DNA of 64,000 bases from Streptomyces sp. NBC_01788. GTDB lineage: Bacteria > Actinomycetota > Actinomycetes > Streptomycetales > Streptomycetaceae. The notes beneath the pieces were generated by a model. That model worked only from the letters and a program-made list of their open reading frames with translations. It made no database searches and was not told the DNA's origin. Positions 1 through 64,000 of this stretch are shown piece by piece (the stretch's first letter is position 1; each line of letters opens with the position of its first letter). The position numbers and the translations under genes were made by a program. The stretch is from positions 186,001-250,000 of the forward strand of contig NZ_CP109090.1 in the NCBI RefSeq assembly GCF_035917575.1, written 5' to 3'.

Positions 1-518
1 AGACCAGCTACACCGCCTTCACCTCCAGGCCGAAGAAGCAGCAGGTCATCGCCCGTCTGATCGTACGCCGCGTCAAACGGCTCAACCCGGCGGCGGTGCC
101 CGAGGGGCAGGGCACTCTCTTCGACACCTGGCGCTACCACGCCGCGTTCACCGACTCACCGCTCCCGCTGACGGACGCCGAGCGTGATCACAGGCGGCAC
201 GCTGTCGTGGAACAGGTGATCGCGGACTTGAAGAACGGCCCGTTCGCCCACGCCCCCTCCGGGCACTTCCAGGCGAACGCCGCCTAGCTCGCGCTGGCCG
301 CTCTTGCGCACAATCTGACCCGCGCCGCCGGCGCCCTGGCGTCCGCCTTCCACGCCAGGGCCACCACCGCAACGATCCGCGACCATCTGATCAACGTGCC
401 CGCCCGCCTGGCCCGTTCGGCCCGCCGCCTCACCCTCCACCTGCCCGAACACTGGCCCTGGGCCAACGACTTCACCCGGCTCTTCGACCTGGTGCACGCA
501 CCGCCACCCACAACCTGA
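1..518 (+). pseudogene. IS1380-family transposase, C-terminal remnant with amber codon
   Basis: The reading frame is open from the window edge and gives the C-terminal part of an IS1380-type DDE transposase, including the hallmark VIADLKNGPFAHAPSGHF and NLTRAAG segments. An in-frame TAG at 285-287 stands where relatives carry Trp in the ANAAW-LALA stretch. The frame then continues to a natural stop at 516-518, so one nonsense mutation separates it from an intact C-terminus. The 5' part lies outside the window. It differs in sequence from the complete IS1380-type transposase at 9522. Confidence 0.8.
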
Positions 519-816
519 AGAGCTCTAACCACCCCGCCCGCAAGGGCCCGAGACCACCGAACACGTGGAAAAGCTGGGCAGACCAGCGAGCACTCCCCGC
601 CCCCGAACGGCCAGATCATCCCGACCGCCAGGACACCTCCGAAACGATCCCTCCGGAATCAAGCCGGTGGATCCGGGCTCAAACCGACCCGCCGCGTCCA
701 GCCGAAGGCCATCACCCTCGTACCCAAACTGGTTTAGCCATTCAAGCAACGGCATTGCCCGCACCCTTCGCCCTTCTCGTCATCGCTGTCGGGGAGAGGT
801 ACGGATGTGTCACCTC
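519..816. other. non-coding gap, no gene recognised
   Basis: This is about 300 bases between the transposase remnant and the stop codon of the oxygenase gene. Short open frames exist on both strands, but none resembles a known protein. It may contain the right end of the IS1380 remnant; I could not identify the terminal repeat. Confidence 0.4.
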
Positions 817-3216
817 TCAACCGCACGCCCGGGGCCATTTGTCCCGCAGCCACGCCAGGTCGGTCTCGGCGCGGGTGCGGGTCGCCTGTTCACGGGTGAA
901 GACGGCGTCCGTCTTGGTCAGGACCAGAACGTAGGGGCGTCCCTGGCGCCGGGTGGTGTGGGAGACGGGCAGGCCGGCCTGGTCGATGCGGCTGTGGAGA
1001 TGGCGGCGTCCGTCCTTCGCGAGCGGCCACTCCATGACGTGGCGGGTACGGGAGGTGAGGAAGGCGTCCAAGTCGGGGCAGAGTCCGCAGCCAGGCCGGC
1101 ATGTCCCGGCCGGGGTGAGGGACCAGTCGTCGGCCGCACGTACGGGGCGGGTGAGGGCCGCGGCGAGCCGGTCCTCGCAGTGGTCGGCGAGGGTCTGGAA
1201 AGCGCGGGCGGCGGGTGCGCCGTCGCGTATGGTCGTCGGCTGGCGGGCGGCGGTGCGCAGGGCGGGGAGCAGGCATTCCAGGGCGGTGTCCGGCAGGCCG
1301 CGCAGCGTGGCGGCGATGGTGCCGGCGGTCTCGGGCCCTGCCGCCTGCAGGACGCGGGCCAGTGATGCGCCGAGCCCCTCCATGCCTGTGCGGCGCTCCG
1401 TCTCGCGGCCGATGCCGAGCCAGCTGGTGAGTTGCTGCTCGACTGCTTGCCAGGCACCCTCGGCCAGCGGCGAGGCCATCGCGTCCCCATCGCCGTCGGC
1501 GGCCCGCAGCGCGGTGCACAGGCCGGGCAGCGATTCGAGCCACTCCGCGCGGTCGGCCCTAGTGTACGCGCCAACCGTGCCGAACCAGCTGCTGACGGCC
1601 CCGCGGGCCCACGTCCGTCCGTACCGCGCGGCCGCTGCCGCGAGACCCGGGGCGTGCCGCTCGCCCAGGGCCTCCACCCCAAAAGGCGCGAGGAGCATCG
1701 TGGCAGTGTCCGCTTCCCGCAGTCCCACCGCGACGGGCAGGGCGGCGGCAAGGAGCGCCGCGGCCGCCTCGCCCGAACCGTGGTGCTTCCAGATCGGGGC
1801 GAGCGACTGGGCGAGCGTGCGCGCCCGGTCGAGGTCCCCGGCATCCAGGTGGCCCTGAAGTTCCCGCAGTGCGCCCTCGGAGCCGGCCTCAGCGCGGGCC
1901 GTGAACGAGCGCTGCCGGGGCCACAGGACCACGGCAGCCCGCCGGTACCAGCGGTCGAGGGTGTTGCCGTAGTTGCCCATGTAGCCCTCGTACTCGGACT
2001 GGTAGGGCGTCAGGTCCTTGTTCTCGGTGGTGGCGCACACCTCGGCGTACGCGACGGGCAGGTTGATCTGCTCGCCGCCGGTGCCGTCCGGGCGGGTCCA
2101 CCAGCTTAGCGTGATCTCGTCGTCGATCAGCTCGTTCAGTTCGTAGCTGGAGAAGTCGCCGCTGCGGCGGCGCTCGGCACCGGGTTCCCCGTCGGGGTCC
2201 AGGAGGCATTCACCCTCGCACTCCTCGTCCTCGCAGTCGTCGTAGTGCTCGACCTCGCCGTAGTAGTCGTAGCGGTCGTACGGCGCATGCGCGTCCCAGG
2301 TCTCCTTCACCTCGGCCAACGCGAGGACCGCTTCGCAGTCCGTCTCTGCGGCGGCCTGGCGGAGCAGGGCGGTGCGGGTGGCGTCGGCTCCCTTGAGGCG
2401 GTCCCAGTCCAGGCCACGCTGGGTGTACTCGTGGTCGAGGAGGTACACGAGGCGGTTCGGGGGCGCGGCCTTCTGGCGGCCGTAGGCGTAGCGCTCTTCG
2501 GCCGGCTCGGTGAAGTGTTCGGTCAAGCAGTGGGCCAGGTCGGCGACCGGGTCCCCGTCGTCCTCGCCAGTCGGGCGGATGCGTTCGGCGAGGAGGTTCA
2601 TGGTGAGGGTGACGCGGTAGCCGGACTTGACGGGCTTGACCTCGTGCAGGCAGTCCGCGTAGAAGGCGGCGAAGGTCAGCTTCTCCCGGGACGCCTGGTG
2701 GACGACGCTGCGGCCAGCGTGCGAGACGACGAGTTCGCCGCCGGTGTGGTGCGAGGGCAGCGAGACGACCAGGGTGCCCACCATGGAGTCGTCCTTCTCG
2801 GAGTCCTGGTGCGGCAGGAAGAACTGGCCCTTGCCGTAGACGAGCAGTGCGTGCGGCTCGGCACGTAGGACGACGGTGGGCGCCAGACCGAGCGCGGTGC
2901 GGACACCGTCGAGGACGCCGTCCAGGGTGCGGTCCCAGTCGGTGCCGCCGAGCGTGATGCGGTCCGGGGTGATCTCCCAGGTGTCGCGGACTCTGGTGTC
3001 GGACAGGGTCTGCTCGCCGCGGCCGAAGGATGCCTGCCGGGCCTGCGCGATCAGTTTCTTGGTGACCGGGGCACGCAGCGGCAGCGGCAGTTCCCCCACC
3101 CCGTCGACCTCGATGCGCAGCGCGCGGGCCGACATCTCGATACGGGTGCTGAAGTCCCCGCGCCGCTGCGCGTCGTCGAGCAGCTCCGCCAGCTGCTTCC
3201 GCGCTCCGTGTCCCAT
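817..3216 (-). CDS. large 2OG-Fe(II) oxygenase-domain protein
   Basis: This 799-residue protein has an N-terminal prolyl-4-hydroxylase-like 2-oxoglutarate/Fe(II) dioxygenase domain (about residues 45-210). The facial triad is visible as H136-x-D138 in LPHQDSEKDD and the distal H191 in CLHEVKPVKSGYR; R201 is the expected 2-oxoglutarate ligand. After an acidic linker (about 300-345, rich in D/E with Cys residues) comes a long helical region without a recognised fold. Near residue 705 a CRPGCGLCPD motif could bind a metal. The substrate is unknown. Most stand-alone oxygenases of this fold are 200-300 residues, so the 500-residue C-terminal extension is notable. The gene is intact, monocistronic and surrounded by transposon debris. 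Confidence 0.8.
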   Translation of the reverse strand: MGHGARKQLAELLDDAQRRGDFSTRIEMSARALRIEVDGVGELPLPLRAPVTKKLIAQARQASFGRGEQTLSDTRVRDTWEITPDRITLGGTDWDRTLDGVLDGVRTALGLAPTVVLRAEPHALLVYGKGQFFLPHQDSEKDDSMVGTLVVSLPSHHTGGELVVSHAGRSVVHQASREKLTFAAFYADCLHEVKPVKSGYRVTLTMNLLAERIRPTGEDDGDPVADLAHCLTEHFTEPAEERYAYGRQKAAPPNRLVYLLDHEYTQRGLDWDRLKGADATRTALLRQAAAETDCEAVLALAEVKETWDAHAPYDRYDYYGEVEHYDDCEDEECEGECLLDPDGEPGAERRRSGDFSSYELNELIDDEITLSWWTRPDGTGGEQINLPVAYAEVCATTENKDLTPYQSEYEGYMGNYGNTLDRWYRRAAVVLWPRQRSFTARAEAGSEGALRELQGHLDAGDLDRARTLAQSLAPIWKHHGSGEAAAALLAAALPVAVGLREADTATMLLAPFGVEALGERHAPGLAAAAARYGRTWARGAVSSWFGTVGAYTRADRAEWLESLPGLCTALRAADGDGDAMASPLAEGAWQAVEQQLTSWLGIGRETERRTGMEGLGASLARVLQAAGPETAGTIAATLRGLPDTALECLLPALRTAARQPTTIRDGAPAARAFQTLADHCEDRLAAALTRPVRAADDWSLTPAGTCRPGCGLCPDLDAFLTSRTRHVMEWPLAKDGRRHLHSRIDQAGLPVSHTTRRQGRPYVLVLTKTDAVFTREQATRTRAETDLAWLRDKWPRACG

Positions 3217-3297
3217 ACTGTTTCGTCCCCAGGGGTGCAGCGTGCCGTATGGCCTGTCCCGGAAACCCTAACGCCGCGGGCAGTCCCGGGCTGTTGG

Positions 3298-3420
3298 TCA
3301 TGCGGCGAGGGTGAGTATGTCGCGGTAGCGGATGGTGTGAACCGTAGGTGATCGCGTTGCTGGTGGTAGCGCCAGTAGGCGTCGAAGTCGCTGTCCACGG
3401 ACAGTGGGACGTCCGGGTGA
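3298..3420 (-). pseudogene. short transposase C-terminal remnant (tentative)
   Basis: On the minus strand the peptide SDFDAYWRYHQQRDH is followed, after a one-base shift, by TIRYRDILTLAA and a stop at 3298-3300. The FDAYWRYH...H...RY pattern resembles the extreme C-terminus of some actinobacterial transposases. The identification rests on about 35 residues only, so the family is left open. The remnant lies directly upstream of the oxygenase gene. Confidence 0.3.
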
Positions 3421-3464
3421 GCGGACAGTTGATCTCCTTGTATGCGGACAGCTCATCTCCTTGT
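3421..3464. repeat. two 21-bp direct repeats, possible transposon-end binding sites
   Basis: Positions 3421-3441 and 3444-3464 are 21-bp direct repeats of the form gcggacagNtNatctccttgt, differing at two positions and spaced 23 bp apart. A weaker third copy (cggacagtggga) lies just to the left. Multiple about 20-bp repeats at an end are typical of Mu/Tn7/Tn5053-like transposons, and a Mu-type transposase gene follows. This may be the left end of that element. No inverted counterpart was found downstream of 5417. Confidence 0.45.
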
Positions 3465-3976
3465 CCGGTATGACTTTTCATCCCTCGGACGACGGTCAGT
3501 TGGACGGGGTGAGAGGCTGGACGCCCCGACTGCGGCCACCACAGACATCAACAGCCTCACCACCAGACGCCACCGCACCCGCCGCTCCCCCGCACGTACC
3601 CACACATGACCACGTGCCCATAGACGTGCCTGCACCCGGCCGAACCGTCCGAGCAGCACGCCCCGTACCTGGGTCAGCGACACCGGATACGCACCCCGGC
3701 CACAAGACGCGGGCGTCGGCGCCCGTGCAGAGCACCAGATCAACCATGCTGGGCGCCAGGGTGGAGGCACATCTGTACCGGATGACCATGGCTGCTGTCA
3801 GTCTTATGCCGATTCACGTCAGTAGGGTGCCGAAGGGCTGCGATACCTGGGACCTGGAGGGCAGTTCATGCCGTCCGGTTCTCGTGGGAAGGGCCATGAT
3901 GCAGGGAAGGCGTGATGGTGATCGCGAAAGCGGTCCGGTGGCCGTGTTCCCGCCAGCGTCGGGCCGGGCGGCGGCA

Positions 3977-5417
3977 ATGCCCCGGCTGCTGGACCTCGAC
4001 AGCCGCGGTGAGCTGAGCGCCGCGCATGTGCGCCTAATGGCAAAGGCGTTGGGGAAGTCGGAGCGGACAGTGTGGCGGTGGCTGGCCGCTGCCCGCAAGG
4101 ATCACCGCCTCGCACGGGTGGAGGCGCCCCATTTCACGGTCACCACGGAAGTCCGGCGGCTGCTGACGCTGTGGGGCGGTAACGCCTCCCGAGTCCACGC
4201 CGAGCTGGTACAGCGGGCGGCCGACGATCCGAACGCTCCCGCGGTGCCCTCGCTCTCCACGTTGCACCGGGCGATCCGCCGGGACCTAACCCGCGGCGAG
4301 CGGGCCGGGCTGAAGAGCGGGGAAGCCGCCCGCCGTGCTCACGACGTGTTCGGGCAGCGCCCGCCGACGCATCGCAACGCGACGTGGGAGGGCAACCACA
4401 AGCACGTGCCCGTCGAAGTCGATGTGGAAGGTGAGCTGGCCACACCGTGGGTGACCTGGTTCATCGACTGCGCCACCAAGGCGATCACCGGGGCCGCGGT
4501 CACCGCGCACGCTCCGAGCCGGGACGCGGTGCTGGCGTCCCTGCAGATCGCGATTACCCGCAGCGAGCCGTTCGGGCCGGTGGGCGGCCTGCCGGGTCAA
4601 ATCCGGGTCGATCGCGGCAAGGAGTTCCTGTGCGCGACGGTCACCGCGGCGATGGGCGCGCTCGCCGTCCCCGTCACCGACCTGCCCGCCTACACCCCGC
4701 ACTTGAAGGGCTCGATCGAGGCGCTGAACGACGCGGTGGAGGAGATGTTCCTCGTCTCGCTCCCCCGCTACACCGGCCGCCAGAAACTCACCGGTGGCCG
4801 ACTCGCCGACCCCGACGCCCCGCCCCTGGCCTACGAGGCGTTCGTGGGCCTGCTGCTGGACTGGGTGACCTGGTGGAACACCCTCCATCGTCCCGCCGCA
4901 CTGAACGGGAAACCCCCCTCCAGGCGTGGCAGGCCGACGCGACACCGCTCACGGATGTGTCCGTCGGGCAGCTGGCGACTTTCGCCCTGGAGGACGACGG
5001 CCGCACGTACACGATCAGCACGAGCGGGGTACGGTGGCGCCGCCGGGACTACCTCGCCCCATGGATGAACGGCCGTACCGGCACCAAAGTCTCGGTACGG
5101 CACCTGCCCCACCACGACGACACCATCGAGGTCTTCGACGCCGCCACCGGCCACCACCTTCAGCGTTCCTGGCCGCCGCCGCGAGCCAGGAACAGATCCG
5201 CTCCGTCCAGGCCGCACGGACCGCGGCCGCCCGGCGACTCAAGGCCGATCTGAAAGCCGCGGAGAAGCTACGCCGCCGGCGCTTCGAAGCCTCCACCACC
5301 GCAGCCCCGCCCCGGCCACTCACCTCCCCGACCTCAGCGCAGGCTGAAGAGGAACTGGGCGCGGCGGCGCAGACGGACCGCCGCGCGCTAGCTAGGCCGT
5401 TTCGTTTAGATCACTGA
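3977..5417 (+). pseudogene. Mu-like (rve/Mu-C) DDE transposase, twice frameshifted
   Basis: From the ATG at 3977 the product starts with an HTH region (GELSAAHVRLMAKALGKSERTVWRW), followed by an rve integrase core with the DDE residues in WFIDCATK, IRVDRGKEF and GSIEALND, and a Mu-transposase C-terminal beta-barrel region. The frame must shift by -1 at a run of six C around 4915 (LNGKPP then LQAWQADATP) and again near 5160 (DAATGHHL then AFLAAAASQEQ) to reach the natural end of the basic tail at 5417. Open frame also extends upstream to 3404, but without homology. No AAA+ partner (MuB/TniB type) follows, so the element is incomplete as well as frameshifted. Confidence 0.75.
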
Positions 5418-5694
5418 GCCCGGCTGCATCAAGATCCGGCATCACCGGTTGGGGCGGGTCATTCACCGCAAGTCGCTGTTGCGGTGCTGGTAGGTGCCGC
5501 AGCCAGGGGCGCGTAGGGCCCTCCAAGCCAATTCGGTCGGCGAGACCGTCAGAAAAAGACTGGCGCGGACCGATGAGTTCCTTCGTGATCAACAGTCATA
5601 GATCATGGTTGATGCGCCGCAGCCGCAAGTGTGGTCGAAGCGTGCACCGATCTGACCTGCTGAGAACCAGATACGAGACACCGAGGAACCTTAG
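5418..5694. other. intergenic stretch, nothing recognised
   Basis: This is about 280 bases between the decayed Mu-like transposase and the reductase gene. It probably contains the promoter of the latter and residual transposon sequence. No RNA gene, strong hairpin or coding homology was seen. Confidence 0.35.
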
Positions 5695-6267
5695 ATGCGT
5701 ACCCTGATCAGCACTGCCTTCATCTCGCTCGACGGCGTCGTGGAGGCCCCGGGCGGCGAGCCCGGCTACCGGAACTCCGGCTGGACCTTCAAGGACATCG
5801 AGTTCCTCCCCGAGGCGTTCGACATCAAGGGCCGCGAGCAGAAGGAAGCCACGGCGATGCTGATGGGCCGGACCAGCTACGAGGCATTCAGCCCGGTGTG
5901 GCCGGACATGGCGGACTTCGCCGACTACAAGGTGATGCCGAAGTACGTCGTCTCCACCACCCTCACCGAGGACGAACTGGTGACAGGCTGGGGCGAGACC
6001 ACCATCCTGCGCTCGCTCGACGAGGTCGCCGCCCTGAAGGAGACCGAGGGCGGCCCGATCATCGTCCACGGCAGCGCCGCCCTGAACCAGAGCCTCTCGG
6101 ACGCCGGTCTGATCGACCGCTACCACCTGCTCGTCTTCCCGCTCCTGCTCGGCGCGGGCAAGCGCCTGTTCAGCGCCACGGATAAGGACACCCAGAAGCT
6201 GAAGCTGGTTGAGCACGAGACATACGCCAACGGCCTGCAGAAGAACGTGTTCGACGTCGTCCGCTGA
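5695..6267 (+). CDS. RibD C-terminal / DHFR-like reductase family protein
   Basis: This 190-residue cytosolic protein has the RibD-C/dihydrofolate-reductase-like fold. It begins with the typical ISLDGVVEAPGG segment. LMGRTSYEAFSPVWP and GGPIIVHGSAALNQSL mark the NADPH-binding parts, and DRYHLLVFPLLLGAGKRLF is the conserved C-terminal sheet. Members reduce varied substrates with NADPH and their physiological role is usually unknown. The ATG is preceded by an AGGA about nine bases upstream. The gene is intact and stands alone between transposon remnants. Confidence 0.85.
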   Translation: MRTLISTAFISLDGVVEAPGGEPGYRNSGWTFKDIEFLPEAFDIKGREQKEATAMLMGRTSYEAFSPVWPDMADFADYKVMPKYVVSTTLTEDELVTGWGETTILRSLDEVAALKETEGGPIIVHGSAALNQSLSDAGLIDRYHLLVFPLLLGAGKRLFSATDKDTQKLKLVEHETYANGLQKNVFDVVR

Positions 6268-6344
6268 CACGGCTCCCGCATACGTCCGGCCGTCGCGTCA
6301 TCGGACACGGCACCGGCCGGAAGATCTGCTCAGTGGACATCGGG

Positions 6345-6455
6345 TCACCGTGCGGACCAGAGGAAGATGCCCGCGACGTGAAGCCCGGCCATATAGATGG
6401 TCGCGGTCTTTTCGTAGCGGGTGGCGATACCGCGCCACTGAGCCCTTTCCAACTT
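6345..6455 (-). pseudogene. IS5-family transposase C-terminal fragment
   Basis: The minus strand encodes a peptide with WRGIATRYEKTATIYMAGLH before a stop at 6345-6347. This is the usual C-terminus (RGIATRYDKTA...) of one subgroup of IS5-family transposases. Everything upstream of it is missing, replaced by the left part of the neighbouring IS5-type element. Confidence 0.65.
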
Positions 6456-6490
6456 GAGTTCCGAGCTTGGCAGTTGGGCTGACAACGTGG

Positions 6491-6548
6491 TGAAGCCCCT
6501 GGTAGATGGGTTTTCGACCAAGAGAACCGTCTCCACCAGAGGCTTCAC
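6491..6548. repeat. imperfect inverted repeat before IS5-type transposase
   Basis: gtgaagcccctggtag (6491-6506) and ccaccagaggcttcac (6533-6548) are inverted repeats with two mismatches in 16. They form a hairpin ending exactly where the transposase reading frame begins. It may be a subterminal element of the insertion sequence or an mRNA structure limiting transposase translation. Confidence 0.5.
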
Positions 6549-7316
6549 GTGCTTGTTTACCCGTCCGGCATCGACGTGTCCAGCTCTGCCCTTCGCTTCC
6601 TCGCTCAGGAGTTGCGGCGGCACCGCCGTGTGATCGGCTCCCGTTGGCGGCGGCTGAACGCCGGTCGTCAGGCCCTCCTCACACTCGCCCATCTGCGGGT
6701 GGGGCATACCTATGCCCAGCTCGCGGCCGGATTCGGCGTCGGAACCACACCCGCATACCGCTACGTCACCGAGGCCGTCGACCTACTGGCCGCCCTCGCA
6801 CCCAGCCTGGCCGACGCCGTCCGCACCGCGTCGGCGAAGGCGTATCTGCTCCTGGACGGCACACTCCTGCCGATCGACCGCATCGCCGCGGACCGGCCCT
6901 TCTACTCCGGCAAACACAAGAGGCACGGGATGAACGTGCAGGTCCTCGCCGATCCCTTCGGCCGGCTGTTGTGGGCCTCGCCGGCCCTGCCCGGCGCCGT
7001 CCACGACGTCCGCGCGGCCCGCGAACACGGCATCGTCGACGCCCTTGCCGAGGCCGACATCAAGTGCTGGGCCGACAAGGGCTATCGGGGTGCCGGCGGC
7101 ACGGTCCGTACCCCGTGCTGGGGGCGATGGGAGACCCTTTCCACCGGTCAGCAGGCGGTGAACCGGTCCCACGCGAAGATCCGCGCACTCGTCGAGCAGG
7201 CCATGGCCACCCTCAAGTCCTGGCGGCTCCTCCGCAAGCTCCGGTGCTCGACCACCCGGATCACCTGCCTCGTCCAGGCCGTCCTCACCCTGCATCTGGC
7301 CAGCTCAGACCGATGA
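6549..7316 (+). CDS. IS5-family transposase (DDE_Tnp_4 type)
   Basis: This 255-residue transposase has an N-terminal HTH (LAHLRVGHTYAQLAAGFGVG, residues about 47-66) and a DDE catalytic domain: first Asp in LLLDGTLLPIDR, second in PGAVHDVRAA, Glu in LVEQAMATLKSWR. The frame is intact, with a natural stop after HLASSDR. It sits in place of the 5' part of another IS5-type gene (remnant at 6345-6455). The element's terminal inverted repeats could not be fixed by eye. Confidence 0.8.
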   Translation: MLVYPSGIDVSSSALRFLAQELRRHRRVIGSRWRRLNAGRQALLTLAHLRVGHTYAQLAAGFGVGTTPAYRYVTEAVDLLAALAPSLADAVRTASAKAYLLLDGTLLPIDRIAADRPFYSGKHKRHGMNVQVLADPFGRLLWASPALPGAVHDVRAAREHGIVDALAEADIKCWADKGYRGAGGTVRTPCWGRWETLSTGQQAVNRSHAKIRALVEQAMATLKSWRLLRKLRCSTTRITCLVQAVLTLHLASSDR

Positions 7317-7461
7317 TGGAAAAGCCTCAATGAGTGAGACCGTGGCGCCCCTAGACGAATCATTCCGATGTGATGAACACCCATCCGGGCCAGTCCGGCC
7401 GCCCGTGCGATGCTCGGCGTCCTCGGGGCACAGCCATGGCCGTGCCGGCGACAGGCGCCAG

Positions 7462-8296
7462 TCAGGTGGCGCGCAGCGACTCGATCAAAGTGTTGATGTC
7501 CGGCCAGAGTTTCTTCTCGGTCTCGGGCAGGGAGATCCACAGCAGCGAGGGCCGCGGGCGCCCGGTGTCGACCACGACGACGGCCGACAGGTCCATCGTG
7601 GACTTGACCCCGTACTTGCGGAAGTGCATCTCACTGACCAGCGCCCAGGCGTCATGGCCTCCGACCTCGAGGGGCTGGGAGGCGACGTCGCGGATGGTGG
7701 TCTCCCCTTTCACGTACGCGTACGTCCGGCGATCGTCCTGGACGGCCGCGGCGAGCTTGCGCAGCCGGTCGGTGCCGGTGGCCTTGTCCAGCAGGTCGCC
7801 GTCCACCTGGCCGGAGCGTACGGTCGCCCCCCACTTCGGTTCCGCGTCGAAGCTCTGCTCGCGGTTGAAGCCGGTGAGCGCGGGCTCGGTCGCGCGGCTC
7901 CTGTTCCACTTGCCGCCCAGCTCCATGTAGGAGAGCCGGGCGTCGGAGTCCGTCACCCGGCCCAGAACCGGCGAGCCACGGCCTGAGTACTGCTTGACCG
8001 GGACGACCTCGGTGAGCAGGGACTCCGCGGGAAGCGGGGCGGCGCCGGCGGCGAGGGAGGGCACCGGAACTCCGGGCAGCGGCTTGTCCACGCCGGCGGT
8101 GCCATCGCAGAGGGCGACCGCGTGCTCCCCGCTCGCCTTCGACTGCTGCACCACGACACCGTCGGCGAGGATGGTGCACATGACGTTCCCGGCGCCGTGC
8201 TGATAGCGATTCTGCACCTGGACATCGACGAAGGTCTCGCGGTCGAACGTGAAGGTCACCTTGAAGGGCAGGACAGTGGCCTCGTAGTCGCTCCCT
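7462..8296 (-). pseudogene. MmpS-like / lipoprotein-type secreted protein, 5' end lost
   Basis: About 278 codons remain of an actinobacterial cell-surface protein. The first part (FKVTFTFDRETFVDVQVQN ... GNVMCTILADGVVV ... AVALCDG) resembles the MmpS/transport-accessory beta-sandwich with its two Cys. The second half ends in the LLWISLPETEKKLWPDINTL pattern of Streptomyces lipoproteins of unknown function. The signal peptide and start are missing: at about 8296 the sequence switches abruptly to a plus-strand integrase fragment. Any longer N-terminus in this frame is antisense integrase sequence and is not real. Confidence 0.6.
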
Positions 8297-9086
8297 CGAA
8301 GCGACCGGGAACGCGTCATCCCCATGTCCGCCGAGCTGTTCGCTGTCATCGCGGCCATCGTCCGCCGCCACACCACCGGCGGCCAGACCATCCCGCTGCT
8401 GCCCCGCTACGACCCGAAGGAACGGCAGAGCAGCCCGTCTTGTTCCAACGCAAGATCGGGACCAAGCACGAGGTCAGCGTCGAGCTCGCCGAACAGCACC
8501 CCGGCTTCCTTGCGACCAGCTTCACGCCGCACGATTTTCGCCGACTCCTGGCCACGGAACACTCGTCAACAGCGGACTCCCGATCCACATCGGAGCAGCC
8601 CTACTCGGGCATTTGAATCTTCAAACGACTCGCGGTTATGTCGCTGTGTTCAACGAGGACGTCGTCCGGCACTACCAGGGATTTCTCGACCGGCGTCGCC
8701 AAGCCAGGTCAACCGACGAGTACCGGCCGGTCACCGAACCCGAATGGCTTGGCTTCGAGGAGCACTTCGACCAGCGCAAAGTCGAGTTGGGAGGATGCGC
8801 CCGCCCTTACTCGACACCTTGCCAGCATGAGCATGCCTGTCTGAGATGTCCCATGATCAACATTAACCCGAAGATGCTGCCCCGCCTCGACGAGATCGAA
8901 GTCGACCTTCTAACCCGCCGGGCCCGAGCCGAAGCAGAGGGGTGGCTCGGTGAGCTCGAAGGAATCGACCTCACGTTGTCTTTCCTGCGCCAGAAGCGGG
9001 ACCAGACCCGTCGACTCGCCAGAGTCGCACCGGTCGACCTCGGCATACCCGGCATCTCGCGGCGATCAGCGGCCAGGCGAGAATGA
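8297..9086 (+). pseudogene. tyrosine recombinase (phage/ICE integrase), C-terminal part, frameshifted
   Basis: Homology starts abruptly with DRERVIPMSAELFAVIAAIV and continues in three frames: about 8297-8425, then a segment ending in FTPHDFRRLLATE, then from about 8558 LVNSGLPIHIGAALLGHLN and QTTRGYVAVFNEDVVRHY to a stop at 9086. The HxFRR box, the LLGH box and the nucleophilic Tyr of TRGYV are all present, so the catalytic half is recognisable. Two frameshifts and loss of the N-terminal DNA-binding half make it non-functional as read. Its stop lies four bases before the ATG of the next gene. Confidence 0.75.
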
Positions 9087-9397
9087 GCGGATGTATTGCC
9101 TGCAGGCGGTCATCGCCACCGAATCCGTGCTCCGCAAGTTGGCCGACTCCATCACAGAGGCGTGCATCGTTCCTCTCGGTCAACACCTCTGGCTCTTGCC
9201 GATGACCGACGCGCTGTTCGGTGTGGTCACGTCCGCCGGAGCACCCGAACTCGACGGGTTCTGGAAGGCGCCAGCAGGCTTTGATCGTCTACTGACCGCG
9301 TGCTCGGAGACAGGACCGGTGGCCTACGTCGAGGCCGAGTACTTCGGCGGGGTTGGGACTCAGACCGCGCAGGTCTGGGATGCCGGGAAGATAGTCC

Positions 9398-9401
9398 TTA
9401 G
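9398..9401. repeat. target-site duplication TTAG, left copy
   Basis: TTAG precedes the left terminal repeat of the IS1380-type element and is repeated at 11084-11087. Four-base duplications are characteristic of the IS1380 family. Confidence 0.85.
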
Positions 9402-9448
9402 CCTCGCCGTTTCGCTTGAGCGGCGTCCGGATCTTGGGCGAGAACACG

Positions 9449-9517
9449 AAAGTGCCTTCTGACCTGGGACGATAGGGCTTGTCGAAGGCTTCTGTCGTTC
9501 CAGCAGGAAGGCACTTT
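9449..9517 (+). promoter_or_regulatory. hairpin sequestering the transposase ribosome-binding site
   Basis: aaagtgccttctg (9449-9461) pairs with caggaaggcacttt (9504-9517). The right arm contains GGAAGG, the only plausible Shine-Dalgarno for the GTG at 9522. Transcripts entering from the interrupted host gene would fold and hide this site, while a transcript starting inside the loop region would not. Such read-through protection is known for other insertion sequences; here it is inferred from sequence alone. Confidence 0.6.
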
Positions 9518-9521
9518 CTGC

Positions 9522-10928
9522 GTGCACACTACCGCCTCGCGTCCCCAGCTCGCCGTCTCGGCCGACGGCCATGGAGTGGTCAGCCACGCCGGCTCCCGCC
9601 TGCTGGCCGATCTGGCCGATGCCACCGGCCTGACCGTCGCCTTCAACGACGTGCTGCGCAGGCTGCGGCCACGGGGTACCGGACACGCCCCCGGGCGGAT
9701 CGCCGTGGACATAGCCGTGATGCTCGCCGACGGCGGCGAAGCAATCCGTGACCTCGGCATCCTGCGTGACCAGCCGACGGTGTTCGGCCCGGTCGCCTCC
9801 ACAACGACCGCATGGCGGCTGCTGACCGACATCGACTCCACGATGCTCGCCGCGCTGCGGGCGGCCAGAGCCCAAGCCCGCGAAGTCGCCTGGCTGCAGG
9901 CCGCCGAAACCGGCGGGGGCATACCCGCGACCCGCGCCGCCGGGCGCGACCTGCCCGGCCTGGTCCTGGACATCGACGCCACACTGATCACGTGCCACTC
10001 CGAGAAGGAGCAGGCCGCACCCACCTACAAGGGCGGCTTCGGCTACCACCCGCTGCTGTGCTTCCTGTCGAACACCGGCGAAGCAATGTCCGGGCTCCTG
10101 CGGCCCGGCAACGCCGGAGCCAACACCGCCACCGACCACATCACGGTCCTCGACGCCGCGCTCGCCCAGATCCCCGGCGCCCACCGGCACGGCACCCCCA
10201 TCCTCATCCGGGCCGACAGCGCCGGAGGCGCGAAAGCCTTCCTGGCCCACCTCCAAACCCTGCGTGAGAACGGCCTGGACCTGCGCTTCTCGGTCGGCTA
10301 CCCGGTCACCGAACCAGTCCGCCGCGCGATCCGGGCCCTCCCCGACAACCTCTGGCACCCCGCCCTCGACCAGAACGGAACCCTGCGGGACGGCGCCGAG
10401 GTCGCCGAGCTGACCGGCATGGTCGACCTGGCCGGCTACCCGGCCGGCACCCGCCTCATCGTGCGACGCGAACGACCGCACCCGGGCGCCCAACTGTCCC
10501 TGTTCGACCAGGACGAGGGCCTGCGCCACCAGGTGTTCCTCACCGACACCCCCTTCGCGGGAGGCGGTTCCGCCCAGTTCCTGGAGGTCCGCCACCGCGG
10601 GCACGCCACCGTCGAAGACCACATCCGCACGGGCCAAAGCACCGGATTCGGCCGCTTCCCCTCCCGCCACTTCGCTCTCAACGCCGCCTGGTTCGAGCTG
10701 TCCCTGACCGCAATCGACCTGCTGGCCTGGACCCGCCTCCTGCTGCTGGACGGCGAGTTGGCCACCGCCGAACCCAAGAAGCTCCGCTACCGACTGCTGC
10801 ACGCCGCCGCCCGCATCACCCGCGGCGGACGCCGCCTGCGACTACGGATCGCCACCACCTGGCCCTGGCGACACGAGCTGGCCAGTGCTTTCACCCGCCT
10901 GCAGGCCCTGCCCCGACCGGTCACCTGA
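9522..10928 (+). CDS. IS1380-family transposase
   Basis: This 468-residue DDE transposase starts at a GTG. LVLDIDATLITCHSEKEQA carries the first catalytic Asp, the second lies in PILIRADSAGGAKAFL, and the C-terminal region ends in ITRGGRRLRLRIATTWPW, as in other IS1380 enzymes. Length is full. It is the only gene of the insertion sequence at 9402-11083. Its start is probably controlled by the hairpin just upstream. Confidence 0.92.
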   Translation: MHTTASRPQLAVSADGHGVVSHAGSRLLADLADATGLTVAFNDVLRRLRPRGTGHAPGRIAVDIAVMLADGGEAIRDLGILRDQPTVFGPVASTTTAWRLLTDIDSTMLAALRAARAQAREVAWLQAAETGGGIPATRAAGRDLPGLVLDIDATLITCHSEKEQAAPTYKGGFGYHPLLCFLSNTGEAMSGLLRPGNAGANTATDHITVLDAALAQIPGAHRHGTPILIRADSAGGAKAFLAHLQTLRENGLDLRFSVGYPVTEPVRRAIRALPDNLWHPALDQNGTLRDGAEVAELTGMVDLAGYPAGTRLIVRRERPHPGAQLSLFDQDEGLRHQVFLTDTPFAGGGSAQFLEVRHRGHATVEDHIRTGQSTGFGRFPSRHFALNAAWFELSLTAIDLLAWTRLLLLDGELATAEPKKLRYRLLHAAARITRGGRRLRLRIATTWPWRHELASAFTRLQALPRPVT

Positions 10929-11083
10929 ACCGGGCACCACCTCCCCTGCCCACCCACGACCGAGGAGCCTGGAGAACCCGGCCGAGCGTCGGGCCATCGC
11001 CATGCGCACCGGCAGACCAGCAGCCAGAACCGCCCATCTCACCGGGACTACCCCGCGCAGCCTCCCGAAGCGAAACAGGGAGG

Positions 11084-11087
11084 TTAG
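11084..11087. repeat. target-site duplication TTAG, right copy
   Basis: This is the second copy of TTAG, directly after the right inverted repeat (ending 11083). Removing one copy with the element restores the reading frame of the interrupted gene. Confidence 0.85.
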
Positions 11088-11306
11088 TCCATTGTGCCTG
11101 GCCGAAGGGGAGCCGCCGCCGACGAGCGGCACTCCGATCTCTCAGGCGCTGCGGCGACTCGGCGCTGCCAAGGGCAATCACGTCGACGAGTTCTCCGCAG
11201 TCGGACTCGGCCGCCACCGCGACACAGACGACTGGCTTTCACCCAGGAACCGGTCGAGGCCCGACGAGCGCGCCACTTGACTTGGTGCGGGGAAGGAGCG
11301 CAAGTG

Positions 11307-12194
11307 TTACGGACCGACCAGCAGTTCGGCCAATTCGCCTCGGCTGCTCGACTGATGCAGATCACTGACTTGGCCGTCACCGACTTCGACGACCCGCCAC
11401 ACCCCGTCCGAGCGAAGGGCCACGTCGGTTGTGACGAACCGGCATCCTAGGCGCCGCACTGCAGGCCCGATGTGATCAAGGTCAGGCACCAGCCCGCGCC
11501 CAAACGGGCTATCCGGATGGGGCGTCAGCAGGCTGGGTTCACCATCGAGCCACCAGGCGCGCACTTCAGCCGCGACGGACTCAAGCCGCGAGAACGCCTC
11601 GAAGGCGCGGAGAACGATCCCACCAGCCAGGAACTCCTCCTGCAACTCTACAAAGCGCTGCACGACCCGCATCAGCTCCACGGCGTCGGCGAGATCGGGA
11701 ATGAAGCACGCCTGGTCCCACTCGTGCTTGCGCGATTTGACGTAGTCCTTCACGATTCCCGAGCCTGGCAGCAGGGGCGCGGCAAGAGCAGCCAGGTCGT
11801 CGGCGGTCAGCATCTCACCGGGCTCCGTGGGACGCCACACGCTCGCGGGCGTGACGTCGACGAACATTGCATACCAGCCTGGCAGTTCGTGAGCGGTGCG
11901 GTATTGCTCCGGTGTCACGAGCAACTTGGTGCCACGTCGGCTCAGGGCCTCAGCCAACACGGCGTATCGATCGCTGGGAATCATCCAGCCCCGGTACCAC
12001 GCACTTCCCAGCCCAGCCGGAACTCGTGCAACTGCCTGCTGCGCGTCGCCCTGCAACAGCGCGTCGTGGTCGATCAGCCCTACTGCCCCGCCACAGGCGC
12101 GGACCTCCCGAGCTTCCAGCGCGAAGTGTTCGTCTACACGTCGAGGGTTCAACGAATCACGGCAGTACAGGACGGGCATCGGCATGACCGACAC
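11307..12194 (-). CDS. ATP-grasp protein, R2K clade family 3-like
   Basis: This is about 295 residues. I chose the GTG at 12194 because GGAGG lies nine bases upstream; ATGs at 12185 and 12179 are alternatives. The protein starts MPVLYCRDSLNPRRVDEHF after the leader codons. It contains GIVKDYVKSRKHEWDQACFIPD, GIVLRAFEAF and a C-terminal WRVVEVGDGQVSDL, the layout of R2K-type ATP-grasp ligases. Such enzymes form amide-like bonds using ATP; many sit in phage-defence or peptide-tagging contexts, but no partner is seen here. It converges on the IS-split gene with only 26 bases between the stops. The gene appears intact. Confidence 0.75.
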   Translation of the reverse strand: MSVMPMPVLYCRDSLNPRRVDEHFALEAREVRACGGAVGLIDHDALLQGDAQQAVARVPAGLGSAWYRGWMIPSDRYAVLAEALSRRGTKLLVTPEQYRTAHELPGWYAMFVDVTPASVWRPTEPGEMLTADDLAALAAPLLPGSGIVKDYVKSRKHEWDQACFIPDLADAVELMRVVQRFVELQEEFLAGGIVLRAFEAFSRLESVAAEVRAWWLDGEPSLLTPHPDSPFGRGLVPDLDHIGPAVRRLGCRFVTTDVALRSDGVWRVVEVGDGQVSDLHQSSSRGELAELLVGP

Positions 12195-12281
12195 GCTACG
12201 GAACCTCCACCTCTCGGGCCACGGGTTTCGCGCTGCCAGGCACGGCATCTTGCCAAGTTCAGAGAAGCTTCCTTTGGGCCG

Positions 12282-13313
12282 TCGACGTGCCGTGGGATCG
12301 GGCCAGCCGCATCGAGGCGAGGGGCGGTGGGCGACGAAGGAGACGCCCCTGACGGCGTGCACCTTGCGCACGCCCCGTCCCGCTGGCTGCAGATCGCGGG
12401 GCAGCCGTCACGTCGGCACTGGCGGCGCCCGGACCAGGCTGGCCGGTGGGCTGCCGGCGGGAAGCCGTACGCGACCTCGGTCCGTACGCACAGCGAGACG
12501 GTGCTGCGGACCTTCTACGACTTCCACCGCGACGCCGGCACCGGGCCGGTCCTCAATCCGTTTCCGCTGGACCGCTCGCGGCGGGGGCGGCGAGCGCACG
12601 CTTACCGCAACCCGATGGATCCGCCGCGCAACGAGCGCATCGGCCTCTACCGGCCGAGGCTGCCGCAGCGGATTCCTCGCAGCGTCCCAGACGCGGAGTT
12701 CAACGAGATCTTCGCCCGGCTGCCCTCCCACCGTGACCGGGCCCTGGTCGCCTTCTACGTCTCCACCGGCGCCCGGGCCAGCGAGTTGCTGTCCGCCTGG
12801 CAGGGCGGCGTCGCCCCGGGCCGCCAGCTGATCAGCGTGGTCCGCAAGGGCACCGGCGAGGTCCAGGAGCTTCCGGCCTCGACGGATGCGTTCGTCTGGC
12901 TGCGGCTCTATCAGTTGGAGCTTGAGGATGCGATTCCGAGGGGGCGGCGGGTTCCGCTGTGGTGGACGTTGCGCAACCCGTCTCGGCCGCTGACCTATCA
13001 CGCGGCACACCGGATGTTCGAGCGGGCCAGCAGCAAGGCCGGCACCACGGCGACACTGCATGCGCTGCGGCACACCGCCGCCTACCGCATGGCAGAGGAC
13101 CCCGGCCTCCCGCTCACCGATGTCCAATTCGTCCTCGGACATGCGCAGTTGACCACCCAGATCTATCTCACTCCCCGCAAGGAAGAGGTCATCCGGCGGC
13201 TGCTGGCCCATCACGCCGAACAGACGAGACAGGCCGCCGCTCGCACCGCACCTGCCGCTGCCCCTGGCTATTCGGCTGAGTCGCTGGGTGTGCTGTTCGG
13301 GACGGCCTGCTGA
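12282..13313 (+). pseudogene. tyrosine recombinase 1 of a Tn554-like pair, 5' truncated
   Basis: Recombinase homology begins about PSRWLQIAGQPSRRHWRRPDQ and runs to a natural stop at 13311-13313. Catalytic residues are present: Arg in STGARASELL, HALRHTAAYRM (HxxR), VLGHAQL and the Tyr of TTQIYLTPRKEE. The usual N-terminal segment and start codon are missing, and the frame upstream of about 12282 is unrelated, so the call is partial. It overlaps the next recombinase gene by one base (TGATG), so the pair was translationally coupled. The arrangement resembles Tn554-type elements, which need more than one recombinase. Confidence 0.7.
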
Positions 13314-14797
13314 TGACCACGACGCCGGAGACCGCGCAGGCCGCGGCAGCTTCGCCGCTACGGCCGGTCACGGAGTTGGTCCGGGCACGATCGACGGAGG
13401 ATGCATGGCCCGCGACTCGGCAGAGCCGCGAGGAGGTCTGGGGCCGGCTGGCCGCCGAGCCCTTCGCTCCGGCCTGCGACAACAACGGTCGCAAGTTCGG
13501 GCTTGGCCTGCTGCTGGACTGGCTGGCCGATCGGCCCGGCGCCACCTGGCAGGAACGTTGGCTGGCCAGCGGCGCCGACGACGACGGCGCCAACTGGCGC
13601 GAGATCCCGCTGCGTTGGATGCGTGAGCGCGGACACGAGGTCCCCTAGCGCCAGGAGTCCTTCTTCCGGGCGGTGCACCCCGCTCTTTGCGCCGACCTCG
13701 TCCGGCCTTCACTGCCCTGGTTGATCACCTCGTCGCTTCGCAGCAGCGCGCTCGTCGGCATGCTCGCCCAGCACCGAGACCCAACCGGCTTCGCCCGACT
13801 GCGAGAACGCTGCGCTACGGATCCGAGCGTCAACACGGCCGCGGCGACCCGCACCGCCTACCGCGCTGCCCAGATCCTCGTCGCCAAGGGCGGCATCATC
13901 GCCGACATCGTCCCGGGCGACGTCCTTGAACTGCTGGACATCGAGGCCGAACTGCGCGGCACCTCTGTCGGAGCCACCCACCTGTTCTATCGGGTCCTGC
14001 ACGACCTGGATGTCTTCGACGATCAGGCTCCGGCGACGCTGCGCGAACTGCGAACGGGCGGCCAGCGCACGTCCGAGGAACTGATCGACCGCTACGGCAT
14101 CGCCTGCCGCCCCGTCCGCGATCTCCTCGTCGACTACCTGCGAGAACGCCAGCCGGCACTGGACTACAACAGCCTGGACGCGCTGTCCTACTACCTGGCC
14201 AAGTTGTTCTGGTCAGACCTGGAACGGCACCACCCAGGCATCGACAGCCTGCACCTGCCGACCGACGTCGCCGACACCTGGAAGCAGCGGCTTCGCACCA
14301 CCACCAAGACTGTCCGCACCCCGGACGGCCGCCGGATCACCACCGAGGCACCTCGGATCAACTACCGCGAGTGCCTCACCCACGTGCGGGCCTTCTACCT
14401 GGACCTGGCGCACTGGGCCGTCGAAGATCCCGCCCGCTGGGCTGGCTGGGTCGCCCCCTGCCCGATCGGCAGCGAGGAGATCAACCGCAAGAAGGACAAG
14501 CGGCGCCGCAAATCACGGATGGACGCCCGCACCCGCGAGCGGCTGCCAGTGCTGCCGGTCCTGGTCCGCAGCGTCGACCAGCACCGCAAGGATGCTGCCG
14601 TCGTGCTGGCCGCAGCCCGCGACGCTGCACCGGGCGAGACGTTCACCGCCGCCGGGCAGACGTTGGTACGCGTCGCCCCGCAGCGGTCGGCAGCCGCAAA
14701 AGTGCTGGCCGAGGACCCCATCACCGGGCACCGACGCGATCTCGGACGCGAAGAGGTGTCGGCGTACTCGCCTATGTGCAGAGCCGCGTACGGATGA
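13313..14797 (+). pseudogene. tyrosine recombinase 2 of the pair, amber-interrupted and 3' truncated
   Basis: The frame opens with MTTTPETAQAA and the conserved VRARSTEDAWPATRQSREEVWGRL segment. An in-frame TAG at 13646-13648 follows WMRERGHEVP, after which the same frame continues (SFFRAVHPALCADLVRPSL ...) to about residue 490. Relatives are about 800 residues, with the catalytic domain at the C-terminus. Here the sequence ends after EDPITGHRRDLGREE, where foreign DNA begins, so the whole catalytic half is gone. Nonsense codon plus truncation mark it as dead. Confidence 0.7.
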
Positions 14798-14855
14798 ACG
14801 TGCAGAGCAAGGAGACCTGTGAAGCGCCGGTCTCGTTGTTCGAGATGATGGGGCG

Positions 14856-15257
14856 GTGTCTCTCCGCTACTTCAATCAGACCGGCTGGACCGCGATCTTC
14901 AACGGCACCGACACCGAGATTGGCCGCATGGTGCGTGTAGAGGGCTGGGACCAGGCGACCGGGACGGCTCTTGTCGTCGATCCCAAGCGTGGTGCCCTGC
15001 GTCCGGTGACAGATTACGAGGACTTCTCCCACTTGGAGCGAGCCGACCAGGTGGTGGCCGCGGTGCCTGGTGGAGGGTGGCGGGTGCACTGGACGGACGA
15101 GGGCCCGGGGGGAACACCGCTGACGGAACAGGTGCTGGCCTGGCTCATCACGTCGCAGGGGCGGGCGACGGCCATCACGGTCGATGCCCAGGGGCATGTC
15201 GAGGATGCTGATGGCGCCGACGCCTTCATCCCGCCGGGCGAGGACCCGGTGTCTTGA
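14856..15257 (+). CDS. hypothetical protein, 133 aa
   Basis: The GTG start is followed by SLRYFNQTGWTAIFNGTDTEIGRMVRVEGWD. The protein is soluble, acidic (D/E-rich C-terminus FIPPGEDPVS) and has no signal peptide, membrane segment or motif I recognise. Codon use is typical of the host and the frame is uninterrupted. It lies between the truncated recombinase and the convergent istB remnant, so it may be a cargo gene of a former element. Confidence 0.5.
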   Translation: MSLRYFNQTGWTAIFNGTDTEIGRMVRVEGWDQATGTALVVDPKRGALRPVTDYEDFSHLERADQVVAAVPGGGWRVHWTDEGPGGTPLTEQVLAWLITSQGRATAITVDAQGHVEDADGADAFIPPGEDPVS

Positions 15258-15267
15258 TCGCAGATGG

Positions 15268-16037
15268 TCAGGCCACGTCGTTCTCTCGCTCGATGGCCTT
15301 GAGGCGGTTCTTGAGCCGGTAGCTGGGACCGTTGATGCAGATGACCTCCCAGTGGTGGAGGAGTCGGTCGAGGATGGCGGTGGCGAGGACTTCATCGCCA
15401 AAGACCTGGCCCCATTGCCGAAGGTTTTGTTCGAGGTCAGGATGATCGAGCCCTTCTCGTAGCGCTTGGAGATCACCTGGAAGACCAGGTTCGCCTCGGC
15501 TCGTTCCAGGGGCTGGTAGCCGACTTCATCGACGACGAGGACGCTGGGCCGCAGGTAGGTGCCGAGCTTGTTCGTCAAACGCCCTGCGGCCTCGGCGGCC
15601 TTGAGGTTGCGGACCATGTCGTCGAGGCTCGTACAGTAGATCGAGTAGCCGGCCCGGCAGGCCGCGACCGCCAGGGCGACAGCGATGTGTGTCTTGCCGA
15701 CCCCGGGCGGTCCGAGCAGGGCGGCATTGGCCTTGGCCTCGACGAAGGACAAGGTGGCGAGGTCCTTGACCTTGCGCGGGTCAAGGTCGGGCTGGAAGGA
15801 GAAGTCGTACTCGTCCAGCGTCTTGTGGTGCGGCAGCCGTGACAGCCGCAGGCCCTGGCGGAACCGGCGGTCGTCACGCACGGCGAGTTCCTCCGAAAGC
15901 ACCAGATCGAGGAAGTCGAGATAGCCCATCTTCCCTTCGTCAGCCCGCCGGATGTACTCGTTGATTGTCTCGGTCAGGTGGGGCAGGCCGAGCTTGCCGG
16001 CCGTGTTGCGGATGCGGGTGGAGACCAGCTCGCTCAA
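15268..16037 (-). pseudogene. istB: IS21-family helper ATPase IstB, frameshifted
   Basis: AAA+ transposition helper. N-terminal KLGLPHLTETINEY, Walker A GPPGVGKT and Walker B VLVVDEVGY are intact. After ILTSNKTF (near 15425) one base is missing, and the C-terminus (QWGQVFGDEVLATAILDRLL ... RLKNRLKAIERENDVA) continues in another frame to a stop at 15268-15270. The start overlaps the end of istA by four bases (ATGA), the usual istA-istB coupling. Confidence 0.8.
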
Positions 16038-16516
16038 GACGTTTCCCTCGTGCTCGGACGGGTGGTGAAGGGACGGGTGCCAGTCAGCTCGTCATAGACC
16101 GACAGCGGACGGCGGCCGACCTCGATGCGGGTGGCGGCAGCCCTGTTCAGCAGGGCTTGCAGCGGTCCGGCCACCTCGCCCAGAGGACGTTCGCGCCGGG
16201 GCTGGGGGACGTCGCCGGTGGTGGTGCGGCGGCCCTTGTCGGTGGGCAGGCCGTCCCAGTGGGTCTCCTCGACGACGCGGACGCCGCGGCCAATCGCCCG
16301 AGGGTGTGTGGCCAGCAGCGTCTCGCCATTGGAGTCCGCGGCGGTCGAGTGCAGCATGATCTGTGACTTCGTGGCCCGGATCTCAACCAGTTGGCGGGGG
16401 TGGACTCGGCGGGCGGGCACCGAGTAGAGGTTGCCGCCGAAGGCGACCAGGCAGTCCTTGCCGACGGGCCGCAAGGGCACGTCCGGTTCGGCGGGCGGGG
16501 ACGGGGAAACCGGCAC
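16034..16516 (-). pseudogene. istA: IS21-family transposase IstA, C-terminal fragment
   Basis: About 160 codons of the C-terminal region remain (CLVAFGGNLYSVPARRVHPRQLVEIRAT region, then GRRPLSVYDELTG to the stop). The catalytic rve core and N-terminus are missing. At about 16516 the sequence abuts an oppositely oriented IstB fragment of another IS21-type element. Upstream start codons in this frame are fortuitous. Confidence 0.75.
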
Positions 16517-16529
16517 CGGAAACGGTGCA

Positions 16530-16803
16530 CGGCGTCCCGTCCCCGACCCAACACCTCGAACTCGACCGCCGCGGAGCCGAGATGCTGTTCCAAGTTTTGA
16601 CCGAGAGGGAGGAGAAGAACAGTGTGGCCATCGCCTCGAACGAATCGTTCGGAGGCTGGACGAAGACGTTCACCGACCCGAGGCTCTGCGCGGCCATCGT
16701 CGACCGACTCACCTTCAACGGCACCATCATCGAAACCGGCACCGAGTCCTACCGGCTCGCCCGCACGAAGGCCAAGCAGCAAGAACCGCGCAAGCAGTCA
16801 TAG
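16530..16803 (+). pseudogene. second IS21-type IstB, C-terminal fragment
   Basis: The plus strand reads LDRRGAEMLFQVLTEREE, IASNESFGGWTKTFTDPRL and DRLTFNGTIIETGTESYRL to a stop. This is the C-terminal third of an IstB-like ATPase, clearly divergent from the copy at 15268-16037. Its Walker motifs are missing. It meets the istA fragment head-on, which points to insertion of one IS21-type element into another followed by deletion. Confidence 0.7.
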
Positions 16804-16920
16804 CGAGCGAGCACGGGACGAGCCCGGGGAAGCAATGTCAAAACCTGTGGCGGGGAGCCGCACCGTCACGCACGAGCCCAGGGCGCAACCGCTGATGATC
16901 GTCCGGTGGCGTTTGGTCGA

Positions 16921-17289
16921 TCAAGCGCGGTCGTGGAGCGTGACCTGGTAGCCGTCGGGGTCGGCGAAGGTGAAGGTCCGACCGAAGGGGCCGTCGATCG
17001 GTGCGGAGACGATGGTGTGACCGTCGGCGACGAACGCGTCGTGGATGGCCTGGACGTCGGTGGCGTGGAGCCAGATCGCGGCACCGATGCCGGGCTGAGC
17101 GACGGATGCGAGGTCGGTGCCGGGAATGACGTCGCGGAGTGCGAACGCGATCGGCTTCGTCTCGAAGACGACGGCGTGCGGAGGTCCGGCCGGCGAGCGG
17201 ACGAGGCCCAGGTACTGCTCGTAGAACGCCTGTGAAGCGTCGAGGTCACGCACTTGGAGCGAGATGAAGTCGGGGCCGGTGGCGGGCAT
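16921..17289 (-). CDS. VOC (glyoxalase/bleomycin-resistance fold) family protein
   Basis: This 122-residue protein has one vicinal-oxygen-chelate domain: DFISLQVRDLDASQAFYEQYLGL at the start and FTFADPDGYQVTLHD at the end. It most likely detoxifies or binds a small molecule. AAGGAG lies seven bases before the ATG. It is divergently transcribed from a MarR regulator, with two operator-like palindromes between the genes, so it is probably repressed by MarR until a ligand appears. Confidence 0.85.
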   Translation of the reverse strand: MPATGPDFISLQVRDLDASQAFYEQYLGLVRSPAGPPHAVVFETKPIAFALRDVIPGTDLASVAQPGIGAAIWLHATDVQAIHDAFVADGHTIVSAPIDGPFGRTFTFADPDGYQVTLHDRA

Positions 17290-17309
17290 GATGACGCTCC
17301 TTGTTTTCG

Positions 17310-17325
17310 TGTCAGTTTTCTGACA
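17310..17325. promoter_or_regulatory. MarR operator 1
   Basis: Perfect palindrome TGTCAG-N4-CTGACA (N4 = tttt), 21 bases upstream of the VOC gene start. An identical half-site pair occurs at 17338-17353, centres 28 bp apart. Confidence 0.75.
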
Positions 17326-17337
17326 TGCGGCAAACTA

Positions 17338-17353
17338 TGTCAGAATACTGACA
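17338..17353. promoter_or_regulatory. MarR operator 2, overlapping the marR start codon
   Basis: Perfect palindrome TGTCAG-N4-CTGACA (N4 = aata) whose last base is the A of the marR ATG. Binding here would block both transcription and access to the marR start, so autorepression is likely. Confidence 0.75.
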
Positions 17354-17811
17354 TGAGTCAAGAAGGTGTCGGCGTCGACCTGGAGACGTCACTGGGCTAC
17401 CTGCTCAAAGAAGCGTCGAGCGCCCTCCGCGCGGCCATGGAGGAAGTGCTGCGGCCGCTCGGGGTGAGCGTGACGCACTACTCCTGCCTCGAGCTGCTGG
17501 CGCAACGACCGGGCTTGTCGAACTCCGAGCTCGCGCGGGGCGCGTTCGTGACACGGCAGACGATGAACGTGCTGCTCCAGGCCCTGGAACGAGACGGCTA
17601 CGTGACCAGGCCTGCGGAGGCACCCGTCGGGAAGGTGCTTCCCACGCGGCTCACGCCTCGCGGCCGACGAAGCCTCGAGAAGGCGAGCGCAGCCGTCCGG
17701 TCCGTCGAGGCCAGAATGCTGGCCGGCCTGACCGAGACCGAGCAGTCGGGCGCGTTCCGGATCCTGCAGAGCATGATCCATTCCCTGCGCGGTGACAACG
17801 AAGGTGCATAG
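17353..17811 (+). CDS. MarR-family transcriptional regulator
   Basis: 152 residues. Winged helix-turn-helix with HYSCLELLAQRPGLSNSELARGAFVTRQTMNVLLQAL (about 41-77) and wing LPTRLTPRGRR. I chose the ATG at 17353, since the longer open frame upstream would run through both operators and the VOC gene. No Shine-Dalgarno precedes it and the operator abuts the ATG, so the mRNA may be leaderless. It probably controls itself and the divergent VOC gene. Intact. Confidence 0.88.
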   Translation: MSQEGVGVDLETSLGYLLKEASSALRAAMEEVLRPLGVSVTHYSCLELLAQRPGLSNSELARGAFVTRQTMNVLLQALERDGYVTRPAEAPVGKVLPTRLTPRGRRSLEKASAAVRSVEARMLAGLTETEQSGAFRILQSMIHSLRGDNEGA

Positions 17812-17962
17812 CTCGTTCCGCGGCGCACGTCTCGCCGCGCTCGGACAGGAGTGCAGCCGAGCCTGAAATCCGTGTCGGCGACCTCGAAAACCGACAGACC
17901 CCGACTACACCCTCTGCTGCGATGAGCCGGCTATGAGCCGGGGCCGACTTGGCCCGGAAGCC

Positions 17963-18047
17963 GGGGCCACTTCAAGCCGGAATCTCCGCCCAACCGATCT
18001 TCGAGTGGAGCCACTTCAAGCCGGAAAAATGGGGCCAACTCAAACCG
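17963..18047. repeat. three related direct repeats, possible IS21-type end
   Basis: ggggccacttcaagccgga (17963-17981) and ggagccacttcaagccgga (18007-18025) differ at one base, and a diverged copy (ggggccaactcaaaccg) lies at 18031-18047. IS21 elements carry such repeats at their ends, and an IstB fragment lies 1.1 kb upstream. This may be the matching right end, now separated. The IS5 element inserted directly beside it. Confidence 0.4.
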
Positions 18048-18051
18048 TTAA

Positions 18052-18917
18052 GACCGTGTCCTATGTGGGGCTGGGTCGTTGAACTTGGTTATGGGGCGGG
18101 GTACGTGGAGTTGGATTGTTCCGGATGGGCTGTGGGAGATCGCGGAGCCGTTGATCCCGCCGTCGAGGGTGCGGCCGCAGGGCGGCGGGACGCAAGACAC
18201 GCCTGATGAGACGCTGTTCGCGGCGATCATCTACGTGCTGGTCAGCGGGTGTGCCTGGCGGGCGTTGCCGCCGTGCTTCGGGATATCGAAGTCGACCGCG
18301 CATCGCCGGTTCCTGATCTGGTCGCGGGCGGGAGTGTGGGGCCGGCTGCACGAGGAGATCCTGCACCGCCTGGACGACGCCGGCCTGCTCGACCTCTCCC
18401 GAGCTGTCCTCGACTCTGCCCACGTGCGGGCGAAAAAAGGGGCGAACTCACAGGTCCGAGCCCCGTGGACCGGGGCAAGCAGGGGTCCAAGATGCACGTC
18501 CTGTCGGACGCGAACGGACTGCCCCTCCTCGTCGGCGTCTCCGCGGCGAACACCCACGACAGCCACGCCCTGAAGCCGATGATCGTGGGTCTCCAAACGA
18601 GACACGACCCCCATCGCGGCCGCTATTTCAAGCCTCGACGCCTCCATGCCGACAAGGCTTACGACATCCCTCACCTGCGGAAATGGTTATGGGGCAAGCA
18701 CATCGGCGTGCGCATCGCCCGCAAGGGGGTCGAGTCCAGCGAACGGTTGGGGCGCCGACGATGGGTCATCGAGCGGACCATGTCCTGGCTGACCGGCTAT
18801 CGCAGACTCAACCACCGATACGAACGCTATCCCCGCAACTACCTGGCCTTTCTCGGCCTCGCCGCCGCCCTCTGCTGCTACAAGCGACTCATCCGCCTCA
18901 CCACATAGGACACGGTC
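18052..18917 (+). mobile_element. complete IS5-family element (866 bp), TAA duplication
   Basis: Perfect 17-bp terminal inverted repeats GACCGTGTCCTATGTGG (18052-18068) and their complement (18901-18917) are flanked by TAA at 18049-18051 and 18918-18920. Size, 3-bp TNA target and two-frame transposase fit the IS427-like group of IS5. It cut a regulator gene, the 3' remnant of which starts at 18921. Confidence 0.88.
18079..18908 (+). CDS. IS5-family transposase expressed by -1 frameshift
   Basis: The first frame (MNLVMGRGTWSWIVPDGLWEIAEP ... LDSAHVRAKK) carries the N-terminal domain and first Asp. The second (KRGELTGPSPVDRGKQGSKMH ... HADKAYD ... RRWVIERTMSWL) carries the second Asp and the Glu. 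They join through a -1 shift at six A residues (18433-18438) in gcgaaaaaagggg. Programmed -1 frameshifting at A6/A7 runs is established for this IS5 subgroup, so the gene is taken as functional. If no shift occurs, translation stops at 18573. Confidence 0.82.
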
Positions 18918-18920
18918 TAA

Positions 18921-19154
18921 AGCCACGTGCTGTTCGTCGACCGGTGGGAGTGGCTGATCCCGCTGGTCAGCAGCTACGGCCCGGACGTCATCGTCACCGA
19001 ACCAGAAGAGCTGCGCACGGCGATAGCCGGCCAGCTGCGCCGCACCCTGGCCGTCTACGACACCGCCGCGCCTCCGGGCCCAGCGCCGCCGGACGGACTC
19101 CCCGACGACGACTCCCGCCTGAGATCCACCCACGGCCGCCACCCAGGAGCATGA
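18921..19154 (+). pseudogene. WYL-type regulator, C-terminal remnant
   Basis: Directly after the IS5 element the frame reads SHVLFVDRWEWLIPLVSSYG and PDVIVTEPEELRTAIAGQLRRTLAVYD, which resembles the C-terminal extension of WYL-domain transcription factors. The stop lies one base before the GTG of the DNA-glycosylase-like gene, so the two were probably co-transcribed. The N-terminal HTH and WYL core are not in the window. Confidence 0.5.
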
Positions 19155-19155
19155 C

Positions 19156-20136
19156 GTGAGCCCCCGCCACCTCAACCACGCCGACACCCTCGAACTGCCC
19201 GTCACCGGAGACGGCCCCTTCGACTTCCTCCACACCCTCTGGAAGCCGTCCCACTACGCCACCGGGCTCGAGGCGCACCCCGCCACCCGCTCTTGGCGGA
19301 CCTTCCGGGCCGGCGACCTCGTCACCGGCGTACGCCTGCACTGCGAAGACCGGCTCGTCATCGCCGACATCTACACCGACGGCGACTACAAGCCCGCTCA
19401 CCGCGAGCACCTGGTTCGCCGACTGACCGCCTCCTACGGACTGGACGAAGACCTCAGCCAGTTCGCCGAGCTCGCCTCCGCCGTGCCGCACATCCGCGAG
19501 CCACTCGAAGCGCTGTCCGGCATGCGGCAGAGCTGCCCCGAAGACCACTTCGAGATCGCGGTGGTCGCCCTGCTCCTGCAGAACGTCACCATCGCCCGCA
19601 CCACCCAGATGACCCGCAACCTCCTCACCCACCACGGCCAGCTCGTCCACTTCGACGGCATCACGCTCCGGGCCAGGTTCACGCCCGAGGAACTGGCGCA
19701 CGTCTCCGCCGAGACCTTCAAGGAGCAGGACCGCCTCGGATACCGCGCCAAGACCCTGCCCCACTTCGCCGCCCTTTTTCGTGATCACACCACCGAGGAA
19801 CTCCAGAGCGCTGGCGACCTCGTGCAGACCTTCCAGCAGATCAAGGGCGTCGGCCCCTACACCGCCGCGATCATGGTCTCCCACGCGTCCCGGAACAGCG
19901 ACTCCTTCGGCTTGGACGTGTGGAACCGCAAGATCCTCCCCCGTCGGCTCCTCGACGCCGAAGACGCCGCGCCGGAAGCCGTCATCCGCCGCCTGAACAA
20001 GCTCTTCCCCAGCCACGCCGGAACCGCCGACCTGTACTTCGTCGAGCACGAGTACCTCAACACCTCCGTCGCGCCACTCCTCGCCCTGGACGGCGTCGAC
20101 GCCTGGAACGAGGCCCTGGAACGCTCCGCCCCCTGA
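19156..20136 (+). CDS. HhH-GPD superfamily DNA glycosylase-like protein
   Basis: 326 residues; GTG start with AGGAG seven bases upstream. The C-terminal half has the helix-hairpin-helix IKGVGPYTAAIMV (about 229-241), followed by SDSFGLDVWNRKILP, in which D254 aligns with the catalytic Asp of AlkA/OGG-type glycosylases. The N-terminal 110 residues look like an AlkA/OGG N-domain. It likely excises alkylated or oxidised bases. The lost WYL regulator immediately upstream may have controlled it. Intact. Confidence 0.78.
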   Translation: MSPRHLNHADTLELPVTGDGPFDFLHTLWKPSHYATGLEAHPATRSWRTFRAGDLVTGVRLHCEDRLVIADIYTDGDYKPAHREHLVRRLTASYGLDEDLSQFAELASAVPHIREPLEALSGMRQSCPEDHFEIAVVALLLQNVTIARTTQMTRNLLTHHGQLVHFDGITLRARFTPEELAHVSAETFKEQDRLGYRAKTLPHFAALFRDHTTEELQSAGDLVQTFQQIKGVGPYTAAIMVSHASRNSDSFGLDVWNRKILPRRLLDAEDAAPEAVIRRLNKLFPSHAGTADLYFVEHEYLNTSVAPLLALDGVDAWNEALERSAP

Positions 20137-20395
20137 CCTGCCCCCGCCACCGACCCGGCAGCGGCCCGACCGACGCTGCCGTCACAGGCATGCGTCCACG
20201 GCCGCAAGGACAAGTCCACGAACGGGTGACACGCCGCGTTCGAGTGCATCGTCCCCGCCCCCGGGCGCGGCCCGGCGCCCACTACCCACCAATAGAACAT
20301 TCGTCCAATATCTGCCCCCGACCAAGCCGTTACGGACCCCCACGGGGGCGTTCTTAGAGCACCAGTACCCCTCACGCGCCCAGATGGAGGACGCC
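20137..20395. other. intergenic region, likely promoter of the micro-ORF/Nudix operon
   Basis: This is 259 bases without convincing coding sequence. A short AT-richer patch (ccaatagaacattcgtccaa, about 20288-20307) is the most promoter-like stretch, about 90 bases ahead of the first micro-ORF. No clear -10/-35 pair or strong terminator was identified. Confidence 0.4.
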
Positions 20396-20539
20396 ATGAA
20401 TCCCGTACTCGCCCTTGCGCATCAGCCTCTCGGATTCGAACAGCGGCGGCCCTCGACTACTCCTCTCGCCCGCCACGCACAGCGGGTTGACGACGTCGCC
20501 CACCGCTCAGCACGACCGGATACGAGGTGGACCGCATGA
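20396..20539 (+). CDS. micro-ORF 1, 47 aa, first gene of the operon
   Basis: The ATG is preceded by GGAGG five bases upstream, the strongest Shine-Dalgarno in this part of the window. The product starts MNPVLALAHQPLGFEQRRP and ends in ARPDTRWTA. It is basic, has no signal peptide, Cys or membrane segment, and its Thr/Ser are clustered in STTPLARHA. Its stop overlaps the ATG of the next micro-ORF (ATGA), which in turn overlaps the ABC transporter start. Position and size suit a leader or modifiable precursor peptide, but the function is unknown. Confidence 0.6.
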   Translation: MNPVLALAHQPLGFEQRRPSTTPLARHAQRVDDVAHRSARPDTRWTA

Positions 20540-20697
20540 GCGGGCCCACCCATGCAGCGGCGTCCCGCCACGGCGGGACGCAGACGCGTCGGCACGCCCC
20601 TTCGTCGCTGTCGCCCGCCACCCACGACGGTGGCTGCCGGGCGCTCAGCCAGCCTGTCCCGGCAGCACGGAACGCGGTCACGGGGAGCCGATCATGA
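20536..20697 (+). CDS. micro-ORF 2, 53 aa, coupled to the ABC transporter
   Basis: Starts inside the stop codon of micro-ORF 1 and ends inside the start codon of the ABC transporter (ATGA at both ends). It encodes MSGPTHAAASRHGGTQTRRH and ends NAVTGSRS, with one Cys (GGCR). Composition is arginine-, alanine- and serine-rich without recognised domains. The two exact 4-base overlaps favour real translation; the alternative is a purely coupling ORF whose product does not matter. Confidence 0.45.
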   Translation: MSGPTHAAASRHGGTQTRRHAPSSLSPATHDGGCRALSQPVPAARNAVTGSRS

Positions 20698-22280
20698 CCG
20701 ATCCGTTGCGCCCGGCCGCACCGAGCGCCCGATCCGTACCGCACGCACGTACCGAGCCCCTGCCGCTCCCTCCGGCATCTGCCCCGCCCTCGCCCGAAGG
20801 CGCGGAGCTTGGCGACGAACTCAAGGATGCTTACTGGTCGACCTGGGATGGTGAGGCCTCCCGCACCAGCATGTGGAAGATCTTCGCCAAGCTCCCCGCG
20901 ATCATCCGCCGTGTGCTGGGGATGGCATGGCGCGCCGACGCACGGGCCACCTCGGCCGTGATCGTCCTGCAGCTGGGTTCGGCGGCGATGGCGGCGTTCG
21001 GGCTCCTGGCCTCGATCGGCGTCCTGCAAGCCCTCTTCGCCCAGGGCGCCACCCCAGACCGGATCCGCGCCGCGTTCCCGTCCCTGGCTCTGGTGGCCGG
21101 GCTGCTGATGTTCCGTGCCGTGCTCGATGCCGGGGTCGCCTTGTATCAGGCCCGGCTTACACCGAAGATCCGCCGCATTGTCGAGATGGATTTCCTTCGC
21201 CTGGCGGCCCATGTGCGGCTTGAGGCCGTTGACGACGCGAACTGGGCGGATGACTCCAACCGCGCCAACGACCGGGGGCTGTACTACGCGCGCCAGTCCA
21301 TCACCCAGATCATGGAACTCGCGTCCGCGCTCCTCGGCCTCGTCGGTGCCGCCTCTGTTCTGACCCTGCTTCACCCCCTTCTTCTGCCGCTGCTTCTCGC
21401 CTCGGTGATTCCGCAGGGGCTCGCCTCGGTGCGCTCCGCACGCATGCGGTTCCTCAGCCAGGTCCGCTACAGCACCCTCCAGCGGCGCGTGCGGCTGTTC
21501 ACCTGGCTGCTGCTGGACCGGGACGCTGCCGCGGAGCTGCGCTCCTCGACCGCGCAGCCGGCGTTGCTGGGTGAGCACGAGCGCATCGCCCGGCGGATCG
21601 AGGAGGAGGACACCGGGCTGGGGCGGGCCGAGGCGCGCACGGCACTGTTCGGCCGAGCAGTCGGCGGTGTGGCCACCGGCCTGACCTACGCCGCGCTCGC
21701 CTGGATGCCGATCGTGGGCTGGCTGCCGCTGGCTTCCGGCGGCGGCGCCGTTCTGGCGATCCGGGCCAGCCAGGGCACCCTGACCCGGATCGTCCTCGCG
21801 ACGCACTACGTGTACGAGCATGCCCTGTGGGTGTCGGACCTGTACACCTTCCTGGAGAAGTGCCGCACGTTGCTCCCACGCCGCACCGGGCTCGCCGCAC
21901 CCGGCCAGGTCAAGACGATCAACATCGAGAACGTCGCCTACACCTACCCCGACGGGAAGAGGCCCGCGCTGAACGGCGTGTCCCTGGAACTGATCGCAGG
22001 CTCCACCGTCGCTTTTGTGGGGGCGAACGGCTCGGGCAAGTCCACGATGTCCAAACTGATCGCCGGGTTGTATGAGCCGACGGCCGGCAGCATCACCTGG
22101 GACGGCACCGACGTGTTGACGATGGACGCCGAAAACGTGCAGGCCCAGGTAGCCATGGTCCTCCAGGACCCAGTGGAGTGGCCGCTCTCGGCCCTCGCGA
22201 ACATCACCATCTCCACCGGGACGATCACGCAGGCCGATCCGGAGCGGGCACACGAGGCCGCGACGGCGTCCGGTGCTGAC
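20694..22280 (+). pseudogene. ABC exporter (fused permease-ATPase), 3' end deleted
   Basis: The ATG at 20694 is preceded by GGGGAG and overlaps micro-ORF 2. The product has a 70-residue N-terminal tail, an exporter-type membrane domain (about 75-430, several hydrophobic helices such as LLHPLLLPLLLASVIP) and the start of an ATPase domain: YTYPDGKRPALNGVSLEL, Walker A VGANGSGKST (about 443) and Q-loop MVLQDPVEWP. After RAHEAATASGAD homology stops, and the LSGGQ, Walker B and H-loop (about 170 residues) are missing; the frame runs on to 22409 in unrelated sequence. A deletion joining it to the next gene is likely, so export by this protein is probably lost. Confidence 0.75.
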
Positions 22281-22297
22281 CGGAGCTGGGCCGCATC

Positions 22298-22594
22298 GTG
22301 CTCGACCCGCGCACGGTTCTCGCTGCCCCCAACTGGCCCGCGGGCATGGCCGCAGCCGTCGCTGCCTACCGGGAGGCCAACCCGGCCATGTCGACGGAAG
22401 ACCTGCTGACGGTGCCACGGGTAGCGGCCGACTATCTGGCCTGCTCGACATATCCCCTATCCGAGCCGCTCGACGACCCGTCCGCGGTCACCTCTCAACT
22501 GGAGGCGTACGGGCGGGACCGGCATCAGGCGCAGCGTGTGCTGTGGGAGCGCCTGACGGAAGCCGAGGAGTTGCTCCATGACCTCCTCCACTGA
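22298..22594 (+). CDS. hypothetical protein, 98 aa, possibly 5' truncated
   Basis: From a GTG the frame gives LDPRTVLAAPNWPAGMAAAV ... LTVPRVAADYLACSTYPL ... RVLWERLTEAEELLHDLLH, a soluble helical protein. Its 3' end overlaps the MFS start by 17 bases. I do not recognise the family. Because the preceding ABC gene lost its 3' part at this junction, the true N-terminus could be missing too; an in-frame stop lies at 22277. Confidence 0.5.
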   Translation: MLDPRTVLAAPNWPAGMAAAVAAYREANPAMSTEDLLTVPRVAADYLACSTYPLSEPLDDPSAVTSQLEAYGRDRHQAQRVLWERLTEAEELLHDLLH

Positions 22595-23960
22595 CCCCAC
22601 CTTCGCCGGCGCGCGGACGTCGCTGTGGCGACACCGCGACTTCCGGCGCTACCTGACCGGGCAGGCAGCCAGTGTGACCGGCAACTCGATCAGCACCATG
22701 GTGATCCCCGTGCTGGCGGTGCTCGAACTGGACGCGACCACCGCCGAGGTCGCCTGGTTGACGTTCCTGGGCCAACTGCCTCCCGCACTGCTGGCCTTGC
22801 ACGCCGGGGCCCTCGCCGACCGCCACTCCAAGCGGAAGCAGATGATCACCGGCGACCTGGTCAGCGCCGCGGCGCTGGCCAGTGTGCCGGTGGCGGCCGC
22901 GCTGGGCCGGCTGTCCCTGACCCAGCTGATGGCGGTCGCGGCCGTGCAGGGTGCGGCGGGGGTGCTGCACGATGCCGCCGCGATCAGTCTTCTGCCCGGC
23001 CTGGTCGACCGGTCCCTGCTCCAGCGGAGCAACAGCCGCATCGGCGGGCTCTTCGCCGTCGCCGCCACCGCGGGCAGCAACCTCGGCGCCGCCCTGACCG
23101 CGCTCCTCGGCCCGGCCCGAGCGCTTCTCGGGGACGTCCTGTCCTACCTCGTCAGCGCCTGGTGCACCGCCCGCATCCAAGCCCTCGAAAGCCCCCGGCC
23201 GGCAGCGGAAGAGCGCCGGCTGCACACCGAGATCGGTGAGGGCCTGCGCTATGTGCATGGCGACCACCGGCTGCGCACCCTGACCCTCGTCAACGCCACG
23301 ACGTCGTTCGCGCTGGCGCTCCTCAATACCTTATGGGCGCTGTACTTGCTCCGGTCCCTCGCCCTGGGCCCGACCGCGTTCGGCGTGGTCCTGGGTACCG
23401 GAGCCCTGGGCGCGGCGGCGGGTGCTCTGGCCGCCCCGTCGCTCGCGGCGCGGTACGGGCCCGGGCCGATGATGCTCGCCGCGCTCGCGATCACTCCGCT
23501 CACCCAGGTCCCCCTGCTCCTCGCCTCCTCGGGCCTGGTCTGGCAGTTCGCCATCGGTGCCGCCCTGTTCCTTCAGCTGGCTTGCGCCGGGGCGGCGGGG
23601 ACGACCCAGCGCACCATTCGCCAGGTCGTCACCGCCGACGGCATGCAGGCCCGGATGCAGGCCGTGAGTACCTGGCTCACCTCCGGTGCCCGCCCGGTGG
23701 CCGCGCTCCTCGCCGGCGGGCTCGGCACGTGGATCGGGCTGCGCCCCACCCTGGTTGCCGGTACCTGCCTCCTCGTCGTCCCCCTCGTGGTTCTCTACCG
23801 CTCCCCGCTGCGCAGCCTGCTGGACATGCCCGGCTCACCCGCCGTCGCTTCTCCTTCAGCCGAGGCCATCCCACCTCCGACGCCGTCAGGGCCGATCGTC
23901 CCGAATCCCGCAGTCGCCGTGGATGTGCGGCACGACCGCTCTTCGGAAGGTGGCCCGTGA
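22578..23960 (+). CDS. MFS exporter (MFS_3 / macrolide-efflux type)
   Basis: 460 residues with about 12 hydrophobic segments. The N-terminus (LWRHRDFRRYLTGQAASVTGNSIS) and the loop ALADRHSKRKQMI are typical of the MefA/enterobactin-exporter MFS_3 family. A 60-residue Pro/Ser-rich tail is cytosolic. It probably exports the operon's product or gives self-resistance. Start and end overlap both neighbours (17 bases and GTGA). Confidence 0.85.
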   Translation: MTSSTDPTFAGARTSLWRHRDFRRYLTGQAASVTGNSISTMVIPVLAVLELDATTAEVAWLTFLGQLPPALLALHAGALADRHSKRKQMITGDLVSAAALASVPVAAALGRLSLTQLMAVAAVQGAAGVLHDAAAISLLPGLVDRSLLQRSNSRIGGLFAVAATAGSNLGAALTALLGPARALLGDVLSYLVSAWCTARIQALESPRPAAEERRLHTEIGEGLRYVHGDHRLRTLTLVNATTSFALALLNTLWALYLLRSLALGPTAFGVVLGTGALGAAAGALAAPSLAARYGPGPMMLAALAITPLTQVPLLLASSGLVWQFAIGAALFLQLACAGAAGTTQRTIRQVVTADGMQARMQAVSTWLTSGARPVAALLAGGLGTWIGLRPTLVAGTCLLVVPLVVLYRSPLRSLLDMPGSPAVASPSAEAIPPPTPSGPIVPNPAVAVDVRHDRSSEGGP

Positions 23961-25567
23961 GCACGAACCCGGACACGACCCCTGGCCCGGAGCCGTCATC
24001 GGCGGCCCCGCCGTCGGGCGCGCCCCTCCTGCTCAGCACCTACTCCCTGCCCTTCAACGTCCGAGGTGATCACGTGCCGCCCTCCCGCTCTCATATCCGC
24101 GCGACCGTCGAGGCCTATCTCAGCCGGCATGCCGAGGAACGGGACGCTCTGGAGGGGTTGCTGGCTGTCCTGGACGGCACCGGGGAGCCGTCGAGCCGGG
24201 CCACGCTGCCCAGTCACGTCACCTGCAGCGCGGTGGTCATCGACCGCGACCGTCAGGTGCTCCACATCGGACATCGGGTGACAGGGCTGCTTCTCGCTCC
24301 AGGCGGCCACGTTGAGGCGGGTGACCGTACGCTCCTGGCCGCGGCCGTGCGGGAGGTGTGCGAAGAGGCCGGGCTGCGTCCCGGCGACCTGTGTCTGACT
24401 CCGCAGTTCCTCGAAGAGCCGATCGACGTGGACGTCCATGACATCGACGCCAATGCGGCCAAAGGCGAGCCCGCTCACCAGCACTTCGACTTCCGCTTCG
24501 CGTTCTACCTCACCGCCGAGCAACCGCCCGCGCTCGCTCTCCAGGACGAGGAAGTCGCCGGGGCCCAGTGGCTCCCGTACGCCGATGTGCGGTCCCCGAC
24601 GCTACGGGCCAAGCTCCTGGCCGCCGAGGCGGACGGCCTCGATGGGCGCCCGGAGCCCGTCAACGCGAGCGCCTTGATCCATGACGGGGCCGGTCGGTAT
24701 CTCCTTCATCTTCGGGATGACCGGGAGGGCATCTGGGAGCCCTGGGTGCTGGCCCTCCTCGGTGGCGGCCATACGAGGGACGAGGACGATGCCTGTCTTG
24801 AGGCGACGCTGCGCCGCGAGCTTGCCGAGGAGGTGCCGGGCCTGGAGCCCACCGATCTGGTGCCGTTCGCCGTGGAGGCGGCGACGATCGTCGACGGCCT
24901 GGCGGTGCCCATCAGCGTCTACGCCGGGCGCTGGAGCGGTGATGCCGCGGCGGTGGAACTCCGGGAGGGAGTCCTGCTGACGTGGTGCACCGTGGACATG
25001 CTCGACCGGCTGCGCCTGAGTCCCGGGCTCGGGGAGCTGATCCGGCGCCACGCGGCCGAGCACCCCGCGGCGAAGGAACTGCCGGACGGCACCGGCCCGC
25101 TGGCCGACGAGGCTCCGCCGGGAACCGAGCTGCACATCGTCGGCGTTCACCTCCATCTCCAGGACGACCAGGGCCGCATCCTCCTCGGCCTGCGCCACCC
25201 GGACTCCACGTATGCGCCGGACACCTGGCACTTCCTGGCCGGCCACTGCGAGCGGGAAACGGCGATCGACTGCCTGTTTCGGGAAGCAAAGGAGGAAGCG
25301 GGCCTCACCATCGCGCCCGAGGACGTCGATCTCGTCCACACGGTGCACCACGTCGACTCCCCCGATGCCCGGCCGAGGATCGCGCTCGTCTTCCAGGCCC
25401 GCTCCTGGACCGGCGACCCGGAGGTCCTGGAGCCCGATCGGTGCGTGGAGTGGCGGTGGTGGAGGCCGCAGAACCTGCCGGAAGCAGTCGTGCCGTACAC
25501 CCGCCGGGCGATCGACGGGATCCTTGGGGGGCGTCCGTACTCCGAGCAGGGCTGGGGCGAACGATGA
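23957..25567 (+). CDS. triple-Nudix-domain protein
   Basis: 536 residues; GTG start overlaps the MFS stop (GTGA), GGAAGG upstream. Three Nudix domains lie in tandem. Box 1 (about 116-138) is GGHVEAGD...REVCEEAGL with Asp for the first Glu. Box 2 (about 268-291) is GGGHTRDEDD...RRELAEEVPGL. Box 3 (about 428-448) is AGHCERETAIDCLFREAKEEAGL, two residues short in the first loop. RExxEE cores are kept in all three, so metal binding is possible, though the altered boxes may favour binding over hydrolysis. Nudix enzymes cleave nucleoside diphosphates linked to other groups. A single protein with three such domains is unusual. Confidence 0.82.
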   Translation: MSTNPDTTPGPEPSSAAPPSGAPLLLSTYSLPFNVRGDHVPPSRSHIRATVEAYLSRHAEERDALEGLLAVLDGTGEPSSRATLPSHVTCSAVVIDRDRQVLHIGHRVTGLLLAPGGHVEAGDRTLLAAAVREVCEEAGLRPGDLCLTPQFLEEPIDVDVHDIDANAAKGEPAHQHFDFRFAFYLTAEQPPALALQDEEVAGAQWLPYADVRSPTLRAKLLAAEADGLDGRPEPVNASALIHDGAGRYLLHLRDDREGIWEPWVLALLGGGHTRDEDDACLEATLRRELAEEVPGLEPTDLVPFAVEAATIVDGLAVPISVYAGRWSGDAAAVELREGVLLTWCTVDMLDRLRLSPGLGELIRRHAAEHPAAKELPDGTGPLADEAPPGTELHIVGVHLHLQDDQGRILLGLRHPDSTYAPDTWHFLAGHCERETAIDCLFREAKEEAGLTIAPEDVDLVHTVHHVDSPDARPRIALVFQARSWTGDPEVLEPDRCVEWRWWRPQNLPEAVVPYTRRAIDGILGGRPYSEQGWGER

Positions 25568-26853
25568 GCGCTCTGGACACCTGTCCCGCCGGTGAACAGG
25601 CGCCGGAGCGGACCGCCGGCCCGATCGGCGGGGGCGCGCCGACGGATGCGGAAGCGGATCCGGCAGCCGCGCGGGCGGTGATGGTCGCCCGGCTCGAGGA
25701 GGAAGGGTCTCTGGGGCCGGGCCCGGTCCGCGACGCTCTCCTCGCGCTGCCCCGCGAACTGCTGATGCCGCAGGCGTACGTACGGCGCAGCGGGCCGGGA
25801 AAGGAGTTGCCGCGGTGGGATCTGCTGGACTGGTCGGCGCCGCTGGACCGCCCCGAGATGCTCGGGCTGCTGTACGGCGGGGCCAGTGTGCTCGTCCAGC
25901 ACGATGGGGAGCCGCTGCTGGGCCGGGCGCGCGGGACGCGGGCGGGGGCGTCGATCACGTCGATGTCGACGGTGATGGGTTTGACCGTCGAGCTGCTGGA
26001 GGAGCTGGATCTGCGCCCGGGTCTGCGGGTGCTGGACGTCGGAACGGGCGCGGGGGTGACCGCCGCGGTGGCCTGCCAGGTCTGCGGCGACCAGGGGGTG
26101 GCCACCCTCGATCGGGACCGGCACCTCACCGCCGCGGCCGCCGCCCGCCTGGCCGATCTCGGCTTCCGGCCGCAGGTGGTGTGCGGTTCGGGCGAACAGG
26201 GCGTCCCAGGCCGGGAGTTCGACCGTATCTTCGTGTCGTACACGGTGGAGTGCGTACCGACGGCCCTGGTCGAGCAACTCGCGCCAGGCGGCAAACTGCT
26301 GGCGCACGTGACCAGCGCGTCCCCGTCGTGGCCCGGCCTCGCCGTCGTCCGGCGCACCTCAGACGGGCATGTTACGGCGGAGCTGCGGGCCGTGGAGTTC
26401 GCCCACCGTGCCGGGCACGGCATGGCGCGGATCTGGCTCGGCGAGGAGTTCCGGCAGCGCATGGCCGCCGAGCCCGGTGCGTGGACCCAGCGGAGCAAGC
26501 TGGCGCCGCCCGCGGACAGCGACCGCGGATTCTGGCTGGCGGCCGACCATCTCCTCGGAGGTCTGGTGCGGGACTTCGGCGCTGAGCACCTGGCGATCGG
26601 CGCACCCAGCTGCGGATCCTGGATGCGCGCGGAGCCGGTGGGCCACCGGCGCTGGAACGTCGCCGCCCAAGGGCCGCGGGACATCTGGAAAGAGATCCAG
26701 GACCTCGCCGACCGGTGGCGGGCCGCACGCTCCCCCGACCGCTACCGCCTCTACTTCGACGCGGACGGCGGGCAGCGCGCCGCGTCCGAGTGCGGACGCC
26801 TGTCCTGGCACCTGCCCGCCCCCCACCCGCTCGATGAGGGAGCCACCTCGTGA
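25564..26853 (+). CDS. PIMT-like (protein-L-isoaspartate O-methyltransferase family) enzyme
   Basis: 429 residues, ATGA overlap with the triple-Nudix gene. The methyltransferase core begins about residue 85. GASITSMSTVMGLTVELLEEL precedes the SAM motif LRVLDVGTGAGVTAAVACQV (about 150-170), followed by FDRIFVSYTVECVPTALVEQLAPGGKLL, the layout of PCMT/PIMT enzymes. A C-terminal 140-residue extension ends in GRLSWHLPAP. PIMT homologues act on peptide Asp/isoAsp carboxylates in several RiPP pathways; here the substrate is unknown. Confidence 0.78.
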   Translation: MSALDTCPAGEQAPERTAGPIGGGAPTDAEADPAAARAVMVARLEEEGSLGPGPVRDALLALPRELLMPQAYVRRSGPGKELPRWDLLDWSAPLDRPEMLGLLYGGASVLVQHDGEPLLGRARGTRAGASITSMSTVMGLTVELLEELDLRPGLRVLDVGTGAGVTAAVACQVCGDQGVATLDRDRHLTAAAAARLADLGFRPQVVCGSGEQGVPGREFDRIFVSYTVECVPTALVEQLAPGGKLLAHVTSASPSWPGLAVVRRTSDGHVTAELRAVEFAHRAGHGMARIWLGEEFRQRMAAEPGAWTQRSKLAPPADSDRGFWLAADHLLGGLVRDFGAEHLAIGAPSCGSWMRAEPVGHRRWNVAAQGPRDIWKEIQDLADRWRAARSPDRYRLYFDADGGQRAASECGRLSWHLPAPHPLDEGATS

Positions 26854-27719
26854 CCTACCCCGACGGGCCCCTTCCGGGCCTTGCACCGGAGCAGGAGACC
26901 ATGTTCGAGGGCGCGGCGTTGACCTACGCCCGCCACCGCCCCGGCCTGCCGGACGCGGCGGTGCGCCTGCTCGCCGACACGCTGCGGGGCCGGCCGTCCC
27001 CGGTCCTGCTCGACCTGGGCACCGGAACCGGGCAGGTGCCCTTCGCGCTCCTGTCCGCCGGCGGTGACCTGACGCACATCGAAGCGGTCGACGTCAGCCC
27101 GCAGATGCTGCATCAGGCCAGGCAAGCCCTCACTCCCGTGCTCGGCCGCTGCACCCTCACCCTGGTCCACGCGGCGGCCGACGCCTACGAGCCGCTCGCG
27201 ACGCTGCCGGGCGAACCGGATTCCGGCCCGGACCTGATCACCTTCTGCCGGTCCTACCACTGGATGAACGGTGAGGCGGTCCTGGAGATGGCCGACCGGG
27301 TCGCCACACCGGGCGCCGCAGTAGCGATCATGGGCGACGGGAGCCTGTGGACCCACGACGCCGACTGGACCCGTGCGCTGCGCGAATTGATCCAGCGCTA
27401 CCTGGGCGCCGAGCGCCGGGCGGGCGCCCACCGTTCCTACGCCGAGCCCAGCCGCTCGTACGAAGAGGACCTCGCCGCCTCGGCGTTCAACGACGTCACC
27501 GAACACCTCTTCCCCGTGACCCGCACCTGGGCGCCGCACGAGGTGCTCGGCTACCTGCACACCACATCCTTCGCCGCTCCTGAGCTCTTCACAGAGCGGC
27601 ACCAGGCGTTCGAGGACGAGGCCCTCGCCCTTCTCCACACGCACGCGGTGGACGGGGCTCTGGTCGAGGAAGCGACGTTCAGGGTTCTGCTCGCCCGGCG
27701 TCCGGAGGGAGCGCGGTGA
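26850..27719 (+). CDS. class I SAM-dependent methyltransferase
   Basis: 289 residues; GTG start overlapping the PIMT-like gene (GTGA). The SAM site is VLLDLGTGTGQVPFALL (about 51-67), with acidic motif IEAVDVSPQML and the typical late motif LITFCRSYHWMN, as in UbiE/Methyltransf_11/25 enzymes that methylate small molecules. The C-terminus (TSFAAPELFTERHQAFEDE) probably forms the substrate lid. Intact, same operon. Confidence 0.85.
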   Translation: MTYPDGPLPGLAPEQETMFEGAALTYARHRPGLPDAAVRLLADTLRGRPSPVLLDLGTGTGQVPFALLSAGGDLTHIEAVDVSPQMLHQARQALTPVLGRCTLTLVHAAADAYEPLATLPGEPDSGPDLITFCRSYHWMNGEAVLEMADRVATPGAAVAIMGDGSLWTHDADWTRALRELIQRYLGAERRAGAHRSYAEPSRSYEEDLAASAFNDVTEHLFPVTRTWAPHEVLGYLHTTSFAAPELFTERHQAFEDEALALLHTHAVDGALVEEATFRVLLARRPEGAR

Positions 27720-29158
27720 GCGGCGGGCAGCGGCACACCGAGCCGGTGGACGTCCACCTGATCCTGCGCCGGGAGACCGCCGACGGGCCACAGGTGCTGC
27801 TGTCCCGGCGGGCCGGGCAGGTGTACGCCGCCGGCCTGTGGCACCTGCCGTCGGGGCATCTGGACGGTCCGCACGAGGACGTGGTCACCGCCCTGATCCG
27901 CGAGGCGCGGGAGGAGACCGGTGTCGTCATCGACCCGGCCGACGTGCGGGCCGCCGCGACCGTGCACCACCGCAGCCCCGGAGGCGCCTCTCGTACCGGG
28001 CTCTTCTTCGAGGTCCAGCGGTGGAAGGGCGAGCCCGAGATCGCCGAGCCGGACGTCTGCGACGCGATGGACTGGGCGCCCCTTCACGCCCTGCCCGCCC
28101 AGATGGTGGCGTACTGCCGTGCGGGCCTGGACGCTTACAGCGCCGGCGCGCGGCTCGCCGTGCACTTCCAACTGCCCGGCGACACCATCGCCTTCGCCCC
28201 CTGCGCTGACCGGCTGCGCATCGTGCCGGACGTGACCGGCCAGGCGTCCGGCGCCCGTCCCGACGCTGCGGTCGTGGAGTTCGCGGAGCGGGCAGTCGGC
28301 CGGATCGCGCAGTGGACGGATACGTCGTGGGCGCGCGAGGAGAGCCGGGTGTGGCGGGTCCACGGCGTCCAGGGCGGCACCTGGTACGTGAAGGTCCACC
28401 ACAACGAGCGATTCCACGGCAGGGAAGTGCGGGGGCTACGAACGTGGGCGCGGGAGCTGGGGGCGGCCGCGCCGCGGCCGGTCGCCGCCGACGAGACCCT
28501 GCGGGCGGTGGTCCTCACCGCGGTGCCGGGCCGCCCCCTGCACGGCGCTGTTCTGGCACCGGAGCGGGAGAGGGCGGTCTTCCAACGGATCGGCGCGCTG
28601 GCCCGCCGCATCCACCATGCCTCTCCCCCACGGCCCGCTCCTGCCGGCAGCGGCCCGGCCGTGGCCAAGACCGACCGGCACCTGGCCGGGGCGCGGTCTC
28701 ATCTGCTCCCGGGCGATGAGGAGTTCGTCCGCGAGCTCGTCCGGCAGGCCAAGGACCTGCCACCGCTGGAGTGGGTGGAGACCCACGGCGATTTCCAGCT
28801 CCGCAACATCCTCTCCACCCCTGACGCCGCCGACGAGACGGACGACCTTGAGGTCGTCGTGGCGGTGATCGACCTCGAGCGCAGTGAGCCGGGACCGGCC
28901 GTACGGGATCTGGTCCGCCTGTCCGACGCCTGGGCCGGCCGCCCGGACCTGTTCGAGGCGTTTCTGGCCGGGTACGGCAGGCCCCTGACCGCCGCCGAAC
29001 AGGCCCGCCTCGTCATCGACGCAGCACTCGATTCCGTGAGCGGGATCGCCTACGGCGCCGCCCACGGTGACCCCGAGCTGGTCGAACGCGGGCGGACCCT
29101 GGCCCGCCTGCGCGCCGAGCACCGCGCAGCCCTCTCACCGACAGGAGATGCCCCGTGA
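27716..29158 (+). CDS. Nudix - aminoglycoside-phosphotransferase-like fusion
   Basis: 480 residues. The N-terminal Nudix domain has box SGHLDGPHEDVVTALIREAR followed by EETGV (about 45-69). From about residue 185 there is a kinase-like APH domain: WYVKVHHNERF (ATP Lys), the catalytic loop THGDFQLRNIL (about 355-366) and VIDLERSE (metal Asp, about 384). APH-fold kinases phosphorylate hydroxyls of small molecules, often as self-resistance or biosynthetic enzymes. The fusion to Nudix suggests the two steps act on one metabolite. Overlaps both neighbours by GTGA. Confidence 0.83.
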   Translation: MSGGQRHTEPVDVHLILRRETADGPQVLLSRRAGQVYAAGLWHLPSGHLDGPHEDVVTALIREAREETGVVIDPADVRAAATVHHRSPGGASRTGLFFEVQRWKGEPEIAEPDVCDAMDWAPLHALPAQMVAYCRAGLDAYSAGARLAVHFQLPGDTIAFAPCADRLRIVPDVTGQASGARPDAAVVEFAERAVGRIAQWTDTSWAREESRVWRVHGVQGGTWYVKVHHNERFHGREVRGLRTWARELGAAAPRPVAADETLRAVVLTAVPGRPLHGAVLAPERERAVFQRIGALARRIHHASPPRPAPAGSGPAVAKTDRHLAGARSHLLPGDEEFVRELVRQAKDLPPLEWVETHGDFQLRNILSTPDAADETDDLEVVVAVIDLERSEPGPAVRDLVRLSDAWAGRPDLFEAFLAGYGRPLTAAEQARLVIDAALDSVSGIAYGAAHGDPELVERGRTLARLRAEHRAALSPTGDAP

Positions 29159-30195
29159 ACGCCGACACGGCCCCCACTACCGCGGCCGAGCCGCGCGACG
29201 CCGCCGGACGGCCGCGGGTCCGCGCGGCAACCCCCGCTGACGCCGAAGCCATCACCCGGATGCGCTCCGAACATGTCCTGTCCGCACCGTTCACCGAGGA
29301 CTGGGTCCGGCAGTGCACGGACGAGCTGGCACCACGGCTCACGCCGGAGGGAGACGCCTGGGCCTTCGTCGTCGACGCCCCGGACGGCACGATGGCCGCC
29401 TGCGCCCTCGGCCTGATCCACCCCGTGCTCCCGGCCCCGGCCTACCCCCGAGACCGGGCCGCCCGTGTGCAGCTGGTCGCCACGCACCTGGACCACCGGC
29501 GCCGCGATTACGCCCGGGCCGTCGTCTCCACACTCCTCGACCGCCTGGCCGACGTCGAGGACGTCACGCTGTTCGAGCTGCACACCAGCCCGGAGGCCGC
29601 TCCCCTTTACCGGGAGCTCGGCTTCAGCGGCAGCCCGGCACTGATGCGGATGACCCGCCACCGCCAGCTCGATGGTGCCGTGCCCGGTGCGCAGCCGGAC
29701 TCGACGTGGGTGCCGCCGCAGCAGTACGCCGACTCACTGCCCCAGGCGGCCGCGTACGTGTGCCTCTACGTCACCGACGAGGACGACCGGCCGCTCCAGC
29801 TCCACTCCGTCTACTCCCCTGGCCACCCTTGGCACATGATCGGCGGCGCGATGGATCTGGGCGAGCGGCCCTGGGACGCGGTGGTGCGCGAGTGCCGGGA
29901 AGAGACCGGCATGACCGCCGCGGGCCCGCCCCGGCTGCTTGCCACGGTGTACGGGCAGCCCCGGGAGAGGCGTCCATACAGCACTCTGCAGCTGATCTTC
30001 GACGGCGGTCGCCTCACCGCTGAACAGATCCGGGGCATCACCCTTAATCCGCGCGAGCACGACGAGGCCCGCGTCCTGCCCTTGGCCGAGTGGGAGGCCT
30101 TGATGCCGGCCCGCGATTTCGTGCGGTTGCGCGCCGTGGAGGAGGCCCGCCGCACCGGCGTGGCCGCATACGTCGACACCTGGGGGAACGCATGA
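29155..30195 (+). CDS. GNAT acetyltransferase - Nudix fusion
   Basis: 346 residues. The GNAT domain (about 20-170) has RAATPADAEAITRMRSEHV at the start, a divergent acyl-CoA loop (THLDHRRRDYARAVVSTLL) and LYRELGFSGS near its end. The Nudix domain (about 190-340) has box IGGAMDLGERPWDAVVRECR followed by EETGM (about 228-252), close to consensus, with HMIGG before it. It probably acylates and hydrolyses intermediates of the same pathway. Intact, GTGA/ATGA overlaps on both sides. Confidence 0.83.
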   Translation: MNADTAPTTAAEPRDAAGRPRVRAATPADAEAITRMRSEHVLSAPFTEDWVRQCTDELAPRLTPEGDAWAFVVDAPDGTMAACALGLIHPVLPAPAYPRDRAARVQLVATHLDHRRRDYARAVVSTLLDRLADVEDVTLFELHTSPEAAPLYRELGFSGSPALMRMTRHRQLDGAVPGAQPDSTWVPPQQYADSLPQAAAYVCLYVTDEDDRPLQLHSVYSPGHPWHMIGGAMDLGERPWDAVVRECREETGMTAAGPPRLLATVYGQPRERRPYSTLQLIFDGGRLTAEQIRGITLNPREHDEARVLPLAEWEALMPARDFVRLRAVEEARRTGVAAYVDTWGNA

Positions 30196-30848
30196 GCGCC
30201 AGCAGCATCGTCTTGATGTCCGACCGGAGAGTCGCCACGATCCCCGTCCAAGAGCGCGGCGAGGCCCTCCTCGACGCCCGCGTGCACGGCCTGAGGGTCG
30301 ACGACCGCAAACAGGACGCTGCGGGCGCCTGGGCCCACGTACGTCAGGGCGTGCTCACGCGGCTCCAGCAGGCGCAATCGCTGCTCCCCGGCGGTGTGCA
30401 GCTGCTGTTCATCGAGGGCTACCGGCCCCCATCCCTGCAGCGCCGGTACTTCGAGGAGTACTCCGACGAGCTCGCGCGCGCCCATCCGGACTGGCAGGCC
30501 GCCGCGATCCGGGAGACCGCCAGCCGCTTCGTATCGCCTCCGGAGATCGCGCCGCACTCCGCCGGCGCAGCCGTCGACGTGACCCTGATCGACCACCAGG
30601 GCCGCGAACTGGACATGGGTACCCGGGTCAATGCGTCGCCGGAGCAATCTTCCGGCGCCTGCTACATCGACGCCCCCGACCTGAGCGCCCGGGCCCGCTC
30701 GAACCGGGCCACCCTGGGCGGCGCGCTGTCCACCGCGGGCTTGATCAACTACGGCATGGAGTGGTGGCACTGGTCGTTCGGCGACCGGTACTGGGCGCTG
30801 CAGACCCAGCAGCCGGCCGCCCTCTACGGCCCCGTCGAACTGCCCTGA
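30192..30848 (+). CDS. VanX-like D-Ala-D-Ala dipeptidase (peptidase M15D)
   Basis: 218 residues from the ATG overlapping the previous stop. All signature residues of the VanX group are present: R78 in EGYRPPSLQ, zinc ligands H122 and D129 in PHSAGAAVD, catalytic E190 and zinc ligand H193 in GMEWWHWSFGDRYW. No signal peptide is present, so it acts in the cytosol. VanX enzymes hydrolyse D-Ala-D-Ala; homologues in biosynthetic clusters hydrolyse other dipeptides. Without vanH or vanA homologues nearby, a role in processing the operon's own product is as likely as glycopeptide resistance. Confidence 0.85.
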   Translation: MSASSIVLMSDRRVATIPVQERGEALLDARVHGLRVDDRKQDAAGAWAHVRQGVLTRLQQAQSLLPGGVQLLFIEGYRPPSLQRRYFEEYSDELARAHPDWQAAAIRETASRFVSPPEIAPHSAGAAVDVTLIDHQGRELDMGTRVNASPEQSSGACYIDAPDLSARARSNRATLGGALSTAGLINYGMEWWHWSFGDRYWALQTQQPAALYGPVELP

Positions 30849-30877
30849 CACCGCCTTTCACGAACGAGGAGCGACCT

Positions 30878-33193
30878 GTGGGATACACCCGGACTGACTG
30901 GTCCGAGCACTACAACGAGGGGCGAGGCTTCCGGCAGCTCGGTGACCAGGAGAAGGGCCTACTCGTCGAGCACGCCCCGGCCCCCGATGGCGGCCGCGCG
31001 CTCGACATCGGCTGTGGCACGGGCGAGTTGTCCGTCTACCTCATCTCGCTCGGCTACACCGTCGACGGAGCGGACTTCGCCGAAGGCACGCTCGAGCGGG
31101 CTCGCGCGGAGCACGCCGAGGTAGAGGGGGTGCGCTGGCTGAGCCTGGATGTCGAGCTCGGCGACCTGGCCGACCTCGCCGAGGACGGCTACGACCTGAT
31201 CGTCCTACGGCTGTCCATCGCGTTCATCCGCGATCGCGCACGTGTCCTTCGCGCTCTGGCCGCGCGGCTGCGCGAGGGCGGGGCGCTCGTCATCATCACG
31301 CCGATCGTGGAGAACACCCCGGAAGAGCGGCGCCACATCGCCCTGGACGAGAAGGAACTCGCCTCGCTCACCGACGGGTTCGAGCACGTCGAGCAGTTCG
31401 ACGCGGAGGGCCTGGCGGTGCTGGTCCTGCGCGGACCGGCCGGATCGTTCAGCGCGGAGGAGAAGGGGCGGCCCGAGCCGCAGGCCGTCTTCGGTGCCGC
31501 AGTGGTGGTCACCGACGCCTTCGGCCGGGTCCTGCTGGGCCGCTCCACCCGGGGCATGTGGGAGCTGCCCGGCGGCCGTATCGAGACTGGCGAGGCCGCA
31601 TCAGCGGCCGCCGCGCGGGAGCTGACCGAGGAGACCGGGCTGACGGCACGCGTGGACGACGCTCACGTCATCACCGTGCTGCACGACGATCGCCTGGACG
31701 TACGCCGCGTCACCGCCGTGGTCCGCGTCTCCCGCTGGGGCGGTGAACTCGCTCTGCCCGAGCCACACCGCTTCGTACGCTGGGAGTTCCACGACCTGAA
31801 CACCCTGGCGACCCTCGGGAAGATCTTCGCGCCCAGCGCACAGGCCCTGACCGCAGTGTGGCCCGGGGTGCTGGCGGGCCTCCCGCCTGTCCACTCCTAC
31901 CCGTGCTCCCCCGCCGTCCCGCCGGTGCCCGGAGAGCCGGCCGAGGCGGTCCGGCTGCGCGAGCGGATGGCGGACATCGTGATCAGCAAGGGCTGGGCGC
32001 CCTCGTCGCGGGTCCAAGCCGCGTTGCGCGAGGTGCCCCGGCACCGGTTCGTCCCCGAGACCCGGCTGGAGACGGCCTACCACGACGACCTCGCCGTGGT
32101 GACGGTCCGGGAGTCACCCCAGACCGCTCTCAGCTCCGTCTCCGCGACCTGGCTGCAGGCCGACATGATCGAGCAACTCCGGCTGGAGCCGGGGATGACC
32201 GTGCTGGAGGTCGGCTCCGGCGGATACGACGCGGAACTCCTGGCGCACGTCCTGGGAGAGCGCGGCCGGGTGGTGACTGTGGACGTCGACCCGTACGTGG
32301 TGCACCGAACACAACGGCTGTGCGCCGAGGCCGGCAGCGGCCGGGTCACCGCCGTCCTCGGCGACGGCGGACTCGGCGCGCCGGGACACGTCCCGGCCGA
32401 CGGGTTCGACGGGATCGTGATCACGCACAACGCGTCCGACATCGCACCCGCATGGCGAGAGCAGCTCGCCGAAGGGGCCCGGCTGGTCGTGCCGCTGGAG
32501 ATGGGCGGCTACACCCGCTCCCTCACCCTGGTCCGGCGCGGCGACGTGCTGCACTGCGAGCACTGGACGTACTGCGGGTTCGTACGAGACCGCGGCGCTG
32601 CCGCCCGTACTGCCCCCGCCGTCCCTCTGGCCGACGGCATGGTCACGGTGCGGTGGGAGGATGGGACGCCCTGCGACACCGCTGGTCTCGACGAGGCTCT
32701 GCGCGGGCCCCGGCACGAGCGCTCCACGGGCCTCGTCGTGCAGGGGATCTTCAACTTCGAGACCTTGCAGGTCTATGCCGCGACAACCCTGGCAGGGTTC
32801 TGCCGCCTGTCCGCGCCGGAGGGATCCCAGCTCGTGGAGCAGCAGGACGCGGCCGCGATCCTGGCGGACGGCTCGCTCGCCTACCTGACCTACCGGAAGG
32901 TCAAGGACGCCCCGGAGCCGGCCGACCGCATGACGGAGTTCTTCATCCACGCCTACGGCCCAGTAGCCGAAGAGGTGGCGGAGCGCTTCGCGGAGTGCGT
33001 GCGCGTCTGGGACCGCGAGGTGCGCAAGAGCGGCTACCCGCCGATGACCGTCCACCCGGCCGCAACGCCCGACGACCAGTTGCCGCCCGGCGACGTGCTC
33101 GACAAGCCCAGCGCACGGCTTGTCCTCCAATGGCCGGACCGGACCCCCGCCGACGCGCTGGGCCTCTCGACCGCAGGGGGACAGCGTGCCTGA
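30878..33193 (+). CDS. methyltransferase - Nudix - FxLD-type methyltransferase triple fusion
   Basis: About 771 residues; GTG with GAGGA seven bases upstream. Domain 1 (1-190) is a class I methyltransferase (RALDIGCGTGELSVYLISLG). Domain 2 (about 200-345) is Nudix with a near-perfect box (GGRIETGEAASAAAARELTE, then ETGL, about 230-254). Domain 3 (about 360-770) resembles the PIMT-related 'methyltransferase, FxLD system' family: TALSSVSATWLQADM, TVLEVGSGGYDAELLAHVLG, ASDIAPAWREQLAEGARLVV, and a C-terminus with PPGDVLDKPSARLVLQWP. Members of that family accompany FxLD lanthipeptide clusters. No lanthipeptide dehydratase or cyclase is present here. The three-domain joining is unusual and the frame is uninterrupted. 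Confidence 0.82.
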   Translation: MGYTRTDWSEHYNEGRGFRQLGDQEKGLLVEHAPAPDGGRALDIGCGTGELSVYLISLGYTVDGADFAEGTLERARAEHAEVEGVRWLSLDVELGDLADLAEDGYDLIVLRLSIAFIRDRARVLRALAARLREGGALVIITPIVENTPEERRHIALDEKELASLTDGFEHVEQFDAEGLAVLVLRGPAGSFSAEEKGRPEPQAVFGAAVVVTDAFGRVLLGRSTRGMWELPGGRIETGEAASAAAARELTEETGLTARVDDAHVITVLHDDRLDVRRVTAVVRVSRWGGELALPEPHRFVRWEFHDLNTLATLGKIFAPSAQALTAVWPGVLAGLPPVHSYPCSPAVPPVPGEPAEAVRLRERMADIVISKGWAPSSRVQAALREVPRHRFVPETRLETAYHDDLAVVTVRESPQTALSSVSATWLQADMIEQLRLEPGMTVLEVGSGGYDAELLAHVLGERGRVVTVDVDPYVVHRTQRLCAEAGSGRVTAVLGDGGLGAPGHVPADGFDGIVITHNASDIAPAWREQLAEGARLVVPLEMGGYTRSLTLVRRGDVLHCEHWTYCGFVRDRGAAARTAPAVPLADGMVTVRWEDGTPCDTAGLDEALRGPRHERSTGLVVQGIFNFETLQVYAATTLAGFCRLSAPEGSQLVEQQDAAAILADGSLAYLTYRKVKDAPEPADRMTEFFIHAYGPVAEEVAERFAECVRVWDREVRKSGYPPMTVHPAATPDDQLPPGDVLDKPSARLVLQWPDRTPADALGLSTAGGQRA

Positions 33194-34000
33194 CTCCGAC
33201 GAGCTGGCCCCCGAGAAGGCGGCGACCTCCACGATGCCGTCCCTGCTCGGCGTGTTCGCCCATCCTGACGACGAGAGCCTCCTCGCCGGCGGTGTCCTTG
33301 CCCAGCACGCTGCTGCGCACGCGCGCACCGCTGTCGTCACCATGACGTGGGCGCCCGACAGCCCGCGGGCTCCCGAACTCGCCGACGCCTTGCGAGCGCT
33401 CGGCGCGGGCGCAACCCGCAGGCGGCTCCCGGCCGTCCCCGGCTCGTCGACGCACCGCTCGACGAGGTGGTCGCCGCCTTGGTCCAGCAGATCCGCTCGT
33501 TCCGCCCCGACATCGTGGTCACGCACGACGCCCTGGGCCAGCTGACCGGTCACCCGGACCACCGCCGTACCCACCAGGCCGCTCTCCTCGCCGTTCAGGA
33601 CGCGGGGCTCGCGCATCTTCACCGCAAGGCCGGTGAGCCTTGGCAACCGCGCGCCGTGTACTGCGCCACGCACCCCGAGTCCGGTATCGGCGAGCTCGGG
33701 CCGCTTCTGGAGGCCGTCGGCAAAGCCGTGCTCGCGGTGCCGGACGCATACGCCACCACCACCGTTGACGTCACCCCGTGGCTGGAACAGAAGTGGGCAG
33801 CGGTCCTCGCGCACCGCGGGGAAGTCGCCCGCGAACGGCCACTGCCCGGCATCCTCGCCCGCCTGCCCGAGGAGAGCCGGCGCGGCATCATCGCGACCGA
33901 GTACTTCACCCGGCTCGCGACCGGGCCACTCCCCATCGGCTCACTGCCTGACGACGGTCAACCGCCTCACTCTTCCCCGGGCTCGACCGGCCCCTTCTGA
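33186..34000 (+). pseudogene. PIG-L family deacetylase, frameshifted with internal loss
   Basis: The GTG at 33186 overlaps the preceding gene by eight bases. The first part has the zinc motif GVFAHPDDESLLAGG. After ADALRALGAG (near 33410) the frame is lost and about 20 residues usual in this family are absent. The rest (APGRPRLVDAPLDEVV ... FRPDIVVTHDALGQ ... GHPDHRRTH) continues in another frame to the stop at 34000. PIG-L enzymes remove N-acetyl groups from sugars or modified small molecules. Either a deletion inactivated it or the assembly is wrong here. Confidence 0.75.
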
Positions 34001-34011
34001 CCTGGAGAATC

Positions 34012-34310
34012 ATGACGACCACATCCGTTCCCGGCGAGCTGCCCGGCAGCGCCATGACCGACGAGACGTACGGCGCTCTGCGCGCCTCGGCCGCCCTGTG
34101 GGTCGGGACGTCCGTGCTGATCACCAACCAGTTCGGGCAGGTCCTGGTCCAGCACGTCGACTATCTCGAGACCTGCCTCCTGCCAGGCGGTGCCGTCGAC
34201 AAGGGCGAGTCCCCCGCTCACGCCGCCGCCCGTGAACTGGGCGAGGAGCTCGGGATCACCGCTGCCCCCAACCAGGGCCTGGCCAAGCCGAATCCGGAAC
34301 AGGTATCAGT
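34012..34310 (+). pseudogene. Nudix hydrolase, 3' truncated
   Basis: ATG with GGAG six bases upstream, eleven bases after the PIG-L stop, so still the same operon. The Nudix domain starts SVLITNQFGQVLVQHVD and keeps the box LPGGAVDKGESPAHAAAREL followed by GEELGI, but homology ends after ITAAPNQGLAKP. The frame then continues as antisense of the minus-strand gene at 34336-34701. About half of the Nudix fold is missing. Confidence 0.7.
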
Positions 34311-34335
34311 CAGCGCGCTGGACTGCGGTTGGCGA

Positions 34336-34701
34336 TCATCGTGGTACCTGTTGCCCAGCATCGGTCAGGATCAAGGTGATGCGGCCCAGCCACTCGCCGT
34401 CCTCCGGATACTCCCAGTTTCCGGCGTCCGCCAGGAGAGCAGGGAGGCTTTCGCGCGGAAGAAAAGGGCCTGGTTGGAAGCCGGCGGTTCCATCGGGAGA
34501 GCTCCATCGAACGAGGCGACAAACGCGAATCCATCCCCTGTCGACGAGAGACAACAGGATCGGGGCGAGATCAGAAGCCGGACCGGAGGCAAGTGGATCG
34601 GGCAGGTCACCCCAGACTCCGGGCAAGATGTCGACCTCGGTGGCATTGCTCACGAAAGCGCGCTCTGCGGAGGACAACTCGTCCGGGGCGGGGTAAGTCA
34701 T
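34336..34701 (-). CDS. hypothetical protein, 121 aa
   Basis: MTYPAPDELSSAERAFVSNA starts a soluble acidic protein containing DILPGVWGDLPDPLASGPAS and ending RITLILTDAGQQVPR. The frame is open, host-like in codon use and of a size common among Streptomyces hypothetical proteins. It converges on the truncated Nudix gene, so its 3' end marks one side of a rearrangement. I do not recognise a function. Only a weak Shine-Dalgarno precedes the ATG. Confidence 0.55.
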   Translation of the reverse strand: MTYPAPDELSSAERAFVSNATEVDILPGVWGDLPDPLASGPASDLAPILLSLVDRGWIRVCRLVRWSSPDGTAGFQPGPFLPRESLPALLADAGNWEYPEDGEWLGRITLILTDAGQQVPR

Positions 34702-34897
34702 CCGTGGATCATCTCAGCCCATGACTCGTGCTGTTGGAAGGGCACTACTTCACCGGCCGAGCGCACCGCAGGATCCCCTGGCGCTCCGACCAGGAAGGTC
34801 AGCCGGTTGACGGGTCATTCCTTCTCAGGGGCAGCTGCGAGGTGGCAGCGGCAGATGTCGGCAGCCGTGAGATAGGGACGGGTACTACCAAAGGAGA

Positions 34898-35320
34898 TCA
34901 GATGAGGATTTCGTCGCGGTCGTCGCCTGCGGTGAGTCGGAGGGCGCCCGGCCACCGGCCGACTTCCTTCCAGCCAACCCGCCCGTAGAAGTCCTCCAGG
35001 CCAACCTCGCTGCGAGCGGCGAGGGGCAGTTGTTCCAGGCCCATCTCTTCCTTGGCGACCCTGCGCACTTCATGCATGAGGGCACGGCCGACCCCACGGC
35101 CGCGTATGGCGGTGCGGGTCTGAACATGGTGGAGAGTGCCCAGCAGGGCGAGCGTCCGGCGACCCATAGCCCGCTCGACCAAGGGGAGTTGGCGCATCTG
35201 TGGATGGCCGCGATCGCGGGCGAGGCTGGCGCTGGACGGGCCGTCCAGGTACTCGGCGCGCGCACCGTCGGTCTTGTCGGCCCTGATGGCCGGACGGCGG
35301 CCCTCTGGGCGTGTGTTTGA
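34898..35320 (-). pseudogene. GNAT acetyltransferase, C-terminal part
   Basis: The minus strand encodes HHVQTRTAIRGRGVGRALMH (acetyl-CoA loop RGRGVG) and LEDFYGRVGWKEVGRWPGAL to a stop at 34898-34900, the second half of a GNAT domain. The upstream ARAEYLDGPSSASLARDRG segment may belong to it. No convincing start or N-terminal beta-strands were found, and the open frame further upstream crosses antisense of the flavo-oxidase gene. It is probably truncated. Confidence 0.5.
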
Positions 35321-35464
35321 GCTGTTTGGCGGTGCGTCTCTCGTCTTTTCGTGTGGTGGGCTTGGCGGGTGGGGAGCCGGCGGGGACGGCACCGGTCGAC
35401 GATCAACGAACTGGTCGATGGGTTCGCAGGTACGCCTGCGACCGCTGCATGAGAGTAGGTCACT

Positions 35465-37057
35465 GTGATCGACAGGCGGGACGTGCTGCGGGCAAGCGTG
35501 TTGGGCACCGTTGGTGGGGCGCTGGGGCTTCAAGCACCGGAGAGTGCGGCTGCGGTAGCTGAGGCAGCAGGGCGAGTTGGCCGTCGGGACTGGGAGCGGT
35601 TGGCTGATGCTCTGTCCCCTGGGGCCACCCTCTACCGGCCGGGTGGTTCTGTATACCCGTCGTTGGCCTTGCCGTTCAACCACAGGTACGCCGGAATTCG
35701 GCCTGCCGGCATCGTTGTCTGTGCGACTACCGGGGACGTGTGTGCAGCGATCCGCTGGGCTCGCGCGGCGGGGCTGCCCGCCGTACCGCGCTCCGGGCTG
35801 GGACACAACTACGCCGGGTATTCGACCACCACGGGCCTGCTGCTGAATATGGCCCGCATGAGGAGCATCGTCTCCACCCCGATGCCGGGCGGTGCCCGCC
35901 CTCGGGTCTACGGGCCGATGAAGGTCGTGCACGACGCCGGTACCGTCACCGTAGGGGCCGGGGTCACCAATGGCGACCTGCATCCGTTGTTGGAGGACCA
36001 CGGCATGTTCGTGCCGACCGGTCGTTGCCCCAGCGTCGGGGTCGCGGGGCTGGTGCTGGGCGGCGGTATCGGCTTCAGCGACAAGATGTTCGGCCTGACC
36101 TGCGACCGGCTCGTTGCCACGACCGTCGTGCTCGCCGACGGACGCGCGGTCAAGGCCAGCAAGGACTCGCACCCCGACCTGTTCTGGGCCTGCCGCGGCG
36201 GAGCCGGCAACAACTTCGGTGTCAACACCTCGTTCACCTTCCGGTACGAGCAGTTCGAGGGCACCGTGGGGTTCTACCAGCTCCGCTGGAGTCTGGACTC
36301 CGTACTGCCGGTGATCGCCGCCGCGCAGCACATCGCCCAGGACACCGTGAACGACAGGCGGTTCCATCTGCGTCTGGGTATCGGGACCAACGGGATGACC
36401 AGGACACAGATCCATGCGAACGCCAACGTCAACGCAATCGGCCAGTACTACGGCACTGTCCAGGAACTGCGTGCCATCCTCGCCCCGCTACTCGAGATCG
36501 GCACGGCTGAGGAACGCGCCCGCAACAGCGCGTCCGTCCGTCAGGTCACCCCCGGTGAGGCGAGCGTACTGCTGAGCGCCACCACACCAATCGAACGCTT
36601 CGCCACCAAATCGGCGATCCTGAACTCCCGCACACTCCTGACCGATCAGCAGGTCAGCGCGGCAGCCAAGCACCTGCTGGACTGGCCTGGCAGCGGCAAC
36701 GAGGACGGAGCCGGGTTCGCAATGTTCGCCCTCGGCGGTGAGATCAACCGGGTACCACCGAACGCGACCGCGTTCGTACACCGAAACGACCTCTTCGTCT
36801 TCGCCGCCGAGACCACGTGGGCAGACTCCGACCTCCCCGGCGTCGCCGAAGCCAATCTCCACTGGCTCAAGCAGTTCTACGACGACATCTTCCCGGACAA
36901 GTCACCCGAACAGGCGTACCAAAACTTTCCCGACCCGACACTGAAGAACTGGCGGCAGGCCTACTACGGCACGAACTACCCTCGCCTGGTCCGCGTGAAG
37001 CGGAAGTATGACCCAACCGGCTTCTTCCACTATCCGCAAGCGGTCGGCACGCATTGA
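35465..37057 (+). CDS. Tat-exported FAD-dependent oxidoreductase (BBE family)
   Basis: 530 residues, GTG start. A Tat signal (IDRRDVLRASVLGTVGGALG) predicts folded export. The FAD_binding_4 domain contains PRSGLGHNYAGYS with H114 and TGRCPSVGVAGLVLGGG with C188, the pair that in this family can hold FAD by two covalent bonds. The C-terminal BBE segment is NFPDPTLKNWRQAYYG and YDPTGFFHYPQAV. Homologues oxidise sugars, alcohols or natural products with O2. The gene is intact and single, followed 70 bases later by transposon remains. Confidence 0.87.
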   Translation: MIDRRDVLRASVLGTVGGALGLQAPESAAAVAEAAGRVGRRDWERLADALSPGATLYRPGGSVYPSLALPFNHRYAGIRPAGIVVCATTGDVCAAIRWARAAGLPAVPRSGLGHNYAGYSTTTGLLLNMARMRSIVSTPMPGGARPRVYGPMKVVHDAGTVTVGAGVTNGDLHPLLEDHGMFVPTGRCPSVGVAGLVLGGGIGFSDKMFGLTCDRLVATTVVLADGRAVKASKDSHPDLFWACRGGAGNNFGVNTSFTFRYEQFEGTVGFYQLRWSLDSVLPVIAAAQHIAQDTVNDRRFHLRLGIGTNGMTRTQIHANANVNAIGQYYGTVQELRAILAPLLEIGTAEERARNSASVRQVTPGEASVLLSATTPIERFATKSAILNSRTLLTDQQVSAAAKHLLDWPGSGNEDGAGFAMFALGGEINRVPPNATAFVHRNDLFVFAAETTWADSDLPGVAEANLHWLKQFYDDIFPDKSPEQAYQNFPDPTLKNWRQAYYGTNYPRLVRVKRKYDPTGFFHYPQAVGTH

Positions 37058-37091
37058 GCCGAAATGGCTAGGTTTCCTATCGGATGGGGTT

Positions 37092-37260
37092 TTGACTTCC
37101 TCCCCGGGCTGAAGCCTGGGGATTCCCCTAGGGGGTTCGACCGGTCGCCCGGCTTACGGGTTCCTGCTTCACGGACCGGCTGGTGCCAAGGTCTCCACAC
37201 GCTGAGACCGAACGTCCTGCGGCCTTGATGTTCTTCGCGGCGTTCACGTCGGCATGGTCG
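37092..37260 (-). ncRNA. putative omega RNA / right end of an IS200/IS605-type element
   Basis: The sequence between the tnpB remnant's stop and 37092 has the typical right-end hairpin TCCCCGGGCT-gaa-GCCTGGGGA (37101-37122; one mismatch in the stem), and on the minus strand ends in GAGGAAGTCAA. In TnpB systems the RNA from the end of tnpB through this hairpin is the guide scaffold, and the guide is read from the flanking DNA; here that would be AACCCCATCCGATAGGAAAC (minus strand, 37091-37072). Since the tnpB is broken, activity would need a TnpB from elsewhere. The 5' limit is a guess. Confidence 0.45.
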
Positions 37261-37585
37261 CGGTATCCGCAGCCTGCGGCTTTGCACCGGAAGCTTGGCT
37301 CTCACGGTTTCCTTCCGCAACAAAGCCGCGGGCGGAGCACCGCTGCGACGTGTACGCGGGGTTGACTTTCACCACGCGCGTGCCCGTGTACCGGGCGGCG
37401 TTGGCCAGGGCGAGTTCGAGGCGGTGCCACCCCTTGTCCAGGATGGCCCGGTTGAGCCCGGCCTTGTGACGGACGTTCCGGCCGGGCTCGGCCACGGTGC
37501 CGGACGCGCCGGCGGACATGTTCTTGATCCGCAGGTCTTCGAGGACCACCAGGGCGTTCTTCGCGACGATCCGGGCATTCCCATG
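37128..37585 (-). pseudogene. tnpB: TnpB (IS200/IS605-type), C-terminal remnant, frameshifted
   Basis: ALVVLEDLRIKNM holds the RuvC-II Glu. VNPAYTSQRCSARGFVAEGN is the zinc-ribbon start, with Arg where the second Cys of CxxC should be. After a frameshift near 37292, CGYRDHADVNAAKNIKAAGR supplies the rest of the ribbon and the RuvC-III Asp, ending at 37128-37130. The N-terminal two-thirds are replaced by an IS3 fragment. Non-functional. Confidence 0.75.
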
Positions 37586-37628
37586 CATGCAGAAGTCCCC
37601 ACGCCTCGCCGACTCCACCGACCAACAG

Positions 37629-37934
37629 GTCGAGCTCGGCCGCGAAGAAAGCCGAGGTGGACTCGAGGATCACGTTGGCCCGGCGCAGCTCGGCGTTCTC
37701 GGCCCGCAGCCGCTTGATCTCCGCGGCCTCCTCCGAGGTCACCCCGGGACGCTGGCCGGCGTCGACTTCAGCCTTGCGGACCCACGTCCGCACCGTCTCG
37801 GCGGAACCGATGCCCAGCCTCACGGCAACCGCCTTCATCGCGCCCCACTCCGTTGGGCAGTTGGGGCGGACCTCCGCGACCATGCGCACCGCACGCTCAC
37901 GAAGCTCGGCAGGGTAAGGGGACGGACGGGCCAT
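37629..37934 (-). pseudogene. IS3-family OrfA, 3' truncated
   Basis: MARPSPYPAELRERAVRMVA, an HTH with AETVRTWVRKAEVDAG, and the leucine-zipper-like IKRLRAENAELRRANVILE are typical IS3 OrfA. Homology stops at SAFFAAELD, where the tnpB remnant begins; OrfB is missing. The outer IS3 end is probably near 37984 (tgaagcgctccggg on the minus strand), touching the end of the HxlR gene. Confidence 0.75.
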
Positions 37935-37985
37935 GACTCGATCCTCTCAGGGAATCGAGCCTCCATCAGACCCGGAGCGCTTCAC

Positions 37986-38537
37986 TTACCAGGGCCGTCC
38001 AGACCCGCCCTGGACCGACTCCCGCTCGCTGTGCTCCGCGCGCCGCCGGTGATCGAGCTCGTCGTAGCGGGCACGCATTGCCCCGCTGGCGGCCGGGCCG
38101 GCAGTGAACACATACGAGTCGCTGTCGTCCAGGCGCTTGCCGGTGCGCGCGTCGACCACGACCGGTTCGGCCTCCTCGCCGGTGGCGGCGTCGACCAGGA
38201 TCATGGCGCGGTCCTGCGGAGCGAGTTCCTGGTTGCCCCACGCGGCGAGGGCGACGATCACTGGTCGCAGCGACCGGCCGCGCTCGGTCAGTACGTACTC
38301 GTGGCGCACCGGGTTGGTCTGATACGGCTGCCGCTCCAGCAGACCGTCGGCCACCAGGGCCTTCAGCCGGGTGGTGAGCATGCTGGTCGAGATGCCCAGG
38401 CTCTGCTGGAACTGGTCGAAGCGCGCATAGCCGTCGAAGGCGTCATGCATGATCAGCAGCGTCCACCACTCGCCGACGTGCTGCACCGTCGTCGACAGCG
38501 GACACTCCCGGTCTTCCAGTCGAATCCGGCTCGCCAT
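37986..38537 (-). CDS. HxlR-family transcriptional regulator
   Basis: 183 residues from the ATG with GGGAGG just upstream. CPLSTTVQHVGEWWTLLIMHD opens the HxlR winged helix (about 11-31), with FDQFQQSLGISTSMLTTRLKALVADGLLERQPYQ as the recognition part. A C-terminal extension (about 105-183) ends at the IS3 insertion, which may have replaced the last residues. Divergent from an F420-type reductase, a common HxlR target arrangement, with inverted repeats between the genes. Confidence 0.83.
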   Translation of the reverse strand: MASRIRLEDRECPLSTTVQHVGEWWTLLIMHDAFDGYARFDQFQQSLGISTSMLTTRLKALVADGLLERQPYQTNPVRHEYVLTERGRSLRPVIVALAAWGNQELAPQDRAMILVDAATGEEAEPVVVDARTGKRLDDSDSYVFTAGPAASGAMRARYDELDHRRRAEHSERESVQGGSGRPW

Positions 38538-38553
38538 GACACCTCCCAAGTCA

Positions 38554-38568
38554 CTTCGATTATAGAAG
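38554..38568. promoter_or_regulatory. inverted repeat near the hxlR start
   Basis: CTTC-N7-GAAG, 17-31 bases upstream of the HxlR start; a plausible autoregulatory operator, from position and symmetry only. Confidence 0.35.
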
Positions 38569-38639
38569 CCAGCGGCCGACACCTTAGCAGCCGCGATGCG
38601 GTCGGCGCGAAATGCCACCCCGATCGTTACTGCTAGATT

Positions 38640-38656
38640 GAAAGTGAGTCGCTTTC
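38640..38656. promoter_or_regulatory. inverted repeat in front of the reductase gene
   Basis: GAAAG-N7-CTTTC, about 70 bases upstream of the reductase start, with the same 7-base spacer as the site at 38554. Possible second HxlR operator. Confidence 0.35.
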
Positions 38657-38726
38657 GTTTTGGAAGCCACTCGGGCGTCCAGGCCTACAGGGTCGGCTGC
38701 CCGTCACTCTGCGATTGGAGAAGCCA

Positions 38727-39014
38727 ATGCCTGAAACACTCGGACTCATCGGCAGTGGAGCGATCGGCTCGACCGTGGCCCGGCTGGCCGTCACCGCGGG
38801 AATCGATGTCGTCCTGAGCAACTCGCGCGGGCCCGAGAGCCTCGCCGACCTCGTGGCGGAGCTGGGCCCGCGGGCCGGCGCCGCCACCCCCGAGCAGGCC
38901 GCCCGCGCCGGCGACCTGGTCGTAGTGACGATCCCGCTGATCGCCTACGACCGGCTGCCCGCGGATGCACTCGCGGGCAAGACCGTGCTGGACACCATGA
39001 ACTACTACCCCCAG
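38727..39014 (+). pseudogene. NADPH-dependent F420 reductase-like protein, 3' truncated
   Basis: The ATG is preceded by GGAG eight bases upstream. The Rossmann motif LGLIGSGAIGSTVARLAV and NSRGPESLADLVAELG are typical of coenzyme F420-dependent NADP oxidoreductase-like proteins. The frame reaches VLDTMNYYPQ, where relatives continue for about 110 more residues. Here an IS256 element's left end follows and the frame stops at 39029. Cofactor binding might remain, catalysis not. Confidence 0.75.
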
Positions 39015-39139
39015 GAGCAATGCTCATGACTTGTGGATCGGTTCTCGGGGCGGCACGTGAAGGGCGTACCTTCCCGAGGGATCGACTGATGGTCATCGAG
39101 TAGGCCCGCGTTCGCAGCGCGGGTCGGGAAGGCACGCCC

Positions 39140-39778
39140 GTGCTCAGCGTAGTCAACGAACACGGCTCCACCGCTACCGGCTCCCTGATCGACGAGATCG
39201 TCCGGGAGGGTGCGAGGCGGATGCTCGCCGCCGCTCTGGAAGCCGAAGTAGATCAATACATAGCCGAGTTGGCGGCTGAGCGGGACGAGCGGGGCCGCCG
39301 CCTGGTCGTGCGCAACGGCCACCACCACCCCCGCACCGTGACGACAGCGGCCGGCCCGGTCGAGGTGCGGGCGCCGCGGGTCAACGACCGCCGCGTCGAC
39401 GAGGCGACCGGTGAACGGCAGCGGTTCTCGTCGAAGATCCTGCCGCCGTGGTGCCGGAAGTCCCCGAAGATCAGCGAGGTTCTCCCGCTGCTCTATCTGC
39501 ACGGGCTGTCCGGCGGCGACTTCGTGCCCGCGCTCGAGCAGTTCCTCGGCTCCGCGGCCGGCCTGTCGTCGGCGACGGTGAACCGGCTCACGAAACAGTG
39601 GCAGGACGACCACGCCGTCTTCCAGCGCCGCGACCTGTCCGAGACGGACTACGCCTACGTGTGGGCCGACGGCGTCCACCCCAAGGTCCGTCTCGGACAG
39701 GCCCACTCCTGCGTCCTGGTCCTGATGGGCGTGCGGCTGGACGGCACCAAGGAGCTGATCGCCCTGGCGGAAGGGCTG
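39140..39778 (+). pseudogene. IS256-family transposase, 3' truncated
   Basis: From a GTG: MLSVVNEHGSTATGSLIDEI, NGHHHPRTVTTAAGPVEVRAP and YVWADGVHPKVRLGQAHSCV (first catalytic Asp) are classic IS256. After KELIALAEG homology ends and the sequence becomes the 3' side of the minus-strand hydrolase. The element's left end is between about 39015 and 39030; its right half is gone. Confidence 0.8.
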
Positions 39779-39784
39779 CGCAGG

Positions 39785-40430
39785 AGGAACGCAGTTCGGG
39801 TTCCTCACCCACGAGATCCCGCTGGATGTAGGCGTCCACCCACGGCGACCAGTGGTCGGCGAAGGCGGGATGCCGCTGCCAGAACGCACGGTAGGCGTCC
39901 CGGTCCGGGAACGTCATCGACAGCCGCCGCATGGCCGGGCCGATCACCGCACTGATCAGCTCGTCGGGATCGAGGCCGACGGGAACGGGGAAACCCACGC
40001 CCCCGTCCACCAGCAGAAGGGCCGTCAGCAGGTGCGGGTGGCGCACCGCGGTCAGGGCAGCGGTGAAGGCTCCCATGGAGTGACCGCTCAGCACCACCCG
40101 CCCCACGCCCAGTGCGTCCACCACAGCGGCCATGTCGTCGGCGTGGGCCGCGATGCCGTACGGCCCGGACAGGTGCCCGCTGCGGCCCCGGCCGCGCAGG
40201 TCGGGCGCCACCAGGGTGACCCGGCCGGCCAGGTGGTGGGCGACGCGCGCCCAGCTCAGCCCGTTGGCCGTGATGCCGTGGAGCGCCAGTACCACCGGCG
40301 CGTCCGGGGCGTCGGCCGGCCAGCGCGACACGGCCAGCTGCCCACCGGCCACCGGGACGCGAAGCTCCTCGCGCGCAGGAGCGGCCGCGTCCTGACGGGC
40401 CGTCGCGCCGTTCCGCGGAGTGCGACTCAT
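39785..40430 (-). pseudogene. alpha/beta hydrolase, 3' truncated, last gene of the liv-type operon
   Basis: MSRTPRNGATARQ leads to an alpha/beta-hydrolase fold: LALHGITANGLSW (oxyanion HG), PDLRGRGRS, nucleophile GHSMGAF, and LLLVDGGVG. It reaches only DAYIQRDLVGEEPELRS; the catalytic His is missing because the IS256 fragment abuts it. Its start overlaps the permease stop by four bases. The hydrolase probably released the amine or amino-acid-like substrate carried by the transporter; this is inference from operon position. Confidence 0.7.
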
Positions 40431-41560
40431 GACGGGAGGACCTCCTCACGGCCCGCGGTGGCGCGGGACGTACGGGCGGCGCGCAGCCGCGCCGGAAGCC
40501 GCGCCACGCCGCCGGGAAGCAGGTATATCACCGCGACGAACAGCGCGCCGAGCAGGAACAGCGGCTGCGAGAGCGGCACACGGACCACGGAGGGCAGACC
40601 GGCGACCGCGCCCGAGCCGGCCAGGTCGCCGAGCCTGTGGTCGGCCCACGTGTAGAGAATGCCGCCGACCATGGGGCCCCACCGGGTGCCGGAACCACCC
40701 AGCACCACCATCACCAGCAGGGACAGGGTGAAGTCGGAGGTGGTCGTCTGCGGGGTTGCACCGCCCGTCAGCAGCAGATACACGATGCCGCCGAGCGCGG
40801 CAAGGGTGCCGGCCAGGACGAAGGCGGCCAGCTTGAAACCGTACGGGCGCAGCCCCAGCACTTCCACCCGGCGCTCGTTCCCCTTGATGCCCTCCCAGAC
40901 CCTGCCGAGGGGCGAGCGAACCGCCCACTGCACGACGGCCAGCACCACCACGAGGTAGGCCAGGGCGATCCAGTACAGGTTGGCGGTGTGCTCGATGCCG
41001 ACCAGCGGGGCGGGCAGCTTGTCCACGGGCGCGGCCCTGCCCTCCTCGCCGCCGGTGACGCCTCCGGGATCGCGCTGCACGAGGATCGACGCGGCCTGCG
41101 CGAAGGCCAGGGTCACCATGGAGAACCCGATGCCACTGACGCGGAGGCTGACCGCGCCCAGCAGGGCGGACAACGCCACCCCCGAGAGCAGGCCGAGCAG
41201 CGCGGACACGGCGAGCGGCAGGCCCGCCTCCAGCATCACGGTGTTGGTGACGTAGGTGCCCGCGGCGAAGTAGAGCGCGTGTCCGAAGGACAGCAGCCCC
41301 GTGCGGCCGAGCAGCAGGTCGTAGCCGGTGGCCAGGCCCCCGAAGAGCAGGCACAGGGCGAGCAGTTGCAGGTTGCCGGGGCCGCCGATCGGGCCGTCCA
41401 GCAGACCCGGCAGCGGCAGCGCGCTGAAGGGCACGGTGAGGAGCACCACCAGCAGGAGGGCAGGCCACCAGCGGCTGGCGCGCCGCAGTCTCTCGGACCG
41501 GGTGGTGACGGGGTGGTCCGCCGTGCGGGCGCGGCCGCGCGGCTGGGTGGCGCTGGTCAT
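40427..41560 (-). CDS. branched-chain amino-acid-type ABC transporter permease (LivM-like)
   Basis: 377 residues. Multiple membrane helices (ALLLVVLLTVPFSALPLPGL near the start, LFLLGALFVAVIYLLPGG near the end), the inward loop GRVWEGIKGNERRVEVLGL that contacts the ATPase, and LSFGHALYFAAGTY are LivM features. Overlaps LivH-like and hydrolase genes by four bases each. Inner component of an importer for amino acids, urea or aromatic acids; substrate not determinable. Confidence 0.87.
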   Translation of the reverse strand: MTSATQPRGRARTADHPVTTRSERLRRASRWWPALLLVVLLTVPFSALPLPGLLDGPIGGPGNLQLLALCLLFGGLATGYDLLLGRTGLLSFGHALYFAAGTYVTNTVMLEAGLPLAVSALLGLLSGVALSALLGAVSLRVSGIGFSMVTLAFAQAASILVQRDPGGVTGGEEGRAAPVDKLPAPLVGIEHTANLYWIALAYLVVVLAVVQWAVRSPLGRVWEGIKGNERRVEVLGLRPYGFKLAAFVLAGTLAALGGIVYLLLTGGATPQTTTSDFTLSLLVMVVLGGSGTRWGPMVGGILYTWADHRLGDLAGSGAVAGLPSVVRVPLSQPLFLLGALFVAVIYLLPGGVARLPARLRAARTSRATAGREEVLPS

Positions 41561-42444
41561 GCGAGCCTCCCGGTGAGCCCACGCGGCCGGACGAGCAGCA
41601 GGGCGGCGAGCAGGACGACGACGGCGAGGTCGCCGAGCCCGGCGGTGGTGTAGTAGTTGGCGAACTGCTGGACGAGGCCCACGGCCACCGAGGCCAGCGC
41701 GGCGCCGGTGAGCGAGCCCATGCCGCCCGTCACGACGACCACGAAGGCGAAGATGAGCAGGGAGGTGCCCTGTTCGGGGTCCACGGAGCCGAAGTAGAGG
41801 CCGCCGAGGGCGCCGCCGAGGGCCGCTGCCGCGCCGCCGATGGCGAAGACCAGGGTGAACGCCTTGCGCACGTCGATGCCGAGCGCGGTGACCATCGCCC
41901 GGTCCTCCACCCCCGCGCGGACGACCAATCCGTGCCGGGTGCGGCCGAAGAACAGCTTGAGCGCGGTCAGCACCACCAGGGCGGCGCCGATCAGAACCAG
42001 GCGGTTGAGCGGCACTTCGGCGCCCAGCAGGCCGAAGGTGCCGGACAGTGCCTCAGGCCCGGGGAAGGGCCGGGCGTCGGACCCCCAGATCGCGGACAGC
42101 AGGGCGGGGACGGCCAGGCCCACGCCCACCGTCGCGAGGATCTGCTCGCGGGGGCGGGTGTAGAGCGGGCGAATCACGGCGAGTTCAAGCAGTACGGCGG
42201 CTACGGTACCCACCGCGGTGCCGAAGACGACGGCCAGGGCGAACCCGGCCCCTCCGGGTCCGGCACCGGGCAGGTGGCCGGAGGCGGCCCACCAGGTGCC
42301 GTAGGCGCCCACGGACAGCAGGGCGCCGTGGGCGAAGTTGAGCACGTCCATCAGCCCGAAGATCAGCGACAGGCCGGACGCCACCAGGAAGTACAAAGCT
42401 CCCAGGCCGAGCCCGGTGAAGGCGAGCAGTACGACGGTGGACAT
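41557..42444 (-). CDS. branched-chain amino-acid-type ABC transporter permease (LivH-like)
   Basis: 295 residues. ALYFLVASGLSLIFGLMDVLNFAHGALLSVGAY is the signature LivH start, with further helices and the EDRAMVTALGIDVRKAFTLV coupling loop. Overlaps its neighbours by one (upstream) and four (downstream) bases. Intact. Confidence 0.88.
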   Translation of the reverse strand: MSTVVLLAFTGLGLGALYFLVASGLSLIFGLMDVLNFAHGALLSVGAYGTWWAASGHLPGAGPGGAGFALAVVFGTAVGTVAAVLLELAVIRPLYTRPREQILATVGVGLAVPALLSAIWGSDARPFPGPEALSGTFGLLGAEVPLNRLVLIGAALVVLTALKLFFGRTRHGLVVRAGVEDRAMVTALGIDVRKAFTLVFAIGGAAAALGGALGGLYFGSVDPEQGTSLLIFAFVVVVTGGMGSLTGAALASVAVGLVQQFANYYTTAGLGDLAVVVLLAALLLVRPRGLTGRLA

Positions 42445-43247
42445 CAGGCGTCTGCCTCCGCGGGCCTGGCGGCGGGGCGCGCCGCGGTGCGAACGGACGG
42501 GTCGGCGGGCGCCGTTCCGGTGCTGCCGTGGCCGGCGCTGCCGACGCCGAGCAGTCGGCGGGCCGCCTCGGCGTCGGCGAGCAGGTCGGCGGCGGGGCCC
42601 CGGTGCGCGGTGCGGCCGTCGGCGAGGACGACGCAGTGGCGGGCGAGGCGGCGCACCACGGCGAGGTTCTGCTCCACGAGCAGCACCGGCACCGCCTCGG
42701 CGGCGCGCTCCAGCACCTGGGCGACTTCGGTGACCACCTTGGGCGCCAGGCCCTTGGTGGGTTCGTCGGCGATGATCAGCCGGTTCCCGTTGAGCAGGGT
42801 CCTGGCGATGGCGACCATCTGCTGCTGACCGCCGGACAGGGTGCCGGCGGCCTGCCGTGCGCGTCGTCTCAGTTCCGGAAAGAGCTCGTACACAAGGTCG
42901 TAGGCCGGTTCACCGGCGCCTGGCCGCTCGGACAGGCGCAGGTTCTCGGCCACGCTGAGGGCGGCGAAGACGCCGCGGTCCTCGGGGGCGTAGCCGATCC
43001 CCCGGCGCACCAGGACGTGGGTGGCCAGGCGCACCGTCTCCTCGTCGGCCAGCAGCACGCTGCCGGTGCGCGGAACGAGGCCGAGGATGCCGCGTACGGT
43101 GGTCGTCTTGCCGGCTCCGTTGCGGCCCAGCAGGGCGGTGGTGCCGGAGGAGGCCACCTCCAGGTCGACGCCGTGCAGGATGTGCCTGCCCCCGATCACG
43201 ACGCGCAGGTCACGCACGGTCAGCAGGGCGGCCGGGGCGGGGGTCAC
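42444..43247 (-). CDS. ABC transporter ATP-binding protein (LivF-like)
   Basis: 267 residues: Walker A LLGRNGAGKTTTV, signature TLSGGQQQMVAIARTL, Walker B RLIIADEPTKGLAP, H-region VLLVEQNLAV. Typical LivF, with a 40-residue Ala/Pro-rich C-terminal tail. Overlaps LivG-like by four bases. Confidence 0.88.
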   Translation of the reverse strand: MTPAPAALLTVRDLRVVIGGRHILHGVDLEVASSGTTALLGRNGAGKTTTVRGILGLVPRTGSVLLADEETVRLATHVLVRRGIGYAPEDRGVFAALSVAENLRLSERPGAGEPAYDLVYELFPELRRRARQAAGTLSGGQQQMVAIARTLLNGNRLIIADEPTKGLAPKVVTEVAQVLERAAEAVPVLLVEQNLAVVRRLARHCVVLADGRTAHRGPAADLLADAEAARRLLGVGSAGHGSTGTAPADPSVRTAARPAARPAEADA

Positions 43248-44056
43248 AGTTCCTCCCCGAGGTAGGCCTGCTGCACGGTGGGGTCCGCCATCACGGCCTG
43301 CGGCGTGTCCAGCGCCAGCAGGGTGCCGTGGTGCATCACGGCCAGCCGGTCGGCCAGGCCCAGCAGCACGTCCATGTGGTGCTCGACCATGAGCACGGTG
43401 CGTCCCTCCTCCTTGTGCAGCGACCGGATGAGTTCGGTCAGTGCGGGCACCTCCTCGGCGCTCACGCCCGCCATCGGCTCGTCCAGCAGCATCAGCCGGG
43501 GCTCGCCGACGAGTAGGACGGCGAGCTCCAGCTTTCGCTTCTCACCGTGGGAGAGGGAGCCGGCGCAGGCGTCGGCGCGGTGCGCGAGCTGGGTGCGCGC
43601 CAGCACCCGGTCGACCTGCTCGGGGTAGGTGTCGGCACGGCGCCAGACCCGGTAGGAGCCGCCGTCGGCGGCCTGGGCCGCGAGCCGCACATGGTCGGCG
43701 ACCGTCATGCCGTGCCACAGGCTGGACGTCTGGAAGGTGCGGCCGAGGCCGCGCCGGGCCCGTGCGTGGGCGGCCTGCGTGGTGACGTCGCGGCCGTCGA
43801 GTTCGATCGTGCCCCGGGAGACCGGGTTGAGCCCGCTGACCAGGTTGAACAGGGAGGTCTTACCTGCGCCGTTGGGGCCGATGAAGGCCAGGAACTCGCC
43901 TTCGTGGACGTCGAAGGAGACGGAGTCGACGATGGTCGCACCGCCGATCGTCCAGCCGACGTCACGTAGCCGGAGGACAGGCTCCCGGAAGGTGCGGGCC
44001 TCCCCGGCGTCCGGAGGCCCCGAGGCGCCCGCGGACGTCGTGTTCGAGGAAGTCAT
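43244..44056 (-). CDS. ABC transporter ATP-binding protein (LivG-like)
   Basis: 270 residues: Walker A FIGPNGAGKTSLFNLVSG, RARRGLGRTFQTSSLWHGMT, signature SLSHGEKRKLELAVLL (SHGE variant usual in LivG), Walker B PRLMLLDEPMAGVS, and MVEHHMDVLLGLADRLAVM. Four bases separate it from the binding-protein gene. Confidence 0.88.
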   Translation of the reverse strand: MTSSNTTSAGASGPPDAGEARTFREPVLRLRDVGWTIGGATIVDSVSFDVHEGEFLAFIGPNGAGKTSLFNLVSGLNPVSRGTIELDGRDVTTQAAHARARRGLGRTFQTSSLWHGMTVADHVRLAAQAADGGSYRVWRRADTYPEQVDRVLARTQLAHRADACAGSLSHGEKRKLELAVLLVGEPRLMLLDEPMAGVSAEEVPALTELIRSLHKEEGRTVLMVEHHMDVLLGLADRLAVMHHGTLLALDTPQAVMADPTVQQAYLGEEL

Positions 44057-44060
44057 TTTC

Positions 44061-45296
44061 TCAGCCCGCCGTCTTCGTGGCCGGTGGCGCGACCGCTGTC
44101 ATCGGGATGCTGTCGATCAGCTCGGGCCGGGCGGTGCTGCCGCCGCCGTTGAGCCGGGCCGTGAACATCGGCTGCAGCAGGGCGTGGTCCGCCGCGCGGA
44201 TCTGCTCCTTGCCCTTGGGCCCGTCGAAGCTCCAGCCTTCCAGGGCCGTGACCATGGCGGAGGTGTCGGTGGCGCTGCCGGACTCGATCGCGTGCACGAC
44301 CATCTGGGCGGCGGTGAAGCCGTCGGTGCTGAACAGGTCGGGGGTGCCCCCTGCCTTGGTGATGCCGTCGAGCATGGCCTTCTCCACCGGGTTGCCGCCC
44401 CCGGCGCCCGGGAAGTAGTGGGCGAGGAAGGAGACCTTGGCACCTGCCGCGCCGAAGATCGGGTACGAGGCGGTGCCCGCGAGGCCGGTGACGACCTTGC
44501 CGGCGTCCAGTACGCCCTGCTGGTCCAGTGCGGTCCACAGGGCGGGTGCGGTGGCGCCGGCCCAGGCGACGAACACCAGATCCGGCTTGCCGGCTCTGGT
44601 CTGGCGGGCGAAGGGCGTGAGGTCGGTGGCGCTCGGCGGGGCCAGCACGGAGCCGACGTGCGCGCCGTTCTTGCCGAGGACCGCCTTCACCGCGGCCACG
44701 TTCGCCTGTCCGAACGCGGAGTTCTGGGCGAGCACGGTGACCTTCTTGCCCTTGGCGTCGCCGAGCAGGGTTCCGGCGGCGAGGATGTCCTGGTACGACT
44801 GCCGGCCCGAGCGGAAGGTGTAGGTGTTGACGCCGGTGACCGCGTCGGTGGCGGCGGGACCGCTGACGTACAGCACCTTGTTCTGCGCGGCCAGCGGCGC
44901 CATCTGCAGTGCCACACCGGAGTCGGTGGTGCCGACGAGGATCTTGTGGCCCTTGCCGACGAGGGTCTTGGCCGCGGCGACGGCCTTCGCCGGGTCGCCC
45001 GCGTCGTCCTGTTCGGTGACCTCGATCGGGTGGCCGCCGGCCTTGTTCGTGCCGTGCGTGGCGTAGGCCAGGCCTGCCTTGAAGCCCTCCTCGTACTGCT
45101 TGCCGTAGGCGGCCAGGAGTCCGCTGCGGGAGTAGACCAGCCCCACCTTCACAGGGGCGGACTTGTCGTTGGAGCCGGCGGACTCGGTACCTGCGGTGCC
45201 CGCCGAGGAGCAGCCCGCGATCAGGGCGCCGACGGCGAGCAGGGTGAGCGCGCGAACGGATCTGTTTCTGAAGGTGTCCGTGAGGCTGGAACGCAT
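44061..45296 (-). CDS. substrate-binding lipoprotein (LivK-like, type 1 periplasmic binding fold)
   Basis: 411 residues from the ATG with AGGAG nine bases upstream; longer upstream frame lacks homology. Lipobox LIAGCSSAG marks a lipid-anchored exported protein. VGLVYSRSGLLAAYGKQYEEG and QDDAGDPAKAVAAAKTLVG are typical of the LivK/AmiC/UrtA family. As first gene of the operon it defines the promoter region 45297-45525, shared with the divergent hydrolase. Specificity within amino acids/amides is open. Confidence 0.87.
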   Translation of the reverse strand: MRSSLTDTFRNRSVRALTLLAVGALIAGCSSAGTAGTESAGSNDKSAPVKVGLVYSRSGLLAAYGKQYEEGFKAGLAYATHGTNKAGGHPIEVTEQDDAGDPAKAVAAAKTLVGKGHKILVGTTDSGVALQMAPLAAQNKVLYVSGPAATDAVTGVNTYTFRSGRQSYQDILAAGTLLGDAKGKKVTVLAQNSAFGQANVAAVKAVLGKNGAHVGSVLAPPSATDLTPFARQTRAGKPDLVFVAWAGATAPALWTALDQQGVLDAGKVVTGLAGTASYPIFGAAGAKVSFLAHYFPGAGGGNPVEKAMLDGITKAGGTPDLFSTDGFTAAQMVVHAIESGSATDTSAMVTALEGWSFDGPKGKEQIRAADHALLQPMFTARLNGGGSTARPELIDSIPMTAVAPPATKTAG

Positions 45297-45525
45297 GACG
45301 ATCGGCTCCTGACAGTGTGTCGTGGTTGCCCGAACCCTAGGAGCGCCGTACGACGGGCGGCATGTTGTCAAGCACCGCTCTTTGGGGCCGAGTCATGGCA
45401 CCGGCGCACATAGTCTGTGACCGCCGGTCCAGGCAAAGCGGCATCCCGGAACCGGATCGTGTACGGGCTTCTGCCGTCGGCCAAGACGGTGGCGCCTCCC
45501 ACGCCGTGGCCGACAGGATCGTGGC

Positions 45526-46230
45526 ATGCAGCGAGTCTTCGTTCTCGTGCACAGTCCGTCCGTGGGTCCCTCGACCTGGCACCCGGTGGCCGAACATCTG
45601 ACAGCGATGGGACATCAGGTTCGCGTGCCGTCCCTGCTGGACGTCGGCGTCAGCGGTCCGCCCTTCTGGCCCCGCACGGTCGGTGCCGTCCTCGACGGCA
45701 TTCGGCAGGTCCCGCCCGGCAGTCCCGTCGTGCTGGTGGCGCACAGCAACGCGGTGTTGTTCCTGGCTGCGATCCGCTCGGGCCTGGACCATCCGGTGAC
45801 CGGTTCCATCTTCGTCGACGCCGCGCCGTCGGCCCGCGTCGGGCAAACCCCCGTTGCCCCAACCGAGTTGCTGGAGTTCCTCCGTCCGATGGCGGTAGAC
45901 AGCCGGCTGCCGCGCTGGACCGACTGGTGGGACGAAGCAGACGTCGCAGTCGTGTTCCCCGACCCGGAGATGCGGCGGACAGTCGTCGAGGAGCAGCCCA
46001 CCCTGCCGCTGTCCTACTACAAGCAGCACATCCCGGTCCCTGACGGCTGGGACGACCATCCCTGCGCGTACTTGCTGTTCGGCCCTCCGTACGCCGAACT
46101 CGCCACCGAGGCACGCGAACGCGGCTGGCGTGTGGTCCACCTGCCCGGCGCGCACCCCCATCAGCTCGTCGACCCCGCGGGCACGGCCCGGCATCTGATC
46201 GAACTCGGCGGCTACGACGTGATTCCGCGG
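45526..46230 (+). CDS. alpha/beta hydrolase, C-terminal tail replaced
   Basis: VFVLVHSPSVGPSTWHPVAEHL, VVLVAHSNAVLFLAAI (Ser in AHSN) and LPGAHPHQLVDPAGTARHLIEL (catalytic His in GAHPHQ) give a complete small hydrolase of about 230 residues. The frame continues without homology to 46602 through a Pro/Arg-rich tail, so the original stop was probably lost; I end the feature where homology ends. Divergent from the liv-type operon. Confidence 0.65.
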
Positions 46231-46445
46231 GGTTCTGGGGTTCTGGGAGACAAGCGTCGACCGGGTCCACCATCGCGTGATCCACCGGAGGGACACGGTC
46301 GACGCCGCCTGGGGCCACGTCCTGTTGTGGCCCTGAATCAGGGGCGCCGCGCGACGTCCGCATGGCCGTGGTGCCCAACGGGTATCTCAGCCGACGGATC
46401 CGGGCGGGTGGCGAAGGACGGCCGACTGCAAGGGGGAGGGAAACC

Positions 46446-47218
46446 ATGGGACATGGCGCGCTCTTCCTCCTGTTCGACAAGTACAACCGCCGGGCGCGAC
46501 TGCGACCCGTCCTCATCACGCTGCGTCCGGTCGCGCTGCCCATCGCCGCGAGCGCCCCGGCCCTGCCCCGGACGCAGTGGCTGTGGTCCCTGGTCCTGCT
46601 GAGCGGACTGCCCCTGTTCGCCGACCAGTTGGGGCGCAGCAGGGGCAAGCGCATCGAGCGGCGGCTCTTCCTGTCCTGGGCAGGGAAACCCAGCATGCAG
46701 GTGCTGCGCTGGCGCGGCCCCCACCGGCCGGCAGCAACTCGGCTTCCTGCACACCCGCGTTCAGGAGATCACCGGCCCTTCGCTGCGACTGCCGACCGAA
46801 GAGGAGGGGGCGGCGGACTCGTGGAAGGCCGACCAGATCTACGACGCCGCAGGACTGGCCCTGCGCGTCCGGGCCCGCGGACTGCCGGGGGCCGAACTGG
46901 TCCACGAGCAGAACTGCGAATACGGGTTCCGGCGCAATATGCTCGGGTTGCGCCCGTACGCCCTGCCCGTCGCCCTGGCAGGGCTGCTGGCCGCGCTGGC
47001 CTGGATGTTCACCGCCCCCGGATTCCCGGGACGGCCGAGCACCCCGCTGCTGGCCGCACTCCTGGTGGTGGAGTTCCTCCTGGTGGCCTTCCCAGGCGCT
47101 GCTGGTACGGGCACGCTGGGTGGAGTCGGCGGCCTGGGCGTACACCGAACGACTGCTGGAGACGGCGGCCCTGTCCGGCCCCCAGGCACTGTCCACGGGC
47201 CCCGCGACACCGTCATGA
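46446..47218 (+). pseudogene. membrane protein of unknown function, two frameshifts
   Basis: The ATG follows a GGGGGAGGG-like site. The first frame has MGHGALFLLFDKYNRRARLRP and a hydrophobic pair (WLWSLVLLSGLPLFADQLGR). After about 46720 the next frame gives LGFLHTRVQEITGPSLRLPT and the conserved-looking ENQ-like NCEYGFRRNMLGLRPYALPV plus LAALAWMF helices. After about 47085 a third frame reads QALLVRARWVESAAWAYTER to a stop. I have seen similar membrane proteins in Streptomyces but cannot name the family. Stop overlaps the next ATG (ATGA). Confidence 0.55.
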
Positions 47219-47355
47219 GCCTTCCGCCCCGGGACGCGGTCGAGACCTGGCGGACGGCCCTGCGTCCCCTGGAGCGCTCGGCCGCGGCACGCCACCGCGA
47301 ACTGTCGTCCGCCCAGAGCGCGTCACCGTACGCGGGCCGGCGAGGCCGCCCGTGA
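47215..47355 (+). CDS. small ORF, 46 aa, coupled between two decayed genes
   Basis: ATGA overlap at its start and GTGA at its end. MSLPPRDAVETWRTALRPLE and SSAQSASPYAGRRGRP; a single amphipathic helix followed by a basic tail. No known family. It may be a true small partner of the flanking proteins or only a coupling ORF. Confidence 0.4.
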   Translation: MSLPPRDAVETWRTALRPLERSAAARHRELSSAQSASPYAGRRGRP

Positions 47356-47951
47356 CCGTCCGGCGCGGCACTCGGACCCGTCCGGTCCGGCGACTGCTCG
47401 CGTCCCTAGGCGCCCGTCTGCGCGAACGCCGGCTTGAGTGGATGTTCGGGCGGTTCGAGGCAGCCGGCTCCAGGGCGGCGGCCCAACGCCTCGTCGAACG
47501 CCACCCGGTGCTCACGACGACCGCCGCCGACCGGCTGATCGGTGAACTCGCCGACGCCGCCGACCGGATCGGCGCGCACGATCTCGCCGCCTCCCACCGG
47601 TACCACCAGGTCCTGCTGCGCCGCTGCCGGGCCATCGGCACGGTGGCAGCCTTCCGCGAACTGACGGCCGACGAGACCGATGCCGCCCTGGTCGACCTCG
47701 CCAACCGCCCGGTCGACGCCCTGCGCCGCCACGAGGCCAGCGGAAAGGCCGCGGACCTGGACGCCGCGCTGCGCGACGCGGAGGAGGCCGCGCGAGCCGT
47801 CGCCGTCCACGACCGGGCCGTCTCCCCCACCGCAGCGAGAGCGCCGGAGCGCGTCGCGGCCCTGAACAACCTCGCCGCAGCGCTGCGGCTGCGAGCCGAA
47901 CTGGAGGACGACAAGGAGGCGTTGAGGCGGGCGGTCGAGACCTGCGCGTGA
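47352..47951 (+). pseudogene. TPR / CHAT-associated protein, N-terminal part only
   Basis: From a GTG: WMFGRFEAAGSRAAAQRLVE, HPVLTTTAADRLIGELADAA and HQVLLRRCRAIGTVAAFREL match the N-terminal region common in Streptomyces TPR or CHAT-domain proteins, followed by one TPR-like repeat with LNNLAAALRLRAELEDDKEA. It stops at RRAVETCA where an ISL3 fragment begins. The repeats and any effector domain are missing. CHAT/TPR proteins often serve in caspase-like defence systems. Confidence 0.55.
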
Positions 47952-48222
47952 ATGGTGGTGTGCTTGGCGCGTGTCCGCTCGGCGAACCGGTTACCTGTCG
48001 GCCAGGGCGATGACGGAGCCGGTTGCGCCTGTTCCTGTGATTCTTCCGGCGGCACCGGGGAGGGGCGCAGACAGCCGCGATGCCGGTAGACGCAATTCTC
48101 GGCGGCTTCCCCCAGGTTGTGCCAAAGGTGCCACCGATCGGCCACCTGGAGGGCTTGCGGGGCACCGCGGGTGGCCCCTTCGGCACAGAAGGTGGCGCGG
48201 TCGCAGCAGATGATCTTGAGAT
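47952..48222 (-). pseudogene. ISL3-family transposase, internal fragment
   Basis: Minus strand: LKIICCDRATFCAEGATRGA, PQALQVADRWHLWHNLGEAA and RFAERTRAKHTTIHAQ. This is the central part of an ISL3 transposase (catalytic Asp in CDRA). Both ends are missing. It truncates the TPR gene on one side and lies about 100 bases from the coxE-like stop on the other. Confidence 0.75.
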
Positions 48223-48322
48223 CAGTCTACGCAACGGCCCGCAAAGACCCTCGTGACGATCGCCACAGCAGTGCTCGGCGCTCCGGCCACCAGGCCGGAC
48301 AACGACACAGGACGGGGCAGGG

Positions 48323-49468
48323 TCATCGGCGGCGCCGGGCGTACAGAGCGGCGGTGAAGTCGTCCAGGGCCGCAAGGTTGTGGGCGCTGACGACGGCGTC
48401 GCAGTAGGGCAGTGCCGCGGCCATGCCGGCCGCGAGCGGACGGTAGCGCGGGCTTGCCGTGCGCGGGTTGACCCATATGACGCGGTAGGCGACCCGGGAC
48501 AGCCGCGCCATGTGGGTGGCGAGGTCGGCGGGCGCGCCGGTGTCCCAGCCGTCGGAGATGATGGTGACCACGGCGCCGTGCGCCATGCCGCGCCGGCCGA
48601 ACCGCTGGTTGAACTCCGCCAGGCAGTCCGCTATCCGGGTGCCCCCGGACCAGTCGGGGGCCGCCCGTCCGGCCCGTGCCAGGGCGTCGTCCGGCCCGCC
48701 CCGCCGGAGGACGGGCGTGAGGCGTGTGAGCCGGGTGGCGAAGGTGAAGACCTCGGCGCGCGTGGCGCGGGCGGCACAGTAGAGCAGTTGCAGCATCGCG
48801 CGGGCATAGGGCTCCATCGATCCGGAGATGTCGCAGAGCACGATGAGGTCGCGGGGGCGAGCGCGGGGCGCGAAGCGGCGTAGCCACAGCGGGTATCCGC
48901 CGGTGCGCCGGCTGTCGGAAAGGGTACGGCGCACGTCGACGCGCGCACCGTGGTGTGCGGTGCGGCGTCGGCGGGACGGCCGGGTCGGGGTGCGCAACAC
49001 GAGGGTGCGCATCACCTCGGAGAGCTGCGCCAGTTCCTCTGCGGTCAGGTCCGCGAAGTCGCGGCCCGCGAGACGATCGAGCGGACTGGCGGCGAGGGGT
49101 ACGGGAGCCTCCCGCGGCTGTGCGTCGGCATCCCGGCCTCGTCCGTCCGCGGTGTACTTCCGGGTGGCGAGGAGGCGGCCAGGAACGGTGTTCGGGAGCG
49201 ATCGGGGCGGGTCGCCGGGTTGCCCGCGCTGTTCTCCGCGGTCGGCCGGGCCGCCGAAGACCTTGCGGAAGACCTCGTCGAACAGCTTGATCTGCTCGGG
49301 GTCGGACACCAGGGTGGCGAGCGCGCAGTGCCGCAGTTCGCGCTTCGTCGAGGGTGCCAGCAGGGTGAGCGCCCGAGCGAAGCTGCGGGTACGGTCGGGG
49401 CCCACTGCGATCCCCGCCTCGTGCAGGGCGGCGGTGAACGAGACGGCCAGTTCAGGCAGATCAGGCAT
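48323..49468 (-). CDS. coxE: CoxE-like VWA-domain protein
   Basis: 381 residues from the ATG overlapping the coxD-like gene by eight bases. LTAEELAQLSEVMRTLVLRT precedes a von Willebrand A domain with the MIDAS motif LCDISGSMEPYA and later TIISDGWDTG. CoxE acts with CoxD in building the copper-sulfur part of the Mo-CO dehydrogenase centre. Last gene of the cox operon. Confidence 0.83.
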   Translation of the reverse strand: MPDLPELAVSFTAALHEAGIAVGPDRTRSFARALTLLAPSTKRELRHCALATLVSDPEQIKLFDEVFRKVFGGPADRGEQRGQPGDPPRSLPNTVPGRLLATRKYTADGRGRDADAQPREAPVPLAASPLDRLAGRDFADLTAEELAQLSEVMRTLVLRTPTRPSRRRRTAHHGARVDVRRTLSDSRRTGGYPLWLRRFAPRARPRDLIVLCDISGSMEPYARAMLQLLYCAARATRAEVFTFATRLTRLTPVLRRGGPDDALARAGRAAPDWSGGTRIADCLAEFNQRFGRRGMAHGAVVTIISDGWDTGAPADLATHMARLSRVAYRVIWVNPRTASPRYRPLAAGMAAALPYCDAVVSAHNLAALDDFTAALYARRRR

Positions 49469-50366
49469 CGGAGCGGGCTTCCGCGTCGACCAGTTCCGCC
49501 AGTCCGGTCCGGCGCACGGCCTCCAGGTCCTCGGCGTACTTGAGTACGGCCCCGAGGGTGCGGTCGGCGGCGTCGGCGTCGAGAACGGAGAGGCCCAGCG
49601 TGTGCAGCGCGCCCGCCCAGTCGATCGCCTCGGCGATGCCGGGCGGCTTGGTGAGTTCCTGGCGGGCACGCAGGCGTGCCACCCCGCGCGCCACGCGCTC
49701 GGCCAGCCACTCGGCCGACTCCGGTACCCGTCTGCGGATGATCTCGGCGACTCGTGCGGTGTCCGGGTATTCGATCCAGTGGTAGAGGCAGCGGCGTTTG
49801 AGCGCGTCGTGCAGATCCCGGGTGCGGTTGGAGGTCAGTACGGCCACCGGCGGCACCGCGGCCGTCCGGGTGCCGAGTTCGGGGATGGTGACCGCGGCGT
49901 CCGCGAGCAGTTCCAGCAGGAACGCCTCGAACTCGTCGTCGGCGCGGTCCACCTCGTCGATGAGCAGCACCGCCGGCCGCGGTCCCGGGTGGCAGATCGC
50001 GGCGAGCAGCGGCCGTGGCAGCAGGTAGTCCTCGGTGAACAGGTCGGCGTCCCGCAGGGGCTCTCCGCGGGACTCCGCCAGTCGGATGGCCAGTAGTTGC
50101 CGGGGGTAGTTCCACTCGTAGAGTGCCTCGGCCGAGGAGAGTCCCTCGTAGCACTGCAGCCGGATCAGTGGGGTGTCGAGCACGGCGGCGAGCGCGCGGG
50201 CCGCCTCGGTCTTGCCGACGCCGGGCTCGCCCTCCAGCAGGATCGGCTGCCGCATGCGCACGGCCAGCAGCAGCGCCGTGGCCAGGGCGTCGTCGGCCAG
50301 GTAGCCGACTGTGTCGAGCCGCGAGCGCAGGGCGGGGACATCGGGTACGGGGTCGAGGTCAGGCAT
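49461..50366 (-). CDS. coxD: CoxD-like MoxR-family AAA+ ATPase
   Basis: 301 residues: Walker A EGEPGVGKTEAARALA, Walker B AVLLIDEVDRAD, and LTSNRTRDLHDALKRRCLYHWIEYP with the sensor and Arg finger. Closest in layout to CoxD of CO dehydrogenase operons, an ATPase for active-site maturation. Overlaps both neighbours by eight bases. Confidence 0.83.
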   Translation of the reverse strand: MPDLDPVPDVPALRSRLDTVGYLADDALATALLLAVRMRQPILLEGEPGVGKTEAARALAAVLDTPLIRLQCYEGLSSAEALYEWNYPRQLLAIRLAESRGEPLRDADLFTEDYLLPRPLLAAICHPGPRPAVLLIDEVDRADDEFEAFLLELLADAAVTIPELGTRTAAVPPVAVLTSNRTRDLHDALKRRCLYHWIEYPDTARVAEIIRRRVPESAEWLAERVARGVARLRARQELTKPPGIAEAIDWAGALHTLGLSVLDADAADRTLGAVLKYAEDLEAVRRTGLAELVDAEARSDA

Positions 50367-51285
50367 GCGCGTAACGGGAGGGGTCGTCGGCGAAGGCGTG
50401 CCGGCACCCCGGCCCGCAGAAGAACACCCTGTTGCCGGCCCGGTCCAGTGAGAGGGTGTCGGGCGTGATCGCCACGGTCATGCCGCACACCGGATCCACG
50501 TCCTCGGCCACGCTCTGCGGCGCGGCGGTGTCGGCTCCGGGGCGCACGACTCGCGCCGCCTTCGGCCGCAGCGCGATGATCTCGGCGTACACCGACAGCG
50601 CTATCTCCCCCGGGGTCCGCGCGCCGATGTCCAGACCGGCCGGCGTGTGGACACGCGCGCGTTGTTCCTCGGTGAAGTCCAGCCCGGCGAGCACCGCGGC
50701 GCCGCGCTTCGGACTGGCCACCAGGCCGATGTACGGGATCCCGGCGCGTGCGGCCTCGATGAGTACGGTCTCCTCCTCGCGGCCGTGTGTGGCGATGACG
50801 ACGACGTCCAGATCGGGCGGCAGCGGCTCCCCGGGCGAGGCCGGCCGGGCGTCGAGGCCGACCACGTGACCGACGTCGAGCAGGGCGCGGGCGATGGGGG
50901 CGTGTCCGTAGACGTACGCCAGCGCCGGGGGGAGGTTGGCCTCCAGGAAGATGTCGAGCGTTCCGCCGGACAGGCAGGGATTGGCCACCGTGACCAGGCC
51001 TTCGGCAGGCTCCTGCGCGCCTTCGGTGCCGGTGTCCGCGCCGGGCGTGATCCTCAGCAGCAGCGACTCGCCGGTCGCCAGCACGCGCAGGCCCTGCAGT
51101 TGTACCGTCGTCTCGGCGCAGCTGCCGCCCACGAAGCCCTCGACGGTGCCGTCGGGCAGCACCAGCGCGCTGTCGCCGGGCTTGGCGCTCGTGGGCCGCT
51201 CCGCGTGGACGACGGTGGCCAGGACGAACGGCGTACGGCCTTGCCGGAGCACATCCGCGCGGGTCAGCAGTTCGGTGTTCGTCAT
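50359..51285 (-). CDS. XdhC/CoxI-like maturation protein with C-terminal YHS domain
   Basis: 308 residues. The XdhC/CoxI N-domain has FVLATVVHAERPTSAKPGDS and GFVGGSCAETTVQLQ; a Rossmann-like part has VYGHAPIARALLDVGHVV and VIATHGREEET. The last 50 residues carry DPVCGMTVAI and FFCGPGCRHAFADDPSRY, a YHS/TRASH metal-binding domain. XdhC-type proteins bind Mo cofactor and help insert a sulfur ligand; the added YHS domain could deliver a metal such as copper (inference). Ten bases downstream of coxL. Confidence 0.8.
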   Translation of the reverse strand: MTNTELLTRADVLRQGRTPFVLATVVHAERPTSAKPGDSALVLPDGTVEGFVGGSCAETTVQLQGLRVLATGESLLLRITPGADTGTEGAQEPAEGLVTVANPCLSGGTLDIFLEANLPPALAYVYGHAPIARALLDVGHVVGLDARPASPGEPLPPDLDVVVIATHGREEETVLIEAARAGIPYIGLVASPKRGAAVLAGLDFTEEQRARVHTPAGLDIGARTPGEIALSVYAEIIALRPKAARVVRPGADTAAPQSVAEDVDPVCGMTVAITPDTLSLDRAGNRVFFCGPGCRHAFADDPSRYAHA

Positions 51286-51295
51286 CGTGGGTGCC

Positions 51296-53668
51296 TCAGG
51301 TGATCGCCATGTCGGTGCGCAGCGGCCGGCCCTGCGCGGCCCGCCACACCACGGCCGGCGTCAGCGGCATGTCGACATGGCGTATGCCAAGCGGCTTCAG
51401 GGCGTCGACCACGGCGTTGACCACGGCGGCGGGCGACCCCACCGTGGCGGACTCGCCGACGCCCTTGGCGCCGATGGGGTGGTGCGGGGAGGGGGTGACG
51501 GTCTCGCCGAGTTCCCAGGACGGGCACTCGACCGAGGTGGGCAGGAGATAGTCCATGAACGACCCGCCGAGGCAGTTGCCCTCCTCGTCGAAGGCGATCA
51601 CCTGCATGAGCGCCATGCCCAGGCCGTCGGCGAGTCCGCCGTGCACCTGCCCCTCGACGATCGTGGGGTTGATCCGGTTGCCGCAGTCGTCCACGGCGAT
51701 GAACCGGCGGATCTTCACCTGGCCGGTGTCGACGTCCACGTCGGCGACGCAGATGTACGCGCCGAAGGGGAAGGTGAGGTTCGGCGGGTTGTAGACGCAG
51801 GTCGCGTCCAGGTGGCCCTCGACGCCCTCGGGCAGCTCCAGGTTGGAGTGTGCGGCGAGCGCGATCTCGGCCATGGTCCGTCCCTGGTCGGGGTCGCCCG
51901 TGACGTACCAGCGGCCCTTCTCCCATTCCAGGTCGTCCGGGCTCACTTCGAGCATCGCGGAGGCGACGATCTTCGCGCGTTCGCGTACCTTGCGGGCGAC
52001 CATCGCGGCCGCCGCTCCGGACACCGGCGTCGAGCGGGAGCCGTAGGTGCCGAGCCCGAACGGGGTCTGGTCGGTGTCGCCGTGCACCACCTCGACGTCC
52101 TCGGGCGGGATGCCCAGTTCCTCGGCGACGATCTGCGCGAACGTCGTCTCGTGGCCCTGCCCCTGGGTCTGTACGGAGATCCGCAGGACGGCCTTGCCGG
52201 TCGGGTGGACCCGCAGCTCGGCACCGTCGGCCATGCCCAGTCCGAGGATGTCCATGTGCCTGCGCGGACCCGCGCCGACGGCCTCGGTGAAGAAGCTGAC
52301 TCCGATCCCCATGAGCTCGCCACGCTCGCGCTTCTCGGCCTGCTCTCGGCGCAGGTCCTCGTAGTGCGCGATGTCCATGGCCAGCCGCAGGGCGCGAGGG
52401 TAGTCGCCGGAGTCGTACTCCCACCCGGTCTGCGTCCTGTACGGGAACTGCCCGGGCCGCAGCAGGTTGCGCATCCGCAGCTCGGCCGGGTCCGTGCCGA
52501 GCTTGTCCGCGAGCACGTCGACCATCCGCTCGACCAGGTACACGGCCTCGGTGACGCGGAACGAGCACGCGTAGGCGACACCGCCGGGTGCCTTGTCGGT
52601 GTAGACGCCGGTCACGGTACAGTGCGCGGCGGCCAGGTCGTACGAGCCGGTGAAGACGCCGAAGAAGCCGGCCGGGAACTGCGTCGGCTGTGCGGTGGCG
52701 TTGAACGCGCCGTGGTCGGCGATGACACGGACGCGTAGGCCCAGGATCTTCCCGTCCTTCGTCGCCGCGATCTCGCCGTGCATGTGGTAGTCGCGGGCGA
52801 AGGAGGTGCTCATGAGGTTCTCCGAGCGGTCCTCCACCCACTTCACCGGCTTGCCGGTGACGATCGAGCCGACGACCGCGCACACGTAGCCGGGGTAGAT
52901 GCCGACCTTGTTGCCGAAGCCGCCCCCGATGTCCGGGGAGATGATCCGGATCTTGTGCTCCGGGATGCCGGCCACCATCGCGTAGATCGTGCGGTGGGCG
53001 TGCGGGGCCTGGGTGGTGGACCACACCGTCAGCTTGCCGGTGATGGCGTCCATGTCCGCCACGGTGCCACAGGTCTCCAGCGGCGCCGGGTGCACCCGCG
53101 GGTAGAGCATGTCCTGCTCGACCACGACGTCGGCGGCCGCGAAGACCTCGTCGGTTCGCTCCTTGTCACCCGCCGACCAGTCGAAGATGTGGTTGTCAGT
53201 CTGGTGTTCCTTGTCGTCGCGGATCACCGGCGCGTCCGGCTCGAGCGCTCGTCGGGCATCGACGACCGGCGGCAACGGGTCGTACTCCACGTCGATCAAC
53301 TCGAGGGCGTCCCGGGCTGCGTAGCGGTCCTCGGCGACGACGAAGGCGACCTCCTGACCCTGGAAGCGCACCTTGTCGGTGGCGAGCACCGCCTGCGTGT
53401 CGTACGAGAGCGTGGGCATCCAGGCCAGCCCGAGACCGGCCAGGGTCTCCCCGGTGATCACGGCCTTGACCTTCGGGTGCGCCTCGGCTGCGCTGGTGTC
53501 CACGGACACGATCCGGGCGTGGGCCAGCGGGCTGCGCAGGATCGCGCCGTGCAGCATTCCAGGCAGCAGTACGTCGTCGACGTAGGTTCCGTGGCCGCGG
53601 ACGAACCGGGCGTCCTCCTTGCGGGCCATGCGCCCGAAGCCGACCGGCCGTTCCTCGGTGGTCGTCAT
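51296..53668 (-). CDS. coxL: aerobic CO dehydrogenase large subunit, form I (CoxL)
   Basis: 790 residues from MTTTEERPVGFGRMARKEDA; longer upstream frame is antisense of coxS. Mo-binding subunit oxidising CO to CO2. It has the form I signature AYACSFR (residues 365-371), whose C368 holds the copper of the Mo-S-Cu centre, whereas form II enzymes carry AYRGAGR. GGGFGNKVGIYPGY and GAKGVGESATVGSP (catalytic Glu) are conserved. Overlaps coxS by four bases. The subunit is cytosolic, working with CoxS and CoxM to pass electrons to the respiratory chain and let the cell live on trace CO. Confidence 0.9.
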   Translation of the reverse strand: MTTTEERPVGFGRMARKEDARFVRGHGTYVDDVLLPGMLHGAILRSPLAHARIVSVDTSAAEAHPKVKAVITGETLAGLGLAWMPTLSYDTQAVLATDKVRFQGQEVAFVVAEDRYAARDALELIDVEYDPLPPVVDARRALEPDAPVIRDDKEHQTDNHIFDWSAGDKERTDEVFAAADVVVEQDMLYPRVHPAPLETCGTVADMDAITGKLTVWSTTQAPHAHRTIYAMVAGIPEHKIRIISPDIGGGFGNKVGIYPGYVCAVVGSIVTGKPVKWVEDRSENLMSTSFARDYHMHGEIAATKDGKILGLRVRVIADHGAFNATAQPTQFPAGFFGVFTGSYDLAAAHCTVTGVYTDKAPGGVAYACSFRVTEAVYLVERMVDVLADKLGTDPAELRMRNLLRPGQFPYRTQTGWEYDSGDYPRALRLAMDIAHYEDLRREQAEKRERGELMGIGVSFFTEAVGAGPRRHMDILGLGMADGAELRVHPTGKAVLRISVQTQGQGHETTFAQIVAEELGIPPEDVEVVHGDTDQTPFGLGTYGSRSTPVSGAAAAMVARKVRERAKIVASAMLEVSPDDLEWEKGRWYVTGDPDQGRTMAEIALAAHSNLELPEGVEGHLDATCVYNPPNLTFPFGAYICVADVDVDTGQVKIRRFIAVDDCGNRINPTIVEGQVHGGLADGLGMALMQVIAFDEEGNCLGGSFMDYLLPTSVECPSWELGETVTPSPHHPIGAKGVGESATVGSPAAVVNAVVDALKPLGIRHVDMPLTPAVVWRAAQGRPLRTDMAIT

Positions 53669-54186
53669 GCCCGCACCTCCTCGCGGCCGGGCGCCGACTC
53701 GGTGCCCGCGTCGGCGGTCCTCTGCCCGCCGCCGTGCTCGGCGGCCCAGCGGATGGAGCGCACGATGTTCTCGTAACCGGTGCAGCGGCACATCTGTCCG
53801 GAGATGGCCTCGCGGATGTCCTCCTCGGACGGATCCGCGTTGTGGTCGAGCAGCCAGCGGGCGGTCATCATCATCCCCGGTGTGCAGAAGCCGCACTGCA
53901 GCCCGTGGCAGGCGATGAATCCCTGTTGCACCGGGTCGAGTTCGGTCCCGTGCGCCAGTCCCTCGACGGTCCGCACCTCATGGCCGTCGGCCATCACCGC
54001 GAGCACGGTGCAGGACTTGACCGGCGTCCCGTCCAGCCAGACGGCGCACACCCCGCAGTTGGAGGTGTCACAGCCCCAGTGGGTGCCGGTGAGTCCGAGT
54101 TCGTCGCGCAGGAAGTGCACGAGCAACAACCTGGGCTCCACGTCCCTCGTGTGCTGCTCGCCGTTCACGGTCACGGTGATCCGCAT
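53665..54186 (-). CDS. coxS: CO dehydrogenase small subunit (2Fe-2S, CoxS)
   Basis: 173 residues with two [2Fe-2S] sites: the N-terminal plant-type site WGCDTSNCGVCAVW and the C-terminal site CHGLQCGFC plus GQMCRCTGYENIV. Carries electrons from the Mo site in CoxL to FAD in CoxM. One base separates it from coxM. Confidence 0.9.
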   Translation of the reverse strand: MRITVTVNGEQHTRDVEPRLLLVHFLRDELGLTGTHWGCDTSNCGVCAVWLDGTPVKSCTVLAVMADGHEVRTVEGLAHGTELDPVQQGFIACHGLQCGFCTPGMMMTARWLLDHNADPSEEDIREAISGQMCRCTGYENIVRSIRWAAEHGGGQRTADAGTESAPGREEVRA

Positions 54187-54187
54187 G

Positions 54188-55060
54188 TCACGCCTCCTGC
54201 CCCTGGGCGCGTGCGGCGGCGACGCGCAGCGCCCGCGTGGTGAGCTCCCCGGCCAGATGCCGCTTGTAGTCGACCGGGCCGCGCTGGTCGGCCGTCGGCC
54301 TGCACTCCTGCGCGGCGATCCGGCCCGCCTCCGCGAAGCCCTCGTCGTCCGGCCGTCCGCCGCGCAGGAAGTCCTCGGCCTGCTCGGACACGAACCGTGG
54401 GGCGCCCACCGCGGTCAGCCCGATCCCGGCCTCGGTGATGACACCGTCGGAGATCTCCAGCACCGCTCCCGCGGCGACGACCGCCCAGTCGCCGACCCGG
54501 CGCTCGACCTTGCGGTAGGCGCTGGCGTGCGAACGGATGGGCACGCGGATCTCCACCAGAAGCTCCGCTTCGTTCAGCGCGGTCTCGTACGGCCCGAGGA
54601 AGAACTCCCTGATCCCGATGGTGCGCCTGCCGCGGGGGCCCTGGGCGACGAGGGTCGCCCGCAGTGCCGAGAACGCCGCGGACAGGTCCTCCGACGGATC
54701 GGCCTGGCACAGTGAGCCGCCCACGGTGCCGCGGTTGCGTACGAGCGGATCTGCGATGACCCGTTCCGCGTCCCGCAGGATGGGGAAGTGCTCACCGACG
54801 ACCGGCGAGGCGAGCAGCTCCGCGTGGCGGACCATCGCTCCGACGGCCAGGTCGTGCCCGTCCACCCGAATCAGCGCCAGCTCGCCGAGGCCGTTGATGT
54901 CGATCAGGGCTTCGGGCTGAGCCAGCCGCAGCTTCATCATCGGCAGCAGGCTGTGTCCGCCCGCCACCACCCGGGCCTCGGGGCCGTAGCGTGTGAGCAG
55001 CTCGATCGCGTGCTCAACGCTGGTGGCCGTCTCGTACTGGAAGGCAGCTGGAACCTGCAT
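54188..55060 (-). CDS. coxM: CO dehydrogenase FAD-binding subunit (CoxM)
   Basis: 290 residues from the ATG with AGGAGGG four bases upstream. FAD sites ARVVAGGHSLLPMMKLRLAQ and NRGTVGGSLCQADPSEDL are typical of CoxM/CutM. First gene of the operon coxM-coxS-coxL-XdhC-coxD-coxE. A LysR-type palindrome lies 65 bases upstream, between it and the divergent regulator. Confidence 0.9.
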   Translation of the reverse strand: MQVPAAFQYETATSVEHAIELLTRYGPEARVVAGGHSLLPMMKLRLAQPEALIDINGLGELALIRVDGHDLAVGAMVRHAELLASPVVGEHFPILRDAERVIADPLVRNRGTVGGSLCQADPSEDLSAAFSALRATLVAQGPRGRRTIGIREFFLGPYETALNEAELLVEIRVPIRSHASAYRKVERRVGDWAVVAAGAVLEISDGVITEAGIGLTAVGAPRFVSEQAEDFLRGGRPDDEGFAEAGRIAAQECRPTADQRGPVDYKRHLAGELTTRALRVAAARAQGQEA

Positions 55061-55124
55061 CGGGCCCTCCTGAAACGCTGTGCTCTTCAGGCTGCGCTCT
55101 TCCACACCGGACACGCAATGGGTC

Positions 55125-55142
55125 GATAAGCATTCACTTATC
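55125..55142. promoter_or_regulatory. LysR-type binding site between coxM and lysR
   Basis: GATAAG-N6-CTTATC is a perfect palindrome containing a T-N11-A core (ATAAG...CTTAT), eight bases before the LysR ATG and in the only gap between the divergent genes. Confidence 0.65.
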
Positions 55143-55149
55143 CGTCCAA

Positions 55150-56124
55150 ATGCAGGAAAATCAGGTAGTGACCGTCACACAGCTCAGCACCTTCGTGCTG
55201 GTCGCCCGGCTCGGCTCGGTCGGCGCCGCGGCGCGAGCCCTGGGGGTGAGCGAGTCCGCCGTATCGCAGGCGCTGACCGCGCTGCGCACCCACTACAGCG
55301 ATCCGCTCATCCGGCGCACCGGCGGCGGTGGGATGCGTCTGACGCCCGCGGGCGCGCGGCTGCTGCCGATCGCGTCGCAGATGGTCGCGCTGAGCGCGGA
55401 TGCCGAGGCGGCGGTACGGGCGGCACGGGGTGCGCCCGACGAGCTTCGGGTAGTCGCCACGAGCACGCTGGCCGAGTTCGTGCTCCCCTCACTCGTGGAG
55501 GCTTTCGCCGACCGCTCAGGGCACAGGGCCGAGACCTCCTTCGGGGTGGCCGCCGGCCACGAGATACGTGTGCTGGTCGAGAACCGGCTGGCCGACGTCG
55601 CGCTCGGGCCGTATCTCGGCGCCGACCATGGGGGCGAACTGGTCAGCGAGCCACTGTTCCGCACCCAGCTGGTCGTGGTGATCGGCGCCAGGTCGCCGCG
55701 GCCGCCAGGTCCGCCGCCGCAGTGGTCGTGGCTCGTCGATTCCTCCGGGACCGATCCGGACGCGGACTCCGGGCGACTGCTGCGTCGGCTCAAAGTGGCC
55801 GAAGGACACGTGTGGGTGTTCCCCAACCAGGCCGCGACCTGGGCGGCTGCCGCCGAGGGCGCGGGGGTGGCACCGGCGTTGGCCCATCTGGTGTCGCCCC
55901 GCATCCGGCGTGACGAGCTGCGCGTACTGGAGACCCCGGCCACGCCATCGGACGCCACATGGCACGCCACCGTCCTGCAGGCCGAGCATCGTTCCCCGGC
56001 CACCGACGCGTTCCTGCACTTCCTGCACACGCCCGCAGCGACCCGCATCATGCGCGCGCCCGGCGCGGGCGTCCCGCCCTCCCGCTTCCGGCCTCCGGTG
56101 TACGTCACGCTCTGGGGCGCGTAA
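55150..56124 (+). CDS. LysR-family transcriptional regulator, likely of cox
   Basis: 324 residues (ATG 55150; a GTG at 55168 is an alternative). N-terminal HTH: LSTFVLVARLGSVGAAARAL and GVSESAVSQALTALRTHYSD. The effector domain contains LRVVATSTLAEFVLPSLVEA and RLADVALGPYLGAD. Divergent orientation and the palindrome at 55125 suggest it activates coxM and represses itself. No clear Shine-Dalgarno for the ATG. Confidence 0.83.
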   Translation: MQENQVVTVTQLSTFVLVARLGSVGAAARALGVSESAVSQALTALRTHYSDPLIRRTGGGGMRLTPAGARLLPIASQMVALSADAEAAVRAARGAPDELRVVATSTLAEFVLPSLVEAFADRSGHRAETSFGVAAGHEIRVLVENRLADVALGPYLGADHGGELVSEPLFRTQLVVVIGARSPRPPGPPPQWSWLVDSSGTDPDADSGRLLRRLKVAEGHVWVFPNQAATWAAAAEGAGVAPALAHLVSPRIRRDELRVLETPATPSDATWHATVLQAEHRSPATDAFLHFLHTPAATRIMRAPGAGVPPSRFRPPVYVTLWGA

Positions 56125-56232
56125 GAGAGCAGGTTGTCCAGCGGAGCAAGCTCACCCGCGGAATCGCACCTGCTGTGTTCAGCGTGTGCGCGTGCCTGTC
56201 GGAGAACGCCTGCCCGACGGCCTCAAGACGCG

Positions 56233-57615
56233 CTACGTTCCTTTGGGCTTCGCCGGCACGCACAGCCACGCCAGGCCTGCGGCGGCCAGGTAGGCGAGGG
56301 CACCAATGGCCATGCTGGTGCGCAGCCCGGTGTTGTAGTGGGTGGCCGTGGCGAGCAGGCTGCCGCCGAGCGCCACGCCGGTCGCGCTGCCGACCTGGCG
56401 AGTCGTGTTGAACAGGGCGGAGGCGGCCCCTGCATACGCCGGGGGCGCGGCGCCCATCACGGTCGCGGTTGAACCGGTGAGGGCGAAGGAGGTACCGAAC
56501 CCCGCGGCCATCATCGGGGCCACCAGCACCGGGTAGGCGGGGTCGGCTCCCGATGAGGCCCAGCCGGCCAGGCCCAGAGCAGCCACGAGCATGCCGGAGA
56601 TCACCAGCGGACGATCGCCGGTGAGGCGGGTCAGCCGCCCGGACAGGACGGAGGCGAACATGGTCATCGCCACCGCCGGGAACAGGGCCAGTCCGGTGCC
56701 GAGGGCGCTGAAGCCGCGCTGGTGCTGGAAATCCAGGCTGGCAGTGAACACCATGCCGTAGAAGCCGAAGTTGAACAGCAGGCCGATGACGGCTCCGCCG
56801 ATCATCGTACGAGACCGCAGCAGGCTTGGCGGAAGGGCAGGAGACCGGGCCAGCCGCTCACGCACCGCGAACGCCGCGGCGGCCAGCCCGGCCAGGCCCA
56901 CCCCGGCGAGAACAGCCGGAGCGGACCACCCCCGCCGTCCGGCCTCGTTGAGCGCCGCGGTCAGCAGCGCCACCGCCGCCACGACCGCGCACTGCGCCGG
57001 CCAGTCCAGGCGTCGCGCGGCGTGCCGGGGCGAGCGCGCCACATGCCGCAGCGTCAGCACCAGGCAGGCCGTCCCGACGGGCAGGTTGATGAGGAACACC
57101 CAGCGCCAACCCACCGTGGAGGCGAGCAGCCCGCCCAGCAGCGGCCCGGTGGAGGCCGCGATGCCCGCCATCGAACCCCACAGCCCGAAGGCGCGCGAGC
57201 GTGCGGCCGGCGCAGGGTAGGCCTGCTGGAGCAGGGCCAGGGACCCTGGCACGATCAGCGCCGCGCCGAGCCCCTCCACCAGCCGCGCCACCACCAGGAA
57301 GGGGGCGTTCGGCGCCAGCGCGCACGCGGCCGAGGACAGGGTGAACACCGCCACGCCCGAGCAGAAGACGCGGCGGTTGCCCAGCCGGTCGCCCAGCGCG
57401 CCACCGGTCAGCAGGAGGCCGGCGAAGACCAGGGTGTACCCATCGGTGATCCACTGGATGCCGGTGAGCGAGGCCGACAGTTCCCGGCCGATCACCGGAA
57501 CGGCGACGTTGATCACCGTCACATCCAGGATCACCATGAAATACCCGGTGCACACCGCCAGCAGCGGTGCCCAGGACCGTGGCCGGGACTTCGGGGCCGA
57601 CTCGGGGGAGGGCAT
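56233..57615 (-). CDS. DHA2-type (EmrB/QacA) MFS drug exporter
   Basis: 460 residues from the ATG at 57615 (a TTG at 57690 would add 25). LDVTVINVAVPVIGRELSAS is the DHA2 motif in helix 1, GGALGDRLGNRRVF the loop 2-3 motif, and GPLLGGLLASTVGWRWVFLI motif C. About 14 helices. Proton-driven efflux of hydrophobic compounds or antiseptics. Converges on the LysR gene. Confidence 0.85.
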   Translation of the reverse strand: MPSPESAPKSRPRSWAPLLAVCTGYFMVILDVTVINVAVPVIGRELSASLTGIQWITDGYTLVFAGLLLTGGALGDRLGNRRVFCSGVAVFTLSSAACALAPNAPFLVVARLVEGLGAALIVPGSLALLQQAYPAPAARSRAFGLWGSMAGIAASTGPLLGGLLASTVGWRWVFLINLPVGTACLVLTLRHVARSPRHAARRLDWPAQCAVVAAVALLTAALNEAGRRGWSAPAVLAGVGLAGLAAAAFAVRERLARSPALPPSLLRSRTMIGGAVIGLLFNFGFYGMVFTASLDFQHQRGFSALGTGLALFPAVAMTMFASVLSGRLTRLTGDRPLVISGMLVAALGLAGWASSGADPAYPVLVAPMMAAGFGTSFALTGSTATVMGAAPPAYAGAASALFNTTRQVGSATGVALGGSLLATATHYNTGLRTSMAIGALAYLAAAGLAWLCVPAKPKGT

Positions 57616-57710
57616 GGACTGACCGCCACCGGCCGACTCCGCGAACGTCACGGCCCCAACTCCATCCTGCCCGCGGAGATCTTGTATCAAAAATCACAAT
57701 AAGGGAAATA

Positions 57711-57919
57711 TGCGTCGGCTTGAAGGAGCCCGGCGGTCGCCGCCACGGTGCCGGGCGGGCGTCCACGCCGCTTTTCAGGAGCGCGACCCGTCGGATCGCG
57801 ACTACGTCCACGTGTGGGCTGACGGCACCCTCCCGAAGGTGAGGCGCGGCCGAGCGCACTCGCGCCTGCCGGTCCTACCCGGGGTGCCACTGGACGGCAC
57901 CGGGGGCGGTGAGGGATAA
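57711..57919 (+). pseudogene. IS256-family transposase, internal fragment
   Basis: FQERDPSDRDYVHVWADGTL and PKVRRGRAHSRLPVLPGVPL match the DYVYVWADGIHPKVRLGQ segment of IS256 transposases, much mutated. About 60 codons remain. The rest of 57616-58104 shows no coding homology and probably holds the promoters of the exporter and the peptidase. Confidence 0.65.
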
Positions 57920-58104
57920 CCCTCGAATCGACGCTTGCCGAGTGACATGAACCGATCAAAGCTGCCACTCTTCCTCCAGCCACGACCGGACCGTCGCGGT
58001 GTGACGGTTCCCCACGCACCGTTCAGCTCGTTCCGGACAGCACGTCCCGTCTGCCCGGTCTCTCAACGGCCGCAGGACTCGCGGCCGCAGCAGGAGGAGT
58101 ACGA

Positions 58105-60495
58105 GTGAGACACAATCCCCGTCGGGCGATGGCGGCAGGCGCCCTGGTGACGTCCACCGCCCTGCTCGTCCTCGGCACTCAGGCCGTCCCCGCGACCGCC
58201 AAACCCGCCCCCCACGACGGTTCCCTGCGAACGGGCGCGCTGCAGGCGAAGCTCACCGGCGCCCAGCGCACCGCGCTGGTCAAGAGCGCGGAGGACAACT
58301 CGGCGCAGACGGCGCGCTCCCTCGGCCTGGGCTCGAAGGAGAAGCTGGTCGTCAAGGACGTCGTCAAGGACAACGACGGTACGCTGCACACCCGCTATGA
58401 GCGCACCTACGACGGTCTGCCCGTCCTCGGCGGCGACCTGGTCGTGCACACCCCGCCGGCCTCCGAGGCGTCCGGCACGGTGAGCACCACCTTCAACAAC
58501 AAGCGCTCCCTCAAGGTGTCCACCACCACCGCGGCGATCACCAAGTCGGCCGCCGAGGCCAAGGCGCTGAAGACGGCCAGGGCCCTCGACGCCGAGAAGC
58601 CCGCTACGGACAGCGCCCGCAAGGTGATCTGGGCCGGCGACGGTACCCCGAAGCTCGCCTGGGAGACGGTGGTCAGCGGTTTCCAGGACGACGGCACGCC
58701 CAGCAAGCTGCATGTCATCACCGACGCGACCACCGGCGCCGAGCTGAACCGCTTCGAGTCCGTCATGACCGGCACCGGCAACACCCAGTACAGCGGCACG
58801 GTGACGCTGAACACTACGCTGTCCGGCTCGACGTACCAGCTGTACGACACCACCCGCGGCGGCCACAAGACGTACACCCTCAACGGCGGCACCTCGGGCA
58901 CCGGCACCCTGATGACCAGCTCCGACGACGTCTGGGGCAACGGATCCGGGTCCAACACGGCGACCGCGGCAGCGGACGCCGCCTACGGCGCCCAGACGAC
59001 GTGGGACTTCTACAAGGACACCTTCGGCCGCAACGGCATCAAGAACAACGGTGTCGCGGCCTACTCCCGGGTCCACTACAGCAGCAACTACGTCAACGCC
59101 TTCTGGGACGACAGCTGCTTCTGCATGACCTACGGCGACGGCTCCGGGAACACGCACGCGCTGACCTCGCTGGACGTCGCCGGCCACGAGATGAGCCACG
59201 GCGTCACCGCCAACACCGCCAAGCTGAACTACTCGGGTGAGTCCGGCGGCCTGAACGAGGCCACCTCCGACATCTTCGGCACCGGCGTGGAGTTCTACGC
59301 CAACAACCCCTCGGACCCCGGTGACTACCTCATCGGCGAGAAGATCAACATCAACGGCAACGGCACCCCGCTGCGCTACATGGACAAGCCCAGCAAGGAC
59401 GGCGCCTCCGCCGACTACTGGTCCTCCACCGTGGGCAGCAAGGACGTGCACTACTCGTCCGGTCCGGCGAACCACATGTTCTACCTGCTGGCCGAGGGCA
59501 GCGGTGCCAAGACCATCAACGGCGTCAGCTACGACAGCCCGACCTCGGACGGCGTCGCCGTCACGGGCATCGGCCAGGCTGCGGCCTTGCAGATCTGGTA
59601 CAAGGCGCTGACCACGTACATGACGTCCAGCACCAACTACGCCGGTGCCCGCACCGCCGCCCTGAATGCTGCCGCGGCGCTGTACGGCACCAACTCCACC
59701 CAGTACGCCGGTGTGGGCAACGCGTTCGCCGGGATCAACGTCGGCAGCCACATCACGCCGCCGTCCTCGGGCGTGACCATCACCAACCCCGGTGACCAGT
59801 CCGCCACCGTGGGCAAGGCGGTGAGCCTGCAGATCTCGGCTTCCACCACCAACGGCGGAGCGCTCACCTACAGCGCGACGGGTCTGCCGGCCGGTCTGTC
59901 GATCGACAGCTCGACCGGTGTCATCTCCGGCACCCCGACCACGGCGACCACATACAGCACCAAGGTGACGGCGACCGACAGCAAGGGTTCGTCCGACTCG
60001 GCCTCCTTCACCTGGACGGTCAGCACCTCCGGCGGCGGCTCGTGCACCTCGGCCCAGCTGCTGGGCAACCCGGGCTTCGAGTCGGGCAACACCGTCTGGA
60101 CCACGACCAGCGGCGTGATCGACAACAACCAGAACCAGCCGGCGCGCAGCGGTTCGTGGAAGGCCTGGCTCGCCGGGTACGGGACCACGCACACCGACAC
60201 GCTGTCCCAGTCGGTGACGATCCCGGCCGGCTGCAAGGCGACCTTCAGCTTCTATCTGCACATCGACACCGCGGAGTCCACCACCGGCTCCGCGTACGAC
60301 AAGCTGACGGTGACTGCCGGGTCGACCACGCTGGCGACGTATTCGAACCTCAACGCCGCCCCCGGTTACCAGCTGAGGTCCTTCGACCTGTCCTCGTTCG
60401 CGGGCTCCACGGTCACCCTGAAGTTCACGGGTGCGGAGGACTCCATCCTTTACACGAGCTTCGTCGTCGATGACACCGCCCTGACGGTCAGCTGA
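58105..60495 (+). CDS. secreted M4-family (thermolysin-like) metallopeptidase
   Basis: 796 residues; GTG with AGGAGG nine bases upstream. Signal peptide (RRAMAAGALVTSTALLVLGT, cut after TAKPA or ATA). The FTP and PepSY propeptide (about 45-220) keeps the enzyme inactive until processed. The catalytic domain has zinc motif HEMSH (361-365), third ligand E385 in GGLNEATSD and H449 in VHYSSG. A He_PIG-like Ig domain (about 550-645, PAGLSIDSSTGVISGTP) and a C-terminal beta-sandwich (about 650-796, LLGNPGFESGNTVW) probably bind polymers. A strong terminator follows. Confidence 0.92.
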   Translation: MRHNPRRAMAAGALVTSTALLVLGTQAVPATAKPAPHDGSLRTGALQAKLTGAQRTALVKSAEDNSAQTARSLGLGSKEKLVVKDVVKDNDGTLHTRYERTYDGLPVLGGDLVVHTPPASEASGTVSTTFNNKRSLKVSTTTAAITKSAAEAKALKTARALDAEKPATDSARKVIWAGDGTPKLAWETVVSGFQDDGTPSKLHVITDATTGAELNRFESVMTGTGNTQYSGTVTLNTTLSGSTYQLYDTTRGGHKTYTLNGGTSGTGTLMTSSDDVWGNGSGSNTATAAADAAYGAQTTWDFYKDTFGRNGIKNNGVAAYSRVHYSSNYVNAFWDDSCFCMTYGDGSGNTHALTSLDVAGHEMSHGVTANTAKLNYSGESGGLNEATSDIFGTGVEFYANNPSDPGDYLIGEKININGNGTPLRYMDKPSKDGASADYWSSTVGSKDVHYSSGPANHMFYLLAEGSGAKTINGVSYDSPTSDGVAVTGIGQAAALQIWYKALTTYMTSSTNYAGARTAALNAAAALYGTNSTQYAGVGNAFAGINVGSHITPPSSGVTITNPGDQSATVGKAVSLQISASTTNGGALTYSATGLPAGLSIDSSTGVISGTPTTATTYSTKVTATDSKGSSDSASFTWTVSTSGGGSCTSAQLLGNPGFESGNTVWTTTSGVIDNNQNQPARSGSWKAWLAGYGTTHTDTLSQSVTIPAGCKATFSFYLHIDTAESTTGSAYDKLTVTAGSTTLATYSNLNAAPGYQLRSFDLSSFAGSTVTLKFTGAEDSILYTSFVVDDTALTVS

Positions 60496-60508
60496 CCTGT
60501 GTTCCATC

Positions 60509-60540
60509 CGTGGGGGCCGTCCGCCGGGACGGCCCCCACG
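60509..60540 (+). terminator. strong hairpin after the M4 peptidase gene
   Basis: Perfect 14-bp GC-rich stem cgtgggggccgtcc (60509-60522) with loop gccg and its complement (60527-60540), 13 bases after the stop. No U-run, as is common for Streptomyces terminators. Confidence 0.8.
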
Positions 60541-61361
60541 GCACGTTTGCCGGTCCTTCTCATACGCCCCGCGGCCCGTCGCCCCGTAGACGGTGGGCAT
60601 CACCAGGCTCAGCGTCAGCCCCCACACGATGAGGACGACCCCGATCGCCTCCGGCAGCAGCCACCGTCCTGCTCCGCTGTGACAGCGGTGTCAAGCCACG
60701 GGAGAGTGGTCCACGGGACCCGCGCACCACGGCCCGGGCCGCGACGGCCCCCCGGGGTGTTCTGCGCCCTCTTGCCGGAGATGAACCTGTACTCCCCCGC
60801 ATCCGCGGGGGCTTCGCCCGAGCCGGCGCCTTCGCCTGGCCTGCCGTCCATCGCCGATGACCCGAGCACGCATCTGGGCCCTGCCGCTGCGGAGCGCAGT
60901 ACGGGCGGCCTCACGTCACTGCGGGAACAGATGATCTACACAGGGCCGGACGTCGATCGCCGGCCCGGCAGGCAAGATCCGAAGCCGGCCTGACTGCGGT
61001 ACGTGAGCTCGCCGACGATCTCGTGGTGGAAGCTCCACAGGCCCGAACGCGATCGGCGGATCCTTCGTACGCTTGCTCCCCGAGTCGGTCACGCGGAGGT
61101 GTACGGGATGCGGCACAGCGCGGCACCGGGCCGGAAAGCCAACTGCTTCTGGGGTGACCGGCCTTGCCCATGCCCTGCGCCGGAGACTCAGCTTGATCAT
61201 CGGGGCGAGCCGAACGGTGGATCCGGGGCTAAGATCACGCAGTCGCCATTGCGAGCACCGCACGTCGAGCGGTTGGCGAAGGCTTCATCGCCTCCCCGAA
61301 CCCAGTACTGAAGGTTCGGGCTCCGGAGGCTCCGAAACGGGGAGAGGCAAGGGGACTGACC
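60541..61361. other. 820-base stretch without a convincing gene
   Basis: On the minus strand about 60560-60680 reads GRWLLPEAIGVVLIVWGLTL and SLVMPTVYGATGRGA, which could be the end of a small membrane protein, but an in-frame stop precedes it and no start is visible. The remainder shows no homology. The final 140 bases carry the kinase leader, with a small inverted repeat ccgaaccca...ggttcggg at about 61297-61321. Confidence 0.4.
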
Positions 61362-62987
61362 ATGGAAGAGCCGCGTCGCCAAGGCGGGCGGTACGAGCTG
61401 GGCGCGATACTGGGTCGTGGTGGCATGGCCGAGGTCCATTTCGCCCATGACATCCGCCTGAACCGCTCCGTCGCGGTGAAGACGCTGCGGGCGGACCTCG
61501 CCCTCGATCCGTCGTTCCAGGCCCGGTTCCGCAGAGAGGCCCAGTCAGCCGCCTCGCTCAATCATCCCTCGATCTGCGGGGTCTACGACACCGGCGAGGA
61601 CTTCGTCGACGGCGTCCTGATCCCGTACATCGTCATGGAACACGTGGAAGGCTCGACCCTGCGCGATCTGCTGCACAGCAGTCGCCAGTTGCTGCCCGAG
61701 CGCGCCATGGAGATGACCGTCGGCATCCTCCAGGCGCTGGAGTACTCGCACCGCAACGGCATCGTCCACCGGGACATCAAGCCCGCCAACGTGATGCTCA
61801 CCCGCACCGGCCAGGTGAAGGTGATGGACTTCGGCATCGCGCGCGCGATGGGGGACTCCGGCATGACGATGACACAGACAGCCGCGGTGATCGGCACCGC
61901 GCAGTACCTCTCGCCGGAGCAGGCGAAGGGCGAGACCGTCGACGCCCGCTCCGACCTGTACTCCACCGGCTGCCTGCTCTACGAACTGTTCACCGTTCGG
62001 CCGCCCTTCATCGGCGACTCCCCGATCGCCGTCGCCTACCAGCACGTACGCGAGGCTCCGCAACCGCCGAGCGTCTTCCGCCCTGAGCTCCCTCCCGAGG
62101 TGGACGCGATCGTCCTGAAGGCGCTGGCCAAGGAACCTGGCTACCGCTACCAGTCCGCCGACGAGATGCGCGCGGACATCGAGGCGTATCTCGACGGCCG
62201 GCCGGTGGCCGCAACGGCCGCGCTCGACGCCGTCGGATACGGGTACGGCGGCCACGCGGACAGCGCAGCGACCACCGCCCTGCCGACGCTGCAGCAGCCT
62301 CCGCAACGGTCTGCCTACAGCGGCGACGGCGGCCGCCCGGGCAGCGCCGGCTTCGACGCCGGGTACGCCGATCCGGCCCCCGCCGGAGGCCGGCGTGTGT
62401 CGCGGGGCGCGCTCATCGGCATCGGCGTGGCCGGCCTCGCTCTGATCGGCATTGTCGTGACCACCGCGCTCAGCGTCGACGGCGACGACCAGCAGGCCGC
62501 CGCCGACGCCTCGGGCAACGGCCAGTACGGGACGGACACCGCGCAGGCCCAAGCGAAGTCGCTCGACGCGCTGCTGCAGTCGAGCAACAGCAGCCGCACG
62601 TCGGTGATCGACGCCGTCGCCGCCATCAAGCAGTGCAGCAACCTCGCTGATTCGGCGACCACCCTGCGCACCGCCGCAAGCCAGCGCGACGACCTGGTCA
62701 CCAAGCTCTCCGAGCTCACCTTCGACAAACTACCCAACCACGGCGACCTGGTGGCCCAGCTCACCGCGGCCTGGAAGGCGTCCGCCACCGCCGACAACCA
62801 CTACGCCGACTGGGCCGACCAGACGGCCGGCACCAACGGCTGCCACGACGGCCACGCGACGAACAACCCCGACCAGGGCAACACGGCCAGCGAGCAGGCA
62901 ACCGTCGCCAAGAAGAAGGCCGCCGCCCTGTGGAACCCCATAGCGCAGCAGTACGGTCTCCCACAGCGCCAGTTCACCGAGCTCTGA
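61362..62987 (+). CDS. transmembrane Ser/Thr protein kinase (PknB-like)
   Basis: 541 residues; AGGGGA seven bases before the ATG. The kinase domain is at 11-275: glycine loop ILGRGGMAEV, K40 in VAVKTLR, catalytic HRDIKPANV (D138), MDFGIA, and the activation segment with TAAVIGTAQYLSPEQAKG. A Tyr/Gly/Pro-rich linker leads to one membrane helix (ALIGIGVAGLALIGIVVTTA, about 350-370) and an extracellular domain of about 170 residues with two Cys (IKQCSNL, TNGCHDG) instead of PASTA repeats. It likely senses an external signal; the ligand is unknown. Monocistronic. Confidence 0.9.
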   Translation: MEEPRRQGGRYELGAILGRGGMAEVHFAHDIRLNRSVAVKTLRADLALDPSFQARFRREAQSAASLNHPSICGVYDTGEDFVDGVLIPYIVMEHVEGSTLRDLLHSSRQLLPERAMEMTVGILQALEYSHRNGIVHRDIKPANVMLTRTGQVKVMDFGIARAMGDSGMTMTQTAAVIGTAQYLSPEQAKGETVDARSDLYSTGCLLYELFTVRPPFIGDSPIAVAYQHVREAPQPPSVFRPELPPEVDAIVLKALAKEPGYRYQSADEMRADIEAYLDGRPVAATAALDAVGYGYGGHADSAATTALPTLQQPPQRSAYSGDGGRPGSAGFDAGYADPAPAGGRRVSRGALIGIGVAGLALIGIVVTTALSVDGDDQQAAADASGNGQYGTDTAQAQAKSLDALLQSSNSSRTSVIDAVAAIKQCSNLADSATTLRTAASQRDDLVTKLSELTFDKLPNHGDLVAQLTAAWKASATADNHYADWADQTAGTNGCHDGHATNNPDQGNTASEQATVAKKKAAALWNPIAQQYGLPQRQFTEL

Positions 62988-63104
62988 GCCGCCGGGGTCC
63001 GGCCTGGTGGCGGCGGGTGCGGGATCAGCTCGGCGGATGACTTCGGCAGGCGGATCGCAGAGCGATCGGCGGTGGAGCCGGCCGAACCGTTCACGTCGAC
63101 AGCT

Positions 63105-63926
63105 TCAGTCGCGGCTCCCCTTCAGCATCCGGCTGAACGGCGTGGCCGGGCGCTCCAGGCGCTCGCCGTCGAGAGTGATGTCGACGGCCTCGTTGAAGAA
63201 GGCCAGCCGCCCCTGGATCACCGCCACCGCGGGCAACGGCTCGGGGTAGCTCCAGAGGACGTTGGGCGGCACCTCGCCCCCGCCGCGCCAGGACCAGTAC
63301 TCGGCGGTCCCCTTGTAGGGGCAGCCGGTGTGGTGGTCGGTGGCGTCGAACAGGTCGAGGCGGACGTCCTCGAGGGGGAGGTAGTAGCGGGTGGGCAGGG
63401 CCGTCTCGAAGAGCAGGACGGGGGCTCGGGTGTCAGCGACGGTCTGCCCGTCGATCTCGACCCGCACGTGCCGGCTGCTGGGCAGCGCGTCCACGCGTTT
63501 GTGCGGGTCGCGAGGGTGGATGAAGATCTCCTCGTCCTCCTCGTACCAGTGGTCGAGGCCCGTGTCGCTGCGCTGGAACCACTCGAAGGCGATGTGGCCG
63601 GCCAGGTCCTCGGCGGGGAACGTCCAGGCCGCGTTGTCGCGCACCTCGCCGTCGGCGTCGAGGTCGTAGAAGACCCGGGAGCCGGTGTGCTTGCCGGTGG
63701 GCGGGTTCTTCGCCGGGCGGAGGAGGTCCGTGCGGACGTCCTCGCGCGGGAAGGCGTACTGCGGCACGGGCAGGTGGGGTTCCCAGACGAGCACCGGGTG
63801 CCGGCTGTCGACGACGGTGACGTCACCCTTGCGGCCGCGCACCCAGCGCTCGCTGGGCTCCCACTGGAGTCCTTCGGGGGTGGTCCTGATCGAACGGGCG
63901 GCTGGGTGGGCCTGGTGGGTGGCCAT
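63105..63926 (-). CDS. double DUF427-domain protein
   Basis: 273 residues; AAGGAG eight bases before the ATG. Two DUF427 units in tandem: the first (about 28-130) has RGRKGDVTVVDSRHPVLVWE and HIAFEWFQRSDTGLDHWYEE, the second (about 150-260) VRVEIDGQTVADTRAPVLLF and TALPTRYYLPLEDVRLDLFD, HTGCPYKGTAEYWSWR, VAVIQGRLAFFNEAVDITLD. DUF427 forms a small beta-barrel found across actinobacteria; function is unproven, possibly binding small nucleotides. Intact. Confidence 0.88.
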   Translation of the reverse strand: MATHQAHPAARSIRTTPEGLQWEPSERWVRGRKGDVTVVDSRHPVLVWEPHLPVPQYAFPREDVRTDLLRPAKNPPTGKHTGSRVFYDLDADGEVRDNAAWTFPAEDLAGHIAFEWFQRSDTGLDHWYEEDEEIFIHPRDPHKRVDALPSSRHVRVEIDGQTVADTRAPVLLFETALPTRYYLPLEDVRLDLFDATDHHTGCPYKGTAEYWSWRGGGEVPPNVLWSYPEPLPAVAVIQGRLAFFNEAVDITLDGERLERPATPFSRMLKGSRD

Positions 63927-64000
63927 GGCCGGTGCTCCTTCCAGAGATCCGGATGCCGGTTCCTCTCCACGGTCCCACGATGCCGTGACGGGTGCCGGGT

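Follow-up and report, generated by a model that had tools for sequence, protein, structure and literature searches.

Homologues of PIMT are known to aspartimidylate RiPPs (PMC10787088, PMC13001092). In the parts of PMC10787088 used here, 3653 of 9408 such enzymes (PAMTs) are left unassigned, type I pamtide precursors have a length of about 45 aa, and in the available main text of both papers the term Nudix is absent. According to the accessible sections of PMC7157772 and PMC9239234, self-immunity to microcin C involves GNAT, MccF and HIT enzymes, and the isoaspartyl-nucleotide payload described in the latter would fit PIMT chemistry. The part seen of PMC9513070 also mentions Nudix as a means of exclusion used by integrative elements in Streptomyces.

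Here, we describe a locus with likenesses to several such systems in a 64,000-nucleotide stretch of Streptomyces sp. NBC_01788 (NZ_CP109090.1, positions 186,001 to 250,000; hereinafter the window). It may also resemble puromycin-type aminonucleoside clusters, which combine Nudix, GNAT, methyltransferases and an MFS exporter, and DNA glycosylases are known in self-resistance. Like pamtide and imiditide loci, it pairs a PIMT-type enzyme bearing a C-terminal domain with a nearby short ORF with a conserved Asp; unlike them, its enzymes are Nudix-fused and the short ORF (micro-ORF 1) is near neutral as a protein. As proposed in the original prediction, it falls outside the standard cluster classes, and the literature searched, including the portions consulted of PMC10787088, PMC13001092, PMC8939145, PMC9380542, PMC9513070, PMC7157772 and PMC9239234, yielded no account of the cassette.

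A damaged copy of a recurring cassette

The window carries a damaged, decaying copy of a recurring Streptomyces cassette. Thirteen frames lie on the same strand at 20396-34310, counting micro-ORFs and broken genes, matching the roughly 13 co-directional genes first proposed, and the expected 4-base overlaps (ATGA/GTGA) occur at eight junctions. The features are:

18927..19154, + strand, WYL-domain gene C-terminal remnant (75 aa) at the left broken edge, from its NZ_CP109456 homologue
19156..20136, + strand, HhH-GPD-like (DNA-glycosylase-type) gene directly upstream of the leader, from Pfam and homologue
20295..20306, unstranded, position of the GAAC-N4-GTTC dyad, imperfect in the window: GAACATTCGTCC
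20327..20335, unstranded, CCGTTACGG element, conserved columns across 44 loci
20350..20369, + strand, 20-base motif GTTCTTAGAGCACCAGTACC (promoter or 5′ leader block), from genome searches
20396..20539, + strand, micro-ORF 1 (47 aa), leader ORF, ATGA overlap with the next start
20536..20697, + strand, micro-ORF 2 (53 aa), four relatives
20694..22409, + strand, truncated ABC half-exporter, chimeric tail past about 22283
22298..22594, + strand, tail of the deleted APH-like kinase, 94% to the C-terminus of the APH of relative L052
22578..23960, + strand, MFS exporter (PF05977/PF07690)
23957..25567, + strand, triple-Nudix protein (536 aa), three PF00293 stretches
25564..26853, + strand, MT1, PIMT-type methyltransferase (429 aa), TIGR04188-like at 177.6 bits, below the cut-off of 380
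26850..27719, + strand, MT2, class I SAM methyltransferase (289 aa), profile matches
27716..29158, + strand, Nudix-APH kinase fusion (480 aa), PF00293 and PF01636
29155..30195, + strand, GNAT-Nudix fusion (346 aa), Pfam, Nudix box matched
30192..30848, + strand, M15/VanX-like dipeptidase (218 aa), PF01427
30878..33193, + strand, MT3/FxlM, methyltransferase-Nudix-PIMT/FxLD three-domain fusion (RefSeq fxlM), TIGR04364
33186..34000, + strand, PIG-L deacetylase gene, frameshifted
34012..34284, + strand, 5′ part of a Nudix gene at the right broken edge, 93% over 91 aa

The predicted domain content was largely recovered: profile searches returned four methyltransferase domains, two of them PIMT-type (MT1, MT3), Pfam found the APH, GNAT, M15, MFS and PIG-L domains, and the count of seven Nudix domains over five proteins holds, with 7 of 39 own-genome Nudix matches falling at window 24215-34428. 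A strict Nudix-box pattern has no match in the window copy of the triple-Nudix protein or in the Nudix-APH fusion, which has an HGD motif; the dipeptidase matches PDB 1r44 (E 8.6e-7) and retains EWWH. The TIGR04364 domain of MT3 scores 369.6 bits, above the cut-off of 320, and covers profile positions 1-394 of 394. An ATP-grasp ligase, the graspetide mark, was found neither by Pfam in the scanned window operon proteins nor among the product names of annotated relatives.

Alignment with NZ_CP109456 locates the damage. Window 18926-22283 aligns to 190723-187346 and window 22282-34284 to 185674-173627 of that replicon, with a 1.7-kb deletion joining the ABC gene to the tail of the lost APH kinase and likewise removing the HIT gene. 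The predicted ABC exporter is thus present as a gene, but it lacks the LSGG and Walker B motifs found in L052 and is fused to the kinase tail; likewise, the PIG-L domain is there but its gene is frameshifted. The window alignment stops at 34284 within the last Nudix gene, whose NZ_CP109456 homologue has 364 aa. On the left, the WYL remnant is 99% identical over 75 aa to a 341-aa NZ_CP109456 WYL protein; the neighboring HhH-GPD-like protein (91% to its homologue there; Pfam HhH-GPD 22.9 bits, below the cut-off of 26.2) and this remnant are members of the system. The genes lying upstream of the cassette in relatives are gone from the window. With the ABC-APH deletion, the PIG-L frameshift and the cut Nudix gene, a working pathway in the window, as originally envisaged, is not borne out, and NZ_CP109456 is a candidate intact cluster.

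The cassette and its upstream gene sets in relatives

Relatives were collected through the 20-base motif. With at most one mismatch it occurs, among the matches listed, at 37 places in 37 of 392 same-genus genomes; in the order it occurs in 22 of 293 genomes, against none for the reversed control among the matches listed. Both motif and reversed control have one match in the own genome, and at two mismatches the motif is found in 52 of 392 genomes while the reversed control reaches a similar or larger number. The 44 motif loci comprise all 37 at 0-1 mismatch and 7 of 19 at two mismatches, these seven hand-picked for likeness to the set.

The fullest copies read ABC exporter, HIT, APH, MFS, triple Nudix, PIMT-type MT1, MT2, Nudix-APH, GNAT-Nudix, M15 dipeptidase, FxlM (methyltransferase-Nudix-PIMT), PIG-L and Nudix. 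This single order is kept in 583 of 597 ordered gene pairs across the 44 motif loci, the reference order itself being taken from the same loci; genes were called by a custom codon-score script and families set at ≥38% identity and ≥30% query coverage, with identities including self-matches. Hence, the operon at 20396-34310 is real and beyond chance. The annotated plasmids NZ_CP109456, NC_023284 and NZ_CP109401 show the same order, as do NZ_CP107737 from MFS on, NC_023283 from HIT on, S. mirabilis with one Nudix gene shifted, and several named genomes. A conserved neighborhood of fused tailoring enzymes and exporters, the check attached to the original prediction, is therefore found across relatives. 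The converse concern, that the genes occur independently, applies in part: order is kept where the genes are present, but 14 of the 44 loci have the ABC gene alone, so that the exporter can stand alone (one locus has no cassette gene), and several plasmids carry FxlM with few cassette partners. Further, the NZ_CP108096 cassette ends after HIT, and L258 and L259 share the same HIT-APH genes (80-89%), in L258 also the MFS start (95%), with a different leader and an ABC of 55% identity in front of them; thus, leader and enzymes can be swapped. The HIT protein of L052 matches the HIT protein PDB 2oik. For the ABC profile, P-glycoprotein-type exporters rank highest among the PDB matches, which is a generic likeness.

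The relatives join this cassette to different upstream gene sets, which recur. The set nearest to the window comprises a LysRS-like enzyme of the amino-acid-activating type, two radical SAMs, an MccF-like S66 peptidase and an SDR, in the order rSAM-S66-aaRS-SDR-WYL-HhH in NZ_CP109456 and NZ_CP108096; the S66 protein has MccF as its best match (E 5.5e-36), and the aaRS-like protein aligns with LysRS over the catalytic core only. Another set, with a different aaRS-like enzyme, TauD, an amidinotransferase, a cupin/JmjC protein, DUF3865 and an annotated DNA alkylation repair protein, is found in NC_023284, NZ_CP074103 and 3 of 40 fetched upstream regions (one of the 40 spans 4 kb and another 12 kb). 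In some relatives the upstream position is taken by a third set, an FxLD class I lanthipeptide cluster, and a nucleoside-type set occurs in NC_023283 and L313. None of the modules searched for matches 27 of the 40 upstream regions. The proposed lack of a lanthipeptide synthetase or radical SAM gene therefore holds for the window but fails for relatives with either directly upstream.

By its genes, the NZ_CP109456 cluster resembles the microcin C system in having an MccF-like S66 peptidase, HIT, GNAT and exporters, of which immunity-type enzymes (S66/HIT/GNAT) the window retains GNAT only. In contrast, the seven Nudix domains are without counterpart in the portions seen of the microcin C literature (PMC7157772, PMC9239234), and the cassette HIT protein keeps three His where, in the part of PMC7157772 used here, the MccH clade has Lys. 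Product names in the annotated clusters, where some proteins are "hypothetical", include no ThiF/MccB-type gene.

The window MT3 carries the full-length TIGR04364 domain above cut-off, and the cassette ABC with Nudix or fxlM follows LanB/LanC/FxlM/TPR-type genes in L276/L068, L326, L327, L353 and NZ_CP109461. FxLD precursors (TIGR04363, cut-off 30) score 46.4 and 55.5 bits in L276 and L275 (the latter in the own genome), each with LanB-type, LanC-like and FxlM genes. However, the sole own-genome TIGR04363 match (C1:1371301) is far outside the window, tblastn (E≤1e-12) found no LanB/LanC in the 15 kb preceding the leader in the window, and FxlM in the window forms a fusion with a further methyltransferase and a Nudix. 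Across 40 FxLD precursor loci, a part of the TIGR04363 places and some of them short (one 2.6 kb), the ABC type is present in 5 (one match on the opposite strand), cassette Nudix in 4 and both in 3. With the ABC type absent in 35 of 40, FxLD lanthipeptides usually do without the cassette, and we reject them as its obligatory partner.

The conserved leader region

Leader conservation extends beyond the 20-base motif. A perfect GAAC-N4-GTTC dyad is present in 27 of the 44 loci, against a frequency of 0.05% in shuffles; 25 of these dyads lie at -56/-57, and the other two at -58 and -46. LexA control was set aside on the box flanks: the LexA/SOS consensus is tCGAAC-N4-GNNCGa in the part seen of PMC9380542, and C precedes GAAC in 0 of 27 dyads. 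A looser LexA-type search of the own genome gave 26 places versus 14 in the reversed control and is uninformative. A riboswitch was likewise rejected (consensus fold -1.03 kcal/mol, two doubly changed pairs), and an Rfam scan of the leader found nothing at threshold, with one sub-threshold match to an unrelated family. One idea is that CCAGUACC may pair weakly with the exporter's Shine-Dalgarno. Micro-ORF 2 is seen only in the window, L051, L052 and two plasmids, is absent from the other parsed loci, and is rejected as a conserved part of the cassette on account of these five loci.

Competing readings and significance

Micro-ORF 1 as a peptide substrate, in a RiPP cluster of pamtide or imiditide type with its Asp modified by the two PIMT-type enzymes, has some appeal. 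The ORF, which could be parsed at 43 of 44 loci (in L107 the reading continues in a single frame), overlaps the next start by ATGA/GTGA in all 43, is mostly 39-51 aa long, near the roughly 45 aa of type I pamtide precursors in the part seen of PMC10787088, keeps Asp32 in at least 90% of 38 aligned sequences, and is more constrained in codons 2-16 (pN 0.17 vs pS 0.32). Yet its pooled pN/pS (72 pairs of nucleotide identity >0.68 and similar length) is 0.86, hardly under the shifted-frame controls of 0.95 and 0.88, and single pairs give 0.5-3.1 versus 0.12-0.26 for the ABC gene (17 computed of 20 chosen pairs), which is under purifying selection. Moreover, its invariant Glu codon is GAA in 42 of 43, suggesting that the key element is conserved as nucleotides; among 9 class 2 leaders, 5 have TTCGAA in a different frame and one has it in the same frame, and the ORF also stands at loci where methyltransferase genes went undetected. 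The substrate role is thus not borne out and the precursor reading appears improbable; with a near-neutral protein and a key element conserved as nucleotides, micro-ORF 1 is best read, from its sequence, as a translated regulatory leader.

The main rival, which we hold to be unlikely yet the most serious, is an inducible detoxification or resistance island against foreign antibiotics: a leader, pumps and drug-modifying enzymes (APH, GNAT, methyltransferases, M15, Nudix, HIT, PIG-L and DNA-glycosylase-type proteins) with no product. It gains from the 14 of 44 loci that retain just exporter and leader, from ABC purifying selection in pairs including exporter-only loci, from HhH-GPD-like or AlkD-like genes or remnants (never both together) just upstream in 14 of 44 loci, from the generic P-glycoprotein-type ABC matches, and from the resemblance of the enzyme set to microcin C immunity, as far as the accessible accounts describe it. 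Against it, PIMT/FxLD and TIGR04188 methyltransferases are described, in the sources as seen, as RiPP-modifying, and biosynthetic-type modules (aaRS-like, radical SAM, amidinotransferase) lie directly upstream in several loci. That unrelated house-cleaning genes gathered by chance on plasmids and chromosome arms would fit the many partial loci and the 23 plasmid records with FxlM at least 80% covered, but conserved order, overlaps, fusions and a shared leader across loci with FxlM identity of 42-92% make it very improbable. Equally far-fetched is an anti-phage defence island, since the PADLOC matches (PDC-S07 to Nudix, mad2 to methyltransferases, mad3 to ABC) are to single generic domains, with no system-level match.

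We posit instead, at a probability of about one half, that the window contains a degraded copy of a portable cassette that tailors and exports small products of peptide or aminoacyl-nucleotide type and provides self-protection; as the relatives' copies sit behind several different gene sets, it may serve as a portable kit for finishing and exporting small bioactive molecules. In the scheme that we infer for chemistry, product class, leader coupling and direction of regulation, the upstream set would make an amino-acid, peptide or nucleoside core as scaffold; Nudix and HIT enzymes would act on nucleotide-linked forms by hydrolysing their phosphoanhydride or phosphoramidate bonds; methylation of Asp carboxylates, by aspartimide/isoAsp chemistry, would fall to the PIMT-type enzymes; GNAT, APH and peptidases might mask or trim a toxic form for self-protection; and ABC and MFS would export the product. 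Micro-ORF 1 would be translated as a leader and be coupled to the gene of the exporter. Against this cassette reading stand the lack of a named ThiF/MccB-type gene and of a known product, the exporter-only loci, the upstream regions without modules, the FxLD clusters lacking the cassette, the plasmids with FxlM but few partners, the partial NZ_CP108096 copy and the swapping seen in L258/L259; further, linear plasmids are mosaics, and therefore some adjacencies may be chance.

A bolder form, which we offer tentatively and consider rather doubtful, is a general swappable post-assembly kit, in which one leader-anchored, Nudix-fused cassette would stand behind unrelated payload modules, from FxLD lanthipeptide to the two aaRS-like and the nucleoside-type sets, whose chemically distinct warheads would share a nucleotide-linked, PIMT-modified, self-protected intermediate before export. 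The numerous FxlM relatives (516 proteins at E≤1e-30, with Streptomyces names among the 120 matches listed) point to a common enzyme set without a role assigned in the literature searched, and the cassette gives a setting in which some of the 3653 PIMT-like enzymes without assignment in the part seen of PMC10787088 may be placed. It links Nudix fusions in a testable way to PIMT chemistry and to immunity of the microcin C kind, and its 20-base leader motif gives an easy means of locating further clusters. If true, the swappable kit would be a new architectural principle for bacterial specialized metabolism.

Domains and decay of the window operon

The operon (window 20396-34310) lies near one end of the single contig of the 8.27 Mb genome (window = G000:C1:186001-250000, G000 being the host genome), and among the matches listed the close relatives of the window proteins come from Streptomyces. 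Pfam and NCBIfam searches bore out the domains originally read from the sequence alone, and the four-base overlaps likewise claimed are present as ATGA/GTGA at eight window junctions.

Domain assignments in the window operon
Triple-Nudix protein: Pfam/NCBIfam
MT1, TIGR04188-like PIMT methyltransferase: NCBIfam score under the model cut-off
MT2, second methyltransferase: Pfam/NCBIfam
Nudix-APH protein: Pfam/NCBIfam
GNAT-Nudix protein: Pfam/NCBIfam
M15 dipeptidase: Pfam/NCBIfam
FxlM, methyltransferase-Nudix-PIMT fusion: above the TIGR04364 'FxLD system' cut-off

The operon holds seven of the 39 Nudix matches of its genome; a second multi-Nudix locus (G000:C1:1001708-1005399) adjoins an apparent ABC fragment. 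The strict Nudix-box pattern is present in the window GNAT-Nudix and FxlM proteins and is not matched in the triple-Nudix or Nudix-APH proteins; thus, some of the Nudix domains are only putatively active.

The window copy is a relic. Relative to the locus L052, its ABC gene is devoid of the signature and Walker B motifs and ends in a kinase tail. Alignment to NZ_CP109456, a plasmid of Streptomyces sp. NBC_01456, gives two blocks (18926-22283, beginning within a WYL gene, and 22282-34284, stopping within a Nudix gene), between which the window is missing 1.67 kb corresponding to the end of ABC, the gene for HIT and the larger part of the APH gene. Additionally, the PIG-L gene carries a frameshift. 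The right flank (window 34900-37063, which includes a berberine-bridge-type oxidase gene) is shared at 99% identity by G497, a genome of the same species that has neither the 20-base leader motif nor a good match to the left flank; the island is thus probably accessory.

A conserved cassette behind a leader

The cassette itself is real and conserved, with the fullest order ABC-HIT-APH-MFS-triple Nudix-MT1-MT2-Nudix-APH-GNAT-Nudix-M15-FxlM-PIG-L-Nudix. Of 295 same-genus genomes, 82 match the GNAT-Nudix query at E<=1e-20, many through the Nudix half only, while the full fusion occurs in 12 (the host and 11 others, at 52-92% identity). Long same-order runs are seen in five of 20 fetched neighborhoods (L051, L052, L053, L056 and L068), with partial runs in others. 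FxlM has 516 relatives at E<=1e-30 (120 of them listed); at least 80% of it is covered in 23 plasmid records, and the phage records searched yielded no match.

As a second anchor we used the 20-base motif upstream of micro-ORF 1 (window 20350-20369). At <=1 mismatch it occurs at 37 listed places in 37 of 392 same-genus genomes; at two mismatches it is found in 52 of these genomes, but a reversed control is equally or more frequent. Across 293 genomes of the order, 20 of them from other genera, 22 match at <=1 mismatch, all of the host genus, and the reversed control is absent from the matches listed at that threshold. Among 44 loci selected by this motif, ABC was recognized 40 times, the triple-Nudix family 18, Nudix-APH 16, GNAT-Nudix 15, FxlM 13, MT1 12, MT2 11, MFS and M15 10 each, and PIG-L 8 times; 14 show the ABC gene alone and one shows no cassette gene. 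The conserved neighborhood that the original prediction proposed to seek in relatives was recovered: 583 of 597 ordered gene pairs across these loci follow one order.

A micro-ORF of 19-51 codons was parsed in 43 of the 44 loci, its stop overlapping the next start as ATGA in 34 and GTGA in 9; a frame overlapping it exceeds 120 aa in 39. Five loci, namely that of the window, L051, L052 and those of two plasmids, have a second micro-ORF in between. Protein-level constraint on micro-ORF 1 (window 20396-20539) is weak: pooled pN/pS is 0.86 (72 pairs; shifted frames 0.95 and 0.88), with pN 0.17 and pS 0.32 in codons 2-16, and pN 0.35 and pS 0.28 in the middle; for ABC, 17 pairs give 0.12-0.26. Its invariant Glu is encoded by GAA in 42 of 43. 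A GAAC-N4-GTTC dyad precedes the motif in 27 of the 44 loci (at -56/-57 in 25); it differs from the S. venezuelae LexA box, as given in PMC9380542, in having no outer C. We interpret the region as a leader with a regulatory role, in which translational coupling is inferred. A statistically weak long-range pairing is possible between CCAGUACC (20350-20369) and the Shine-Dalgarno region GGAUACGAGG (about 20515-20530) before the next gene.

Nine loci, among them L258 (reverse strand, about 6330), L259 (1180), L060 and L066, have a leader of a second class (AAGGGTCsGTGCA, frequently followed by TTCGAA and GTTGA), which in several of them precedes a gene of the same ABC family; TTCGAA lies in another frame in five, the same frame in one, and not at that place in three. 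In L258 and L259, HIT, APH or MFS genes 80-95% identical to those of the cassette follow a different leader and an ABC gene of 55% identity; the query for the class 1 leader found a match in just six of 12 genomes with FxlM relatives. Leader and ABC can be exchanged.

Changing upstream modules

Ahead of the leader, NZ_CP109456 carries genes for two radical SAMs, an S66 peptidase (best solved relatives: MccF), a class II aaRS-like protein aligning to the LysRS catalytic core, a small protein, SDR, WYL and HhH-GPD-like proteins. NZ_CP108096 has this set within the fetched stretch, its cassette ending after HIT; the window retains only the WYL gene end and the HhH-GPD-like gene. After the NZ_CP109456 cluster come endonuclease/exonuclease/phosphatase-family and 2'-5' RNA ligase-family genes (L260 1289-2859). 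In a second module, DUF3865, cupin/JmjC, amidinotransferase and desaturase genes diverge from aaRS-like, TauD and AlkD-like genes ('DNA alkylation repair' in the annotation of one record). It occurs in NC_023284 (pFRL4), NZ_CP074103 (S. mirabilis) and L258 (S. anulatus NRRL B-2873), in the last traced up to the stretch edge, and also in three of 40 fetched upstream regions. This conserved, biosynthetic-looking arrangement was noted at L266 19835-29286, L265, L290, L298 and L301.

The locus L276 has a precursor of the FxLD type, scoring 46.4 bits against a cut-off of 30, together with genes for LanB-type (TIGR03891 domain), LanC-like, FxlM and TPR-like proteins, directly ahead of the leader and the long L068 cassette; NZ_CP109461 has a similar, partly decayed arrangement with the motif at three mismatches. 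A separate FxLD lanthipeptide locus of the host genome (L275, G000:C1:1362000-1377000; also L019) combines a precursor (55.5 bits) with LanC-like, FxlM and TPR-like genes, preceding Nudix and ABC genes of cassette families. Nucleoside-type genes lie upstream in L274 (1-8095; NC_023283, pFRL3) and L313; the set comprises folE, phosphoribosyltransferase, thymidylate kinases, radical SAM, DegT and PurC-like genes, three of them tested in L313.

None of the searched modules matched in 27 of the 40 upstream regions; the rest comprise five HhH remnants, two partial AlkD or TauD-AlkD sets, the three full second modules, and one each of nucleoside-type, S66 and distant LanB-like matches. Conversely, TIGR04363 (FxLD precursor) matches in 44 of 150 same-genus genomes, and 40 fetched loci show the ABC type in five, cassette-type Nudix in four and both in three. 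Hence, cassette and upstream partners are separable.

Possible function

We posit, with a probability of about one half, that the cassette is portable and serves in tailoring, self-protection and export. A detoxification island would account well for the exporter-only loci and the DNA-glycosylase-type neighbors; the biosynthetic-type upstream modules and the RiPP-type PIMTs count against it, and we hold it to be rather unlikely. Microcin C immunity employs GNAT, MccF and HIT (PMC7157772 and PMC9239234); the resemblance lies in these parts and does not establish membership of that system. PIMT-modified RiPPs are described in PMC10787088 and PMC13001092, whose main text does not contain the word Nudix, and the literature searched yielded no description of the cassette. 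The value of the finding thus lies in the cassette family and its changing upstream modules rather than in the damaged window copy.
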